Shown here: positions 1 through 49,140 of the stretch, piece by piece
How the letters are laid out: each line of letters begins with the position of its first letter
Numbering within the stretch: the stretch's first letter is position 1
From: Lutibacter sp.
GTDB taxonomy: Bacteria > Bacteroidota > Bacteroidia > Flavobacteriales > Flavobacteriaceae
Assembly: GCA_030683995.1 (NCBI GenBank)
Contig: JAUXPH010000037.1
Span: 1-49,140, forward strand
Reading direction: 5' to 3'
DNA: 49,140 bases
Notes under the pieces: generated by a model
The model's input: the letters and a program-made list of their open reading frames with translations, nothing else
Told to the model about the DNA's origin: nothing
The model's database searches: none
Position numbers and translations under genes: made by a program

Positions 1-2
1 CA

Positions 3-305
3 ACCCGTAACGGAATTCTGCTGATTTCGAATTACCAGCGACTGCAAAATCATGGCGTTCCGCTTTATGAAACGGTTGTAAAAGGTTCGGCCGACCGCCT
101 GAATGCGATATTAATAACCGCACTTACGGCTGCCCTGGCACTTATTCCGCTGGCGCTCAGGGGCGATTTGTCGGGCAACGAAATTCAAAGTCCGATGGCA
201 AAAGTTATTTTAGGAGGTCTGTTGACTTCCACATTACTCAATATTTTTATTGTTCCGGTGGTGTATTATTTATCTAATCGTAAAAAAGTAACAAATGAAA
301 AATAG
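3..305 (+). CDS. RND heavy-metal efflux permease, C-terminal fragment (CusA/CzcA family)
   Basis: Open at the left edge, so only the last 100 codons are visible. The reading frame begins at base 3 and stops at TAG 303-305. The fragment contains the final two membrane segments of an RND pump, including the stretch ALIPLALRGDLSGNEIQSPM and then VILGGLLTSTLLNIFIVPVV, which closely follows the C-terminus of CzcA/CusA inner-membrane permeases. These proteins use the proton gradient to export metal cations through a periplasmic adaptor and a TolC-like channel. The stop codon lies 11 nt inside the following TolC-family gene, so the two are translationally coupled. Which metal is moved cannot be told from this end of the protein. 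Confidence 0.85.
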   Translation, partial: TRNGILLISNYQRLQNHGVPLYETVVKGSADRLNAILITALTAALALIPLALRGDLSGNEIQSPMAKVILGGLLTSTLLNIFIVPVVYYLSNRKKVTNEK

Positions 306-1473
306 CCTATTATTATTTTTAGCAATTTTATCATTTGGTTTGGGGTATTCTCAATCCAATATGGATGCAGTTTTAGCCGAAATTGCCAAAAACAACAAGA
401 CGATACAAGCCAATACGCAGTATTGGAGCGCACAAAAAGTACAGTATCAAACAGGTAATTCTTTATATAATCCAACAATTGAATATGATTATTTAAAAGG
501 AAGTCCAGCCGATGCCGGAAACCAGACGGATATTGTTGTGACCCAATCATTTGATTTCCCTACTGTTTACAGAAAGAAAAACCAATTGGCCAACCAGCAA
601 ATTTTGCAAGCCGATTTGTACCTTCAAGCTGCCAATCAGGTGTTGCTTTTGAAAGCAAAAATGATTTGTATTGAATTGGTTTACAGAAACAAATTACAAA
701 TTCCGTTGGCGAAAAGAAAAGAGGCCACTGAAAAATGGCTGGCTCAATTTAACAAGAAACTGGAAACCGGTGACGGAACAATTTTGGATGTCAACAAAGC
801 CGAAATACAATTGTTGGAAATTAAGAAACAGTTTCTGGAAAATGCATCTTTTATTGCGAAACTCAATGAACAACTTACCAGTTTAAACGGAGGAACTCTC
901 ATCACTTTTAAGGATGAAGCTTATTTTGATGTTCCGGTGATTGCTGATTTTGACACTCTGGAAAAAGAAATTAAAGCACAAGATTACCTCAGAAAAACGT
1001 TGGAGCAGGATAAGGTTATTGCCCAAAAACAAATAGAAGTCAGCAAAGCCTTGGCCTTGCCTAAAATGGAAATTGGGTATCATTATCAGGGGATTTTAGG
1101 GCAAACCTATAATGGATTTCACACCGGAATTTCATTGCCTTTATGGGAAAGTAAAAACAGGGTGAAACTTGAAAAAGCCAGAATGACCTTTGCAGAAATT
1201 GCATTGGCTGACCATACGAATGATTATTATTATGAAATAAAACAGCTTTATGGCCGCTATGAAAGTTTGAAAAGCATATTGGAAGACTACGAAAAAATTA
1301 ACAAGTCGGCTGACCCCATTAAATTGTTAGACAAAGCACTGTTGGCTGGGCAAATTTCGGTATTGGAATATTTTGTGGAAATGAACTATTATAACACTAC
1401 TTTCAACTCCTATTTGGAGATTGAAAAAGAATATTATGAAGTTGTTGCCACTTTGTTGAAGCATCAATTATAA
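295..1473 (+). CDS. TolC-family outer-membrane efflux protein (CusC/CzcC-like)
   Basis: A 392-residue protein with a signal peptide (hydrophobic core about residues 4-15, ending near SQS at 19-21) followed by long amphipathic helices of the kind that form the periplasmic tunnel of TolC proteins. It would be the outer-membrane exit duct for the RND pump encoded immediately upstream. Its start codon ATG overlaps the end of the pump gene by 11 nt, which fixes the start and indicates one operon. Family members are usually 400-450 residues, so this one is slightly short but looks complete. The periplasmic adaptor (CusB-like) is not in the window and probably lies further left. A hairpin with a T-run follows at 1490-1530. 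Confidence 0.87.
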   Translation: MKNSLLLFLAILSFGLGYSQSNMDAVLAEIAKNNKTIQANTQYWSAQKVQYQTGNSLYNPTIEYDYLKGSPADAGNQTDIVVTQSFDFPTVYRKKNQLANQQILQADLYLQAANQVLLLKAKMICIELVYRNKLQIPLAKRKEATEKWLAQFNKKLETGDGTILDVNKAEIQLLEIKKQFLENASFIAKLNEQLTSLNGGTLITFKDEAYFDVPVIADFDTLEKEIKAQDYLRKTLEQDKVIAQKQIEVSKALALPKMEIGYHYQGILGQTYNGFHTGISLPLWESKNRVKLEKARMTFAEIALADHTNDYYYEIKQLYGRYESLKSILEDYEKINKSADPIKLLDKALLAGQISVLEYFVEMNYYNTTFNSYLEIEKEYYEVVATLLKHQL

Positions 1474-1489
1474 CCTGTTAATTCATTTA

Positions 1490-1530
1490 AAGCGCCCCCT
1501 ATTTCTTATGGTTTTAAGGGGTGTTTTTTT
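1490..1530 (+). terminator. Probable intrinsic terminator of the efflux operon
   Basis: A GC-rich arm AGCGCCCC (1490s) can pair, with G-T wobbles, with the arm AGGGGTGTT, followed by a run of seven T residues. It stands 17 bases after the TolC-family stop codon. Confidence 0.6.
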
Positions 1531-1748
1531 GCAATTTATTTGGTTTTAGGTTTTTATTTCTTGTTATAGTGTAATACCGCCATTTGTAAGACAACACTAA
1601 AGTTTACTTTTTTTAATCTTTCCCTTTCTCCACTCTAAGGATTTCAACAAAAAACTTTCCCAAACCTTGCGCATAAAAAAAGGCTCCAAGTTTATATCGC
1701 TTGAAACCTTCGCTGGCGTTGCTCCTCCTATTACTCGGAGTTGCAATA

Positions 1749-1777
1749 ATGAATGCATACTAAGCAGTAATAACAAG
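1749..1777. repeat. 29-bp repeat shared with the tRNA-Asn flank (copy 1)
   Basis: Matches 11608-11636 at 27 of 29 positions (core ATGAATGCATAC, then GCAGTAATAACAAG). In both places it is followed on its right by a hairpin and then by tRNA or tRNA-like sequence, so the whole arrangement appears duplicated. Confidence 0.7.
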
Positions 1778-1807
1778 TAAAATGTATTGTTTGCTAATGT
1801 TCAAAAT

Positions 1808-1840
1808 AAAAAAGCCTCTACATTTCTGTAAAGGCTTTAT
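1808..1840 (-). terminator. Hairpin beside tRNA-like fossil
   Basis: Arms AAAGCCT and AGGCTTT with an inner TACA/TGTA pairing; read on the minus strand the stem runs into T-rich sequence. It occupies the same position relative to the tRNA-like sequence as the terminator of the real tRNA-Asn gene does at 11671-11697. Confidence 0.55.
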
Positions 1841-1869
1841 ACGCTTCGGTTTCCTCGTTAATCATTTCG

Positions 1870-1945
1870 CTCTCGAGACAAGCGAAACAAAGACCTGCTG
1901 ATTAATCAATCATGTGCGGGCTCTGGCCAACTGATCTTGTTTTTT
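1870..1945 (-). pseudogene. Decayed tRNA-like sequence
   Basis: On the minus strand the segment reads ATCAGTTGGCCAGAGC in the D-arm position and AATCAGCAGGTCTTTG in the anticodon 3' arm/variable position. Both are very close to normal Bacteroidota tRNA sequence. The anticodon stem does not pair, the T-arm cannot form and no acceptor stem is found, so it cannot be a working tRNA. The parent may have been a tRNA of the Asn/Thr/Arg type. The call rests on local similarity by eye only. Confidence 0.4.
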
Positions 1946-2039
1946 GTCCAAGTAGTTTAATGGTAAAAGTACTTTGAGCAACAGATAAATTTCAACTAAA
2001 TTTTGATGATGTTTTTTTGAAAATCAAAATCATAACCAT

Positions 2040-3704
2040 TTACAATTCATATAATTTATCAACTTTTAATCCTTCAGGAAATTTTTCATCAATAAAAATA
2101 ATGGTCTTTTGTCCTTTCCAATCCAATATTGATTGAAGCAAATGTTTCTTCAAATTTTCATTGATATAATCGAAGGGAAAATGCAATATCAAAATAGGTT
2201 TGTTGGCAAGGAGCGCCCGACACCATAGCAATAACTGTTTTTGAGAATCGTTCAAACCATTACTTTGTTCTCCAATTTTAGAACTTAAAGTCAACTGTTG
2301 CGATTTTGGAACGAATTGCTGCAGTTCATGAAGCACCTTTTCACACTGTAGTTTTTTTTCAGGGTTTCGGCTATAAGAAATAGCCTCGAAAACAGTATTC
2401 CCAACTAATGGTATTTTAGCAGAAACCACTGTTATTTGCTTTCGAATCGCCTTTTCCGATAATTTATTGGCCGCATATTTACCAAAATAAATTACTCCTT
2501 CTGAAGGATTGTATATTTTTAATAATAATTTGATAAATGTTAAAGAATTTCCGCTGCCTGCGGACGATTTTAAATATGAAATTGAATAGGGTTCAATTTT
2601 AAGGTTAAACGGACTTTCATTATTGCTAATTTCAGTATTATAAACAACATTCTTAAATACAATAGCTTCATCATAAATTTTAATTTTCCTTTTATAAGAA
2701 GTGCTTTCCGTCTTCAGCATAAAAACGGCAATCAATTTTTCAAAAGAAATGTTCCCAAGTTTCCAAACGATATTTACAGTAAGAATGCGGCGGAAAATTG
2801 ACAAAAATGAAATTATTAAAAGTATCAATATCAAAAAAGAGCTTCTGTCAAAGTCAATACCCGCGTTTTTTAAACTATAAATATAAAGCATTGTAATTCC
2901 AACCATTAAATAAGTAATGAAGGGAATAATCGCATTGATAAGTGCCGTTATATGCTGATATTTAACGCCTATATCAAGTAACTTTAACGATCTTTTATTA
3001 TATCTGTTCTCAAAAGGCACGTTTTTGTTGAAAACTTTAATTGGCAGAATTGAGCGCAATGCATTGTTCACAAAAGCCAACATTCCTGATCGCCGGTTTC
3101 TTCGTTCCACAGAAATACGGTATAAAACCAAATTCATAAAAAAAATAAATCCGAAAGCACACACTATAAATGTTAAAATGATCAGTGCCATATTTACGCT
3201 GTAATAACCAATGACCGTTATCAAAATTGCAATCAGCAACATATCCTGCGCAAACCTAAAGATACCCTGGGTGAGGTAATTTTGAACGCTTTTTAAATCA
3301 CCGCTATATCTTAGTAAGTACCTTCCAATGCCCTTTTCATCATAAATTGTTGTATGTATTCTTAATTGATGCGCGAAAAGTTGCTCTCTCAAGGATTTTG
3401 AAAATCGTTCTCCCAAAATCCCAATAACATAACGATTGGAATATTCAAAAAGAAAACGAATTAAAATAATTCCGATAAATAAAATCAAAAAGGCATTGAA
3501 ACTATTGGTATAAATGAAGGGAAATCCAGAAAAAAACAATTTTAACCTAACTGATGAAAACTCAAAATTAAACTCATAAAACCGACCGATTGCGATTGGC
3601 ACCAGCACCGTAAAAATATTATAGCAGAAACCCGATATAACAGCTAGTGCTGCTAAACCGGGATTTTCCTTAATCGACTCCTTAATAAATTTCCACTTGG
3701 TCAC
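2040..3704 (-). CDS. ABC exporter half-transporter with degenerate ATPase domain
   Basis: A 554-residue protein with about six membrane helices (residues 1-310, type I exporter fold) followed by a nucleotide-binding domain (about 345-554). The second domain aligns along its whole length with ABC ATPases, but the key motifs are spoiled: Walker A reads SSAGSGNSL with Asn in place of the essential Lys, the signature LSGGQ is LNDSQ, Walker B with its catalytic Glu is ILILHFPF, and the switch His is absent in IIFIDEKF. It is therefore unlikely to hydrolyse ATP. The reading frame is intact and long, which argues against a dead gene and for a structural or regulatory role, perhaps beside an active partner elsewhere. 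Its start lies 23 nt inside the upstream P-loop NTPase gene, so the two are coupled. Confidence 0.8.
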   Translation of the reverse strand: MTKWKFIKESIKENPGLAALAVISGFCYNIFTVLVPIAIGRFYEFNFEFSSVRLKLFFSGFPFIYTNSFNAFLILFIGIILIRFLFEYSNRYVIGILGERFSKSLREQLFAHQLRIHTTIYDEKGIGRYLLRYSGDLKSVQNYLTQGIFRFAQDMLLIAILITVIGYYSVNMALIILTFIVCAFGFIFFMNLVLYRISVERRNRRSGMLAFVNNALRSILPIKVFNKNVPFENRYNKRSLKLLDIGVKYQHITALINAIIPFITYLMVGITMLYIYSLKNAGIDFDRSSFLILILLIISFLSIFRRILTVNIVWKLGNISFEKLIAVFMLKTESTSYKRKIKIYDEAIVFKNVVYNTEISNNESPFNLKIEPYSISYLKSSAGSGNSLTFIKLLLKIYNPSEGVIYFGKYAANKLSEKAIRKQITVVSAKIPLVGNTVFEAISYSRNPEKKLQCEKVLHELQQFVPKSQQLTLSSKIGEQSNGLNDSQKQLLLWCRALLANKPILILHFPFDYINENLKKHLLQSILDWKGQKTIIFIDEKFPEGLKVDKLYEL

Positions 3705-4767
3705 TGTTGCTTAAAATATTTTTTTTATCAATTATATGAATTATTTTTTCTGACATTAAATCTTCCATTAAAAGTACACTATATTTAGAATTCTGTCTAA
3801 TTTCTTCCACCAATAAAGGACTTGTTGTTACCAATCCGGAGATTCCAATAACAGTAATGCCGAAATCTTCCAGTTGTTTTGCGCCTGCAATGCCGCTCAA
3901 GCTTCCTGATGCAGAAAATATTGCTCCTTGAAACTGACTTTTAAACGCTGAATGTTTCAATAAAGCATTCGTTTCCCGTTCCAATAATCCATCCGCAATT
4001 TCCACAATAACATAATCTGGATTCACTGAATTCACCATTTTAGTTAAAAGCGACTGATACAAATCTAAAAGTACTTCCGTCTCACACATATACGTTGACG
4101 GAAAGCCAAAATCACTAAAATCTATTGTATCATGGGCGCCATAATCTTCAACAAAATTCTTGTCTTTGGTATAAGTTGTGCCTGTTAATTTAATAAATGC
4201 GACTGTTTTGCCGGCCTTTTTTAAACCGTATGCCAAAAAAGCTGCGCTTGATGTTTTTCCGCTATCCATACTTGTCCCTAAGGATAGGATTGTTTTTGGC
4301 GAATCAAGAAAAGAAATTGGGTCAAAAGTTTGCAGTGGCTCGAAGTTTTTAATTGTATTTACAACTTGTCCATTTTCATTTACAACATACCCTATAAGTT
4401 CAACCTTAGTGGTTCCAACAAGATCAAAATTCAAGTGCCACGATTTTGCCTGGCCTATTACGCCTCCTTGCCCCAATATGTCATAACTTTCCAAATAAGA
4501 ATTAGGCACATAACCTTCTATCTGGCTTGTTGCATAACGGCTGCCGAAAGCACCCATAATTAAATCACCCGGCAAAATAACCGTATTTCTGCCGCTTTCT
4601 GTCTGAATACGAGTATGCTTGCCCAGCGTCAATACTCTAAAAATCGCTACATCACCTGCTATAGGTATGTGTTTTTCATTTATATCTGCCCTGATTTTTT
4701 GCTCCTTCACACTTTTGCAGATAATACCTACCTTAATGTCTAATTTATTGATCTCTTTTATTTTCAT
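3682..4767 (-). CDS. P-loop NTPase with beta-rich N-terminal domain, DUF1611-like, function unknown
   Basis: A 361-residue protein. Residues 1-145 form a beta-rich domain with the stretch GDVAIFRVLTLGKHTRI. Residues 158-361 form an NTPase domain whose Walker A is GTSMDSGKTSSA (164-175); further on are DFSDFGFPSTYM and EIADGLLERETNALL. From memory this two-domain layout recurs in uncharacterised bacterial proteins, and the NTPase half resembles DUF1611 and MobB/BioD-like P-loop proteins. All visible nucleotide-binding residues are present, unlike in the adjoining ABC protein. It is the middle gene of a three-gene cassette, 24 nt after the DUF2490-type gene and overlapping the ABC gene by 23 nt. 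A ligase or energy-coupling role is possible but is speculation. Confidence 0.75.
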   Translation of the reverse strand: MKIKEINKLDIKVGIICKSVKEQKIRADINEKHIPIAGDVAIFRVLTLGKHTRIQTESGRNTVILPGDLIMGAFGSRYATSQIEGYVPNSYLESYDILGQGGVIGQAKSWHLNFDLVGTTKVELIGYVVNENGQVVNTIKNFEPLQTFDPISFLDSPKTILSLGTSMDSGKTSSAAFLAYGLKKAGKTVAFIKLTGTTYTKDKNFVEDYGAHDTIDFSDFGFPSTYMCETEVLLDLYQSLLTKMVNSVNPDYVIVEIADGLLERETNALLKHSAFKSQFQGAIFSASGSLSGIAGAKQLEDFGITVIGISGLVTTSPLLVEEIRQNSKYSVLLMEDLMSEKIIHIIDKKNILSNSDQVEIY

Positions 4768-4791
4768 AATATGGGATTTATTTTTAATTAG

Positions 4792-5520
4792 TTAGTTAAT
4801 GCTGAATGTTAAACTTATGCCAGCCGCCGTATAGTCATTTTCACTAAGCGGACTGGTATTGAACTCATTTTGATACAAATAGTATAAAGATGTCGATAAA
4901 GGGAAATCATTAATTGGTTTAAACTGAATTCCTGACACCAAACGGTAACGTTTAATTCCTCCTGAAATATCGCCTCCTGCATAATAATAAACCTGATTTT
5001 CCAGATATGGGGTGATACTGGATTTTTTGATATTATAAGCCAACTTGCCCGAATAGATATAGCGCGACTTATATTTTTGGACTGCCGGCATGGAAAGTTG
5101 TGCCTCCAGTTCATGCTTAAAGGACAATCTTTTAACTAAATCATGTTTAAATGAAAAACTGGTATAAATTCTGTCAAACTCAAGCTTATTAAACAAACCT
5201 GGCGTTATGTCATACAAATCACGTTTTTTTTGTGAATCATTTAAAAGTTCTTTGACATAACCAACTTCAACAAAAGTGTTTTTTTGGATTTTGTATGAAA
5301 GCCCTAATTTTCCTTGTGCAAAACTAAAACTCGATGGATTCGTATTTTCTGCTAACATTGCTCCGAATTTCAGCTTAAAATTTTTGTTAATTTTAGTGTT
5401 GACGTTTATGCCATACCAAATTTTAAATTCATTTGTTAAATCTTGGCTTTTGACGCCTTGCGAAATGAAAATGCTGAATATCATTAAATACATCAGTCTT
5501 TTAGGATACGTTTTATTCAT
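4792..5520 (-). CDS. DUF2490-type outer-membrane beta-barrel protein
   Basis: A 242-residue protein with a signal peptide (about residues 1-26, ending near VKSQ) and then alternating aromatic and polar residues typical of an outer-membrane beta-barrel, ending in a hydrophobic strand (LTFSIN). Length and layout match the DUF2490 family of Bacteroidota, whose function is not known. It is the first gene of a minus-strand cassette with the P-loop NTPase and the degenerate ABC exporter, which suggests a trans-envelope export or uptake role. On its upstream side GTAGGG occurs 49 nt before the start codon, at nearly the same distance as in front of fecR at 9475. Confidence 0.75.
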   Translation of the reverse strand: MNKTYPKRLMYLMIFSIFISQGVKSQDLTNEFKIWYGINVNTKINKNFKLKFGAMLAENTNPSSFSFAQGKLGLSYKIQKNTFVEVGYVKELLNDSQKKRDLYDITPGLFNKLEFDRIYTSFSFKHDLVKRLSFKHELEAQLSMPAVQKYKSRYIYSGKLAYNIKKSSITPYLENQVYYYAGGDISGGIKRYRLVSGIQFKPINDFPLSTSLYYLYQNEFNTSPLSENDYTAAGISLTFSIN

Positions 5521-5642
5521 AAAAGGTTTTTTTGTTTAATTATAGTGTAACAGCTGAAAACAGAAATACCCTACCTTTAAAACACAGTTTTAAATAAAAA
5601 TTAAATTTTTATCACAATAAGTTATTCTTATAAATAATAATG

Positions 5643-5896
5643 TTGTCCGATAAAAATTCATTGCATTTTATAAATCTCAGTCTAAATGGGACTTGACAAA
5701 CAGGTCACCCCGATTGGGGCTTGTTTTTAATGAAAATCTATTTTCTACAATCAGGTTACCGATAGAAAAATCGGCACAAGCTCGATGGGACTAAAAACAG
5801 CTCCATAGGAGCGAAATGTTTGTAGAGTATTGAAAAAAGTCAGGTTTAAAGCCCCATCGGGGCGACCTGTTTGTTTTGAAAAATTTAACCGGACAA
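5643..5896. repeat. 254-bp hairpin-rich element with terminal inverted repeats
   Basis: Outer inverted repeat TTGTCCG (5643-5649) and CGGACAA (5890-5896). Inner arms at 5696-5722 and 5849-5874 are almost perfect 26-base complements built on CACCCCGATTGGGG and CCCCATCGGGGC. In the middle a third hairpin GCTCC-ATA-GGAGC (5800-5812). Two hairpins are followed by GA-N-(C/T)TGTTTGT, and the third carries the same tail in reverse orientation. A smaller CCGAT/ATCGG hairpin lies at 5759-5774. This fills the gene-free gap 5521-5933. Such hairpin-plus-CTGTTTGT units are, as I recall, dispersed in Bacteroidota genomes. Confidence 0.75.
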
Positions 5897-5933
5897 TAAT
5901 GAAATAAAAATAACCCATTAATAATTTTAATTT

Positions 5934-8492
5934 TTAAAAAGAAACTCTAAAAGTGAAATTGGGAGTTGTACCTAAAGCAACATTATTAATGTTGTTTATG
6001 GCACCCTCAGGAGTTATTTTGTGGTAAGTATTTAAAATATTTTTAGCGTTAAAAATGTTTAAAATTGAAACACCGGCCATTGCGTCAACTTTTTTGTTAA
6101 GGTTAAATTTATAGGTTGATGAAAAATCAACTCTATAATAATTGGGTAAATTATCGCTGTTTGGGGAGTTGTAATTTATATAAGAATTAAGCCTGTCAAT
6201 AGTAATTGGGCTACTTTCTTGAGGTTTAGTGTAAGGTTTCCCATTTCGCCATAACATTCCAACAGCAAAATTAAACTTTTTATAAGTGTAGGTGTTTCCA
6301 AATGAAATGCTGTGCCTAATATCCAAATTATTTGGAAATTCACTGGGTGTTAACACCGGAAAATTATAGGTATTGTGATTATAAGCATACCCCAACCAAG
6401 TACTAAAAGCATCGGTTTTTCTGTTAATTAAAAATTCAATTCCTTTTACCGTGTAGCTACCAGAAGTTTTTATATACTGATTTTGATTTTGAAACCCTTG
6501 ATTTGCAGTGGTAATACCATCTACATACTTGTAAAAACCCTCTATATCAAAAAAAACATATTGTTTGTGGAAATTAAATCCAGCAGAAGCTTGTTTGCTT
6601 TTTATGACAGGGATGGCCTTATTATCTGCTAAAACCCAACGTCTTTTTTCAACCCCTAAAAAATCCTCTTGTAAATCAATAATTTGAGTCGCATTCTGAC
6701 TTTTAAATTCACCGGCAATCTTAAACGAAAAATGTTTATTTATCTTATGCAATGCTTGCAATCTGGGTTCAATAATAAATAAATTAAAAGTTCCAATATA
6801 ATTCAACCTTAACCCAGCATTTACAAACGTTTTTTTGCTGGCCGAAATGTAACTGACTTCACTAAAAAGTGAATGATTTCTTAGGACTCTTTTAATAATT
6901 TGGCTGAAATCTGGCACGTTTACAACCTCAGTATTTGTGATTCCTAACTCATAAAAGTGATAGCCACCTAACAATTGCAATTTCTCTGAAATTGAATAGT
7001 GTGCATTTAATTTTAGGCCTGTTTCTAAAACTTCATTGTTTTGTTGCAAAAGCTGTTCAGTAAAAAGCGAATGATTTGAGGAATTTAGGTTGTATTTTGT
7101 ATAATAAGCATTAAAAACTGTTTTGAATTTTGAGTTCCAGTTGTCGGTTAATTTTAGTCCAAAACCTTTATTCTTTTGCTCCAAACTACTTGTTTTGTAA
7201 TTCTCGGCAGTTTCTGTCTCTAAATCGATCGCTTCTTTGTAGCCTAGTTCATTTTCAACGTTTAAAAGGCTGAATCGCAATTGGTGGTTTTCATTGATAT
7301 TGTATAATAATTTAATGCTGTAATCATAAAAATAGAAGTTTGAACTGGATTCAACATACTTGTTATCTGCAACTAAAAAAGTTGAAACTTTAGAATTTTG
7401 AAATGCGCGTTTGAAATATTGTTCGTAAGTAAATGAGCGCCACAAATCAGTAATAGCACGTCTTCCGGATACTTGAATCGATACTTTTTTTGAAATTGGC
7501 ATTTGCGCATAAGCATCTGCACTAAGTGAATTAATTCCGGCACCGCCAAATGGTTTCTCTTTAATTTCATCTATTGATTCTATGGCAATTGTTCCCGAAA
7601 CACCATCATTATATTGGGAATGAGTGCCATCTTTAATTACGGTGACACTTTCTGTTAAATATGGATTAAACGCAGAAATTAATCCAAAAAAATGTCCTGA
7701 ATGATACATTTTTATGCCGTCCCAAAGCAGTAGGTTTTGGTCGTTTGTCCCCCCTCTAATATTAATGTCAGAAACAGTTTCATCCACACTGCTGATACCT
7801 GGTAAAGCTTGTATTTGATGTAAAACATCAGGCTCAACCAATCCTGGTAAAATACCAAATTCTTGAGGGGAAATTACAAACGAGTTATCGGTTTTTATTG
7901 AAATTCCTGATGTTAAATAATTTTGCAAAATAACTTCGTTCAATTCTTCCAATTTTTCAGTTAATGAGATTGTTAAACATAAATTATTGGTTAAAAAATC
8001 AGCAGCATTTAAATACATGGTTGGATAACCCATATAACTAATTTGAATTATTTGATTTTCATCAATTTTTGGAATGCTAAAATAGCCTGCACTGTTTGAG
8101 GTAGTATGTATGTTGGATTTTAAAACTACAATATGAACCCCTTTAAGGAATTCTTTTGAATTTATGTCAACCAGATAGCCGCAAATAATATCAATACTCT
8201 TTTTGTTGCTTATTAAAATATTTGTTGCCGTTGAAAAGGTAAATGCCAAGCCGGTTTTTACCTTTAAATATTCAATAATTTCAGGAAGCGTTATTTTTTT
8301 TGAAGGCGGTGTAATTTTTATGGTTTCAATTACTTTGTCGGCATAGGTAAAGGTGACTTCATATTCTTTTTCTATTTCAACTAAAATTTCAGAAAGCAAT
8401 TTACTTTCCTTGGTTAAATTTTGGGAAAAACTAAAAATTGAAAAAAGAAGACATGTAAAAATTAATAAAGGCTTTAGTTTGTTAATTTTCAT
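5934..8492 (-). CDS. TonB-dependent receptor with N-terminal STN signalling domain
   Basis: An 852-residue outer-membrane transporter. Signal peptide about residues 1-23; an STN-like secretin/TonB N-terminal domain at about 27-95 (LLSEILVEIEKEYEVTFTYA); a carboxypeptidase-regulatory-like beta domain at about 100-185; a plug domain at about 205-320 (with DINIRGGTNDQNLLLWDGI); then a 22-strand barrel ending in TFRVSF. The STN domain is the hallmark of receptors that pass an external signal to a FecR-type anti-sigma factor, and exactly such a gene plus an ECF sigma factor lie upstream. No SusD-like partner follows. The ligand is unknown. The ATG start is the last three bases of a 91-bp dispersed repeat (8490-8580). 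Confidence 0.9.
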   Translation of the reverse strand: MKINKLKPLLIFTCLLFSIFSFSQNLTKESKLLSEILVEIEKEYEVTFTYADKVIETIKITPPSKKITLPEIIEYLKVKTGLAFTFSTATNILISNKKSIDIICGYLVDINSKEFLKGVHIVVLKSNIHTTSNSAGYFSIPKIDENQIIQISYMGYPTMYLNAADFLTNNLCLTISLTEKLEELNEVILQNYLTSGISIKTDNSFVISPQEFGILPGLVEPDVLHQIQALPGISSVDETVSDINIRGGTNDQNLLLWDGIKMYHSGHFFGLISAFNPYLTESVTVIKDGTHSQYNDGVSGTIAIESIDEIKEKPFGGAGINSLSADAYAQMPISKKVSIQVSGRRAITDLWRSFTYEQYFKRAFQNSKVSTFLVADNKYVESSSNFYFYDYSIKLLYNINENHQLRFSLLNVENELGYKEAIDLETETAENYKTSSLEQKNKGFGLKLTDNWNSKFKTVFNAYYTKYNLNSSNHSLFTEQLLQQNNEVLETGLKLNAHYSISEKLQLLGGYHFYELGITNTEVVNVPDFSQIIKRVLRNHSLFSEVSYISASKKTFVNAGLRLNYIGTFNLFIIEPRLQALHKINKHFSFKIAGEFKSQNATQIIDLQEDFLGVEKRRWVLADNKAIPVIKSKQASAGFNFHKQYVFFDIEGFYKYVDGITTANQGFQNQNQYIKTSGSYTVKGIEFLINRKTDAFSTWLGYAYNHNTYNFPVLTPSEFPNNLDIRHSISFGNTYTYKKFNFAVGMLWRNGKPYTKPQESSPITIDRLNSYINYNSPNSDNLPNYYRVDFSSTYKFNLNKKVDAMAGVSILNIFNAKNILNTYHKITPEGAINNINNVALGTTPNFTFRVSF

Positions 8493-8580
8493 CTGTTTAT
8501 ATCTTATTTTTTATTGGGACAGATGCGGTTCGCCATTAATCATTCTACTGTGTATCAAAATTTGTTATAGCTCGTTTCAT
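8490..8580 (-). repeat. 91-bp dispersed gene-border repeat, copy 1
   Basis: On the minus strand it runs from ATGAAACGAGC to AAACAGATG. It encodes the C-terminal residues (D)ETSYNKF of FecR at one end and the ATG of the TonB-dependent receptor at the other. An inverted repeat CATCTGT/ACAGATG closes the second half. Other copies: 26033-26143, 30462-30552, 32690-32779. Confidence 0.9.
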
Positions 8581-9475
8581 CTAGTTTTAAATGCACTTTT
8601 TTATCACTGATAATTTCGTATTTCAGGTTTAACGGAATGCTGATTGCTTCTAAAGACAATTCTAAATTTGAATGAATAAAACTTCCCGTAAATAAATTGT
8701 TTTCGTACTTAACATCATATTCAATGGAAATATTGTATTGCCTTTCCAATTCTTTCACAACATATTTATATGGCATACTTTTAAACGAACTGTTGTTTTG
8801 AAGCCAAGCGGGCATTGTTTCATTCGTGTTGTTTGAAAATTTAGAAACTTCATTGAGTATTTTATAGGAAGTTCCTGCAGGAACTTTAACCGTTTCAGTT
8901 TTAGAAGTTACACTTACCAAACCTTCGTAACAGTTCACTTCATAAAATCGGTCTCTTTCAATAACATTAAATTTTGTGCCTAAAACCTGTACAGAACCCA
9001 TATTTGAAATTACCGTAAATTCAGTTCCTTTTTTAACGCTAAAATAGGCTTCGCCTTTTAAATATAAGGTTCTGCTATTTTCCCAATTTTTGGCCTTAAA
9101 AGTAATTTTTGAATCAGCATTTAAATGCACTTCAGATTGATCGGGCAATTCAAAAATAATTTTTTCCGCTAAATTAGTTTTGTAGCTTGTGTTTTTTGTT
9201 GAAATAAAATAATACGAAGCAATTAGCACCGCAAATACGGCTGCAATTCTGTAAAAATAATTAATGATATTTAATTTCTTAACGGTTTTTTCGGAATGTA
9301 ATTTCTTTATTTTTTCTAAAGCTTCTTGGGCATTGTAGCTTGGCGCTTCTAGTTGGTCTGTGGCTGAAATTATTTTTTTATAAGCGCATATTTCCTCCTC
9401 ACTTACATGTTCCTTAAGTGTTGCTTCAGTTATTTCACCACTAAGCCATTTTGCTAAAAAGTAGTTTTTTCCCAT
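8555..9475 (-). CDS. FecR-family anti-sigma factor
   Basis: A 306-residue inner-membrane protein. A cytoplasmic N-terminal part (1-72) that would bind the sigma factor, one membrane helix at about 75-92, a periplasmic FecR beta domain (about 115-215, including ILNADSKITFKA-like strands and GTKFNVIER), and a C-terminal DUF4974-type domain (about 235-300). In FecR systems the periplasmic part contacts the STN domain of the receptor and releases the ECF sigma factor. It lies 60 nt after the sigma gene and just before the receptor gene. The last eight residues (DETSYNKF) are encoded by the dispersed repeat, suggesting that the repeat replaced the original 3' end. Confidence 0.9.
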   Translation of the reverse strand: MGKNYFLAKWLSGEITEATLKEHVSEEEICAYKKIISATDQLEAPSYNAQEALEKIKKLHSEKTVKKLNIINYFYRIAAVFAVLIASYYFISTKNTSYKTNLAEKIIFELPDQSEVHLNADSKITFKAKNWENSRTLYLKGEAYFSVKKGTEFTVISNMGSVQVLGTKFNVIERDRFYEVNCYEGLVSVTSKTETVKVPAGTSYKILNEVSKFSNNTNETMPAWLQNNSSFKSMPYKYVVKELERQYNISIEYDVKYENNLFTGSFIHSNLELSLEAISIPLNLKYEIISDKKVHLKLDETSYNKF

Positions 9476-9520
9476 ACGTAAAATTCACATAACAATTATA
9501 TAACAATTAAATAAAGGTTT

Positions 9521-9527
9521 CCCCTAC
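9521..9527 (-). promoter_or_regulatory. GTAGGGG motif upstream of fecR
   Basis: On the minus strand GTAGGGG ends 46 nt before the FecR start codon. GTAGGG occurs also at 5569-5574 (49 nt before the DUF2490-type gene) and at 10111-10116 in the sigma/lipoprotein gap. It may be part of an ECF-specific promoter; this is inference from recurrence only. Confidence 0.3.
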
Positions 9528-9535
9528 TTTGTTTA

Positions 9536-10051
9536 TCAAATATTTTCAATTTCTTGTCTTAAACTTATCAAAGCATTGTGTATTCTCTTTTCAACTGCTT
9601 TAACTGAAATTTCTAATATTTTAGCAATTTCTTTGTATTTTTTACCATCTATTCTATTCATTAAAAAAGTGGTGCGTTGCGCTTCAGATAAATTTGAAAG
9701 TGCTTTTTGTAATTTCTCGCCAAACTCTTTTTCTTCTAATAAAAACTCCGGAGTTTCATGTGTGTGTTTCTTTTGTGGGATGCTTTTAAAAGTTAATGCC
9801 ACATTGCTTTTATTGTATTCATTTAAAAATAAATTGTTCGCAATGGTAAATAAAAAAGATTTTGCTTTTCCCGGAATTACTTTTTTGCAATTGTCCCAAA
9901 ATTTTAAAAAAGCATCTTGCACAATGTCATTCGCAAATTCTTTATCACCGCATTTGTAGTACATGTAATTGCGCAACAAGGCTGAATTATCTAAAAAAAA
10001 TTTACTGAATTTTTTTTCATTGCAGTAATCTTCATCAATAGTGTGATTCAT
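9536..10051 (-). CDS. ECF-type RNA polymerase sigma factor (FecI-like)
   Basis: A 171-residue sigma-70-family protein with region 2 at about 25-90 (YYKCGDKEFANDIVQDAFLK) and region 4 at about 115-168 (RTTFLMNRIDGKKYKEIAKI, followed by an HTH with KAVEKRI). There is no region 1 or 3, as expected for the ECF class. It is the first gene of the sigma - anti-sigma - receptor unit and is divergent from the repeat lipoprotein at 10258. The 206-bp gap between them holds a large inverted repeat. Targets are probably its own operon and possibly the lipoprotein gene. Confidence 0.92.
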   Translation of the reverse strand: MNHTIDEDYCNEKKFSKFFLDNSALLRNYMYYKCGDKEFANDIVQDAFLKFWDNCKKVIPGKAKSFLFTIANNLFLNEYNKSNVALTFKSIPQKKHTHETPEFLLEEKEFGEKLQKALSNLSEAQRTTFLMNRIDGKKYKEIAKILEISVKAVEKRIHNALISLRQEIENI

Positions 10052-10159
10052 AAATTTTATGAAAATATCAGATTAATTTTGGATGTAAATATAATTATTT
10101 TAAAAAATAAGTAGGGTTTATTAATCATAAACTGTTAAATACATGATTGTGTAAAAATT

Positions 10160-10225
10160 CCAAGAGGTTTTCAATATTATAATAACTAAGAAGTTATATT
10201 GCAATAAACCCCTAAAACCTCTTGG
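10160..10225. promoter_or_regulatory. Large inverted repeat between divergent sigma factor and lipoprotein genes
   Basis: A perfect 12-bp inverted repeat: CCAAGAGGTTTT at 10160-10171 and AAAACCTCTTGG at 10214-10225, enclosing a smaller hairpin ATAACT-AAGA-AGTTAT (10182-10197). A further pair, GGGTTTATT (10114-10122) and AATAAACCC (10203-10211), interleaves with it. The right arm overlaps the expected -33 region of the lipoprotein promoter. It could be an operator or a cruciform. Confidence 0.6.
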
Positions 10226-10243
10226 TTAATTTACAATTTATTT

Positions 10244-10251
10244 TAAATTTG
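10244..10251 (+). promoter_or_regulatory. Possible -7 promoter element of the lipoprotein gene
   Basis: TAAATTTG fits the Bacteroidota TAnnTTTG -7 element, with CTTGG 18 bases upstream as a possible -33 element. The start codon is at 10258, so the transcript would have almost no leader. Confidence 0.35.
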
Positions 10252-10257
10252 TCAAAT

Positions 10258-11313
10258 ATGAAACACCTCTGCAATTTATTATTTCTGAGTTTTCTTTTCC
10301 TGGCCTTTATTTCCTGTCAGACAGAAATATCACAAATTAGAGAACCCGCTCAAGGAGAAACTTTAAAAGTGAACGCCAGTGTAACCAATTTAGTGAAGCG
10401 TACTGTTACAAATGATGGGTCAAAAGATAATATTATTGACAATGCAAGTTGTTTACAAGTTCAACTTCCGGTGATGGTAAGTGTAAATGGATTTATAGTT
10501 AACGTAAATTCAGAAGAGGATTTTGAGGCAATAGAAGCTATTTTTGATGAGTTTGACGACGATTTAGATCACTTAGAAATATTTTTTCCTATTGAAATTA
10601 TTTTAAGTGATTATTCAAAAATCACCATCAATAATCAGGATGAACTGGATGCTTTAATTGAGGATTGTAAAGGTGAAAATGAAATGGATGATGATATTGA
10701 ATGCTTAGATTTTGTATATCCAATAAACTTGTCAATGTATAATTCAGAAAATCAGTTGACCAATACTGTGAAAATTGAAAATGATGAGCAGTTTTACAAA
10801 TTTATTGACGATATAGATGATAATGATATTGTGGTGGTTAATTTTCCAATTTCAGTAATCCTTTATGATGGTACAGAAAGAAACATAGAAAATATGGATA
10901 TGCTAGAAAATGTAATCGAAGAGGTTAAAGATATGTGCGACGAAGATGACGATAATGATTACGATGATGATGATTGTGACGATTGTTCTCAAGAGCAAAT
11001 AACCCAATTACTAAAAACATGTTCTTGGACCGTTTCTAAACTTGAAATAAATGATGTACAGCAAACAGCTAAATACACAAACTATAAATTATTCTTTTTG
11101 AATGAAGGCGTTTTGAAAGCTATTAACAATGGTAATGAAATTTTTGGAACCTGGAAAGTTGACTTATCTGATAAGGACATCTTATTAAAAATTAATTTTG
11201 AAACTTTAGCTGATTTTTCTTTTGATTGGAGGTTATATGAAATTGAAGATGACAATGAAATTGATTTACGTTTTGAAGACAATAGATTTGAACTCGAAAA
11301 ACACTGTAATTAA
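10258..11313 (+). CDS. Acidic lipoprotein with four internal repeats and C-terminal lipocalin-like domain
   Basis: The frame is open from 10222, but the ATG at 10258 is chosen because it begins a clear lipoprotein signal (lipobox LAFISC, acylated Cys20); the product is 351 residues. Residues 65-222 contain four degenerate units of about 40 residues, each with a (V/F)xxP(I/V)x(V/I) strand (Pro71, Pro111, Pro155, Pro198) followed by a turn and a D/E-rich helix. A very acidic linker (227-243, mostly Asp with three Cys) follows, then a domain of about 100 residues beginning QITQLLKTCSWTVSKLEIND that resembles lipocalin-like lipoproteins. The acidic stretch suggests cation binding. Divergence from the ECF sigma/FecR/receptor unit suggests a link to that system. 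No function is established. Confidence 0.75.
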   Translation: MKHLCNLLFLSFLFLAFISCQTEISQIREPAQGETLKVNASVTNLVKRTVTNDGSKDNIIDNASCLQVQLPVMVSVNGFIVNVNSEEDFEAIEAIFDEFDDDLDHLEIFFPIEIILSDYSKITINNQDELDALIEDCKGENEMDDDIECLDFVYPINLSMYNSENQLTNTVKIENDEQFYKFIDDIDDNDIVVVNFPISVILYDGTERNIENMDMLENVIEEVKDMCDEDDDNDYDDDDCDDCSQEQITQLLKTCSWTVSKLEINDVQQTAKYTNYKLFFLNEGVLKAINNGNEIFGTWKVDLSDKDILLKINFETLADFSFDWRLYEIEDDNEIDLRFEDNRFELEKHCN

Positions 11314-11367
11314 AATAAAAAACAGAAAATAATTGAATGCGTTTTTGAACGTATCTATATCAAATCT

Positions 11368-11399
11368 TTAAAAAAATCACCAAATTGGTGGTTTTTTTA
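11368..11399 (+). terminator. Intrinsic terminator after the lipoprotein gene
   Basis: Arms AAAAAATCACC and GGTGGTTTTTT with an AAATT loop and one G-T pair, ending in a T-run, about 55 bases after the stop codon. Confidence 0.7.
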
Positions 11400-11670
11400 A
11401 AGGTTTCCTATATTTTTTCGACGCTTGAAGAATTTAAAATTAATGAATACTCTTTGGTATTTAGAAAAATGGACCTCTTTAAAATATTGAATTGTTAAAT
11501 GATAGATAGCTACCTTTTTATTTTTAATGGGTACCTTTAAGTATGCCTTTTTTTAATAAAAAAGTTGACAAGTTGGCATTATAATAAGTTGTGAAGTTTT
11601 GAGTGCAATGAATGCATACAATGCAGTAATAACAAGAAAAATGAAGTGTTATGCACTTTCTTAAAAAACA
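11400..11670. other. Gene-free AT-rich stretch
   Basis: No coding signal is seen. The only recognisable item is the 29-bp repeat at 11608-11636. Confidence 0.6.
11608..11636. repeat. 29-bp repeat shared with tRNA-like fossil locus (copy 2)
   Basis: Matches 1749-1777 at 27 of 29 positions and lies on the 3' side of the tRNA-Asn gene beyond its terminator, the same layout as the copy at 1749. Confidence 0.7.
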
Positions 11671-11697
11671 AAAAAGCCTTAACAAATTAATGTTAAG
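11671..11697 (-). terminator. Terminator of tRNA-Asn
   Basis: On the minus strand CTTAACA and TGTTAAG form a stem with a six-base loop, followed by GCTTTTTTG. It begins 11 bases after the tRNA 3' end. Confidence 0.65.
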
Positions 11698-11708
11698 ACT
11701 CGTTTTTG

Positions 11709-11782
11709 CTCCTCCTCTTGGGCTCGAACCAAGGACCCTCTGATTAACAGTCAGATGCTCTAACCAACTGAGCTAAGGAGGA
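11709..11782 (-). tRNA. tRNA-Asn (anticodon GTT)
   Basis: A 74-nt cloverleaf. Acceptor arms TCCTCCT and AGGAGGA with discriminator G, D-arm GCTCAGTTGGTTAGAGC, anticodon arm TCTGA-CTGTTAA-TCAGA with anticodon GTT, T-arm CTTGG-TTCGAGC-CCAAG. No CCA is encoded, as is usual in many bacteria of this phylum. All four stems pair fully. Confidence 0.95.
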
Positions 11783-12110
11783 ATTTATCCGCTTTTGCGA
11801 GTGCAAATATACAAGGTTTTCTGCTTTTTGCAAGAAATTATCAAATAAATTTCTTCTTTTTAAATTCTTAACATTTATTTAAAAGCAACTTCTTGTAAAT
11901 CAACTTGAATAAACCAAAATAATCAATATTTATTTTAACAGTTTCCTATATTATTCCACAAAAAATCATATAAAAAATCATATTTTTAACAGGTTTGACC
12001 AAATATTACCAATAATATAATAATTGCAAAATAACCACAATTAAAATGCTGGTTTTGGTAAAAGTTGTATTTTTGCCCAATCTATTAAAACATTGACTAC
12101 TAACAACACT
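11783..12110. other. Gene-free leader region of odhA
   Basis: AT-rich, with no gene. It contains a TAnnTTTG element close to the odhA start (12068-12075) and nothing else that I can identify. Confidence 0.5.
12068..12075 (+). promoter_or_regulatory. Possible -7 promoter element of odhA
   Basis: TATTTTTG fits TAnnTTTG and ends 35 bases before the odhA ATG. No clear -33 TTTG is found at the usual spacing. Confidence 0.4.
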
Positions 12111-14846
12111 ATGGATAAATTTTCATTTTTAAATGCGGTCCACACTGGCTTTATAGCCGATTTGTACGACCAGTATTTGATAAATCCTGATGCTATAGAA
12201 CCAAGCTGGAGAAGTTTTTTTCAAGGATATGACTTTGCCAACGAAAAATATTCAATCAAAGACACAGAAGAAAAAGCCGTCTTTGAAGTTCCCGAAAATG
12301 TACTGAAAGAGTTTAAAGTGCTCGACTTAATTAATGGCTACAGAACACGTGGACATTTGTTCACAAAAACGAATCCAGTTCGCGAACGCCGAAAATATAT
12401 GCCTACGCTGGCCATAGAAAATTTCGGACTTTCTGAAAATGATTTGGACACTGTTTTTGATGCCGGTCAAATTATCGGCACCGGAAAAGCAACTTTGCGT
12501 GAAATTGTAAAGCATTTAGAAACAGTTTATTGCGATGCTATTGGGGTTGAATATATGTATATTCGAAATCCGGAAGAAATAAAATGGATTCAAAAACAAC
12601 TGAATACCAACGCGAATCATCCCAACTACACGCCCGAAACTAAAAAATATGTTCTGCAAAAGCTGAATCAGGCAGTAACATTTGAAAATTTTTTACAAAC
12701 AAAATATGTGGGCCAAAAACGATTTTCATTGGAAGGCGGCGAAACTTTAATTCCTGCCATTGGCGCGGTGATTCGGCTTGCAGCAGAAAATTTTGGCGTT
12801 AAGGAATTTGTTTTGGGAATGGCGCACAGAGGGCGTTTAAACACCCTTATAAATATTTTTAGAAAACCAATTCGCGATTTATTCAGCGAATTTGAAGGCA
12901 AAGATTTTGAAGATGAAGACATTGATGGCGATGTTAAATACCATTTGGGATTAACAACGCGAAAAACCTTAAAAACCGGCACCGAACTTACCATGAATTT
13001 GGTTCCGAATCCTTCACATTTGGAAACTGTTGGGCCGGTAGTGCAAGGGATTTCCCGCGCAAAAATAGACAAAGATTACAACGGAGACGATTCAAAATTG
13101 CTTCCGATTATTGTTCACGGTGATGCCGCAATCGCAGCGCAAGGCGTTGTTTATGAAGTGATCCAAATGAGCCAATTGGCTGGTTATTCAACTGGCGGAA
13201 CCATTCATATTGTGGTGAACAACCAAATTGGTTTTACCACAAATTATTTGGACGCGCGCTCAAGCACCTATTGTACAGATGTTGCAAAAATAACCTTATC
13301 ACCCGTTTTGCACGTAAATGCCGATGATGTGGAAGCAGTAACCCACGCCATAGAAATTGCGATGAATTTTAGAATGCAGTTCAAAAGAGATATTTTTATT
13401 GATTTGCTCGGTTACCGAAAATACGGACATAATGAAGGTGATGAGCCGCGATTTACACAGCCAAAATTATACAAAGCCATTGCTAAACACCCAAATCCGA
13501 GAGATATTTATGCGCAAAAACTGATTGCCGAAGGTGTTATTGATGATGCGTATTTAAATAAAATTATTGCCGAATTTAAAGACTTGCTGGAAGAAGAATA
13601 CCTGCATTCAAAAGAGGTTGAAACCTCAAAAGTTAGAGAATTTATGCAAGAAACCTGGGTAGATTTTACGCGAAGAGGTTTAGAAGCGATGTTAATTTCC
13701 GAAAAAACCGCTTATCCAAAATCGAAACTGAAAGACATTGCCAAAATTGTTTCAACCGTTCCAAAAGGCATTAAATTTTTGAGAAAAGCTGAAAAGATTT
13801 TGCAAGACAGACATCAGATGGTTTTTGAAAATGACCGGATAGATTGGGGAATGGGCGAAACATTGGCCTATGGAACCTTGCTTCAGGAAGGATTTGATAT
13901 TCGTATTTCCGGCCAGGATGTGGAACGCGGAACTTTTAGCCACCGCCACGCTATTTTACGTGATGAAATTTCTGAAGAACGCATCAACCTGTTGAACATG
14001 ATTGGTGAAAATCAGGGGAAAATGAACATATACAATTCCCTTTTGTCTGAATATGGCGTACTTGGTTTTGATTATGGTTACGCTATGGCAAATCCGAACA
14101 CATTGACTATTTGGGAAGCGCAGTTCGGCGATTTCGCGAATGGCGCCCAAATTATTTTCGACCAATATATGTCGGCCGCCGAAGACAAATGGAAATTGCA
14201 AAACGGAATTGTGATATTGCTGCCGCACGGTTACGAAGGACAAGGATCTGAACATTCATCGGCGCGTATGGAACGTTTTCTGCAATTATGTGCCATAGAC
14301 AATATGATTTTGGCCGATTGCACAACGCCCGCAAATTTTTTCCACCTGTTGCGTCGTCAAATGAAACGCGATTACCGCAAACCGCTTATCGTGTTTACGC
14401 CTAAAAGTTTGCTTCGCCATCCGGCTGCCACTTCTTCATTGGATGAATTTTCAAAAGGAAGTTTTCAGGAGGTGATTGATGATACAATCGACAAAAAAAA
14501 TGTGACCAAATTGGTGTTTTGCACCGGTAAATTTTATTACGATTTATTGGCCGAGCGCACTTCTTTGGATAGAAATGATGTTGCATTGGTAAGAATTGAA
14601 CAACTTTTTCCGTTACATCTGGAAAAATTACAACAGGTAATCGACAGTTATCCAAATGTTGAAAAATACGTTTGGGCACAGGAAGAGCCAGAAAATATGG
14701 GCGCTTGGAGTTTTATGTTGCATCGATTCAGGTTGGTAAATTTGGAAGTGGCATCACAAGCTTTTCACGCCGTTCCTGCCGCAGGATCTTCAGCACGATT
14801 TAAACGAAGACACCAGCGCGTAATTGATAAAGTATTTGATAAATAA
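12111..14846 (+). CDS. odhA: 2-oxoglutarate dehydrogenase E1 component
   Basis: A 911-residue thiamine-diphosphate enzyme that decarboxylates 2-oxoglutarate and passes the succinyl group to the lipoyl arm of E2 in the citric acid cycle. The ATG at 12111 is chosen because MDKFSFLNAVHTGFIADLYD is the usual start of flavobacterial homologues; an upstream TTG at 12093 is in frame but less likely. An N-terminal E2-binding segment (1-40, with PSWRSFFQGYDF) is followed by the dehydrogenase domain with GMAHRGRLN (236-244) and the cofactor loop HGDAAIAAQG (336-345), and then the transketolase-like pyrimidine-binding and C-terminal domains. The length is normal for the family. odhB follows 70 nt downstream in the same direction. 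Confidence 0.96.
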   Translation: MDKFSFLNAVHTGFIADLYDQYLINPDAIEPSWRSFFQGYDFANEKYSIKDTEEKAVFEVPENVLKEFKVLDLINGYRTRGHLFTKTNPVRERRKYMPTLAIENFGLSENDLDTVFDAGQIIGTGKATLREIVKHLETVYCDAIGVEYMYIRNPEEIKWIQKQLNTNANHPNYTPETKKYVLQKLNQAVTFENFLQTKYVGQKRFSLEGGETLIPAIGAVIRLAAENFGVKEFVLGMAHRGRLNTLINIFRKPIRDLFSEFEGKDFEDEDIDGDVKYHLGLTTRKTLKTGTELTMNLVPNPSHLETVGPVVQGISRAKIDKDYNGDDSKLLPIIVHGDAAIAAQGVVYEVIQMSQLAGYSTGGTIHIVVNNQIGFTTNYLDARSSTYCTDVAKITLSPVLHVNADDVEAVTHAIEIAMNFRMQFKRDIFIDLLGYRKYGHNEGDEPRFTQPKLYKAIAKHPNPRDIYAQKLIAEGVIDDAYLNKIIAEFKDLLEEEYLHSKEVETSKVREFMQETWVDFTRRGLEAMLISEKTAYPKSKLKDIAKIVSTVPKGIKFLRKAEKILQDRHQMVFENDRIDWGMGETLAYGTLLQEGFDIRISGQDVERGTFSHRHAILRDEISEERINLLNMIGENQGKMNIYNSLLSEYGVLGFDYGYAMANPNTLTIWEAQFGDFANGAQIIFDQYMSAAEDKWKLQNGIVILLPHGYEGQGSEHSSARMERFLQLCAIDNMILADCTTPANFFHLLRRQMKRDYRKPLIVFTPKSLLRHPAATSSLDEFSKGSFQEVIDDTIDKKNVTKLVFCTGKFYYDLLAERTSLDRNDVALVRIEQLFPLHLEKLQQVIDSYPNVEKYVWAQEEPENMGAWSFMLHRFRLVNLEVASQAFHAVPAAGSSARFKRRHQRVIDKVFDK

Positions 14847-14916
14847 CAAAATAACTTTTAAATTCTTTTCTTCGGAAGAAATTTAAGGCATAAAAAAGAT
14901 AAAAAAAATTAAAGAG

Positions 14917-16134
14917 ATGATTTTAGAAATGAAAGTTCCCTCTCCGGGAGAATCTATCACAGAAGTAGAAATTGCAGCTTGGCTTGTAAAAGATGGCGAT
15001 TATGTTGAAAAAGACCAGCCTATTGCTGAAGTGGATTCCGACAAGGCAACCCTTGAATTGCCTGCGGAAGAAAGCGGCATTATTACACTTAAAGCCGAAG
15101 AAGGCGATACTGTAAAGGTTGGTTCTGTTGTTTGCCTGATCGATTTGGAAGGCAAAAAACCTGTTGGCGATAAACAGTCTTCAGTTTCTATTGAAAAAAC
15201 CGTCACTTCGAGCGCAGTCGAGAAGCCTATCGCTCCAATTGCAGCAGCAAAAACGTACGCAAGTGGCACAGCTTCACCTGCAGCAAAGAAAATATTGACC
15301 GAAAAAGGAATGGCGGCTTCGGATGTAATTGGAACTGGCAAAGATGGCCGGATCACAAAAGACGATGCCGTAAACGCAGTGCCAAGCATGGGAACGCCTG
15401 CCGGCAGTTCTCGAAGCAGCGAGCGCACAAAACTTTCAATGCTTCGCAGAAAAGTGGCTGAACGTTTGGTTGCCGTTAAAAATGAAACTGCCATGCTTAC
15501 CACTTTTAATGAAGTGGACATGAAACCTGTTTTCGACTTGAGAAACGACTTTAAAGATGCATTTAAAGAGAAACACAATGTTGGCTTAGGATTTATGAGT
15601 TTCTTCACTTTAGCGGTTGTAAGAGCTTTAAAATTATTCCCCGACGTTAATTCTATGTTGGATGGCGATTATAAAATTTTACACGATTTTGTGGATATTT
15701 CCATTGCGGTTTCTGGTCCGAAAGGATTGATGGTTCCGGTCATCAGAAATGCAGAAAATCTGTCTTTTAGAGGCGTGGAAAATGAAGTGAAACGTTTGGC
15801 TTTAAGAGCAAGGGACGGACAAATAACGGTTGATGAAATGACCGGCGGCACATTTACCATTACCAACGGCGGGGTTTTTGGTTCTATGTTGTCAACGCCA
15901 ATCATAAATCCGCCCCAAAGCGGAATTTTAGGAATGCACAATATTGTTGAAAGACCGGTTGCCGTTAAAGGCGAAGTGGTGATCAGGCCAATTATGTATG
16001 TTGCTTTATCGTACGACCATAGAGTTATTGATGGAAGAGAATCTGTTGGATTCTTGGTTGCCGTTAAAGAAGCACTGGAAAACCCAATTGAAATTTTAAT
16101 GGATAACAATCCTAAAAAAGCATTGGAATTATAA
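14917..16134 (+). CDS. odhB: 2-oxoglutarate dehydrogenase E2, dihydrolipoyl succinyltransferase
   Basis: A 405-residue acyltransferase. Lipoyl domain at 1-78 with the lipoylated Lys in DSDKATLE (Lys43), a flexible linker, a peripheral subunit-binding domain at about 114-152 ([20 protein letters not shown]), and a catalytic domain with the C-terminal active site [10 protein letters not shown]. It transfers succinyl groups from the E1-loaded lipoyl arm to CoA. The linker carries an insert VTSSAVEK (about residues 96-103) encoded by a small palindromic repeat at 15202-15225. This part of the linker tolerates length changes, so the enzyme should work. A strong terminator follows. Confidence 0.96.
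15202..15225 (+). repeat. Small palindromic repeat inserted in the odhB linker
   Basis: Core TTCGAGCGCAGTCGAGAA, an imperfect palindrome with TTCGA and TCGA-type ends, read in frame as VTSSAVEK. It is related to the copies at 35692-35714 (intergenic) and 43518-43544 (in moeA), which share a TTCGACTnCGCTCAG core on one strand. Confidence 0.65.
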
Positions 16135-16155
16135 AATTCTAAAATATTGATTATC

Positions 16156-16185
16156 AAAAAACCGAGTAAAAGACTCGGTTTTTTT
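16156..16185 (+). terminator. Intrinsic terminator after odhB
   Basis: Perfect stem AAAAACCGAGT/ACTCGGTTTTT with a short loop and a T-run. Confidence 0.85.
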
Positions 16186-16227
16186 ATATTTTGATTGACG
16201 ATTTTATTAACTTTAATCTTAAAAAAA

Positions 16228-16276
16228 ACATTTAACATTTAACATTTAACATTTAACATTAAACATTTAACATTAA
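16228..16276. repeat. Heptamer tandem repeat (AACATTT)
   Basis: About six or seven units of AACATTT, with two AACATTA variants, between the convergent genes odhB and the retropepsin-like gene. The same unit builds the longer array at 35844-35933. Confidence 0.85.
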
Positions 16277-16725
16277 AACTTAAAAACCAATTTCTTTAAA
16301 TACAGACATTTCTTTTCGTAATTGATGATCGCCTTTCCTTTTTCTAAAATATCGGCGCCGATAATGCCGTCAACAGCTTCTGCATGATGTTCAGTTAATG
16401 CTGTGTTTACGTGGGTTAAATCGAGTAACACTACTGTGAAATTTTGGTATTTCCACTGGTTAATTTCAATATTGTTTTTAGAAGAAATTTTTGTTTCCAT
16501 TCCAATGGCACCTGCACCTGCAGCTTTTGTATCGGAATCTTTCACTTCCAATTTAAATTTTTTGGCCAGATTAATGTCGATACACGAGTTTGAAGCGCCG
16601 GTATCTAAAATAAAACGACCTTTTACATTGTTTAATTTTGCTTTAAGTTCAAAATGATTGGTGTTGATCTTTTTGAGTTTTATTTTGACGTATCCTTTGC
16701 GTAAAAGAATATTGTTAAATTCCAT
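16273..16725 (-). CDS. Retropepsin-like aspartic protease domain protein
   Basis: A 150-residue single-domain protein with the active-site motif FILDTGASNSCI (about residues 38-49) and a later hydrophobic-hydrophobic-G strand (GIIGADIL), as in retroviral-type aspartic proteases that act as dimers. There is no signal peptide, so it is probably cytoplasmic, and its substrate is unknown. Similar short proteins are common in Flavobacteria. The stop codon overlaps the edge of the heptamer array. A TAnnTTTG element stands 18 nt before the start. Confidence 0.82.
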   Translation of the reverse strand: MEFNNILLRKGYVKIKLKKINTNHFELKAKLNNVKGRFILDTGASNSCIDINLAKKFKLEVKDSDTKAAGAGAIGMETKISSKNNIEINQWKYQNFTVVLLDLTHVNTALTEHHAEAVDGIIGADILEKGKAIINYEKKCLYLKKLVFKF

Positions 16726-16742
16726 CTATTGTATATTTAGGA

Positions 16743-16750
16743 CAAATTTA
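16743..16750 (-). promoter_or_regulatory. Possible -7 promoter element of the retropepsin-like gene
   Basis: TAAATTTG on the minus strand matches TAnnTTTG and lies 18 bases upstream of the ATG. Confidence 0.45.
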
Positions 16751-16794
16751 CCGTTTTTTAATAAGAAAATACGCTTTTGAAATTGAAGCAAAAA

Positions 16795-16826
16795 AAAATA
16801 CTGCTTCCAGTGGAAACAGTATTTTT
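16795..16826 (-). terminator. Intrinsic terminator after tonB
   Basis: Stem AAATACTG-TTCC with GGAA-CAGTATTT and an AGT loop, flanked by A- and T-runs. It begins 21 bases after the TonB stop on the minus strand and could work in both directions. Confidence 0.75.
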
Positions 16827-16846
16827 ATATAATTTTTAAAAATTAT

Positions 16847-17566
16847 TTACTCAACTTTAAATGCAATTGGCAAACTGTATTTTACGCCAACCGGACGGCC
16901 ACGTTGTTTTCCCGGAATCATTTTAGGCAATGATTGCACAACTCTAATCGCTTCAGCTTCCAATCTTTTGTGAGGTGCTCTTGCTTGAATATCAGTAATC
17001 TCACCTGTTTTATCAATTTTAAACATCACAAATATTTTTTTAATGCCTGGCGTTAATCCCAATTCCGATGCCAAATCGGCGTTAAATTTAGAATTCACGT
17101 GTTTAGAAATTCTATCTTGCAAACATTCCTTTAATTCTGCTTTTGAGCCTTTACATCCTGGATATATCGGAACGTCTTCAATAATTGCAAAAGGTACATC
17201 TTCCATGATATCTTCATCTATGCTTACCTCAACAATTTTCTTAACTTCAACAGCTGTTTTTTCGTTTGATTCGGTTGATTTAATCACAGTTTCCTCCACT
17301 TCCTTTTCATCTTCAACAATTTCAATTTTATCAGGTGCCGGAGGCGGTGGCGCTTGTTGTTCTGGCGGTTTCACTTGCTCTATTTCTATAGTTTGCTCTT
17401 CATCTTCGGCATTATAGCTTGCAGGGCCAAGTTCTGCGATAACTCTATCGTACGTCTTTTTTTCAATGGCTAAGTACACTATTAAAAGTGCCAATACCAA
17501 ACCTAACTGCATAAACAATTTGGTGTAGGTCTCTAAATTCGCTTTTGGATTTTTTTTGACTTGCAT
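16847..17566 (-). CDS. TonB-family energy transducer
   Basis: A 239-residue protein: a short cytoplasmic start, one membrane helix (about 16-36, FMQLGLVLALLIVYLAI), a Pro/Glu/Lys-rich periplasmic linker with PPEQQAPPPPAPDK at about 67-80, and a C-terminal TonB domain (about 145-239) ending VKYSLPIAFKVE. It transmits proton-motive force from ExbB/ExbD to TonB-dependent receptors. The segment VPFAIIEDVPIYPGCKG before the domain is characteristic of Bacteroidota TonB proteins. ExbB/ExbD are not in the window. It is the last gene of the block sprA-gcvH-vanZ-tonB, 70 nt after vanZ. Confidence 0.9.
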   Translation of the reverse strand: MQVKKNPKANLETYTKLFMQLGLVLALLIVYLAIEKKTYDRVIAELGPASYNAEDEEQTIEIEQVKPPEQQAPPPPAPDKIEIVEDEKEVEETVIKSTESNEKTAVEVKKIVEVSIDEDIMEDVPFAIIEDVPIYPGCKGSKAELKECLQDRISKHVNSKFNADLASELGLTPGIKKIFVMFKIDKTGEITDIQARAPHKRLEAEAIRVVQSLPKMIPGKQRGRPVGVKYSLPIAFKVE

Positions 17567-17636
17567 CTGTAAAATTTTTATAGTTTGCTAATTTAATAAT
17601 TTAAATATATTATACAAGTATATTTTTTAATTGATA

Positions 17637-17996
17637 TTAATTTTTTTTCAAAACAAGGCTAAAAAATATAATTGCAACTGCGATACCCGTAAAATTGGCA
17701 AATACATCATATAAATCTGCTTGCCTAATATCGGTTAAAACTCCTTGTAAAATCTCAATAATTATGCCATAAATAAATACTGCGATAGCAATAAGCATAG
17801 TTGATTTCAAGAGCGCTGATTTTATGCCATAAGCCAATAACCAGCTTATTGTCAACATAAAATAACCAAAAGCGTGCAATATTTTATCTGAAATTTGCAC
17901 GCCAATTTGCAATTCATTTTTAAGTGAAATTAAACTTCCAACCGTAATTGCAACTGTTAAAAGTATGGCAATATAAAAAAAGTAATTACGCCCCAA
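17637..17996 (-). CDS. VanZ-family small membrane protein
   Basis: A 119-residue protein with four membrane helices. The segment LHAFGYFMLTISWLLAYGI and the conserved acidic part EILQGVLTDIRQADLYDVFANFTG follow the VanZ-like family (related to the teicoplanin-resistance accessory VanZ, though most members have no known role in resistance). It overlaps the end of gcvH by 11 nt, so it is coupled to it. Confidence 0.85.
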   Translation of the reverse strand: MGRNYFFYIAILLTVAITVGSLISLKNELQIGVQISDKILHAFGYFMLTISWLLAYGIKSALLKSTMLIAIAVFIYGIIIEILQGVLTDIRQADLYDVFANFTGIAVAIIFFSLVLKKN

Positions 17997-18366
17997 TCAG
18001 TTCTCCGTATTCTTTTGGCGATAATAATTCTTCTAATTGAGAAGCATCAGAAATGGTAATTTTAATCATCCAGCCTGCTCCGTAAGGATCTTTATTCACT
18101 TTTTCAGGTTCATCACCTAATGATTCGTTAAATTCAATGATTTCACCCGAAATTGGCATAAATAAATCTGAAACTGTTTTTACGGCTTCCACCGATCCAA
18201 AGACTTCTTCTTTCTCAATCGTTTCGTTTAAAGTATCAACATCAACATAAACAATATCGCCCAATTCGCTCTGCGCAAAATGCGTAATGCCAACGGTGGC
18301 TATATTGCCTTCAATTTTAATCCATTCGTGGTCTTTAGTGTATTTTAAATCTGCTGGAATTTTCAT
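17986..18366 (-). CDS. gcvH: Glycine cleavage system H protein
   Basis: A 126-residue lipoyl carrier that shuttles the aminomethyl group between the P, T and L proteins of glycine cleavage. The lipoylated lysine is Lys63 in GSVEAVKTVSDLFMPISGEI. The length is typical. It lies 36 nt after sprA and overlaps vanZ. The other glycine-cleavage genes are not nearby, as is usual for this order in Flavobacteria. Confidence 0.96.
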   Translation of the reverse strand: MKIPADLKYTKDHEWIKIEGNIATVGITHFAQSELGDIVYVDVDTLNETIEKEEVFGSVEAVKTVSDLFMPISGEIIEFNESLGDEPEKVNKDPYGAGWMIKITISDASQLEELLSPKEYGELIGA

Positions 18367-18402
18367 TATTTTTATTATTTAATTTACTGTTTATTTTATT
18401 GT

Positions 18403-21400
18403 TTAATTACCAAATATATACCTGACGCTTAATCCCGAGCTTATAGATTGCCTTGGGAAAGTTGTTGAAATTGCGTATTGAGAAGAACTTTGGTCGAAGT
18501 AAAAAGAGGTTGTTAAATTTTTACTCACCGCGTAATCTGCAAAGAATTTCAAGGACAATAAACGTTGTCCGCCCGTTACTTGATTGTTGTCTTTATCAAT
18601 GGCTCTAATAATTGTTTCATTGTCTCTCAAAGATACATCGGCCCTTAAATCGAGATCTCCTTTTAGCTTTGTCACTTCTCCTCCAAACTTAAAGCTCATT
18701 GCCAAATCTTTAAGTCTGTACCCCAACCCAACCACATATTCCGTTCCTTTTATTTGGGTAATTGTGTTGTTGTTAAAGTTTAAAGTAAGCCCTCTGTCCT
18801 TGTTTATTCGACCGCTGAAAGATACGGAATTTTTCATTTTCACATCCACTTTTATCAACGGAGAAAATTCTTCCAGCAAATTAACATTTGAGAAGATGGT
18901 TTTGTTGATGTAATTGCCTGCAATATCGGTTTCTGCATAAGGATTGCTATTATTATAAGCCAAATTATTGCTGAAACTTGTGATGGAATAAAGCGAATTA
19001 TAGCTGTGCGTAACCAAAAAACTTCTGAAATGTTCCTTAAACCAAGCCATTTGCATCAATCCTTTGTAGGTTAATTTCCAACTTGGAATGGGCACTTCCC
19101 TAAAAGCGTCTAATTTTACGGTAGCCGCATCTTTACCTGAATAGGCAGCCATAAATGCCGGAAGCATAACCTGTTCGCTTGTTTCCCCAAAACCGCTTAT
19201 TGGTTGGCCTGTATTTGTTGCCAAACGTTGCGCAATAATGGTTCGGTTGTTTTTAAATTCTTCAAAAGTGACATCACTGTTATTGAATGATGTTTTGATC
19301 ATATTGTGGCTTATGCTAAAATTTCCGTATTGGGTAATTGGCGAATCTGAATTTAAGATGCCGTTCACCACATCCAATTGTTGAGAAGTATTTTTAGTGA
19401 AGGTTTTGGTTCCCCTAAACTCAATATCCAAATTTTTTGATGGCTCAACGGTAATGGTTGCGTCCAATTTATTTAAATGCGTTTGGCTGAAGGTTCTGTT
19501 GAAATAAGGATCGTTGATGTCTCTAGACAATAACCAGCCATTTTCAACGGCCCTTTGTCTGATGTCAATTTGGCTTCCGAACACAAATCCGAATGTTGGC
19601 GCAAGCCCACCGCTGTAATTGTCGCGTCCTAAAAATCCGATTTGAGGCACATAACCCGGCAAGAAAGTTCCGTTATTTTCAGAATAATTAATCCGTGCTT
19701 TTTTGATGGCTGTTAATACATTATAAAAAGTTTGCCCAATTTCAGATCCGGCAGATTTATTCTTTTTGGCCGAATTATTTTCAGCAGTTTCTGTTACTGG
19801 CTGATTTGTTTCGCCAGCCTTGGGTTTTTTATTCAACAGTTTGTCTATGCCAATGGTTTTGTAAAATTTATTAAAGTCTAAATCGAAACCTAAAGTATGT
19901 GTGTTTGCATTTTGAATAACATTTCCCACTTTATCCACATAAGATTGCGACGATGCTTGCCAGTCAAAATCGGCCGTGTAGGCGTAATTTGCATTTGCAA
20001 AATCTAAAAACGGAATTTTATTCAACGGTATTTTGTAGGTTCCGTTTAAGGTTTGGCGGTAATGATCGGGTCTTCCGGTGGTAAAGAAATTATCAAACAA
20101 TCTAATGTCATCTGTGGCGTAAAAATCATCATAAATATTGTTATTGGTCGCCCTAAAATTAAACTGCAGCGATTTTGTTAAATTGTACCCGATTGCATAA
20201 TCCCAATCAAACATAAAATGGCGTTGTCTAAGCACCGGCAATTCCGGCAATCCTTCAATTAAACTTCTGGAAAGCTGTTCATTGTAACGTCTTATGATAT
20301 TTGAATTTACCGAGATTGTTGAAGGCAACAGATTCACATTAAAATCTTTAATGAATTGTAAATACTTGCCTTTGAGCGCATCAGAATTTTTGAATGGTTC
20401 AACAGTAATTTCCTTAAAACTGTAATTATAGTTGGCCGATGTCCGCACATTTTGGTCATTATATTTTTGGACATTGTAATCTTTATGATACGTGTCATTG
20501 TACGCGTAGGAAACCGATAAGTTTTCCACACTGTAAAAACGCTGTTTATTGTCTGAATTAGGATTAAATTCTTTTCTGACATTGATTAAACTGATGCTTC
20601 TGCGTTTGGTATAATCTCTTGCGCTGGCACTGTTTGGGTTGATGTCTTTGGCATCTTCAAACAACACATCCTGATATTGAGGATCATATTTTGGATCCCT
20701 AAACTCTTCGGAAACACTGTAATTAAAAGGCAATCGTATGCCCCAATCTTTTGGCAACAGTTTCCCCAGATTTACATTGGTAACCACGTCATACAATTTT
20801 GTGTCTTGCTGGCTGCGTTCATTTACGCGCTGTTCAATGCCTCCAAATCCCTGAGTTTCCATTCTTCCTGTTACAGAAACATCGGCAAAATCGGCAAAAT
20901 TTGCGTCGGCGCTCACCACGGCTGCCCAACCGCCTTTATTGTCGAACTCAGAAACCCGCATTTCATTGAACCAAATTTCAGCGCTTTTATTGGTGGTTGT
21001 TGCATTTTTTACCCCAAGCATAATGGTTTTGATGTTCGCCAAATTCGGATTTCCTTTTACCCTAATTTCGTAACCTTCCAATCCTTCAATAGGTGAAGGC
21101 ATATTGACCGCCGGGAATAACACATTTGGGGCAATTCCTGCCGCAAATCGCAACAATTTAAGTTTTCCTAAATATTCCAAAAAGGCATCTAAATTATTTT
21201 CTTCGGGCCAAATTTCATAAGGTGTTGTTACGCCATAATCGGAAATAGCCAATAATTTTTCAAGCTGATAATAATTGTCGTTTAAATCACTTCCAATTCT
21301 TATAATGGCTTTTAATTCATTGTCCTGAACCTGTGGTTTTGTTTGAACGCCTTCCGCATGCAAAAACAATTTTAAGTGTTTGTACATCCGTAAATCCACC

Positions 21401-24400
21401 CTGACATTTTTGAAAATGGCTCTTGTTTCCTCAGGTTCCAGATCGGTCACTTTTAACGATAATGATTGCTCATTTTGCTTTTGCAAGGTGGTGGTTCCCC
21501 TTAAAATTTCGCGTTGAATTCCCGGAGGCAACACATAAGGAATAGGACTTCTGCTTTCATTTTCCTGAATATTGACCACACCAACCTGAAAGTTTTGCAA
21601 CTGCACATTTGTTAAATCTTGTGGCGGCACAATGGCTTCATCCAACGTTTTGGTGAAACGTCTCCAATCTCCGCGCACCAACTGCAACTCGCCAAAACGC
21701 AACACCACCGGCATTTTAAATTTGGTTAAAAATATCCGCATAAAACGAATGGTGTTAAACCCCGTAATGTTATTTACAACCTCATCCGGACTGCTAACCT
21801 GAATCCTGAATTGCAGCCATCTAAATTCTTTTTGGCTGCCGTCATCTAGTTTAACTTTCACTATTTTCTCATCAACAATGTTGTTTTGTCCAATCACCAA
21901 ATCGTTTTTATTTAAAGACACTTTGTATTGATAATAGCTTTCAACCGTGTTCATGGTTTGGTCTCTATTGATGTCTTCCGCATCCGGAAATGTAGTGGCG
22001 GAAGTTGGATAGCTTTCGGTTGATAAATTATTGGTTGGCGAATTTCCCTGTGAATTGTTGAACTTTTTATAGCGTGTTAAAATAGATGCATTGTTGGCGT
22101 CGTAATCTGAACTTCGGAAATAGGAGTAATTGTCATTTGCGGGATCGGGACCAAAAGCGGTTCCAAATTTTTGAATTTCTTCGTCATCATTCAATCCATT
22201 TAAACCAACATCTTGGCTTAATCGTTCATTGTCTTTATCGCTAAAAGCATAAAGCAAAGATTGATTGGTGGGAATTTTTCCCCAAATGGTCGGTTCCGTA
22301 TTATTGGTGCTTAATGGGTTTTCAGGCAAACCGTTTTCGTACATTTTTCTGCCGTCTTTTAAAACATCTTCTGAAACATTTCCAAGGTTAAAATAAACTT
22401 CTCCAACCTGATTTGAAGGGTCGTTCGGATTTACGCCCGAAGGCAGTCCTTCCGCATTTGTAATGGAATAATGATCATAAGGATCCATCAACCAAAATTG
22501 GATATATTCAACGTTTGATTGCTCAAAATTTGTGGTGGTTAAAGGTCGGGTAATCCCTGCCCAACGGTCTTCGGGATTAATGAATTTTCCGTCGGCGCCC
22601 AAATTGGACGTGTCAAAATTATAGCTTCCCCTTTCATTTGGGTAATACGCCAAATCTAAAGTTCTCACTACAGTTGACTGTGTTAAGTCCAAATCTTGCT
22701 CCGGGAATAATTCTTCGTACCTAATTCTCCTTACCTCAGCACGGGAAAGCTCGGCATTGTCAATATTTGAAGGTTGTAATGAAGATCCGCCATAAAAAAG
22801 CGGATCCACCGTGTACCAAGCCAATCTGGCTCTTTTGTAACCATAAGACAAATCGGAAGCATTGCCGCCCAAATCAAATTGCGTTTGGTATTGCGGCGTG
22901 CTTGCCATATACCATTGCTGAATTGTTTTTATTTCAATAGGAATTTGCGAGCCTTCAAAATCATCCACATAAGAAGTTGCTTGTCCGTCTAACTCAATTC
23001 TTTTTGGCGAACCCGGAATTATATAGGCAAAATCTCCTCGAACTGAAAAATTTGAAGGAACATCGGTATCAATATTAGGCAATTTATTTACCCATTTTGT
23101 AAATTTTGGCACTTCTGTTCCAAAGCTTGCGTTTAACCCAAAAATGGTGTTGTTAATCGGTTCTTGACCGAAGAGCGCTTTTTGCGTGATTGGTTTTTCA
23201 TTTAAATTTAAAATGGTGGCGCCGGCAATAAAATTATCGGAAAACTTATGCTCAATGTTAACGCCCAAAAAGCTTTTTGTCTGTAAATTAAAGGTGGCAT
23301 TGTTTTCAACAGAAACTTCAATGGGCGCATTGGAAGCTTCCAGACTTGGATTGATAATCTGTACCCGTCCCATTTGATAATCCACCACATAATCAACGCC
23401 TTCAACCAATTCCCTTCCGCCGGAAGTTACCCTAACCGAACCTTGCGCAACGTTAAAAGCGCCTAACGGAATGCCGTTTGCACTTTCAGATTTATGATAT
23501 CCCTTTATTAAATACTTGTCTTTTTGCTGAAAATTATTTTTTGCTTCGGATTGGGTGATTCGGTACAATTCATTAAAAATATAAATTTCATCGGCACTAC
23601 TGGTTAATTTAGCCTGTAAATCTGCACCGAAAGGTTCAACATTTGGAAAAAGTATATATCCTTTTTCCGAATTTACCGTAGCACCTTCCACATAATCAAA
23701 ATAACCATCGCCTTCGGGTGTGTAAAACTGACTTTGATCCAGCCTGTCCACATCAAATAAATTCATCAATGTCTTGTCTGAAACACCTGGAGTTTGTGCA
23801 TTTTGCAAAACGTTTATCGATACACCGGTAGCGTCATCGGCATACAGCAATTCCAATCTAAAACCATCGCGCTGCATTCTGTAAGTTTGCAATGAATAGA
23901 TGTTTTTCATCATCAAATCCCACAAAGGAATTTGCGTGCTTATGATTTCGCTTCGCAATAATTTTACCACAATATTTTCAGGCGCAATAATACCGTCGCT
24001 GGTGAATTCACCCACTTTATATACTTGGGAATCTCCGCTTATGGTATATTCAAAAGAAACTGCAAGCACGTCCGAATCGGTCAATCTTCTGTTTAATGAA
24101 ATAAATCCCAATTGCGGATGCACTCTGTATTCATCGGGCCTTAATTTGATGGCATTTTCCAAAACCGAATAATCTCGACCCTGCTGCATGGCGAAAGGAG
24201 ACAAACCGTTGCCAACTGTTGAAATATTACGAACCGGATTTGTGGTTGTCAATATCGATGAAATGTCGTTTGCTGTGTTTGAAGGGAAAAGTGCTCCAGG
24301 AACTGCTGTTACATTGGCCGGGCCAATATTTGTAGGATTGCCTTCTCCAATATCGGCAAGCGCAACAATATTTCTGATATCAATGGTTGTGGCGTTTCTG

Positions 24401-25443
24401 TTGGTTACCCAAACTTCCACTCTAGTAATATTTACCGAGCTGTTTATTAACGGATAATCTTTTAAAGCGCTATTGTATTGATCCCTAAAATATTGCGCCA
24501 AAAAGAAATGTCTGTTTTCATCGTAATCTGTTGCATGCAATTCAAATTCCTGGATGGTGGAACCGCCTTGTGCTGCCACTGTTTTTGTTTGCGATTTTTG
24601 TTCGGCAAAAACGCCTGTAACAGATGTTTTTCCGAATTGCAACTGTGTTTTAACCCCAAATAAACTTTGGGCACCAACAATTAAGGAGTTTTTTAACGGC
24701 ATGCTCACATTCCCTACTTCTATTTTTTGAAGAATGTCATCTTCGGTTGGCGTGTATTCCAACTTTATCTGATTCTGGAAATTAAAGGTGGATTGCGTGT
24801 CGTATTGTGCAGAAACTTTTAATTTTGTACCAACTTTCGCCAAGATACTGGCGCTAATTTCCTGGTTAAAATCGAAGGTAAAACTTTTTCTGTTGCGTTC
24901 AGACAACTGCGGATTATCCACTTTTTGATACAGCATTCCCAACTTTACCAATACCGATCCCTGCGGATTCACTTCAATGGTATTTCCGCCAAAAACGGAT
25001 TGAAAAAAGTCAGATTTTACGTAATACGTTGGCAATAAATTTTTTTGTTCCTCAGCGCTTCCCGCTTTTTTAGGGTTGGTTGCGCTTATCTTGTTTTTGT
25101 AATAGGCAAGCATATCCTTTTTCAGCTGGTATTGCTTGTATTCTTCCAAAGTCATAAAAATTGGGTACTGAACGTAATAATCTCCAATTTTTTCAACAAC
25201 CATATATTTCCCAAGTGCGGTATCGTAAATAATTTCCGATTGCTTTGGGTCGGTTAAAAAAAGGCTTCCTTCCTGAAATCTTTTAAATGGGTACTTTAAT
25301 TTTATGGTGTCGGTTGCTTTGCCAACAATTGTAGTATCGTTTTGGGTTAAAACAGGAGGTGTTTGGGCTTTAACTGTTGACAGAAAAAACCAAAAGAAAA
25401 AAAATAAAATATACGTTTTAACTATATATCGCTCGTTTTTCAA
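18403..25443 (-). CDS. sprA: Type IX secretion system outer-membrane translocon SprA
   Basis: A 2346-residue outer-membrane protein with a signal peptide (about 1-26, ending VKAQ). The very large size, the repeated beta-strand segments and the C-terminal strand ending SVRYIFGN match SprA (Sov in Porphyromonas), the 36-strand barrel through which type IX cargo crosses the outer membrane. In gliding Flavobacteria it is also needed for motility because it exports SprB-type adhesins. The full length of the family is present without frameshifts. Only 3 nt separate it from ruvA upstream and 36 nt from gcvH downstream. No other T9SS gene is in the window. Confidence 0.96.
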   Translation of the reverse strand: MKNERYIVKTYILFFFFWFFLSTVKAQTPPVLTQNDTTIVGKATDTIKLKYPFKRFQEGSLFLTDPKQSEIIYDTALGKYMVVEKIGDYYVQYPIFMTLEEYKQYQLKKDMLAYYKNKISATNPKKAGSAEEQKNLLPTYYVKSDFFQSVFGGNTIEVNPQGSVLVKLGMLYQKVDNPQLSERNRKSFTFDFNQEISASILAKVGTKLKVSAQYDTQSTFNFQNQIKLEYTPTEDDILQKIEVGNVSMPLKNSLIVGAQSLFGVKTQLQFGKTSVTGVFAEQKSQTKTVAAQGGSTIQEFELHATDYDENRHFFLAQYFRDQYNSALKDYPLINSSVNITRVEVWVTNRNATTIDIRNIVALADIGEGNPTNIGPANVTAVPGALFPSNTANDISSILTTTNPVRNISTVGNGLSPFAMQQGRDYSVLENAIKLRPDEYRVHPQLGFISLNRRLTDSDVLAVSFEYTISGDSQVYKVGEFTSDGIIAPENIVVKLLRSEIISTQIPLWDLMMKNIYSLQTYRMQRDGFRLELLYADDATGVSINVLQNAQTPGVSDKTLMNLFDVDRLDQSQFYTPEGDGYFDYVEGATVNSEKGYILFPNVEPFGADLQAKLTSSADEIYIFNELYRITQSEAKNNFQQKDKYLIKGYHKSESANGIPLGAFNVAQGSVRVTSGGRELVEGVDYVVDYQMGRVQIINPSLEASNAPIEVSVENNATFNLQTKSFLGVNIEHKFSDNFIAGATILNLNEKPITQKALFGQEPINNTIFGLNASFGTEVPKFTKWVNKLPNIDTDVPSNFSVRGDFAYIIPGSPKRIELDGQATSYVDDFEGSQIPIEIKTIQQWYMASTPQYQTQFDLGGNASDLSYGYKRARLAWYTVDPLFYGGSSLQPSNIDNAELSRAEVRRIRYEELFPEQDLDLTQSTVVRTLDLAYYPNERGSYNFDTSNLGADGKFINPEDRWAGITRPLTTTNFEQSNVEYIQFWLMDPYDHYSITNAEGLPSGVNPNDPSNQVGEVYFNLGNVSEDVLKDGRKMYENGLPENPLSTNNTEPTIWGKIPTNQSLLYAFSDKDNERLSQDVGLNGLNDDEEIQKFGTAFGPDPANDNYSYFRSSDYDANNASILTRYKKFNNSQGNSPTNNLSTESYPTSATTFPDAEDINRDQTMNTVESYYQYKVSLNKNDLVIGQNNIVDEKIVKVKLDDGSQKEFRWLQFRIQVSSPDEVVNNITGFNTIRFMRIFLTKFKMPVVLRFGELQLVRGDWRRFTKTLDEAIVPPQDLTNVQLQNFQVGVVNIQENESRSPIPYVLPPGIQREILRGTTTLQKQNEQSLSLKVTDLEPEETRAIFKNVRVDLRMYKHLKLFLHAEGVQTKPQVQDNELKAIIRIGSDLNDNYYQLEKLLAISDYGVTTPYEIWPEENNLDAFLEYLGKLKLLRFAAGIAPNVLFPAVNMPSPIEGLEGYEIRVKGNPNLANIKTIMLGVKNATTTNKSAEIWFNEMRVSEFDNKGGWAAVVSADANFADFADVSVTGRMETQGFGGIEQRVNERSQQDTKLYDVVTNVNLGKLLPKDWGIRLPFNYSVSEEFRDPKYDPQYQDVLFEDAKDINPNSASARDYTKRRSISLINVRKEFNPNSDNKQRFYSVENLSVSYAYNDTYHKDYNVQKYNDQNVRTSANYNYSFKEITVEPFKNSDALKGKYLQFIKDFNVNLLPSTISVNSNIIRRYNEQLSRSLIEGLPELPVLRQRHFMFDWDYAIGYNLTKSLQFNFRATNNNIYDDFYATDDIRLFDNFFTTGRPDHYRQTLNGTYKIPLNKIPFLDFANANYAYTADFDWQASSQSYVDKVGNVIQNANTHTLGFDLDFNKFYKTIGIDKLLNKKPKAGETNQPVTETAENNSAKKNKSAGSEIGQTFYNVLTAIKKARINYSENNGTFLPGYVPQIGFLGRDNYSGGLAPTFGFVFGSQIDIRQRAVENGWLLSRDINDPYFNRTFSQTHLNKLDATITVEPSKNLDIEFRGTKTFTKNTSQQLDVVNGILNSDSPITQYGNFSISHNMIKTSFNNSDVTFEEFKNNRTIIAQRLATNTGQPISGFGETSEQVMLPAFMAAYSGKDAATVKLDAFREVPIPSWKLTYKGLMQMAWFKEHFRSFLVTHSYNSLYSITSFSNNLAYNNSNPYAETDIAGNYINKTIFSNVNLLEEFSPLIKVDVKMKNSVSFSGRINKDRGLTLNFNNNTITQIKGTEYVVGLGYRLKDLAMSFKFGGEVTKLKGDLDLRADVSLRDNETIIRAIDKDNNQVTGGQRLLSLKFFADYAVSKNLTTSFYFDQSSSQYAISTTFPRQSISSGLSVRYIFGN

Positions 25444-25446
25444 TTT

Positions 25447-26028
25447 TTATAAATTTTTCAATGCGTTTTTTATTAAAACCTCAACACTTAGGTTTTTGTC
25501 TTCGGCCAAAATTTTATCCACTACTTTTTCAACCTGTTTTTTATTAAATCCTAAAACCTCTAATGCTGATAACGCTTCATTTTTAATCGTATTGCTTTGG
25601 CTGATATAAACTTCATCAATGGCATAGGTTTTGGAAATTTTGTCTCGCAAATCGACTAAAACGCGTTGTGCTGTTTTTACGCCGATTCCTTTTACGGACT
25701 GGATAACGGAAACATTGTTTGAGGCGATTGCTTGTTGAATTTCATCAGTAGTCATAGATGATAACATCGTTCGGGCGATACTTGGCCCAACGCCTGAAAC
25801 GGAAATAAGCAATCTAAAAATTTCGCGTTCCGTTTTATTGATAAATCCGTATAATGTATGCGCATCTTCCTTGACAGAAAGATGCGTATACAGAATAACA
25901 AATTCGTTATCTGGGAGCTGAGAATAGGTATTAAGAGAAATATTTAGCCAATAACCGACGCCATTGGTTTCTATAATGGCATATGTTGGATTTTTTTCAA
26001 CTAATTTTCCTCTTATGTGGGTTATCAT
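25447..26028 (-). CDS. ruvA: Holliday junction branch migration protein RuvA
   Basis: A 193-residue DNA-binding protein: an N-terminal OB domain (MITHIRGKLVEKNPTYAIIE), central helix-hairpin-helix motifs (VSGVGPSIARTMLS and VKGIGVKTAQRVLVDL) and a C-terminal RuvB-contacting domain. It holds Holliday junctions for the RuvB motor. The start ATG is 5 bases after the ATG that ends repeat copy 2, in another frame, and gives the canonical N-terminus, so it is preferred. Confidence 0.95.
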   Translation of the reverse strand: MITHIRGKLVEKNPTYAIIETNGVGYWLNISLNTYSQLPDNEFVILYTHLSVKEDAHTLYGFINKTEREIFRLLISVSGVGPSIARTMLSSMTTDEIQQAIASNNVSVIQSVKGIGVKTAQRVLVDLRDKISKTYAIDEVYISQSNTIKNEALSALEVLGFNKKQVEKVVDKILAEDKNLSVEVLIKNALKNL

Positions 26029-26032
26029 ATTT

Positions 26033-26143
26033 CATCTGTTTAAATTTTATTTTTTATTGGCACAGATGCAGCCTGCCTGCCTACTGGCTGGTTCGCCATT
26101 AATCATTCTGCTGTGTTTCAAAATTTGTTATGGCTCGTTTCAT
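26033..26143 (-). repeat. 91-bp dispersed gene-border repeat, copy 2, interrupted by a 20-bp palindromic insert
   Basis: Matches the other copies from ATGAAACGAGCC to AAACAGATG, but bases 26071-26090 (GCCTGCCTGCCTACTGGCTG) are extra. The insert is of the same CCTGCCTGCC kind as the palindrome at 30349-30368. On the minus strand the left part can be read as a 14-codon ORF beginning MKRAITNF. Confidence 0.9.
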
Positions 26144-26175
26144 TTTTTCTGTGAACTCCCAAATGTAGTAAAATA

Positions 26176-28452
26176 TTATATACTATTCATTTTTTCCTGG
26201 GCGTGCACAATTGCCACGCAAGCCATATTCACAATTTCGTCGACGCCGGCGCCGAGTTGCAGAATATGAACCGGTTTTTGAAGTCCCATAATAATTGGCC
26301 CGATAGATACAATTTGATCAAACTCTTTCATAAGTTTATAGCCAATATTCGCGGCTTCCAAACTAGGAAATATCAAACCATTCACCTTTTTATCTGTCAA
26401 CCTTGAAAAAGGAAATTTATCTTTCATTAATTTAGGGTTCAGTGCAAAATCGGCTTGTATTTCTCCGTCCACATTTACTTCCGGGTGTCTTCTGTGTATG
26501 ATTTCAACAGCTTGGGCAACTTTATCCGCCAACGGAGATGGAGATGATCCAAAATTTGAAAATGACAACATCGCCAAATTAGGTTCAAATCCGAACATTT
26601 TCATTGAAACGCTGGTCATATAAGCAATATTTGCCAATTCTTCAGCAGTTGGTTCAATATTTATAGCGGTGTCTGAAAAGAATATTGGGCCTCTTTTGGT
26701 TAACATAATGTTTGTTGCCGCAATACGTTTTACGCCTTTTTCCTTACCGATTAATTCAATCATTGGCTTTACAACCGTTGGATAAGCTCTTGAATAACCG
26801 GTAATTAGAGAATCTCCATCACCCTCATTTAACATCATAGCGGCAAAATAGTTGCGTTCACGCATTAATTTTTGGGCGGCAAATAAGGTGATTCCATTGC
26901 GTTGTCTTTTTTCCCAATATACTTGTGCATATCTATTTCTGCGTTCTTCCTCTTCATCACATTTAGGATCCAAAATTTTCACATTTGCCGAAAAATTGAT
27001 TTCCTTCATTAACTCCTTTATGATTTTTTTGTCGCCCAATAAAATAGGTTTTCCAATTCCCTCATCGTGAATAATTTGGGCAGCTTTTAACACATCTAAA
27101 TGATCTGCTTCAGCCATAATGATCGATTTTGGATTGTCTTTTGCGCGCGACATCAGCATACGCATTAATTTGCTTCCTGTTCCCAATCTGTCGGCCAATG
27201 CTTCTTTGTACCCTTCCCAATCGGTAATTGGTTCTCTTGCCACACCCGATTCCATAGCTGCTTTTGCGACTGCCGGCGGAACTTCGGTAATTAATCTGTG
27301 GTCAAATGGTTTTGGGATGATATACTCTTTACCAAATTTTATATTGGTCTCTCCGTATAAAATATTTAAATGCTCAGGAACCGTTTCTTTAGCCAAATTT
27401 GCCAAGGCATGAACCGCCGCCAGTTTCATTTCTTCATTTATTTTAGTGGCTCTTACGTCTAACGCACCTCTAAAAATATATGGAAATCCGAGCACATTAT
27501 TCACTTGGTTGGGATAATCTGAACGTCCGGTGGCCATAATAATATCCTTTCTTGTTGCCACTGCTAAATCGTATTCAATTTCAGGGGTTGGATTTGCCAT
27601 CGCAAAAACAATTGGATCTTTTGCCATGGTCATCAACATAGCCGGCGTTACAAGATCTCCTTTTGAAAGTCCGATAAAAACATCGCTGTCAATCATCGCC
27701 TCTTCCAAGGTATGTAAATCTCTGTCAGTAGCAAACTCTGCTTTTTGCTCATTCAAATTAGGAGCATCTTTTCTGATAACGCCCTTACTGTCGCACATCA
27801 CCAAATTTTCTCTTGTTGCGCCAATCGCCAAATACAATCTTGAACAAGAAATGGCTGCAGCGCCTGCGCCACTTACCACAATTTTAACTTCTGAAATGTC
27901 TTTTCCAATAATCTCAACTGCATTTTTTAACGCCGCTGCTGATATGATTGCCGTTCCGTGTTGGTCGTCATGCATTACGGGAATGTCCAATTCTTCTTTC
28001 AGTCTGCGTTCAATTTCGAAAGCTTCAGGGGCTTTTATATCTTCCAGATTAATGCCTCCAAAAGTGACCGAAATATTTTTTACGGTTTCAATAAATTTCT
28101 CCACATCGTGTGTGTCAACTTCAATATCAAAAACATCGATATCCGCGAATATTTTAAAAAGCAATCCTTTTCCTTCCATCACTGGTTTTCCTGCCATTGC
28201 CCCAATGTCACCCAATCCTAAAACTGCAGTTCCGTTTGAAATAACGGCCACTAAATTTCCTTTTGCGGTATATTTATAAACATCATCCGGATTTTTTTCG
28301 ATGGCCAAACACGGCTCCGCCACACCCGGTGAATATGCCAACGACAAATCGCGTTGGGTTGCGTGTTTTTTTGTTGGAACTACTTGAATTTTGCCCGGAC
28401 TTGGGTATTGGTGATAAAATAAAGCTTCGCTCTGTTTTTTAGAATCGCTCAT
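26176..28452 (-). CDS. maeB: NADP-dependent malic enzyme with phosphotransacetylase-like C-terminal domain
   Basis: A 758-residue protein. Residues 1-430 are malic enzyme (SLAYSPGVAEPCLAIEKNP, VISNGTAVLGLGDIGA, the Asp-rich MHDDQHGTAIISAAALKNA and a Rossmann fold with VVSGAGAAAISCSRL). Residues 430-758 resemble phosphate acetyltransferase without necessarily having its activity, the usual MaeB layout. It converts malate to pyruvate, CO2 and NADPH. It heads the block that continues with ruvA and sprA. A TAnnTTTG element lies 30 bases upstream. Confidence 0.94.
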   Translation of the reverse strand: MSDSKKQSEALFYHQYPSPGKIQVVPTKKHATQRDLSLAYSPGVAEPCLAIEKNPDDVYKYTAKGNLVAVISNGTAVLGLGDIGAMAGKPVMEGKGLLFKIFADIDVFDIEVDTHDVEKFIETVKNISVTFGGINLEDIKAPEAFEIERRLKEELDIPVMHDDQHGTAIISAAALKNAVEIIGKDISEVKIVVSGAGAAAISCSRLYLAIGATRENLVMCDSKGVIRKDAPNLNEQKAEFATDRDLHTLEEAMIDSDVFIGLSKGDLVTPAMLMTMAKDPIVFAMANPTPEIEYDLAVATRKDIIMATGRSDYPNQVNNVLGFPYIFRGALDVRATKINEEMKLAAVHALANLAKETVPEHLNILYGETNIKFGKEYIIPKPFDHRLITEVPPAVAKAAMESGVAREPITDWEGYKEALADRLGTGSKLMRMLMSRAKDNPKSIIMAEADHLDVLKAAQIIHDEGIGKPILLGDKKIIKELMKEINFSANVKILDPKCDEEEERRNRYAQVYWEKRQRNGITLFAAQKLMRERNYFAAMMLNEGDGDSLITGYSRAYPTVVKPMIELIGKEKGVKRIAATNIMLTKRGPIFFSDTAINIEPTAEELANIAYMTSVSMKMFGFEPNLAMLSFSNFGSSPSPLADKVAQAVEIIHRRHPEVNVDGEIQADFALNPKLMKDKFPFSRLTDKKVNGLIFPSLEAANIGYKLMKEFDQIVSIGPIIMGLQKPVHILQLGAGVDEIVNMACVAIVHAQEKMNSI

Positions 28453-28481
28453 AATGTTACTAATTTAAAAAAATTGAATCA

Positions 28482-28489
28482 CAAAGTTA
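28482..28489 (-). promoter_or_regulatory. Possible -7 promoter element of maeB
   Basis: TAACTTTG on the minus strand fits TAnnTTTG, 29 bases before the ATG; CCTTTGG lies upstream, but closer than the usual -33 spacing. Confidence 0.45.
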
Positions 28490-28646
28490 ACCATTATTGA
28501 CCCAAAGGAAAGCTAATATTTATCATAGTTTCAAAATAAATGGAAATTGAAACCAATAAAATAAGGCTATTTTACAGGGTATATTTTAAAAAAAAGAATT
28601 TTAAATTACAGGATGTTTTGATCATTCAACATCTTTACAAAACTAA

Positions 28647-28675
28647 AAAAGCCCCTTAAAAAGGAGCTCTTAAAG
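28647..28675 (-). terminator. Intrinsic terminator after the CoA-transferase gene
   Basis: Arms AGCCCCTT and AAGGAGCT with a short A-loop; on the minus strand the stem is followed by GGCTTTTTTAG, a T-run. Confidence 0.65.
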
Positions 28676-28688
28676 ATAATTAACCAAA

Positions 28689-30218
28689 CTATAATAAATG
28701 AACTTCAACCAATTTTTTCATAGTGCCTTTCGTTTTTAAATCGAGATGCCAGCCAAATGCTTTTTCCATAACGTGAGGCGTTTGGCCTCCTACTTTTAAG
28801 GCTTCTTCCACATAATCCTGCATTTGCTCCTTGTAATCGGGATGCATACAATTGTCGATAATAACTTGCGCGCGTTCTTTTGGTGCCAAGCCTCTTAAAT
28901 CGGCCAAACCTTGTTCCGTAACCAAAATATCTACATCGTGTTCTGTATGGTCATGATGAGAAACCATTGGAACAACGTGTGAAATGGTGTCGTTTTTGGA
29001 TGACGACGGACAAACAAAAATGCTTAAGTAGGCGCTTCTGGCAAAATCTCCAGAGCCTCCAATGCCATTCATCATATGTGTTCCTCCCAAATGCGTGGAA
29101 TTTACGTTTCCATAAATATCGAATTCAATGGCAGTGTTGATAGCAATAATCCCCAATCTTCTGATGACTTCAGCAGCATTGCTGATATTTTGTGGCCTTA
29201 GCACAATTTTGTTTTTATAATCTTTAAAATTTCCAATGAATTTTTTGTAACATTCTTCTGAAACTGTGATGGATGAAGCTGAAGCAAATACCATTTTGCC
29301 GGCATCAAACAATTCAAAAGTACTGTCTTGCAACACTTCAGAATACATCGTCAAATTTTCGAAAGGACTGTTTACAAAACCCGACAATACTGAATTTGCA
29401 ATTTTCCCGATGCCTACCTGAATGGGCAGTAAAGAATTGGTTAGCCTTCCATCTATCACTTCATTTTCCAGAAACTTAAGGATGTGTTGTGCAATGGCAG
29501 TGGTGTTTTCATCGGGCGCAGAAATTTTTGCCGGACTGTCAGGACGATCCGTAAAAACAACAGCGATTACTTTTTTCGGATCAATTTTTATGTACTCCGT
29601 TCCAATTCGTGTTTCGGGATCAGTAATGGCGATTATGTTTCTGTTCGGATAAGGCTTCGGAATAAATACATCGTGTATTCCTTTAAAAGATAAAGGGATG
29701 GAAACGTTTATTTCAATAATGATTTCATCGGCCAAAGCAGCAAAATTCGCTGAATTGCCAACCGATGTGGTTGGAATAATAAATCCGTTCGCATCAATAT
29801 AGGTCGCTTCAATAATGGCCATATCCACTTTTGGCAAATGCTGGTTGTGCAACATTTCGGCAGTTTCACTTAAATGCTGGTCTACATACAACACCTCGCC
29901 CGCATTTATCGATTTTCTTAAAGTTGGATCGGCCTGAAATGGCATCCTTTTATAAATGGCATGGTTTTTCGCTAAATCGGCATCGGTATCATATCCAAGA
30001 GAAGCGCCGCTTAAAAGGGTGATTTGTATATCTTCTGTTTCGGCACGTTTTGCAAAAGCAGGCAAAACCGATTTGCTGTCTCCGGCTTTTGTAAATCCAC
30101 TCACTCCAACAATTGAATTGTTTTTAATGAATTTCGCGGCCTCTTCAGGCGTAAAAATTATATTCTTATAATTCTCGAAAAGAATTCGCTCCATCCTAAC
30201 TTCTTTGTTATACTTCAT
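28689..30218 (-). CDS. Acetyl-CoA hydrolase / succinyl-CoA:acetate CoA-transferase family protein
   Basis: A 509-residue CoA-transferase of the AarC/Ach1 type. The catalytic glutamate is visible as Glu294 in MYSEVLQDS, and the glycine-rich part GIGGSGDFARSAYLSIF and the C-terminal GLAPKERAQVIIDNCMHPDY follow the family. It moves CoA between acetate and an acyl-CoA such as succinyl-CoA, linking acetate use to the citric acid cycle; strict hydrolase activity cannot be excluded. The start may be the ATG at 30218 or an internal one at 30194 (MERILFENY). It is divergent from the AraC-type gene. Confidence 0.9.
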   Translation of the reverse strand: MKYNKEVRMERILFENYKNIIFTPEEAAKFIKNNSIVGVSGFTKAGDSKSVLPAFAKRAETEDIQITLLSGASLGYDTDADLAKNHAIYKRMPFQADPTLRKSINAGEVLYVDQHLSETAEMLHNQHLPKVDMAIIEATYIDANGFIIPTTSVGNSANFAALADEIIIEINVSIPLSFKGIHDVFIPKPYPNRNIIAITDPETRIGTEYIKIDPKKVIAVVFTDRPDSPAKISAPDENTTAIAQHILKFLENEVIDGRLTNSLLPIQVGIGKIANSVLSGFVNSPFENLTMYSEVLQDSTFELFDAGKMVFASASSITVSEECYKKFIGNFKDYKNKIVLRPQNISNAAEVIRRLGIIAINTAIEFDIYGNVNSTHLGGTHMMNGIGGSGDFARSAYLSIFVCPSSSKNDTISHVVPMVSHHDHTEHDVDILVTEQGLADLRGLAPKERAQVIIDNCMHPDYKEQMQDYVEEALKVGGQTPHVMEKAFGWHLDLKTKGTMKKLVEVHLL

Positions 30219-30549
30219 ATATGGATATTTATTGTTTTTATTGGTATATATGGAATTCGAATATTTTCATTGGAGTTCATATATTGTTATGATTATGCAC
30301 ATTTCATATGATTTATTTAAAAAATTAACACTAATTTGCTCAAATAAACCTGCCTGCCGTCAGGCAGGAATGCATAACCTAATTTAATAGGGATGCAATG
30401 TAACAATTCTTAACACTAACCATATATTTAAAATGGTCAATGATTTATTCAATTCTGCCAAATGAAACGAGCCATAACAAATTTTGATACACAACGGAAT
30501 GATTAATAGCGAACTGCATCTGTACCAATAAAAAATAAAATATAAACAG
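30219..30549. other. Divergent intergenic region of CoA-transferase and AraC-type genes
   Basis: No gene is seen. It holds a 20-bp palindrome (30349-30368) and most of repeat copy 3 (30462-30552). The rest is AT-rich, with no clear promoter element found by eye. Confidence 0.6.
30349..30368. repeat. 20-bp palindromic element
   Basis: CCTGCCTGCCGTCAGGCAGG, a near-perfect palindrome. A sister sequence is inserted in repeat copy 2 at 26071-26090. If translated it gives PACRQAG, a string I recall in spurious Bacteroidota ORFs, which suggests a widely dispersed element. Confidence 0.75.
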
Positions 30550-30552
30550 ATG
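30462..30552 (+). repeat. 91-bp dispersed gene-border repeat, copy 3
   Basis: Plus-strand copy from ATGAAACGAGCC to AAACAGATG; the last three bases are the start codon of the AraC-type gene. It contains a complete 14-codon ORF (MKRAITNFDTQRND, stop TAA). Confidence 0.9.
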
Positions 30553-31368
30553 AAAAAAAACGGACTTAAAGAGAAGTATTATCTAACCGAAGTCGATAAA
30601 ATTGTAAACAGCATTTACTGCCATCACGATTTGATGGGCGAGGTTTTTATTGATACCCATTCTCATAAAAAAGGACAATTTATATATACGGAAGGCGGAA
30701 TAGTTTACATAAAAACGGGCACAAAAACACACTTTTTACCCGCCAGACACTATATGTGGATTCCACCTGATGTTGAACATTCCATTTATCCAAGCAAGCC
30801 TAAAGTGATTATGCGCAACTTATATTTTCCGGTAGAAAGTACAGATGTTGCGTTTTATCAGAATGTTGGAATTTACCCGGTGAATGAATTGTTGTGGCAA
30901 ATGTTGTGTTATACCAGAAAATGGGAAGGTGATATTTTTGAAAATGATGAAGAAAAATTCCCTGTGGTAACCGCTTTTAAAGTTTTACTGGCACAAATTT
31001 CAACCGACCCATTGATGCTGACGCTCCCACGTCCGAAAGATCCCAGATTGGAAAAAGCCCTTGTATATTTAAAAGACAATTTAGATAAAAATATTAAGCT
31101 GACAGAAATTGCTTCTCTTTTGGGAATGAGCGAACGCTCGCTTCACAGGTTGTTTAAAAGTGACGTAAAAATGACTTTTATTTATTATTATACCTTGCTT
31201 AGAATGTTTAAAGCGCTGGAATATGTGCTTGAAAAGAAACACACCATCGGCGAAATTGCATTGATGGTTGGTTATAGCAGTTTACCCACTTTCAGCACCA
31301 CTTTCTTAAAGATTTTAGGAAAGAGACCTTCCGAGTATTTACACGGAAACCGGATTTATGTGAAATAG
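30550..31368 (+). CDS. AraC-family transcriptional regulator with cupin-like sensor domain
   Basis: A 272-residue regulator. The N-terminal half (about 25-125) has a cupin-like shape with HSHKKGQFIYTEGG and PPDVEHSIYPS, suited to binding a small molecule. The C-terminal half (about 170-268) has two helix-turn-helix motifs, including LTEIASLLGMSERSLHRLFK and the AraC signature IGEIALMVGYSSLPTFSTTF. The target is not known; the divergent CoA-transferase gene is a candidate. The start codon is supplied by the dispersed repeat. The gene converges with the PAP2 gene, one base apart. Confidence 0.92.
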   Translation: MKKNGLKEKYYLTEVDKIVNSIYCHHDLMGEVFIDTHSHKKGQFIYTEGGIVYIKTGTKTHFLPARHYMWIPPDVEHSIYPSKPKVIMRNLYFPVESTDVAFYQNVGIYPVNELLWQMLCYTRKWEGDIFENDEEKFPVVTAFKVLLAQISTDPLMLTLPRPKDPRLEKALVYLKDNLDKNIKLTEIASLLGMSERSLHRLFKSDVKMTFIYYYTLLRMFKALEYVLEKKHTIGEIALMVGYSSLPTFSTTFLKILGKRPSEYLHGNRIYVK

Positions 31369-31369
31369 C

Positions 31370-32101
31370 TTAAAATTTATAGGCGAAATAAAATCCATAA
31401 TTTTCCTCATTAATTAGAGGATAAAAAGAGACATTTTTTGAATTTTTAAATGGATTAAAATTCTTGAAAGGTTCAAAATGATACACCAATTCTGTTACAA
31501 GAATCCCAATTCCTGCACCTGTCAAAACATCAGACAGCCAATGTTTGTTATTAATCATTCTAAAAACACCAGTGGTTGTGGCAAATGCAAAGCCGCTATA
31601 AGCCAAAACTGGTGCAGAATCTTTAAACTCATTATACAAAACAGTCGCATTGGTAAAAGCAATATTGGTATGGCCCGAAGGAAAAGAATATGGCAAACCA
31701 TCAGGCCGTGTTTTATTAATGATGATTTTTAAATTGCCTGTAATTGTATAGGAAACTAAATTTGAGATAAACAGATATTTGGTTTGGTCGAACCAATGAT
31801 TTTTGGCTTTAACTCCAAAAGCATCGGCAATATACATTTCCGCAACAGGCACATACAACAAATAATCATCTATTCGAAATTTATAATCATTTCCAACTTT
31901 ATTGCGTAAATCTGTTTGCAAACTTCTTTCAAAATCGCTATTGCTAATAAGTACGCCAACCCCAATTAAACTTATTGGAACAATCGTTTTTTTTAAAAAA
32001 TGTGTTGATTTTATGCTGTCTGTTTTAGAAGCATCTGGAGTTTGCCCATTAACACCAACAATACACAGAAAAAATAAAATTAGAAGCCCGCTTTTTTTCA
32101 T
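31370..32101 (-). CDS. PAP2-superfamily membrane phosphatase
   Basis: A 243-residue protein with a signal peptide (about 1-19) and a PAP2/acid phosphatase domain: KIIINKTRPDG, PSGHTN with the catalytic His, and NNKHWLSDVLTGAGIG with the second His and Asp. Such enzymes remove phosphate from lipid or polyprenyl phosphates on the periplasmic side. The substrate is undetermined. The first motif and PSGH are intact; the Arg usually seen in the third motif is replaced by the weaker form RMINNKHW. Confidence 0.85.
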   Translation of the reverse strand: MKKSGLLILFFLCIVGVNGQTPDASKTDSIKSTHFLKKTIVPISLIGVGVLISNSDFERSLQTDLRNKVGNDYKFRIDDYLLYVPVAEMYIADAFGVKAKNHWFDQTKYLFISNLVSYTITGNLKIIINKTRPDGLPYSFPSGHTNIAFTNATVLYNEFKDSAPVLAYSGFAFATTTGVFRMINNKHWLSDVLTGAGIGILVTELVYHFEPFKNFNPFKNSKNVSFYPLINEENYGFYFAYKF

Positions 32102-32181
32102 ATACTATTAAATCAATTTTTTCAAAAACCTAAGTTTCTTTTTATATAACGGACAAGAAAGTTGAGTAATATCTGTGCGAA

Positions 32182-32553
32182 CTAAAACATTCCGTTTTCA
32201 TTGATCATTTCAGCAGGTGCAGCTTGTGCAAAATCCCAGAGTTCCACAATCTTGTCATTTTCAAAACGAAAAATATGCATGACCGCCCAATCTAAATCGT
32301 TCGGATTTTGCCTGAAACGAGAATGGACAGCAACCAAATCACCATCTTCCAAAGCGCGTTGAATTTCAAAAATTTTATCGGGATTCATTTTAGCGTCTTC
32401 TTCAATCGCTGTCATAAAAGTAAGCGTATCGCCCTTAAAATAAACATTGTGATGCTTAAAATATTTTCCGGCATAAAGTTTAAATGCTTCTCTTGAGTTC
32501 CCTTTGGCTGCAAGTTTTAAAAAGTGCTGCGCCATTTCTTTTTTGGTTTGCAT
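32182..32553 (-). CDS. NTF2/SnoaL-like domain protein
   Basis: A 123-residue protein with the alpha-plus-beta layout of the nuclear transport factor 2-like fold: an N-terminal helix (AQHFLKLAAKGNSREAFKLY), the motif KYFKHHNVYFKGD and the strand pair VAVHSRFRQNP and AVMHIFRFENDKIVELWDFA. Many such proteins are predicted esterase- or isomerase-like enzymes with no assigned role (SnoaL-like YesE/AcpA types). There is no signal peptide. It is a single gene between the PAP2 gene and the molybdoenzyme island. Confidence 0.8.
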   Translation of the reverse strand: MQTKKEMAQHFLKLAAKGNSREAFKLYAGKYFKHHNVYFKGDTLTFMTAIEEDAKMNPDKIFEIQRALEDGDLVAVHSRFRQNPNDLDWAVMHIFRFENDKIVELWDFAQAAPAEMINENGMF

Positions 32554-32643
32554 ACGTATTTTGATTTATGAATCTTTTTAATAGTACAGCTAATTTAAAA
32601 TAATATATTTAGCTATTTCTATTTACTTAATTTTATTATGAAA

Positions 32644-32668
32644 AAAATCCCGCGATTGCGGGATTTAA
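32644..32668 (-). terminator. Intrinsic terminator downstream of the molybdoenzyme operon
   Basis: Perfect stem AAATCCCGC/GCGGGATTT with a GATT loop. It is placed after the molybdoenzyme gene and its repeat copy 4 on the minus strand. Confidence 0.75.
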
Positions 32669-32689
32669 ATTAGTCTTCTTTTTTCTTTT

Positions 32690-32779
32690 CAGCTGTTTAT
32701 TATTTATTTTTTATTGGTACAGATGCAGTTCGCCATTACTCATTTCTTTGTGTATCAAAATTTGTTATGCTCGTTTCAT
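32690..32779 (-). repeat. 90-bp dispersed gene-border repeat, copy 4
   Basis: Minus-strand copy from ATGAAACGAGC to AAACAGCTG. One base is missing in GAGC(C)ATAAC and the terminal ATG has become CTG. Its left part forms the last 14 codons of the molybdoenzyme gene (ETSITNFDTQRNE), and no gene starts at its other end. Confidence 0.9.
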
Positions 32780-35657
32780 CATTGATATAAAACATCGAAG
32801 CATCTGGCCTAAAAGCCCTTTCAAACCAAATTGGCCTGCGTTCTCCGTTTGGTCCGGGGGCTGGACGTGTCATTTTCATCCATTCTTTATACACCTCGTG
32901 CGATTTGTTAGTGTCCACAAAAATATCGCCATAATGCTCGTCTTTTCCGGGTTTTTCAATGCGAACCCGTTGATGCCAGCAATGCATTCCGCTAATAGGA
33001 TCGGGATGCACGGCGTGGGTAATATTTTGATGTACGCCGCCGTCTTTCCAAAAAATTCGTTTAGAATCTCTATCCGAAGATTCAAAAGGTCCTATGCCGG
33101 AAATGGTGTTCATTTTCCATCCGCCGTTGCCATTGTTTTCAATATTCACCGTAATGGTGGCCCATCTGTTTCCTGTTTTATCTTGTGTCCTTCTCCAGCG
33201 TCCGATATGGTGCGAACAAGCAACAACGCCCGGTTTCATACTTTGCGTTACCCAAACTTTATCGATAAAATAGCCAATATCGGTATTCATTTTTACCAAA
33301 TCGCCTGTTTTAAATCCCCAATTTGCCGCATCATCTGGATGCATCCAAATCGGATTTCTGTTTGAGATTTCCACCAGCCATTTTGCATTTCCTGAACGTG
33401 TATGAATCAACGCCGGCAGCCTGAAAGTTGGAACCAAGACATATTCTCCTTTTGATTTGTCCAAATTATCAAGGTGAATGTGGCTTTTTATATAGGTTGG
33501 CGTGGCATATTCCGGCCATTTCCAATCGACCATCGTTTGTGAATAAAACTCGTTTTTTCTTGATGGCGTTGGGAAACCAACCATGGCTTTTCCATTGATC
33601 ATCACGCCGATGTTTTTTCCGTCTTTGGAAACAACTTGGGTGTTTTCATTCACAATTGCCCCAGTTAACTGCGCTTCGGTCAACAAAGTTTCATTCTTTT
33701 TGTACGATTCCCCGCTTTCAATTTCAAAGGCACCATATTTTTGCATGTATTGCAATTCGGTGATGCCTTCTTTTTTGGCAGTTTCCGGCAATCCAGGCAC
33801 GCGTTCAAAAATATATTGGTAATATTCGTCGATGGTTATTTTTTCTCCCGGACGATATGGCGATTCAAAATGTTTGCGAATTCCCATACTTCCGTCGGGA
33901 TCTATCCGCCAGCTTAATTCAATAAAAAATTCATCTTCTTCCCAAACTTCTCCCGGATTTACCTCGTAAGTTAATGCCACCGGTTTCCCATTTCTTCGTG
34001 CAGCTTCCCTTAAAACCGGCTGACGAAAAGCAACCCAGGTTCCGCCGTGTGTGGCGTATGAATTGATGTCGTGACGTTCGGAAGCCAATCCCATCGGCAA
34101 CACAAAATCGGCGTAAAAAGCGGTTTCATTCCACGTTGGCGTTAAGGCGGCGTGCAATCCAAATTTGCTTTCATCCACAAACATTTCCATCCAGGTAAAT
34201 CCGTCGGGATACGTCCAAACCGGATTGAAAACCCTCGAAAAATAAACATCGAGCTTGCCTCTTCCCTCTTTTAGGAAATGCGGCAGCAATTGGCTCATTT
34301 CAAAAAATGACAAAGGAAATTCTTTTGGAAAATGCAATTCATTCCATTGTTTTTGTGGTTTTGGCGAATTTGGGATACTTGGCGCAAATTTGTTCCAGAT
34401 ATTTGGTGAAGTTCCGCCTTTTGTTCCCACCGCGCCAGTAAGCACTGTCAGAAAATGCAAACAGCGGGCAACAGCCCAGCCACCAAGGTTTGAAGCGCCG
34501 GCAGCACGCCAGTTGTGCGATGCAAAACGTTCGCCTGCTTCACCAATTTTTTGTGCAATCTCCACAATCATATCGGCTTTTACACCCGATTCCTTTTCTG
34601 CAAATTCAGGGGTAAACTCCTTGTACTCCTCAATCATTGCATCAATATAATTCTCAAAAGTAATTGCTTTATCTGCGTGTTTTGCTTTTAAATACTCTTG
34701 CCAGTTGGTCCAGTTTTCTAAATAATTGCGGTTGTACAACTTATTTTGTAAAATATATAACGCCATCGCCAATAAAACCGCGGCTTCAGTTCCCGGATAA
34801 GACGGCATCCAATAATCGGACATACTTGCGGTATTCGATAAACGCGGATCCATCGTTGCCAATTTTGCGCCTTTCATTTTCCCTTCAATAATGCGTTGCG
34901 CGTGCGGATTGAAATAATGACCCGATTCTAAATGTGCGGAAATCAGCAATATAAATTTTGCTTCAGCGTGATCTGGCGATGGCCTGTCGTAACCATACCA
35001 CAAATTATAACCAAAACGCGCGCCCGAAGAACAAATATTGGTATGTGAATTATGTCCATCAATTCCCCAACCCTGCAAAATCCAGTTCATGAATTTTTCA
35101 TGTCCCGGCCTTCCTACGTGATAAGCAACTTCATTGTGGCGATTTTCTAAAATGGCATTTCTGATTCTTAAAGAAATAGTGTCCAATACTTCATCCCAAC
35201 TTACGCGATCCCATTCTCCTTCACCTCTTTTTCCTTTTCTCTTCAGCGGAAATAAAATTCGGTCTGGATCTGTCAATTGATTGATGGTGGCCGGACCTTT
35301 GGCGCAGTTTCTTCCCCGGCTTCCCGGATGGTAAGGATTGCCTTCAAACTTTTTGACTTCCTGAGTTTCTTTGTCGATGAATGCGGTTAATCCGCAAGCA
35401 CTTTCACAGTTAAAACAAGTGGTTGGTACAATTTGATAAGTGACTTTTTCTTTTTTTGGCCACACTTTCGGATTGTATTCTACCCAATTGTCCCATTTTT
35501 CCGGCGGCGGAAAATTCTCATACAGCTGTGCGACTTGTTCATCGGTAAAATGACGCATATCCTGGTCAAATTCCTGATAGCCTTCTTTATGCAAATTAGG
35601 AATGATTCCCAATTTTTCTGCAATTCCTTCTATAAATGATGGTTTCTTGTAACCCAT
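32736..35657 (-). CDS. Molybdopterin (bis-MGD) oxidoreductase catalytic subunit, PsrA/PhsA/SoeA-like
   Basis: A 973-residue DMSO-reductase-superfamily protein. It has a 4Fe-4S site (Cys81, Cys84, Cys88, Cys118), a probable molybdenum-ligand Cys209 in TNICSSGARFGY, and a C-terminal MGD-binding beta-barrel. No twin-arginine or other signal peptide is visible, unlike periplasmic Psr/Phs enzymes, so it should face the cytoplasm, as reported for the SoeA sulfite dehydrogenase. The substrate cannot be read from the sequence; polysulfide, thiosulfate, sulfite or selenate are the family options, and nearby sulfur-uptake genes favour a sulfur compound. The partner is the iron-sulfur/NrfD fusion upstream. 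The last 14 residues come from repeat copy 4. Confidence 0.88.
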   Translation of the reverse strand: MGYKKPSFIEGIAEKLGIIPNLHKEGYQEFDQDMRHFTDEQVAQLYENFPPPEKWDNWVEYNPKVWPKKEKVTYQIVPTTCFNCESACGLTAFIDKETQEVKKFEGNPYHPGSRGRNCAKGPATINQLTDPDRILFPLKRKGKRGEGEWDRVSWDEVLDTISLRIRNAILENRHNEVAYHVGRPGHEKFMNWILQGWGIDGHNSHTNICSSGARFGYNLWYGYDRPSPDHAEAKFILLISAHLESGHYFNPHAQRIIEGKMKGAKLATMDPRLSNTASMSDYWMPSYPGTEAAVLLAMALYILQNKLYNRNYLENWTNWQEYLKAKHADKAITFENYIDAMIEEYKEFTPEFAEKESGVKADMIVEIAQKIGEAGERFASHNWRAAGASNLGGWAVARCLHFLTVLTGAVGTKGGTSPNIWNKFAPSIPNSPKPQKQWNELHFPKEFPLSFFEMSQLLPHFLKEGRGKLDVYFSRVFNPVWTYPDGFTWMEMFVDESKFGLHAALTPTWNETAFYADFVLPMGLASERHDINSYATHGGTWVAFRQPVLREAARRNGKPVALTYEVNPGEVWEEDEFFIELSWRIDPDGSMGIRKHFESPYRPGEKITIDEYYQYIFERVPGLPETAKKEGITELQYMQKYGAFEIESGESYKKNETLLTEAQLTGAIVNENTQVVSKDGKNIGVMINGKAMVGFPTPSRKNEFYSQTMVDWKWPEYATPTYIKSHIHLDNLDKSKGEYVLVPTFRLPALIHTRSGNAKWLVEISNRNPIWMHPDDAANWGFKTGDLVKMNTDIGYFIDKVWVTQSMKPGVVACSHHIGRWRRTQDKTGNRWATITVNIENNGNGGWKMNTISGIGPFESSDRDSKRIFWKDGGVHQNITHAVHPDPISGMHCWHQRVRIEKPGKDEHYGDIFVDTNKSHEVYKEWMKMTRPAPGPNGERRPIWFERAFRPDASMFYINDETSITNFDTQRNE

Positions 35658-35660
35658 GAT

Positions 35661-35683
35661 GATTTACGATTTACGATTTACGA
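35661..35683. repeat. Short heptamer repeat (ATTTACG)
   Basis: Three units of ATTTACG starting four bases upstream of the molybdoenzyme start codon. Confidence 0.75.
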
Positions 35684-35691
35684 TTTTTGCC

Positions 35692-35714
35692 CTTCGACTG
35701 CGCTCAGGGTGACA
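35692..35714. repeat. Small palindromic repeat (TTCGACTGCGCTCAG type), intergenic copy
   Basis: Core CTTCGACTGCGCTCAGGGTG. Same family as the insertions in odhB and moeA. Next to it lies another hairpin, TCCCG-TACTAAAAA-CGGGA (35752-35770). Confidence 0.65.
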
Positions 35715-35843
35715 GATTTTTGAATTACGATTTTTTTACTATCCCCAACCTCCCGTACTAAAAACGGGACAGGCTTTTCCTAAGAAAAGGGAGTTTTATT
35801 GAGCCACCAAAGGAAGAAAATTCTTATCTTAAGCAACTCATTT

Positions 35844-35933
35844 TTAACATTTAACATTTAACATTTAACATTTAACATTTAACTTTTAACTTTTAACTTT
35901 TAACTTTTAGCTTTTAACTTTTAGCTTTAAACT
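35844..35933. repeat. Long heptamer tandem array (TTAACAT / TTAACTT)
   Basis: About twelve units, first TTAACAT, then TTAACTT with TTAGCTT variants, ending directly at the stop codon of the iron-sulfur/NrfD gene. It separates two genes of the same operon, so changes in unit number would alter the spacing within one transcript. Confidence 0.85.
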
Positions 35934-35934
35934 T

Positions 35935-37551
35935 CTAAGCCAACGGAACTCTTTGCGGTGCTTCCACCCAAATTTTCTCTGTGACTAAAATTCCTGCCAA
36001 TACAAAAACTCCTGATAAAACAGCCACTAATTCTCCAGAACCCAAAAGCAGCAGCGCCAACGGAATTAGGTTTCCAACCAATACGGTCACACCCCAAAAC
36101 AGATTTTTATATCTTCCGTTGACAATCATTTTTACCACCATTTTTGCGGAAGTGGTTGGATGTGTGATGGTCAATTCGGTAACCAGCGTAAATAAGTTTA
36201 CCAACAACGCAATAATCATCGTGTTTCTTAAAATTCCCAACCAGTCTTCATTGCCAAAAACCAATGAAGCAATCGCAAAAATTGCGGTTCCGGCCATAAC
36301 GCTATGCACCAACATGTGCAACGGCAAGGTTGGACTTTGCCAAAAATCGCGGCCTTTTGCCTGGGCAAATAAGAACGCTGTATAAACGGCCAACAATATG
36401 GCGAAAACTGCCGTAATCCATAATAATGCATTTTCCCCTGTCTTTATTTCAAAGAATGTCATTGCGCCCCAAATTGTTACCAACAATCCGAAAACAGTAA
36501 TGGTATAACCGCCTTTCACCAACCAGGAATTCCACTGAGGACGCAATAAAACATTTAAAAATCGGTCTGGCCGGTCTAAATCCATCACCAAGAACAATCC
36601 TGTTAATCCAAGGAAAACCAATGAAATTCCTGCCGACCATAATTTAGCGGTTGGTGAAACTTCATAACCTAAAAGAAAAGCTAAAAACGGAATTAAAAAT
36701 GCGCCTGCAGCAACGGCTTTGGTAAATACATAGGTTGAAACTTCCCATCCCCACAATATTCCTTTATCCGGCGTATCGTAAACCCTGCGGGCTTTTCCGT
36801 TCAATACATCAATATAATTCGGATTTTCACTGTCTTTTCTTTGATAAGCAGCTTCAATATCATTGTCGATAGTCATCTGCAATAAATCAAACTCCTTATT
36901 GCTGTACATCATTTTTTCTGCGGCTTTCGCAAAATGCCCAACGCCACGTGCTTGTGAACTCCACATACTTGGACCCGATCTGTCGGTTGCTTCCGGAACT
37001 AATGAAGAATCATCTGCATCTATATAAAATAAATTTGGATTGGTTCCTTTTTCGGGCTTTCGGACTTTCACCGCCTGACGCGCCAATAATTGGGAAATTT
37101 CCGTGTTTGGATTGTGCATATCTCCTGCAATAATGGCGTGTTCCGGACAAACAGAGACACAAGCAGGTTCGCGGCCAACATCAACTCTGTGCGCACAATA
37201 ATTACATTTCGCGGCCGTATGGGTGTCTGGATCAATATACAAAGCGTCGTACGGACAAGCTTGCATACACGATTTACAGCCAATACAACGGTTGTTGTCG
37301 AAATCCACAATTCCGTCTTCACGGGTATAAAGTGCCTGAACCGGACAAATTTCCACGCAAGGGGCGTCGGTACAATGATTGCATCGCATTACGGAAAAAA
37401 TTCTTCGGGTATTTGGAAATTCTCCTTTTTCAACCTGCTTCACGTAGGTTCTGTTAACTCCAATAGCCACGTCATGTTCTGATTTACAGGCTGTTGTACA
37501 AGCGTGACAACCAATACATTTTCGATTGTCGATTATAAAACCATACTTCAT
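35935..37551 (-). CDS. Fused four-cluster ferredoxin and NrfD-type membrane subunit (PsrB-PsrC fusion)
   Basis: A 538-residue protein. Residues 1-180 carry sixteen Cys in four groups (12,15,18,22; 57,60,65,69; 89,92,95,99; 116,119,131,135), the pattern of PsrB/DmsB subunits with four 4Fe-4S clusters. Residues 260-538 contain about eight membrane helices of the NrfD/PsrC type that exchange electrons with quinone. In most Psr-like enzymes these are two proteins; here they are one. It would pass electrons between the menaquinone pool and the molybdoenzyme encoded next. There is no signal peptide, so the clusters face the cytoplasm, matching the Tat-less catalytic subunit. Its promoter has a Crp/Fnr-type site. 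Confidence 0.9.
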   Translation of the reverse strand: MKYGFIIDNRKCIGCHACTTACKSEHDVAIGVNRTYVKQVEKGEFPNTRRIFSVMRCNHCTDAPCVEICPVQALYTREDGIVDFDNNRCIGCKSCMQACPYDALYIDPDTHTAAKCNYCAHRVDVGREPACVSVCPEHAIIAGDMHNPNTEISQLLARQAVKVRKPEKGTNPNLFYIDADDSSLVPEATDRSGPSMWSSQARGVGHFAKAAEKMMYSNKEFDLLQMTIDNDIEAAYQRKDSENPNYIDVLNGKARRVYDTPDKGILWGWEVSTYVFTKAVAAGAFLIPFLAFLLGYEVSPTAKLWSAGISLVFLGLTGLFLVMDLDRPDRFLNVLLRPQWNSWLVKGGYTITVFGLLVTIWGAMTFFEIKTGENALLWITAVFAILLAVYTAFLFAQAKGRDFWQSPTLPLHMLVHSVMAGTAIFAIASLVFGNEDWLGILRNTMIIALLVNLFTLVTELTITHPTTSAKMVVKMIVNGRYKNLFWGVTVLVGNLIPLALLLLGSGELVAVLSGVFVLAGILVTEKIWVEAPQRVPLA

Positions 37552-37578
37552 ATTTTTGAAAATATTTTAGGATTTGAA

Positions 37579-37586
37579 CAAAATTA
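37579..37586 (-). promoter_or_regulatory. -7 promoter element of the molybdoenzyme operon
   Basis: TAATTTTG on the minus strand (TAnnTTTG), 27 bases before the start codon. No TTTG stands at -33; instead a 10-bp palindrome and a Crp/Fnr site lie upstream, as expected for an activator-dependent promoter. Confidence 0.6.
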
Positions 37587-37609
37587 ACCAAACTAATTGT
37601 TAGTTTGGT
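37587..37609. promoter_or_regulatory. Perfect 10-bp inverted repeat between -7 element and Crp/Fnr site
   Basis: Arms ACCAAACTAA (37587-37596) and TTAGTTTGGT (37600-37609) with a TTG spacer. It sits exactly between the -7 element and the Crp/Fnr-type site and covers the -33 region, so it may be the operator for another regulator. Confidence 0.6.
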
Positions 37610-37620
37610 GATATTGATCA
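37609..37620. promoter_or_regulatory. Crp/Fnr-type binding site of the molybdoenzyme promoter
   Basis: TGAT-ATTG-ATCA, extended to a G...C pair on both sides. The centre (37614.5) is 35.5 bp upstream of the last base of the -7 element (37579), about -40 from the expected transcript start, the class II activator position. The same spacing occurs at 47086-47097. Confidence 0.65.
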
Positions 37621-37679
37621 CGCAAAAGATTATTTAGACCAATTTTAAAATGAAGCGCCATTTTTAAGCAGAAATAATT

Positions 37680-37687
37680 TAATTTTG
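37680..37687 (+). promoter_or_regulatory. Possible -7 promoter element of moaD
   Basis: TAATTTTG on the plus strand, 14 bases before the moaD ATG. The Crp/Fnr site is about 76 bp upstream, so the divergent moaDE pair might share it. Confidence 0.45.
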
Positions 37688-37701
37688 CTGAAATAGAAGC
37701 G

Positions 37702-37944
37702 ATGAAAATTCAATTGTTATTTTTTGGTATTGCAACCGATTTGGTTGGTGAAAATTCAATTTTTTATGAATTGAAATCGGATGAAACTGTGCTGGCCTTA
37801 AAAAAGGATTTGCTGTTGAAATATCCAAAATTAAAAAACATCGAAGAATTTGCCATTGCCGTAAATGAGGAATATGCCGAAGATAATCTGGTTTTAAAAG
37901 AAAATGACGTGGTGGCAATTATTCCGCCGGTAAGCGGAGGATAA
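37702..37944 (+). CDS. moaD: Molybdopterin synthase small subunit MoaD
   Basis: An 80-residue ubiquitin-like sulfur carrier ending in the essential Gly-Gly (PPVSGG). The C-terminal glycine is adenylated by MoeB, thiocarboxylated, and used by MoaE to put sulfur on cyclic pyranopterin monophosphate. It is divergent from the molybdoenzyme operon and followed by moaE 121 nt downstream. Confidence 0.92.
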   Translation: MKIQLLFFGIATDLVGENSIFYELKSDETVLALKKDLLLKYPKLKNIEEFAIAVNEEYAEDNLVLKENDVVAIIPPVSGG

Positions 37945-37975
37945 AGCCCCCTAACCCCCAAAGGGGGAATTATTG
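37945..37975. repeat. GC-rich hairpin repeat after moaD
   Basis: CCCCCTAACCCCC-AAA-GGGGG hairpin directly after the stop codon; related sequences are at 38489-38510 and, inverted, at 38622-38656. It could also act as a terminator or processing hairpin. Confidence 0.6.
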
Positions 37976-38065
37976 ATTAAAAATTAATGATGAATCATTA
38001 AAAGTTGAAAATTCTTAAATTAATTCATTGCCTAATTGTCCAATTTGCTCGTAACTAATTAACTT

Positions 38066-38488
38066 ATGAAAAACACCGCTGTTTTAATTACTTCTGAAAA
38101 ATTGAAGGTTCAAGATTGTTACGATTTTGTGCAGGATGCGTCTTGTGGCGGCATTGCATTATTTGTGGGCACTGTTCGGAATTCCACGAAAAATAAGGAA
38201 GTTACTTTATTGGATTTTAGCGCTTATGAACCGATGGCTTTAAAAGAAATGCAAAAAATTGCAGATTTAGCTCTGACAAAGTTTCAAATCCATAAAATAG
38301 CCATTCATCATGCGGTTGGCGAATTACAAATTGGAGATATTCCCGTGATTATTGCGGTTTCATCTGCACACCGGAAAGCGGCTTTTGAAGCCTGTGAATT
38401 TGCCATTGATACCTTAAAAGAAACCGTTCCCATTTGGAAAAAAGAACATTTTGAAGATGGTGAAGTTTGGGTGAATTCACATCCGTAG
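38066..38488 (+). CDS. moaE: Molybdopterin synthase large subunit MoaE
   Basis: A 140-residue catalytic subunit of molybdopterin synthase. GGIALFVGTVRNSTKNKEV, the AYEPMALKEM helix, the segment SSAHRKAAFEACEFAIDTLK and the C-terminal VPIWKKEHFEDGEVWV with the catalytic lysine are all typical. It works with MoaD. The GC-rich repeat begins right after its TAG stop. Confidence 0.95.
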   Translation: MKNTAVLITSEKLKVQDCYDFVQDASCGGIALFVGTVRNSTKNKEVTLLDFSAYEPMALKEMQKIADLALTKFQIHKIAIHHAVGELQIGDIPVIIAVSSAHRKAAFEACEFAIDTLKETVPIWKKEHFEDGEVWVNSHP

Positions 38489-38662
38489 CCCCCTAACCCC
38501 GGAAGGGAGACAGAGCGTTAAGAAAATGTTCTGTGAACATTTTTAGCGATAGGGCCAGCTGGCGCGTTGGCAATTGAAAAGTCGAAAGTTTTTTGTTAAA
38601 AATAATATTCTAATTTCAAATCTAACTCCCTTTCCTTGGGAAAGGGCTGGGGATAGGAATTT
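38489..38662. repeat. Repeat-bounded spacer between convergent moaE and MutS-like genes
   Basis: Left end CCCCCTAACCCCGGAAGGGAG; right end ACTCCCTTTCCTTGGGAAAG followed by GGCTGGGGATAGG, roughly its inverse. Between them are a terminator-like hairpin (38523-38544) and the palindrome GCCAGCTGGC (38554-38563). Confidence 0.55.
38523..38544 (+). terminator. Intrinsic terminator after moaE
   Basis: AAAATGTTC-TGT-GAACATTTTT stem with a T-run, 35 bases after the stop codon. Confidence 0.65.
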
Positions 38663-40432
38663 TTATATAATTTCCATTTTCTTTAACAAAAAAGAGGCAT
38701 TCATATTTTTACAGATTCCTTCTTTCAGTTTGTAATCGAAAAACAATTCCTCATTAATGATTTCAGCATCAAAATAATAGTTTTGCACTTCTGGCAGTTC
38801 CTTTTCAATTTCACACAAACTTAAATCGTGCGTGGCAATAATTCCCGTCGATTTAGAACTCACCAATTTCTGGACAAATTTTTTGGAGCCAATCGCTTTA
38901 TCGGTACTGTTTGTTCCTTTAAGAATTTCATCTAAAATGATAAAATAATCTTCATTTTTAATTTCATCCGCAATAAATTTTAAGCGCTTCAATTCAGAAA
39001 AGAAATACGATTCATTGTCGGCCAAAGAATCGGAAGTTCGCATACTGGTAATCAATTTTATGGGCGAATATTTAAATTCATCGGCACAAACTGGCAAACC
39101 CATATTTCCCATCACAATCGACAAGGAAACGGTTCTTAAAAAAGTGCTTTTTCCGGCCATATTTGCACCGGTAACAATAAAAAATTGTTGATTTTCAATG
39201 ATAAAATCATTATCAACCCGCTGCATAACTTTCAACAAAGGATGTCCTAAATTTTTAGCAGCAATCACATTTTTGTGTTGTTCAATTTCGGGAAAAACAA
39301 AACCAGGATGGTTAAAAGCAAAATTTGCCAAGGTGTTTTGTGCGTCAAAAAAAGCAATCACGTGAATCCAATCCGCCACTTTGGATTTATAACTATCCAT
39401 CCATTTTTCCAAATGATGGGCCAATTTCAAATCGCGCAATAAAAAAGCATTTCCAAAAAAAGCGATAATCAGGTTATTTCGCTGGTCAAAAGCGTCCAAT
39501 ATTTTAGAAAACTTGGCGAAAATAACAGATGCTTTTTGGGATTCAGTCTCAATTTCCTGTTGCTTTTCCTTTAAAATTCGAGAATCAAACGACGCGGTTT
39601 CAATTTCATTCAGCAATTTATGGTATTGCTTAAAAGTGTCTTTGGCATTGCTCGCTTCTTTATACAACTCGTTGACTTTATTGTAATAAACACCTGAAAT
39701 CCCCAATCCGACAAAAATCCAAAGTATCAGTATTTGGTCGGCGATCATTTGCATAGCTATAAGTCCGATTAAAACCAATGATATTATTGAAAACAGTGTT
39801 GGCAAAAAGGACAAAAATTTGGGAAATACCGATTTGTAATTTTGAATCCAGCTGACAATTTCCTTTGCGGGATGCTCCACTTTCACCAAACTTGCCAATG
39901 CAGAAAATCGCTGCCGCCATTTGGGTTTTTTACTTAATTCTTGAATGCCTTGCTGCTTTTTAGGAATGTTTAAAATGTCATTATTGGTCAGTAAACCAAC
40001 AAAATTCAGTTTTCCCTCGTTGGTAACGGTTCGGTTCGCGTATTGAAAAAAAGATCCTTTGCCAAACAAATCAATGTCGTAACTAAAAGGATGCGCAGGA
40101 TTTATAAATTCATTTCCGCCATTTAAGGAGAAATAATCCCTGTTTAATACGTTGATTTCCGTTTTATTTATTTCGATTAAAGCTTTGTTAAGATCGCTTT
40201 TATATTGCAATTTAGCATGTTTAGTCAATAAATAAACGAACAAAATCACGGCAATTACCGCTATATAAATCATCATTTTAGCATTGCCAAAAAAGAAATA
40301 AATGCCGGCAACGGCCGTTAAAAATACGATCAGTCGCAAGGAACTTGAAAGTGCCAATTGCTTTTTTAAACTTTTTTGTTCCTGCTCAAAAAAAACTTTT
40401 TCAGCAGTATAAAATTCTAGTGGTTTTTGCAT
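38663..40432 (-). CDS. Membrane-anchored MutS-family ATPase
   Basis: A 589-residue protein. Two membrane helices at about 31-70, a second pair at about 205-250, a coiled middle (260-350), then a complete MutS-type ATPase domain: Walker A GANMAGKST (422-430), MRTSDSLADNESYFFSELKR, Walker B with Glu in FIILDEILKGTNSTDK, and the switch His in IIATHDLSL. It lacks the mismatch-recognition domain of MutS and the Smr nuclease domain of MutS2. Such proteins occur in Bacteroidota with no known role. It is the last gene of the Moco operon and directly abuts moeB (no intergenic base). Whether it acts on DNA at the membrane is unknown. Confidence 0.85.
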   Translation of the reverse strand: MQKPLEFYTAEKVFFEQEQKSLKKQLALSSSLRLIVFLTAVAGIYFFFGNAKMMIYIAVIAVILFVYLLTKHAKLQYKSDLNKALIEINKTEINVLNRDYFSLNGGNEFINPAHPFSYDIDLFGKGSFFQYANRTVTNEGKLNFVGLLTNNDILNIPKKQQGIQELSKKPKWRQRFSALASLVKVEHPAKEIVSWIQNYKSVFPKFLSFLPTLFSIISLVLIGLIAMQMIADQILILWIFVGLGISGVYYNKVNELYKEASNAKDTFKQYHKLLNEIETASFDSRILKEKQQEIETESQKASVIFAKFSKILDAFDQRNNLIIAFFGNAFLLRDLKLAHHLEKWMDSYKSKVADWIHVIAFFDAQNTLANFAFNHPGFVFPEIEQHKNVIAAKNLGHPLLKVMQRVDNDFIIENQQFFIVTGANMAGKSTFLRTVSLSIVMGNMGLPVCADEFKYSPIKLITSMRTSDSLADNESYFFSELKRLKFIADEIKNEDYFIILDEILKGTNSTDKAIGSKKFVQKLVSSKSTGIIATHDLSLCEIEKELPEVQNYYFDAEIINEELFFDYKLKEGICKNMNASFLLKKMEII

Positions 40433-41512
40433 TTAATAATTTATGATGCCTTCAGACAAACTGACTACAGAAAGCAATGGATATTTTTCTTTTAGTTTTA
40501 AGGTAATTTCATAGCTTGTAATTCCTTTTTTACAAACAATGACATAGTTTTTTTGAAAATTGGGATCAAAAGTTTCAACATCAAAAACATTGTAAGGCTT
40601 TTTCTGATGCACTTTGAACGGAATAAATTCTTCCGAATTATTAAGAATGCTCACAATTTCCAAGGATGAATCGCCTATTTTTTCTTTTAAAACTGAAGCA
40701 GAAATCAGCAAAGAAGGATCCTGATTTGCGCAGGTTTCAACCACATAATCAGAATTTTCGAAAATAGATTTTATGTCCAAAGATGTGTTTTTCTTCAACT
40801 TCATTTTGAGCTGTGAATTTTCCAAAGAATTGTAAATTAGCAATTGATTGGTCAGTAATTTACCCGTTTTGGTAATTAACTTAATCACCTCATTTACCTG
40901 CAAAAGCGCAATCATTCCAACAATGGGATTCATCGTTCCGGCTTCTTCGCAATTGGGAATATCAGTAGCGATTTTGGGAAATGCGTCCCGTAAATTACAG
41001 CTGTAATTTCCGTCTTCACCCAACACATTAAACGTTGCCGCATAACCGTCGAATTTATACAAAGAGCCGTAAACCAGAGGTTTTTTAGCGAAAACGCAAG
41101 CGTCATTTATCAAATATTTTACCTGCAAATTGTCGGTTCCGTCAACCACCACATCAACTTCTGAAATCAATGCCAAAATAGAATTTTTAGTCACGGCTTC
41201 ATTGGTTGTGGTAACTTTGGTGAAAGGCGTTCTTTTTTTGATTTCATTGGCCAGCACTTCTGCTTTTGGCTGATGAATATCTTCCGTTTTATAAAAAACC
41301 TGACGGTGCAAATTAGAAACCGAAACGGTGTCAAAATCCACCAAATGAAGTTCTCCAATACCGCTTGCCGCTAAATAAACCGCAACCGGACTTCCCAAAC
41401 CGCCACAGCCAATCACCAATACTTTTGCCTTTCGCAATAGTTCTTGTCCGGCTACACCAATTTCGGGCAACGTGGTCTGACGCAAAAAATAGCTTTCTTT
41501 ATCGAAGTTCAT
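40433..41512 (-). CDS. moeB: MoeB/ThiF-family adenylyltransferase with C-terminal rhodanese-like domain
   Basis: A 359-residue E1-like enzyme. Residues 1-245: nucleotide motif GCGGLGSP (36-43), DFDTVSVSNLHRQ, DGTDNLQVKYLIND and a catalytic-type region around NCEEAGTMNPIVG. Residues 265-359: a rhodanese-like fold with the candidate active Cys in VIVCKKGITSYE. It activates the MoaD C-terminus and may itself deliver sulfur. In a standard MoeB there are CxxC zinc sites; none is clear here, which I note as odd. It lies between mobA (44 nt) and the MutS-like gene (0 nt). Confidence 0.88.
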   Translation of the reverse strand: MNFDKESYFLRQTTLPEIGVAGQELLRKAKVLVIGCGGLGSPVAVYLAASGIGELHLVDFDTVSVSNLHRQVFYKTEDIHQPKAEVLANEIKKRTPFTKVTTTNEAVTKNSILALISEVDVVVDGTDNLQVKYLINDACVFAKKPLVYGSLYKFDGYAATFNVLGEDGNYSCNLRDAFPKIATDIPNCEEAGTMNPIVGMIALLQVNEVIKLITKTGKLLTNQLLIYNSLENSQLKMKLKKNTSLDIKSIFENSDYVVETCANQDPSLLISASVLKEKIGDSSLEIVSILNNSEEFIPFKVHQKKPYNVFDVETFDPNFQKNYVIVCKKGITSYEITLKLKEKYPLLSVVSLSEGIINY

Positions 41513-41556
41513 AATCGATTTAAAATTGAATGTTGTTTCACGGTAAATTTGTGAAT

Positions 41557-42672
41557 TTATTCCTCGTTTATTTCTTTGTGCGCAGCTTTAAATTCCTCAG
41601 GAGTATTGATATTTCTGATGAATTCATCATCAACCTCAATAATTTCAATGTTGGAATTAAGCAACACTTTTCGCGGACAAGAGTATCCCTGGCCTAAATA
41701 ATTTAACAATAACAGGTAACTTTTAGGTTCCCAAATGGTGATTAAAGGCTCTGGAAACTCACTGCTTTTTCCTTTGATTGCGGTTGCAGCTTTTGACGGA
41801 TTTCTGTGATTCAGCAACAATTTAATCACTTCATCATTCACAAAAGGCAAATCGGTTGCCAAAACCAGCCAGGCCACATCCGGATTTTCCTGAAACGCGG
41901 AACAAATGGCGCCAAACGGACCTAAACCCACAAATTTGTCGGTGATTTTATTCTCTATCCCAATTTCCTGGTCTTCCCTAACAGATAAATAGGTTTTTAA
42001 ATGGTTTTTTTCCAACAATTCAATCGCCACATCGCGCTGGTTTTTTCCATAAAAGTTAAGCGTGCCCTTATCGGTTCCCATTCTGGTGCTTTTTCCGCCG
42101 GCCAAAACCAATCCGTGAATGGGCGCTATTTTTTCTTTGATTAAATTTTCAATGTGCTTTGAAATCTTGTCAATTTCCTCAATCTGATAACACAGCAAGT
42201 TTTTAATCTGCGGATTTTTTGCTTCTAAAAAATCGAAATATTTGGCATTATCGGTCAATTTTACAACAAATTGAATGTTGTTTAGTTGATCCAATCTTTT
42301 CAACACAGAAGCTTCTTTATCGTTGTCTAAAATCAATATTTGTTTGGCGCCTTGGTAATGATTACCGTTGATAAACAAAAAATCATATTGCGAAAACTGA
42401 ATGCGCTGATTGAATTTATTGAGCCCAATTTCTGCTGAAATATTTGCAGTTCCCTTAGAGTGAAAAGTAAAAGAATCAACTGCATTTTGTTCTGTTTCTT
42501 CAGCATGCGATGCGTCTAAATATGCCAATTTATACTGCGCCAATTTTGCAGAAACCTGCTGAACCAAATCAGCAATAACACTGCATTTTGTGCCAACAAT
42601 TGAAATTTCATTCGGCGCAAAATTGTCGTTTTCCCTTAATTTAAGTTTTGCGTGTTTTTGATGTTTACTCAT
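41557..42672 (-). CDS. mobA: Molybdenum cofactor guanylyltransferase MobA with degenerate MobB-like N-terminal domain
   Basis: A 371-residue protein. Residues 185-371 are MobA: LVLAGGKSTRMGTDKG (188-203), the metal-binding ATDLPFV, and HRNPSKAATA. It adds GMP to molybdopterin to make MGD, which the bis-MGD enzyme of this island needs. Residues 20-180 resemble the P-loop protein MobB (start ISIVGTKCSVIADLVQQVSAK), but the GxxxxGKT loop is gone, so the domain should not bind GTP. It overlaps moaC by 8 nt. Confidence 0.87.
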   Translation of the reverse strand: MSKHQKHAKLKLRENDNFAPNEISIVGTKCSVIADLVQQVSAKLAQYKLAYLDASHAEETEQNAVDSFTFHSKGTANISAEIGLNKFNQRIQFSQYDFLFINGNHYQGAKQILILDNDKEASVLKRLDQLNNIQFVVKLTDNAKYFDFLEAKNPQIKNLLCYQIEEIDKISKHIENLIKEKIAPIHGLVLAGGKSTRMGTDKGTLNFYGKNQRDVAIELLEKNHLKTYLSVREDQEIGIENKITDKFVGLGPFGAICSAFQENPDVAWLVLATDLPFVNDEVIKLLLNHRNPSKAATAIKGKSSEFPEPLITIWEPKSYLLLLNYLGQGYSCPRKVLLNSNIEIIEVDDEFIRNINTPEEFKAAHKEINEE

Positions 42673-43144
42673 TTTTTATGTCGCTTTTTCCTCCGGATTT
42701 TTTCACCAGTTTCACTTCTTTAATCACCATTTTTTGCGAAATGGATTTGCACATATCATAAACCGTCAATGCAGCAATAGTCGCGCCAGTTAACGCTTCC
42801 ATTTCAACGCCGGTTTTTCCTTCGATAGAAACGGTACACACAATCTCAATATTTTCTTTATCGCAAATTTCAATATCAATGTCAACGCCGTTTATCAATA
42901 ACGGATGGCACATTGGAATGAGTTCCGATGTTTTTTTAACCGCCTGAATTCCCGCAATAATCGCCGTTTGGAAAACCGGACCTTTTTTGGTGACCAACTC
43001 TTTATCGTCAAAATGCGCAATAATTTCTGAGCCTAAAAACATAGTGGCTTTTGCGGTTGCAGCGCGATTGGTGACTTTTTTATCACCAACATTGACCATT
43101 TTTGGCTGATTTTTTTTATTGATATGAGAAAATTTATTTTCCAT
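42665..43144 (-). CDS. moaC: Cyclic pyranopterin monophosphate synthase MoaC
   Basis: A 159-residue enzyme that converts the MoaA product to cyclic pyranopterin monophosphate. MVNVGDKKVTNRAATAKA, PMCHPLLINGVDID, the catalytic-type EMEALTGATIAALTVYDMCK and the C-terminal KSGGKS are typical. It is 37 nt after moeA and overlaps mobA. Confidence 0.95.
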   Translation of the reverse strand: MENKFSHINKKNQPKMVNVGDKKVTNRAATAKATMFLGSEIIAHFDDKELVTKKGPVFQTAIIAGIQAVKKTSELIPMCHPLLINGVDIDIEICDKENIEIVCTVSIEGKTGVEMEALTGATIAALTVYDMCKSISQKMVIKEVKLVKKSGGKSDIKNE

Positions 43145-43181
43145 AAGTGAAAGATTGCTTTACTGCCTAGGCAATGGCGGA

Positions 43182-44402
43182 TTACTGTCGATAAATAATT
43201 ACAGGAAAAACTTCTCCTTTGGTAAAATTACTGCGATTATCCGGCAATTCCAAAAAAGCATCGGCTTCGACCAAATTGGCCAAATCTCCAGATCCTTTTC
43301 CTGAAATGGGTGTTGCCATTAATTTGCCTTCAACTTGGCTCAATTTCACCTGCAAAAAATAAGTCAGCTCTGGTTTAAAATAAAAATCTTCACTTAAAAT
43401 GGCCTGCTGTTTGTTTTCAAAATTCAATCCAACGGATTTACAATACCACGGATTAAAATATTTTATACAATTTACAAAAGTTGACACAGGGTTTCCGGGA
43501 AGCGCGAAAATTGTTGTTTCACTTCGACTCCGCTCAGTGTAGACTTTTCTGCCAAACCAAAATGGTTTTCCCGGACGTTGTTTTACTTCGTGAAAAAGTT
43601 TTTCAACGCCCAATTCATTTAACACTTCGGGAATAAAATCGAATTTTCCTTTGGAAACCGCACCGCTGAATACAAGCACATCATAATTGTTCAATAACGA
43701 TTCTATTTTGGTTAAAAGCACTTCTCTATCGTCCAAAATGTGCAAGGTGTCGGCTTTTATATGCAGTTTTTCCAACAAAGAAACCATCGTAAAAACATTG
43801 CTTCTTCTAATTTGATGATCGGCCGGGATTTCGCCAACTTCAACCAATTCATTGCCGGTTGAAACAATGATTACTTTTGGCTGTTTTGCAACTTTTACGG
43901 TGGATTTTCCAACGGTGGCAAAAACGCCAATTTCGGCAGGAGAAATGAGGGTGTTTTCTTTGATCAGCAAATCGCCCTGCTTTTTGTCGGTTCCTTTTAA
44001 ATGAATATTCTGAAAGCTTTTTAAAGCATCTAAATTTATAGTTGCAGTTCCGTTTTCAATAGTCAACAATTCATATTGAATAACGGCATCGGTATTTTTT
44101 GGCAGCACTGCGCCCGTCATCGCTTCCATACAATTGCTGGTATTTTGAAGCGTTAATTGCGCACTTCCTGCAGCCTGAATTCCTTCAATATTAAATTTCC
44201 TTTGTCCGTTGTTAAATGCTTCTGAGGAAATCGCAATTCCGTCCATACTTACCCTGTCAAATGGCGGGAAATCGCGATCTGCAAAAATATTCTCCTTCAA
44301 AATTCTTCCGCAGGAATTCAAAAAATCAACTTTTTCTATTCCGAAATTTTGAGAATTATTGACAACGATTTCTAAGGCTTCTTTTACTGTGGTTAAGCTC
44401 AT
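43182..44402 (-). CDS. moeA: Molybdopterin molybdenumtransferase MoeA
   Basis: A 406-residue enzyme that inserts molybdenum into adenylated molybdopterin. FPPFDRVSMDGIAI at the start, EAMTGAVLPKNTDAVIQYE, STGNELVE, SGAVSKGKFDFIPEVL and KQRPGKPFWFGRK, then FALPGNPVSTFV. Between FGRK (residue 286) and TTIFALPG there are nine extra residues, VYTERSRSE (287-295), encoded by a small palindromic repeat (43518-43544) in frame. The insert is in a loop beside the strand before the conserved LPGNP and may be tolerated. Confidence 0.94.
   Translation of the reverse strand: MSLTTVKEALEIVVNNSQNFGIEKVDFLNSCGRILKENIFADRDFPPFDRVSMDGIAISSEAFNNGQRKFNIEGIQAAGSAQLTLQNTSNCMEAMTGAVLPKNTDAVIQYELLTIENGTATINLDALKSFQNIHLKGTDKKQGDLLIKENTLISPAEIGVFATVGKSTVKVAKQPKVIIVSTGNELVEVGEIPADHQIRRSNVFTMVSLLEKLHIKADTLHILDDREVLLTKIESLLNNYDVLVFSGAVSKGKFDFIPEVLNELGVEKLFHEVKQRPGKPFWFGRKVYTERSRSETTIFALPGNPVSTFVNCIKYFNPWYCKSVGLNFENKQQAILSEDFYFKPELTYFLQVKLSQVEGKLMATPISGKGSGDLANLVEADAFLELPDNRSNFTKGEVFPVIIYRQ
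43518..43544 (-). repeat. Small palindromic repeat inserted in frame in moeA
   Basis: 27 bp including CACTTCGACTCCGCTCAGTG on the plus strand; on the minus strand it reads VYTERSRSE. Related to 35692-35714 and 15202-15225. Confidence 0.7.
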
Positions 44403-44433
44403 ATAAATTAGTGGTTAGTAATTATCAATTGGT

Positions 44434-45420
44434 TTACCCTCCAATGGTTGACATACTTTCCGAAACAACGTTTTCCCGAGCAGCTTCAGCTATAAATCCG
44501 TTTTCCGGTTTGTGATGAACGGTATCGATAAACAGTTTTTTAAGTTCGTCATCGCTTGCGCCATTTCTTATAAAATCACGAACGTTAAAAACGCCTCCGT
44601 CAAAAAGACAGTTTTTAAACATTCCTGTTGAAGTAATGCGAATTCGGTCACAATCGTTGCAAATAGTGCGGGTAAACGCCGGGATAATACCAAAAGTTCC
44701 CAGATAATTTGGAATTCGATAATTTACTGAGGTAGAAGATTTTTTGGATAAAATAGATTCCACATCCGTATAATTGTTTTTGATAAGGTTCAGTATTTTT
44801 TTGAAATTCCAAACTTCTTGCATCAATCTTTGCCCTTTTCCGTTGAAAGGCATTTCTTCAATAAAACGAACTGCAATATCCTTGTTTTTGGTAAGTTCAA
44901 TAAAGTCGATGATCTCATCGGTATTGACGCCCGACTGCACAACCACATTCAGTTTTAATTTTAAACTGCTTTTCTCCAGCTTTACAAAAGTGTCATAAAC
45001 ACTGTCGAAAACATCTCTTCGGGTAATTTTTGCAAATTTTTCCTTCTGAAGGCTGTCCAAACTCAAATTAATGGCATTGATTTTAAAAGCTTCCAATTTA
45101 TCGATATGGTTTGAAATTAAAGCGCCGTTGGTGGTAATATTAATTTCCTCCAGTTTATCATTAAAAGAAAGCGATTCCAAAAAATTCACAAAATCTTTTC
45201 GCACAAAAGGTTCTCCGCCTGTTAAACGGACTTTATTAACACCCAATTCGGAAAGTACACGGGTAATTCGGTACATTTCTTTATAGGAAAGCAGTTCTTT
45301 TCTGTCCACAATATCAATTCCGTGAGCTGGCATACAATATTGGCAACGCAAATTGCAACGGTCGGTGACTGCCAATCGCAAATAGGTGATTTTTCTTCCG
45401 AATTTGTCTAATAACTCCAT
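44434..45420 (-). CDS. moaA: GTP 3',8-cyclase MoaA
   Basis: A 328-residue radical-SAM enzyme for the first step of Moco synthesis from GTP. The SAM cluster is Cys22, Cys26, Cys29 (TDRCNLRCQYCMPA); the second cluster is Cys254, Cys257, Cys271 (CNDCDRIRIT and FKNCLF). It ends in the required Gly-Gly (STIGG). The start codon overlaps the stop of the Crp/Fnr gene (TAATG), so the two are coupled. Confidence 0.96.
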   Translation of the reverse strand: MELLDKFGRKITYLRLAVTDRCNLRCQYCMPAHGIDIVDRKELLSYKEMYRITRVLSELGVNKVRLTGGEPFVRKDFVNFLESLSFNDKLEEINITTNGALISNHIDKLEAFKINAINLSLDSLQKEKFAKITRRDVFDSVYDTFVKLEKSSLKLKLNVVVQSGVNTDEIIDFIELTKNKDIAVRFIEEMPFNGKGQRLMQEVWNFKKILNLIKNNYTDVESILSKKSSTSVNYRIPNYLGTFGIIPAFTRTICNDCDRIRITSTGMFKNCLFDGGVFNVRDFIRNGASDDELKKLFIDTVHHKPENGFIAEAARENVVSESMSTIGG

Positions 45421-46052
45421 TAATTCAGGGTAATTTTATTTCTTCCCAATGTTACTGTTTCATCTTTTTCCAGTTTTTCCAGAATCCTTGATATGGCTTC
45501 CCGGGAAACTTTTAAATCGCGTGCAATGTCAAAATGTTTTTTATTGATGGTGTTTTCATTGGTAATTAAACTGTTATATTCCAAATATTTTAACAACCTG
45601 AACTCTAAATTTTCAAAAGCGATATCGTTAATTTTCTCAATTAAAAACGCTGTTTGCTGATGATTTAATTTAAAATAAAAAGAACGCCACGTGCTGTATT
45701 TTAAAAACCACGAAATTACAACTTTCGATGGAATTGCAATGTAGGTTACGTTACTTTCGGCTTTCAGCCTAATGTCGCATTTTTTATTTTCAATTGCATA
45801 AGTTATGGCGATTGCGCTGGTTTGTTTTGCCGTTAAATAATGCAAAAAAATTCCGTTTCCTTTTCCGTCGCGTCGCTTAACTTTTACAATTCCTGATACA
45901 ATTAATGGAATAAACTCAATATCCGTCCTAACATCTATAATTATTTTATCAGCCTCAACAGTTTTTAAAATGCCATTGTTACAAATTTCAGTCCGTAAAT
46001 TTTCTTCAAATAAATCAGAAAAATTAGCTGCAACAATGTCGTGTATTTTCAT
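45420..46052 (-). CDS. Crp/Fnr-family transcriptional regulator (Moco operon)
   Basis: A 210-residue regulator with a cyclic-nucleotide-type sensor barrel (about 25-115) and a winged helix at about 150-205. The recognition helix reads VSREAISRILEKL, with the E-xx-SR arrangement known from Fnr (preference for TTGAT half-sites). No clear N-terminal Cys cluster for an iron-sulfur sensor is present and cAMP contacts are not evident, so the signal is unknown. It lies inside the operon yedE-yedE-crp-moaA-moeA-moaC-mobA-moeB and likely binds the TGAT-N4-ATCA sites at 37609 and 47086. Confidence 0.88.
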   Translation of the reverse strand: MKIHDIVAANFSDLFEENLRTEICNNGILKTVEADKIIIDVRTDIEFIPLIVSGIVKVKRRDGKGNGIFLHYLTAKQTSAIAITYAIENKKCDIRLKAESNVTYIAIPSKVVISWFLKYSTWRSFYFKLNHQQTAFLIEKINDIAFENLEFRLLKYLEYNSLITNENTINKKHFDIARDLKVSREAISRILEKLEKDETVTLGRNKITLN

Positions 46053-46060
46053 TTTTAGAC

Positions 46061-46474
46061 CTAATTAGGCAGTTTATCTTTAAAAAGTCCATAGAAAAAT
46101 GCTCCCAACGTAGCTCCGAAAATGACCACCAAAATGGAAACAACACCTTTGCCGATGAGCACAAACATTGGTCCCGGACAAGCGCCGGCCAATGCCCAGC
46201 CTAATCCGAAAAGGATTCCGCCCAAAAGATTGCGTGACAATCCTTCTTTTTTAGGCATTACATGAATATCATCTCCTTTAAACGTTTTTACCATTTTTTT
46301 CTTGAATAAAAACATGCTTATCATTCCCAATACAATTGCAGAACCAATTATTCCGTACATATGAAACGACTGGAACTTAAACATTTCGTATATTCTGTAC
46401 CACGAAATTATTTCGGCCTTGCTCATCACAATTCCAAAAAGTATCCCCACTAAAAAAAACTTTATATATTTCAT
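46061..46474 (-). CDS. YeeE/YedE-family sulfur transport protein, short subunit
   Basis: A 137-residue membrane protein with about four helices and the family motif GWALAGACPGPMFVLIGKG, whose Cys is thought to contact sulfur compounds in YeeE/YedE (TsuA) thiosulfate transporters. It and the 185-residue neighbour together make the size of one full transporter. It starts 4 nt after that gene and ends 8 nt before the Crp/Fnr gene. Confidence 0.88.
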   Translation of the reverse strand: MKYIKFFLVGILFGIVMSKAEIISWYRIYEMFKFQSFHMYGIIGSAIVLGMISMFLFKKKMVKTFKGDDIHVMPKKEGLSRNLLGGILFGLGWALAGACPGPMFVLIGKGVVSILVVIFGATLGAFFYGLFKDKLPN

Positions 46475-46478
46475 GATG

Positions 46479-47036
46479 CTAAAATATTAGGGGTAAAATT
46501 AACCAAGTCATTATTAAGCCTCCAATAAAAAAGCCAATTACGGCGATTAATGAGGCCAATTCTAAATTGCTCAAACCAACAATTGCGTGGCCAGATGTGC
46601 AGCCACCAGCCCAACGTGCGCCAAAACCAACCAAAAAACCTGCGATGATTAAAATAGCAAATCCTTTTAAAGTGAGCATCGTATCAATACTGAAAATTTC
46701 ATCGGGCAAATAAGTTTGTCCTGCGTTCATAATTCCAATATCGGCCAAATCTTTTACCGTTTGCGGATTTATGGCAACCGCGTCTGTTGTAGTTAAATAA
46801 TTTGATGCTATAAAACCGCCAGCAATAGACCCGGCAATAAAAATTAGATTCCATAAATTCTCTCGCCAGTCAATTTTAAAATAATTAACAAACTTTCCCG
46901 CTCCGCCAATGGAACAAAATGTTTCCAGATTTGATGACACCCCAAATCGTTCACCAAAATAATAGAGCAAAAACATAACAAACGAAATTACAGGACCGGC
47001 AACATACCATTCCCAAGGTTGCATAATAAAATCCAT
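46479..47036 (-). CDS. YeeE/YedE-family sulfur transport protein, long subunit
   Basis: A 185-residue membrane protein with about four to five helices. Motif FGARWAGGCTSGHAIVGLSN with the conserved Cys matches YeeE/YedE. It is probably the first gene of the long Moco operon, and its promoter carries a Crp/Fnr site. Proposed cargo: thiosulfate or a related sulfur anion, by family knowledge only. Confidence 0.88.
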   Translation of the reverse strand: MDFIMQPWEWYVAGPVISFVMFLLYYFGERFGVSSNLETFCSIGGAGKFVNYFKIDWRENLWNLIFIAGSIAGGFIASNYLTTTDAVAINPQTVKDLADIGIMNAGQTYLPDEIFSIDTMLTLKGFAILIIAGFLVGFGARWAGGCTSGHAIVGLSNLELASLIAVIGFFIGGLIMTWLILPLIF

Positions 47037-47055
47037 AATATATATTTATAACTAT

Positions 47056-47063
47056 CAAAAATA
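47056..47063 (-). promoter_or_regulatory. -7 promoter element of the yedE-moco operon
   Basis: TATTTTTG on the minus strand (TAnnTTTG), 19 bases before the start codon. No -33 TTTG is seen. Confidence 0.6.
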
Positions 47064-47083
47064 TCTTAAATTTTAAATTATTT

Positions 47084-47099
47084 TGTGATTATCATCACA
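47084..47099. promoter_or_regulatory. Crp/Fnr-type binding site of the yedE-moco promoter
   Basis: Perfect TGTGA-N6-TCACA, which also contains TGAT-N4-ATCA (47086-47097). Its centre (47091.5) is 35.5 bp upstream of the last base of the -7 element (47056), identical to the molybdoenzyme promoter. Confidence 0.75.
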
Positions 47100-47103
47100 T
47101 AAT

Positions 47104-47736
47104 TTAAAATTCCAGGATCTCAATCTTATTTCTGTGCAGTTTTATTTTTCCCTCATTTTCAAGTTGTTTCAGCAATCGTGAAATAACGACACGGGAAGTA
47201 TGCATATCGTATGCGATGTCTTGGTGCGTTGTGTTTAGTGAGGTTTCTCTCATAATTTGGGCTTTGTCCGTCAAATATTTATACAGTCGCTCACTCATAT
47301 TCATAAAAGCCAAACTATCGATGGTTTCCATCATTTCATTTAACCGAATGTTATAGCTTTCGATCACAAAAGTTCGCCAGGATTTATATTTTAACATCCA
47401 TTCATCCAGTTTTTCCTTCGGAAGAAAAATAATTTCAGATTCCTTTTCTGCGGTGGCTCTAATTCCGCATCTGCCATTGGAGATGGCGCTCGCAAACGAA
47501 CTGGCGCAAGTGTCGCCGCGTTCCAAAAAATACAATAAAATTTCCTCTCCGTTTTTATCTTCGCGCACAATTTTAATGGCACCTTCCAACAACAAAGGAA
47601 TGCCTTTCATTTTATCGCCTAAATCGACCAATATTTCATTTTCGCGCAATTTTTTATATACGCCTACCTGAACAATTTCATCTATCAATTCCTTTTCAAA
47701 AACAAACGAATAATATTTTTCTAGTTTTTCTCTCAT
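47104..47736 (-). CDS. Crp/Fnr-family transcriptional regulator (waaA-linked)
   Basis: A 210-residue paralogue of the regulator at 45420: sensor barrel (about 25-115) and winged helix (about 165-205) with recognition helix TSRVVISRLLKQL, where Val replaces the Glu of the Fnr-type E-xx-SR motif. The two may therefore differ in site preference. It starts inside the waaA stop codon (ATGA overlap), so it is transcribed with waaA, and ends five bases before the Crp/Fnr site of the next operon. Confidence 0.88.
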   Translation of the reverse strand: MREKLEKYYSFVFEKELIDEIVQVGVYKKLRENEILVDLGDKMKGIPLLLEGAIKIVREDKNGEEILLYFLERGDTCASSFASAISNGRCGIRATAEKESEIIFLPKEKLDEWMLKYKSWRTFVIESYNIRLNEMMETIDSLAFMNMSERLYKYLTDKAQIMRETSLNTTHQDIAYDMHTSRVVISRLLKQLENEGKIKLHRNKIEILEF

Positions 47737-48968
47737 TTTGCTATAAATTCTAAAATTTTTGAAGTTGCTCCTGTTTTATCAACCACCTGTTTTTTTGCGA
47801 TTTTGCCTGTTTTCAGTCTCAATTCATCTGACTGAAAAAATTTGTCTAAATGCAAAGATAATTCTTTAGAATCATCAATTACAAAGCAAGCCTTATTTTT
47901 CACCAAATCAACGGCTTCATTAAATTTATGATAATTTGGGCCAATAAGTATTGGAATGCCAAAAGTTGCCGGTTCCAAAACATTGTGAACGCCCGTTTTT
48001 GTAAATCCGCCACCAACATACGCAATTGTTGCATAGCTGTAAATCTTGGTCAGAATTCCAACAGTGTCAATAATAAACACTTGATAGTCGGAAAGATTTT
48101 TATCGTCCTTTTCTGAAAACAATACCACTTTTTTTGAAATGCTGTTTTTCAAATCTGCAATATCTTTTGGGTTGATATTGTGCGGGGCAATAATAAATTT
48201 TTCATTTTCTGAAGCCTTATTATTGATATAATCCACCAACATCAATTCATCTTCTTTCCAAGTACTTCCAGCAACAAGCGTGTATTTATTGTCGATAAAT
48301 TCTTCAATAAACGGAAGCTTGTTGTTTTGTTGGGTAATTTCAAAAACCCGGTCGAAACGCGTATCGCCGCTCACGGTAACATTATTGAAGTTGATGCTGT
48401 TAAGCAATTGTTTGGAGTTTTCGTCCTGCACAAAAAAATGAGAAAAAGCAGTCAGCGATTTGCGCATCCAAGCTCCATATCCTTTAAAAAACAGCTGATT
48501 TTCCCTGAATATTCCGGAAATCAGCAAAGTTTCAATATTTCTAATGTTAAGTTCCTTCAACATATTTGGCCAAAATTCATATTTCACAAAAATGGCCAAT
48601 TTTGGGTGAACAATATCAAGAAATCTTTTTGCGTTTTTAGCTGAATCTAAAGGCAAATAACAAACCACATCGGCATATTCATAATTTTTACGGACTTCAT
48701 ATCCTGATGGCGAAAAAAATGTCAGCACCACTTTTCTGTTTGGAAATTTTAGTTTTAGTTTTTCAATAATGGGCCTTCCTTGCTCAAATTCGCCCAAAGA
48801 AGCGCAATGCATCCAAATAACTTCATCTTTTTCTGAAATTGCTTGTTGCAGTTTAAAAAATGTTTGTTTTCTTCCATCAATAAAAAGTTTGATTTTTTTA
48901 TTGAAAAGAGCCGTTATTTTTAAAACAAAACCGGCAAACAAAATAAGTAAGTTGTATAAAAAGTACAT
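47733..48968 (-). CDS. waaA: 3-deoxy-D-manno-octulosonic acid (Kdo) transferase
   Basis: A 411-residue GT30 glycosyltransferase that puts Kdo on lipid A precursor at the inner membrane. An N-terminal membrane anchor (MYFLYNLLILFAGFVL) is followed by the GT30 domain with MHCASLGEFEQGRPII and, near the end, GGGFTKTGVHNVLEPATFGI. The frame is open to an ATG at 49049, but the ATG at 48968 gives the family N-terminus and lies 5 bases after a TAnnTTTG element, so it is preferred. Confidence 0.93.
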   Translation of the reverse strand: MYFLYNLLILFAGFVLKITALFNKKIKLFIDGRKQTFFKLQQAISEKDEVIWMHCASLGEFEQGRPIIEKLKLKFPNRKVVLTFFSPSGYEVRKNYEYADVVCYLPLDSAKNAKRFLDIVHPKLAIFVKYEFWPNMLKELNIRNIETLLISGIFRENQLFFKGYGAWMRKSLTAFSHFFVQDENSKQLLNSINFNNVTVSGDTRFDRVFEITQQNNKLPFIEEFIDNKYTLVAGSTWKEDELMLVDYINNKASENEKFIIAPHNINPKDIADLKNSISKKVVLFSEKDDKNLSDYQVFIIDTVGILTKIYSYATIAYVGGGFTKTGVHNVLEPATFGIPILIGPNYHKFNEAVDLVKNKACFVIDDSKELSLHLDKFFQSDELRLKTGKIAKKQVVDKTGATSKILEFIAK

Positions 48969-48973
48969 AAGCG

Positions 48974-48981
48974 CAAATGTA
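48974..48981 (-). promoter_or_regulatory. Possible -7 promoter element of waaA
   Basis: TACATTTG on the minus strand, 5 bases before the chosen start, implying an almost leaderless transcript and ruling out the longer reading. Confidence 0.4.
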
Positions 48982-49030
48982 GTAAATAGCGCATAAAAAA
49001 ACGGTAGTATCCAATAAACTGTGTAAACAT

Positions 49031-49066
49031 AAAAAATCTCGGGGTTCAAGAACCTTGAGATTTTTT
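49031..49066 (-). terminator. Intrinsic terminator between waaA and the edge gene
   Basis: AAAAATCTCGGGGTT and AACCTTGAGATTTTT pair with two G-T wobbles around a short loop; runs of A and T on both sides. It follows the stop codon of the partial gene at the window edge. Confidence 0.75.
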
Positions 49067-49068
49067 AT

Positions 49069-49140
49069 TTAATTATTAACGTGATTATTTAATTTTGAAA
49101 AATAATGCTGATATTTAGCTTGTTGAACTGGAAATAACTC
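49069..49140 (-). CDS. Possible C-terminal end of an unidentified gene
   Basis: Minus-strand frame open from the window edge for 23 codons (ends SKLNNHVNN, stop at 49069-49071) and immediately followed by a terminator hairpin. It is too short to identify; the terminator is the main support. Confidence 0.4.
   Translation of the reverse strand, partial: ELFPVQQAKYQHYFSKLNNHVNN

Follow-up and report, generated by a model that had tools for sequence, protein, structure and literature searches.

A putative Crp/Fnr-controlled sulfur-oxidation regulon with two sister regulators in Lutibacter and other Flavobacteriaceae

RESULTS

Here, we present an analysis of a 49,140-nt stretch of Lutibacter DNA (the window), in which an island holds genes for a YeeE/YedE-family transporter, molybdenum cofactor (Moco) synthesis, a molybdoenzyme, and two Crp/Fnr-type regulators (Table 1). 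At five other loci (L207, L209, L210, L212, and L213) among the best 30 of the search, crpA, yedEab, and BC stand in one row. By their Pfam domains, MoE and BC match the subunit types of SoeA, SoeB, and SoeC. An excerpt of PMC8076601 describes SoeABC as a sulfite:quinone oxidoreductase with a Mo-bisPGD subunit, a 4x4Fe-4S subunit, and an NrfD-type anchor; the enzyme of the window resembles it in its predicted subunit types, the predicted cytoplasmic side, and the sulfur-oxidation context, but its B and C subunits form a single fused protein. None of the 22 NCBIfam matches of MoE reaches its cut-off, no twin-arginine leader was seen in its translation, and a SoeA annotation is absent from all 13 plasmid records found. 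In Rhodococcus, the enzyme has sulfur-type neighbours (TusA, DsrE-like proteins, MBL hydrolases, and ArsR).

Table 1. Genes and promoter elements of the YedE/molybdoenzyme island (window positions)
Feature	Position	Strand	Basis
MoE, molybdopterin oxidoreductase catalytic subunit	32736..35657	-	Domain matches, translation
BC, fused 4Fe-4S and NrfD-type membrane subunit	35935..37551	-	Domain matches
-7 element TAATTTTG, BC-MoE operon	37579..37586	-	TAnnTTTG conserved at same spacing in relatives
Crp/Fnr-type palindrome GTGATCAATATCAC, BC-MoE promoter	37608..37621	-	Homologous site in 26 Lutibacter genomes and 21 other Flavobacteriaceae loci
Divergent moaD and moaE	37702..38488	+	moaD, ThiS-family match; moaE, translation
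moeA, moaC, mobA/B, moeB/thiF (Moco synthesis)	40433..44402	-	moeA, mobA/B, moeB, NCBIfam below cut-off; moaC, translation
moaA	44434..45420	-	NCBIfam TIGR02666 above cut-off
crpB, divergent Crp/Fnr paralogue, Glu at CRP Glu181 place (VSREAISR)	45420..46052	-	Sequence, structure model
yedEb, YeeE/YedE-family sulfur transporter, second half (DUF6691)	46061..46474	-	Domain match
yedEa, YeeE/YedE-family sulfur transporter, first half	46479..47036	-	Pfam Sulf_transp; weak NCBIfam TsuA match below cut-off
-7 element TATTTTTG, yedE-crpB-Moco operon	47056..47063	-	Window letters
Crp/Fnr-type palindrome GTGATGATAATCAC, yedE-crpB-Moco promoter	47085..47098	-	Window letters and Lutibacter loci
crpA, Crp/Fnr regulator, Cys77, Val at CRP Glu181 place (TSRVVISR)	47104..47736	-	Domains, alignment, structure

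The palindrome cores lie at 37609-37620 (centre 37614.5) and 47086-47097 (centre 47091.5), and in both promoters a 22-bp spacer separates the palindrome from the TAnnTTTG box, its centre lying 35.5 bp from the last base of the box. These coordinates and this shared spacing, recomputed for both promoters, agree with an earlier note on this DNA, which had also placed two Crp/Fnr genes in the region and reported that both promoters lack a -33 TTTG. In the stretch examined upstream of the -7 box, TTG starts 56, 39, and 5 bp upstream at the enzyme promoter and 60 bp upstream at the yedE promoter; neither promoter has one at the -33 place. Taken alone, neither motif is remarkable in the window: TGATN4ATCA occurs three times versus 1.46 expected (at least three in 21 of 100 shuffles) and TAnnTTTG 70 times versus 78 expected. 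The composite of the two with a spacer of 20-24 bp occurs twice, the shuffle mean is 0.015, and none of 200 shuffles contained two composites; the paired-site observation is real. At class II promoters of Escherichia coli, CRP and FNR sites are centred at approximately -41.5. The part of PMC9723704 consulted maps TAnnTTTG to -12 to -5 in F. psychrophilum; if the same position holds here, both palindromes would be centred at approximately -40.5, and this geometry suggests a class II position.

The enzyme promoter was compared among the best 80 of 185 enzyme relatives, 11 of which had no BC start in reach; the others were sorted by locus number, from the record titles, into 43 Flavobacteriaceae loci (17 of them Lutibacter loci also in the genus search) and 26 from other families, a division that takes in a few MAGs whose titles give no more than Bacteroidetes or Flavobacteriia. 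A perfect composite precedes BC in 28 of the 43 Flavobacteriaceae loci (shuffle mean 0.02), in 25 of them at exactly 22 bp, and in none of the 26 loci of other families. When spacers of 10-40 bp were counted in the 43 loci, no composite fell outside 22-23 bp. The palindrome is thus conserved in homologous promoters, a check that the earlier note had itself proposed. The homologous site has a spacer of 22 bp in 26 Lutibacter genomes, the window included, and of 22-24 bp in 21 other Flavobacteriaceae loci. Among 26 loci surveyed beyond Lutibacter, six lack the site, and in four of these six (L140, L142, L150, and L169) a crpA stands upstream in the same orientation. Shared use of the enzyme palindrome by the divergent moaD was set aside: the gap between the palindrome and the moaD -7 box ranges from 64 to 75 bp (26 of 28 rows with both). 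Outside Lutibacter, the homologous enzyme-promoter sites are mostly GTAAC-N4-GTTAC, and the conserved motif is GTRAY-N4-RTYAC and not TGAT-N4-ATCA.

The composite is not confined to the island. In Lutibacter, it lies upstream of genes for a SulP sulfate permease (28 of 30 loci), persulfide dioxygenase (PDO; 27 of 30), and rhodanese (26 of 30), counted with the last base of the -7 box left free in the best 30 loci of 35, 33, and 39 matches, respectively (shuffle means 0.08-0.17). Under a strict rule, the rhodanese site is absent in 5 of 30 loci. The earlier note had defined a regulon of sulfur uptake, Moco synthesis, and the enzyme; the joining of YedE/Moco with the molybdoenzyme stands, while the set was drawn too small, since the SulP, PDO, and rhodanese promoters share the composite. 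The yedE promoter is of the GTAAC type in both halves (A/A) in 12 of the 14 Lutibacter loci that have a site; under the strict rule, no site was found in the three Lutibacter genomes read without crpB (crpB-) or in three that have it (crpB+).

Both regulators belong to the CRP/FNR superfamily, whose members join an effector beta-barrel to a C-terminal helix-turn-helix of the Crp type. CrpA matches two Pfam domains above cut-off, cNMP_binding at 43.7 bits and HTH_Crp_2 at 37.4 bits, as well as CRP structures with a Foldseek probability of 1.00 and TM-scores mostly of 0.5-0.6 (best 0.72 among the matches listed). CrpB is below cut-off by sequence (HTH_Crp_2 24.2 versus 27), but its structure model (pLDDT 92) resembles Vfr and CRP at a TM-score of approximately 0.8. 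CRP contacts cAMP through the GEL..RS region of its pocket. Where CRP has the stretch GDFIGELGLFEEGQERS, the CrpA profile has GDTCA-IT...KKKS; thus, the letters of a cAMP-dependent CRP are absent from the CrpA pocket, which has a conserved Cys instead. The CrpA recognition helix TSRVV[VI]SR aligns gap-free with SRETVGR of CRP. An excerpt of PMC11253593 assigns recognition of the G4:C4 pair in CRP to Arg185 and Glu181; on that basis, Val at position 181 should lose the C4 contact. Some CrpA-class paralogues carry Ile or Thr at this place. We rejected a change within the CrpA helix as the cause of the change in sites, since CrpA of the window clade and of other Lutibacter share this helix save for Ile/Val at one place.

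We found that the half-site type tracks the presence of crpB at two promoters. At the enzyme promoter (47 rows, outer G and C required, and six siteless loci outside the 47), at least one TGTGA-type (G) half is present in 27 of 27 loci with a yedE-linked crpB, and G halves are missing in 19 of the 20 loci where no yedE-linked crpB was found, the exception (L170) having one G half. L050 and L053 are incomplete loci, the second G037 copy (L068) was left out, and L166, titled Lutibacter sp. and absent from the genus search matches, was counted as outside Lutibacter. The Lutibacter SulP sites are G/G in 29 of 29 crpB+ loci and A/A in all three crpB- genomes (32 rows; the sites of G001, G005, and G034, all G/G, are outside these rows); the scoring of crpB as present in G034 and G014 rests on fragments of 50 and 33 residues, respectively, at the ends of contigs. 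Outside Lutibacter, none of 22 genomes, crpB+ G350 among them, has a site upstream of SulP, which is uninformative for the crpB rule. The rhodanese sites are A/A in 22 of 22 crpB+ loci with a site. The PDO promoter breaks the rule, with A/A in 10 of 27 crpB+ loci and one G half in crpB- G019. Independent contrasts gave four supported pairs for the enzyme promoter (sign test, p = 0.125) and two for the SulP promoter (p = 0.5). A broader rule, by which any Glu-type paralogue entails TGTGA sites, was rejected: SSREVISR paralogues occur in genomes with A/A sites.

DISCUSSION

We consider it probable that the promoters described here form a sulfur-oxidation regulon under class II activation by two sister Crp/Fnr regulators, CrpA and CrpB, associated with TGTAAC and TGTGA sites, respectively. 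Somewhat more tentatively, and at slightly less than an even chance, we suggest that the split comes down to one residue: CrpA (Val181) would keep the TGTAA sites at rhodanese and mostly at yedE, CrpB (Glu181) would have taken over the TGTGA sites at the enzyme and SulP promoters, and promoters would switch this base with gain or loss of crpB.

Several other explanations have to be weighed. That CrpA alone reads all of the sites, while CrpB does something else, is unlikely. Were Val181 blind to the fourth base, this base should drift freely between G and A. It does vary, with G:A counts of 14:14 in one half and 12:16 in the other among 28 aligned enzyme-promoter sites; likewise, PDO sites mix types whatever the crpB status, and the predicted loss of the C4 contact agrees with such indifference. 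However, within crpB+ genomes each type keeps to its own promoters (A/A at rhodanese and mostly at yedE, G/G at SulP), and all crpB- SulP sites are A/A. It is less probable still that an Fnr-type oxygen-responsive regulator uses the TGTGA-type sites, grouping BC and SulP with other TGAT-N4-ATCA targets. The genome of the window has 15 TGATN4ATCA composites with a spacer of 18-26 bp and none of the reversed pattern, and matches on both strands exceed this control in each of the 38 genus genomes searched. Twelve of the 15 are without the G..C flanks, and nine of the 12 stand before genes, several of which are of an anaerobic type; the genome also encodes two regulators with Cys-rich N-termini (L105 and L107). 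However, flanks on both sides occur only at BC, yedE, and SulP, all with a spacer of 22 bp, whereas seven of the other 12, all among the nine before genes, have a spacer of 23 bp, and the site type tracks crpB presence. Because of this spacer and these genes, the flankless composites look like targets of another regulator. TGAT-N4-ATCA, proposed as the scan motif, mixes two sets of sites and does not capture the conserved specificity; what survives of the earlier class II reading is a Crp/Fnr-type site at class II distance that is conserved in homologous promoters. Transcription termination or chance repetition beside promoters is a highly improbable explanation of the palindromes. The yedE site does lie 6 bp past the crpA stop codon, as part of an imperfect palindrome of greater length (47069-47111), and the site of a crp paralogue at C71 sits within a terminator-like hairpin, but the distance to the -7 box is kept exactly across genera without the longer hairpin, and the shuffles refute this explanation for the BC, SulP, PDO, and rhodanese promoters.

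In the preferred model of two sister activators, Crp/Fnr dimers would bind both palindromes and activate, from the class II position, sigma-A promoters in which a good TAnnTTTG box is not accompanied by a -33 element. The putative regulon would include YedE, which would take up a sulfur compound, together with persulfide dioxygenase, rhodanese, the molybdoenzyme, Moco synthesis, and sulfate transport by SulP; the molybdoenzyme is predicted to be quinone-linked and cytoplasmic, with sulfite oxidation its most likely activity. The two activators, encoded beside yedE, may serve the regulon jointly. CrpA would be the older, widespread regulator acting at TGTAAC-N4-GTTACA sites, and CrpB an added paralogue acting at TGTGA-type halves in the enzyme and SulP promoters. 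In this lineage, the yedE promoter would have changed to the TGTGA type, so that both window sites now look alike. Under the more tentative one-residue split, because CrpA-type sites precede the yedE-crpB operon in most Lutibacter loci with a site, CrpA and CrpB would form a feed-forward cascade. We speculate that a sulfur species could be the signal, sensed by CrpA through Cys77.

These promoters resemble CRP/FNR class II promoters in having a palindrome over the -35/-33 region at a fixed distance from the -7/-10 element and no upstream core element; they differ in being Bacteroidota sigma-A promoters of the TAnnTTTG type with TGTAAC or TGTGAT half-sites, and CrpA differs from CRP in its pocket. 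Substitutions of Glu181 in CAP change specificity at the G:C pair that it reads. Here, too, residue and base pair vary together; however, the difference is a natural one, between two paralogues of one island. In the portion of PMC7315123 consulted, the yeeE-yedE-pdo2 operon of Acinetobacter baumannii is controlled by BigR, an ArsR-family repressor according to an excerpt of PMC12423496. By these excerpts and our model, both systems place a YeeE/YedE transporter and a persulfide dioxygenase under one sulfur-responsive regulator, but the candidates here are activators of the Crp/Fnr type, and their regulon would extend to the molybdoenzyme, Moco synthesis, and SulP. The same excerpts name sulfur-sensing regulators of other families (FisR and ArsR-type); in the literature searched, mostly at the level of listed records, we found no account of a Crp/Fnr sulfur regulon in Flavobacteriaceae.

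If this model is correct, much of the Flavobacteriaceae would have a Crp/Fnr-activated sulfur-oxidation regulon, with class II geometry on an unusual Bacteroidota promoter. The duplicated regulator and its sites would represent a natural experiment in which specificity shifts at a single contact, and the YedE/molybdoenzyme island would gain a physiological role.

Results

The palindromes, boxes and spacing that the earlier note described for the promoters of the molybdoenzyme operon BC-MoE (BC, fused 4Fe-4S/NrfD-type membrane subunit; MoE, molybdopterin oxidoreductase catalytic subunit) and the yedE-crpB-Moco operon match the window sequence exactly, and neither promoter has a TTG near −33. 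The 12-base palindrome alone is unremarkable in the window (three versus 1.46 expected; 21/100 shuffles reach three). By contrast, the composite of palindrome, 20 to 24 bp and the −7 element TAnnTTTG occurs twice versus a shuffle mean of 0.015, and 0/200 shuffles reached two. With spacers of 18 to 26 bp, the whole genome holds 15 composites versus none for the backwards-read pattern, and composites exceeded this control in each of the 38 genus genomes searched. The sigma-A box TAnnTTTG of Flavobacterium psychrophilum is described as spanning −12 to −5 (PMC9723704). If this position holds here, then, judging from distance, spacers of 22 and 23 bp would place the palindrome centre at −40.5 and −41.5, respectively, as in class II activation.

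Features in the window and at two further own-genome loci
Feature	Position	Description
CrpA	47104-47736	Crp-like by sequence and structure model
CrpB	45420-46052	Recognition helix VSREAISR, Glu kept; model versus Vfr and CRP, TM ~0.8
BC site with flanking G and C	37608-37621	
yedE site with flanking G and C	47085-47098	
Longer imperfect palindrome	47069-47111	Centred on yedE site; overlaps crpA end
Inverted repeat TTTAAA...TCTAAA (BC direction)	37633-37649	~29 bp upstream of BC Crp site
Inverted repeat CCAAACTAA-TTG-TTAGTTTGG	37588-37608	Between Crp site and −7 box of BC
crp paralogue site, L117 (G000:C71)	3672-3683	Within terminator-like hairpin with T run
GTAAC-N4-GTTAC composite, L115 (G000:C32)	5306-5347, minus strand	Points away from 3' end of long minus-strand gene

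In 3/15 own-genome composites, those of BC, yedE and the sulfate permease gene SulP (L010), G and C directly flank the palindrome, and all three have a spacer of 22. Among the 12 unflanked composites, two are intragenic (L001, L002), one (L008) has no nearby gene in the right direction, and nine precede genes (L005, L006, L007, L009, L011-L015), with a spacer of 23 in seven. Based on their translations, these genes encode 2-oxoacid:ferredoxin oxidoreductase-like proteins (L005, L007), pyruvate phosphate dikinase, FeoAB, a multihaem cytochrome, a PAS-type kinase, a Crp paralogue and two less clear products; an anaerobic regulator of the Fnr type probably targets the nine sites. Most composites that the proposed scan for TGAT-N4-ATCA would pick up are of this unflanked kind (12 of the 15). 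The stretch following the crp paralogue site at L117 is kept in four other genomes (G012, G029, G032, G035), and the L115 composite in several Lutibacter.

The expectation that the palindrome is conserved in homologous promoters was borne out for BC. Among 43 Flavobacteriaceae BC loci (17 from Lutibacter) and 26 loci of other families, taken from the best 80 of 185 MoE relatives, a perfect TRAY-N4-RTYA with TAnnTTTG at 21 to 23 bp precedes BC in 28/43 of the former (25 at 22 bp; shuffles 0.02) and 0/26 of the latter. The outer G and C are invariant in all 28 aligned sites, although the scan did not require them. The molybdoenzyme island is syntenic in most Lutibacter loci that extend far enough, and in the 26 Lutibacter genomes with readable sequence, window included, the BC site has a spacer of exactly 22 (24 mismatch-free). 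The TGTnA half carries either G or A as its fourth base; close relatives of the window have GTGAT-N4-ATCAC. Two inverted repeats also lie near the BC site. The upstream one recurs at 28 to 30 bp in 21/28 aligned rows, between Crp site and moaD promoter; because it resembles TTTAGAATCATTCTAA inside the feoAB promoter (L011), we guess that it is perhaps a Fur box. The other is found only in the window, L047 and L073 among the aligned relatives.

A site of the same kind precedes the sulfur transporter gene yedEa in 14/17 Lutibacter loci with yedE-linked crpB (crpB+), and a matching palindrome lies upstream of yedE in 14/28 regions from other genera, scored by eye and without spacing. By the strict rule, none was found in G018, G019 and G036 or in three crpB+ loci. 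By eye, the relatives compared keep the yedE site and not its longer arms to the window's extent. Five loci (L207, L209, L210, L212, L213) have crpA, yedEa, yedEb and BC consecutively. In Lutibacter, composites also lie upstream of SulP (28/30 loci, best 30 of 35; shuffles 0.1), a persulfide dioxygenase with rhodanese domains (27/30, best 30 of 33; 0.08) and a small rhodanese gene (26/30, best 30 of 39; 0.17). These proteins were identified by Pfam and NCBIfam matches, several of which fall under the cut-off, and we use the term persulfide dioxygenase for a protein that combines a metallo-beta-lactamase fold with rhodanese domains. The same cluster in G011 also contains two pyridine nucleotide-disulfide oxidoreductases, one near sulfide:quinone reductase.

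We scored each BC promoter with a site for G at the fourth base of a half and its genome for crpB. At least one G half is present in 27/27 crpB+ loci (crpB scored from short fragments at contig ends in G034 and G014) versus 1/20 crpB- loci (L170), where absence in MAGs may reflect incomplete assembly and G339 lacks any Crp match; in the other 19, neither half has G, and GTAAC-N4-GTTAC is the usual sequence. Of the 26 loci examined outside Lutibacter, a single one, L199, is crpB+; G is present in both halves of its site, and its crpB (43% identical, helix TSRETISR) lies immediately after yedEb. SulP sites of Lutibacter are G/G in 29/29 crpB+ cases and in three further crpB+ genomes not counted among these, while those of crpB- G013, G018 and G036 are all A/A, one with a mismatch. 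In G018 and G036, crpA-yedEab is followed by mutS2 without intervening crpB and Moco genes. Four genomes (G009, G015, G023, G025; two <70% complete) have crpB and no MoE match, and their SulP sites are still G/G; the G base therefore accompanies crpB and not the enzyme. Outside Lutibacter, SulP promoters had no site in 22/22 genomes, crpB+ G350 included.

Within crpB+ genomes, site types sort by promoter: rhodanese sites are A/A in 22/22 loci with a site, yedE sites A/A in 12 and G/G in two (the window and G002, of its clade), and dioxygenase sites A/A in 10, one G in 14 and two G in three. The dioxygenase promoter departs from the crpB rule, and crpB- G019 has one G half there. The genomes are related; the MoE tree gives four supported independent contrasts (P = 0.125), which under random pairing almost always point in the expected direction and in no case the opposite way, and the SulP tree two, both in the expected direction (P = 0.5). 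On the MoE tree, MoE of L135 and L152, from genomes counted outside Lutibacter, branches among Lutibacter rows, whereas the A/A type typical of crpB- hosts is retained in their promoters, a hint of transfer with promoter adaptation.

Discussion

CRP is described as reading G2 by Arg180 and the G4:C4 pair by Arg185 and Glu181 (PMC11253593); it is this fourth position that varies among our sites. The CrpA recognition helix TSRVVISR aligns without gaps to CRP SRETVGR and, therefore, Val takes the place of Glu181. This Val and Cys77 are invariant across 23 aligned CrpA, selected at at least 40% identity; in some CrpA-class paralogues, Ile or Thr occupies the Glu181 place. Glu-type paralogues of another group occur in genomes with A/A sites.

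The domains of MoE are of the molybdopterin, Fe4S4 and dinucleotide-binding types, and none of its NCBIfam matches exceeds the cut-off. Among solved structures, its best match is 2vpw, deposited as thiosulfate reductase. Plasmid relatives at 51 to 58% identity occur in Thermomicrobium, Rhodococcus and haloarchaea; in Rhodococcus jostii, TusA, a DsrE-like protein and MBL hydrolases precede the enzyme pair, while no sulfur genes are among its listed neighbours in Thermomicrobium and Natrinema. By analogy to SoeABC as described in PMC8076601, we propose that MoE-BC may be a cytoplasmic sulfite:quinone oxidoreductase of this kind; that no twin-arginine leader is visible in the MoE translation fits this location.

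In our model, YedE would import a sulfur species, which persulfide dioxygenase and rhodanese would oxidise to sulfite; MoE-BC would turn sulfite into sulfate, and SulP may export it. We speculate that the signal is sensed by the Cys77 thiol of CrpA, a candidate because a Crp-like protein is reported to be persulfidated in Acinetobacter baumannii (PMC7315123). CrpA would activate yedE-crpB-Moco and rhodanese, and activation of BC-MoE and SulP would fall to CrpB. The change of the yedE promoter to G/G in the clade of the window would add positive feedback by CrpB.
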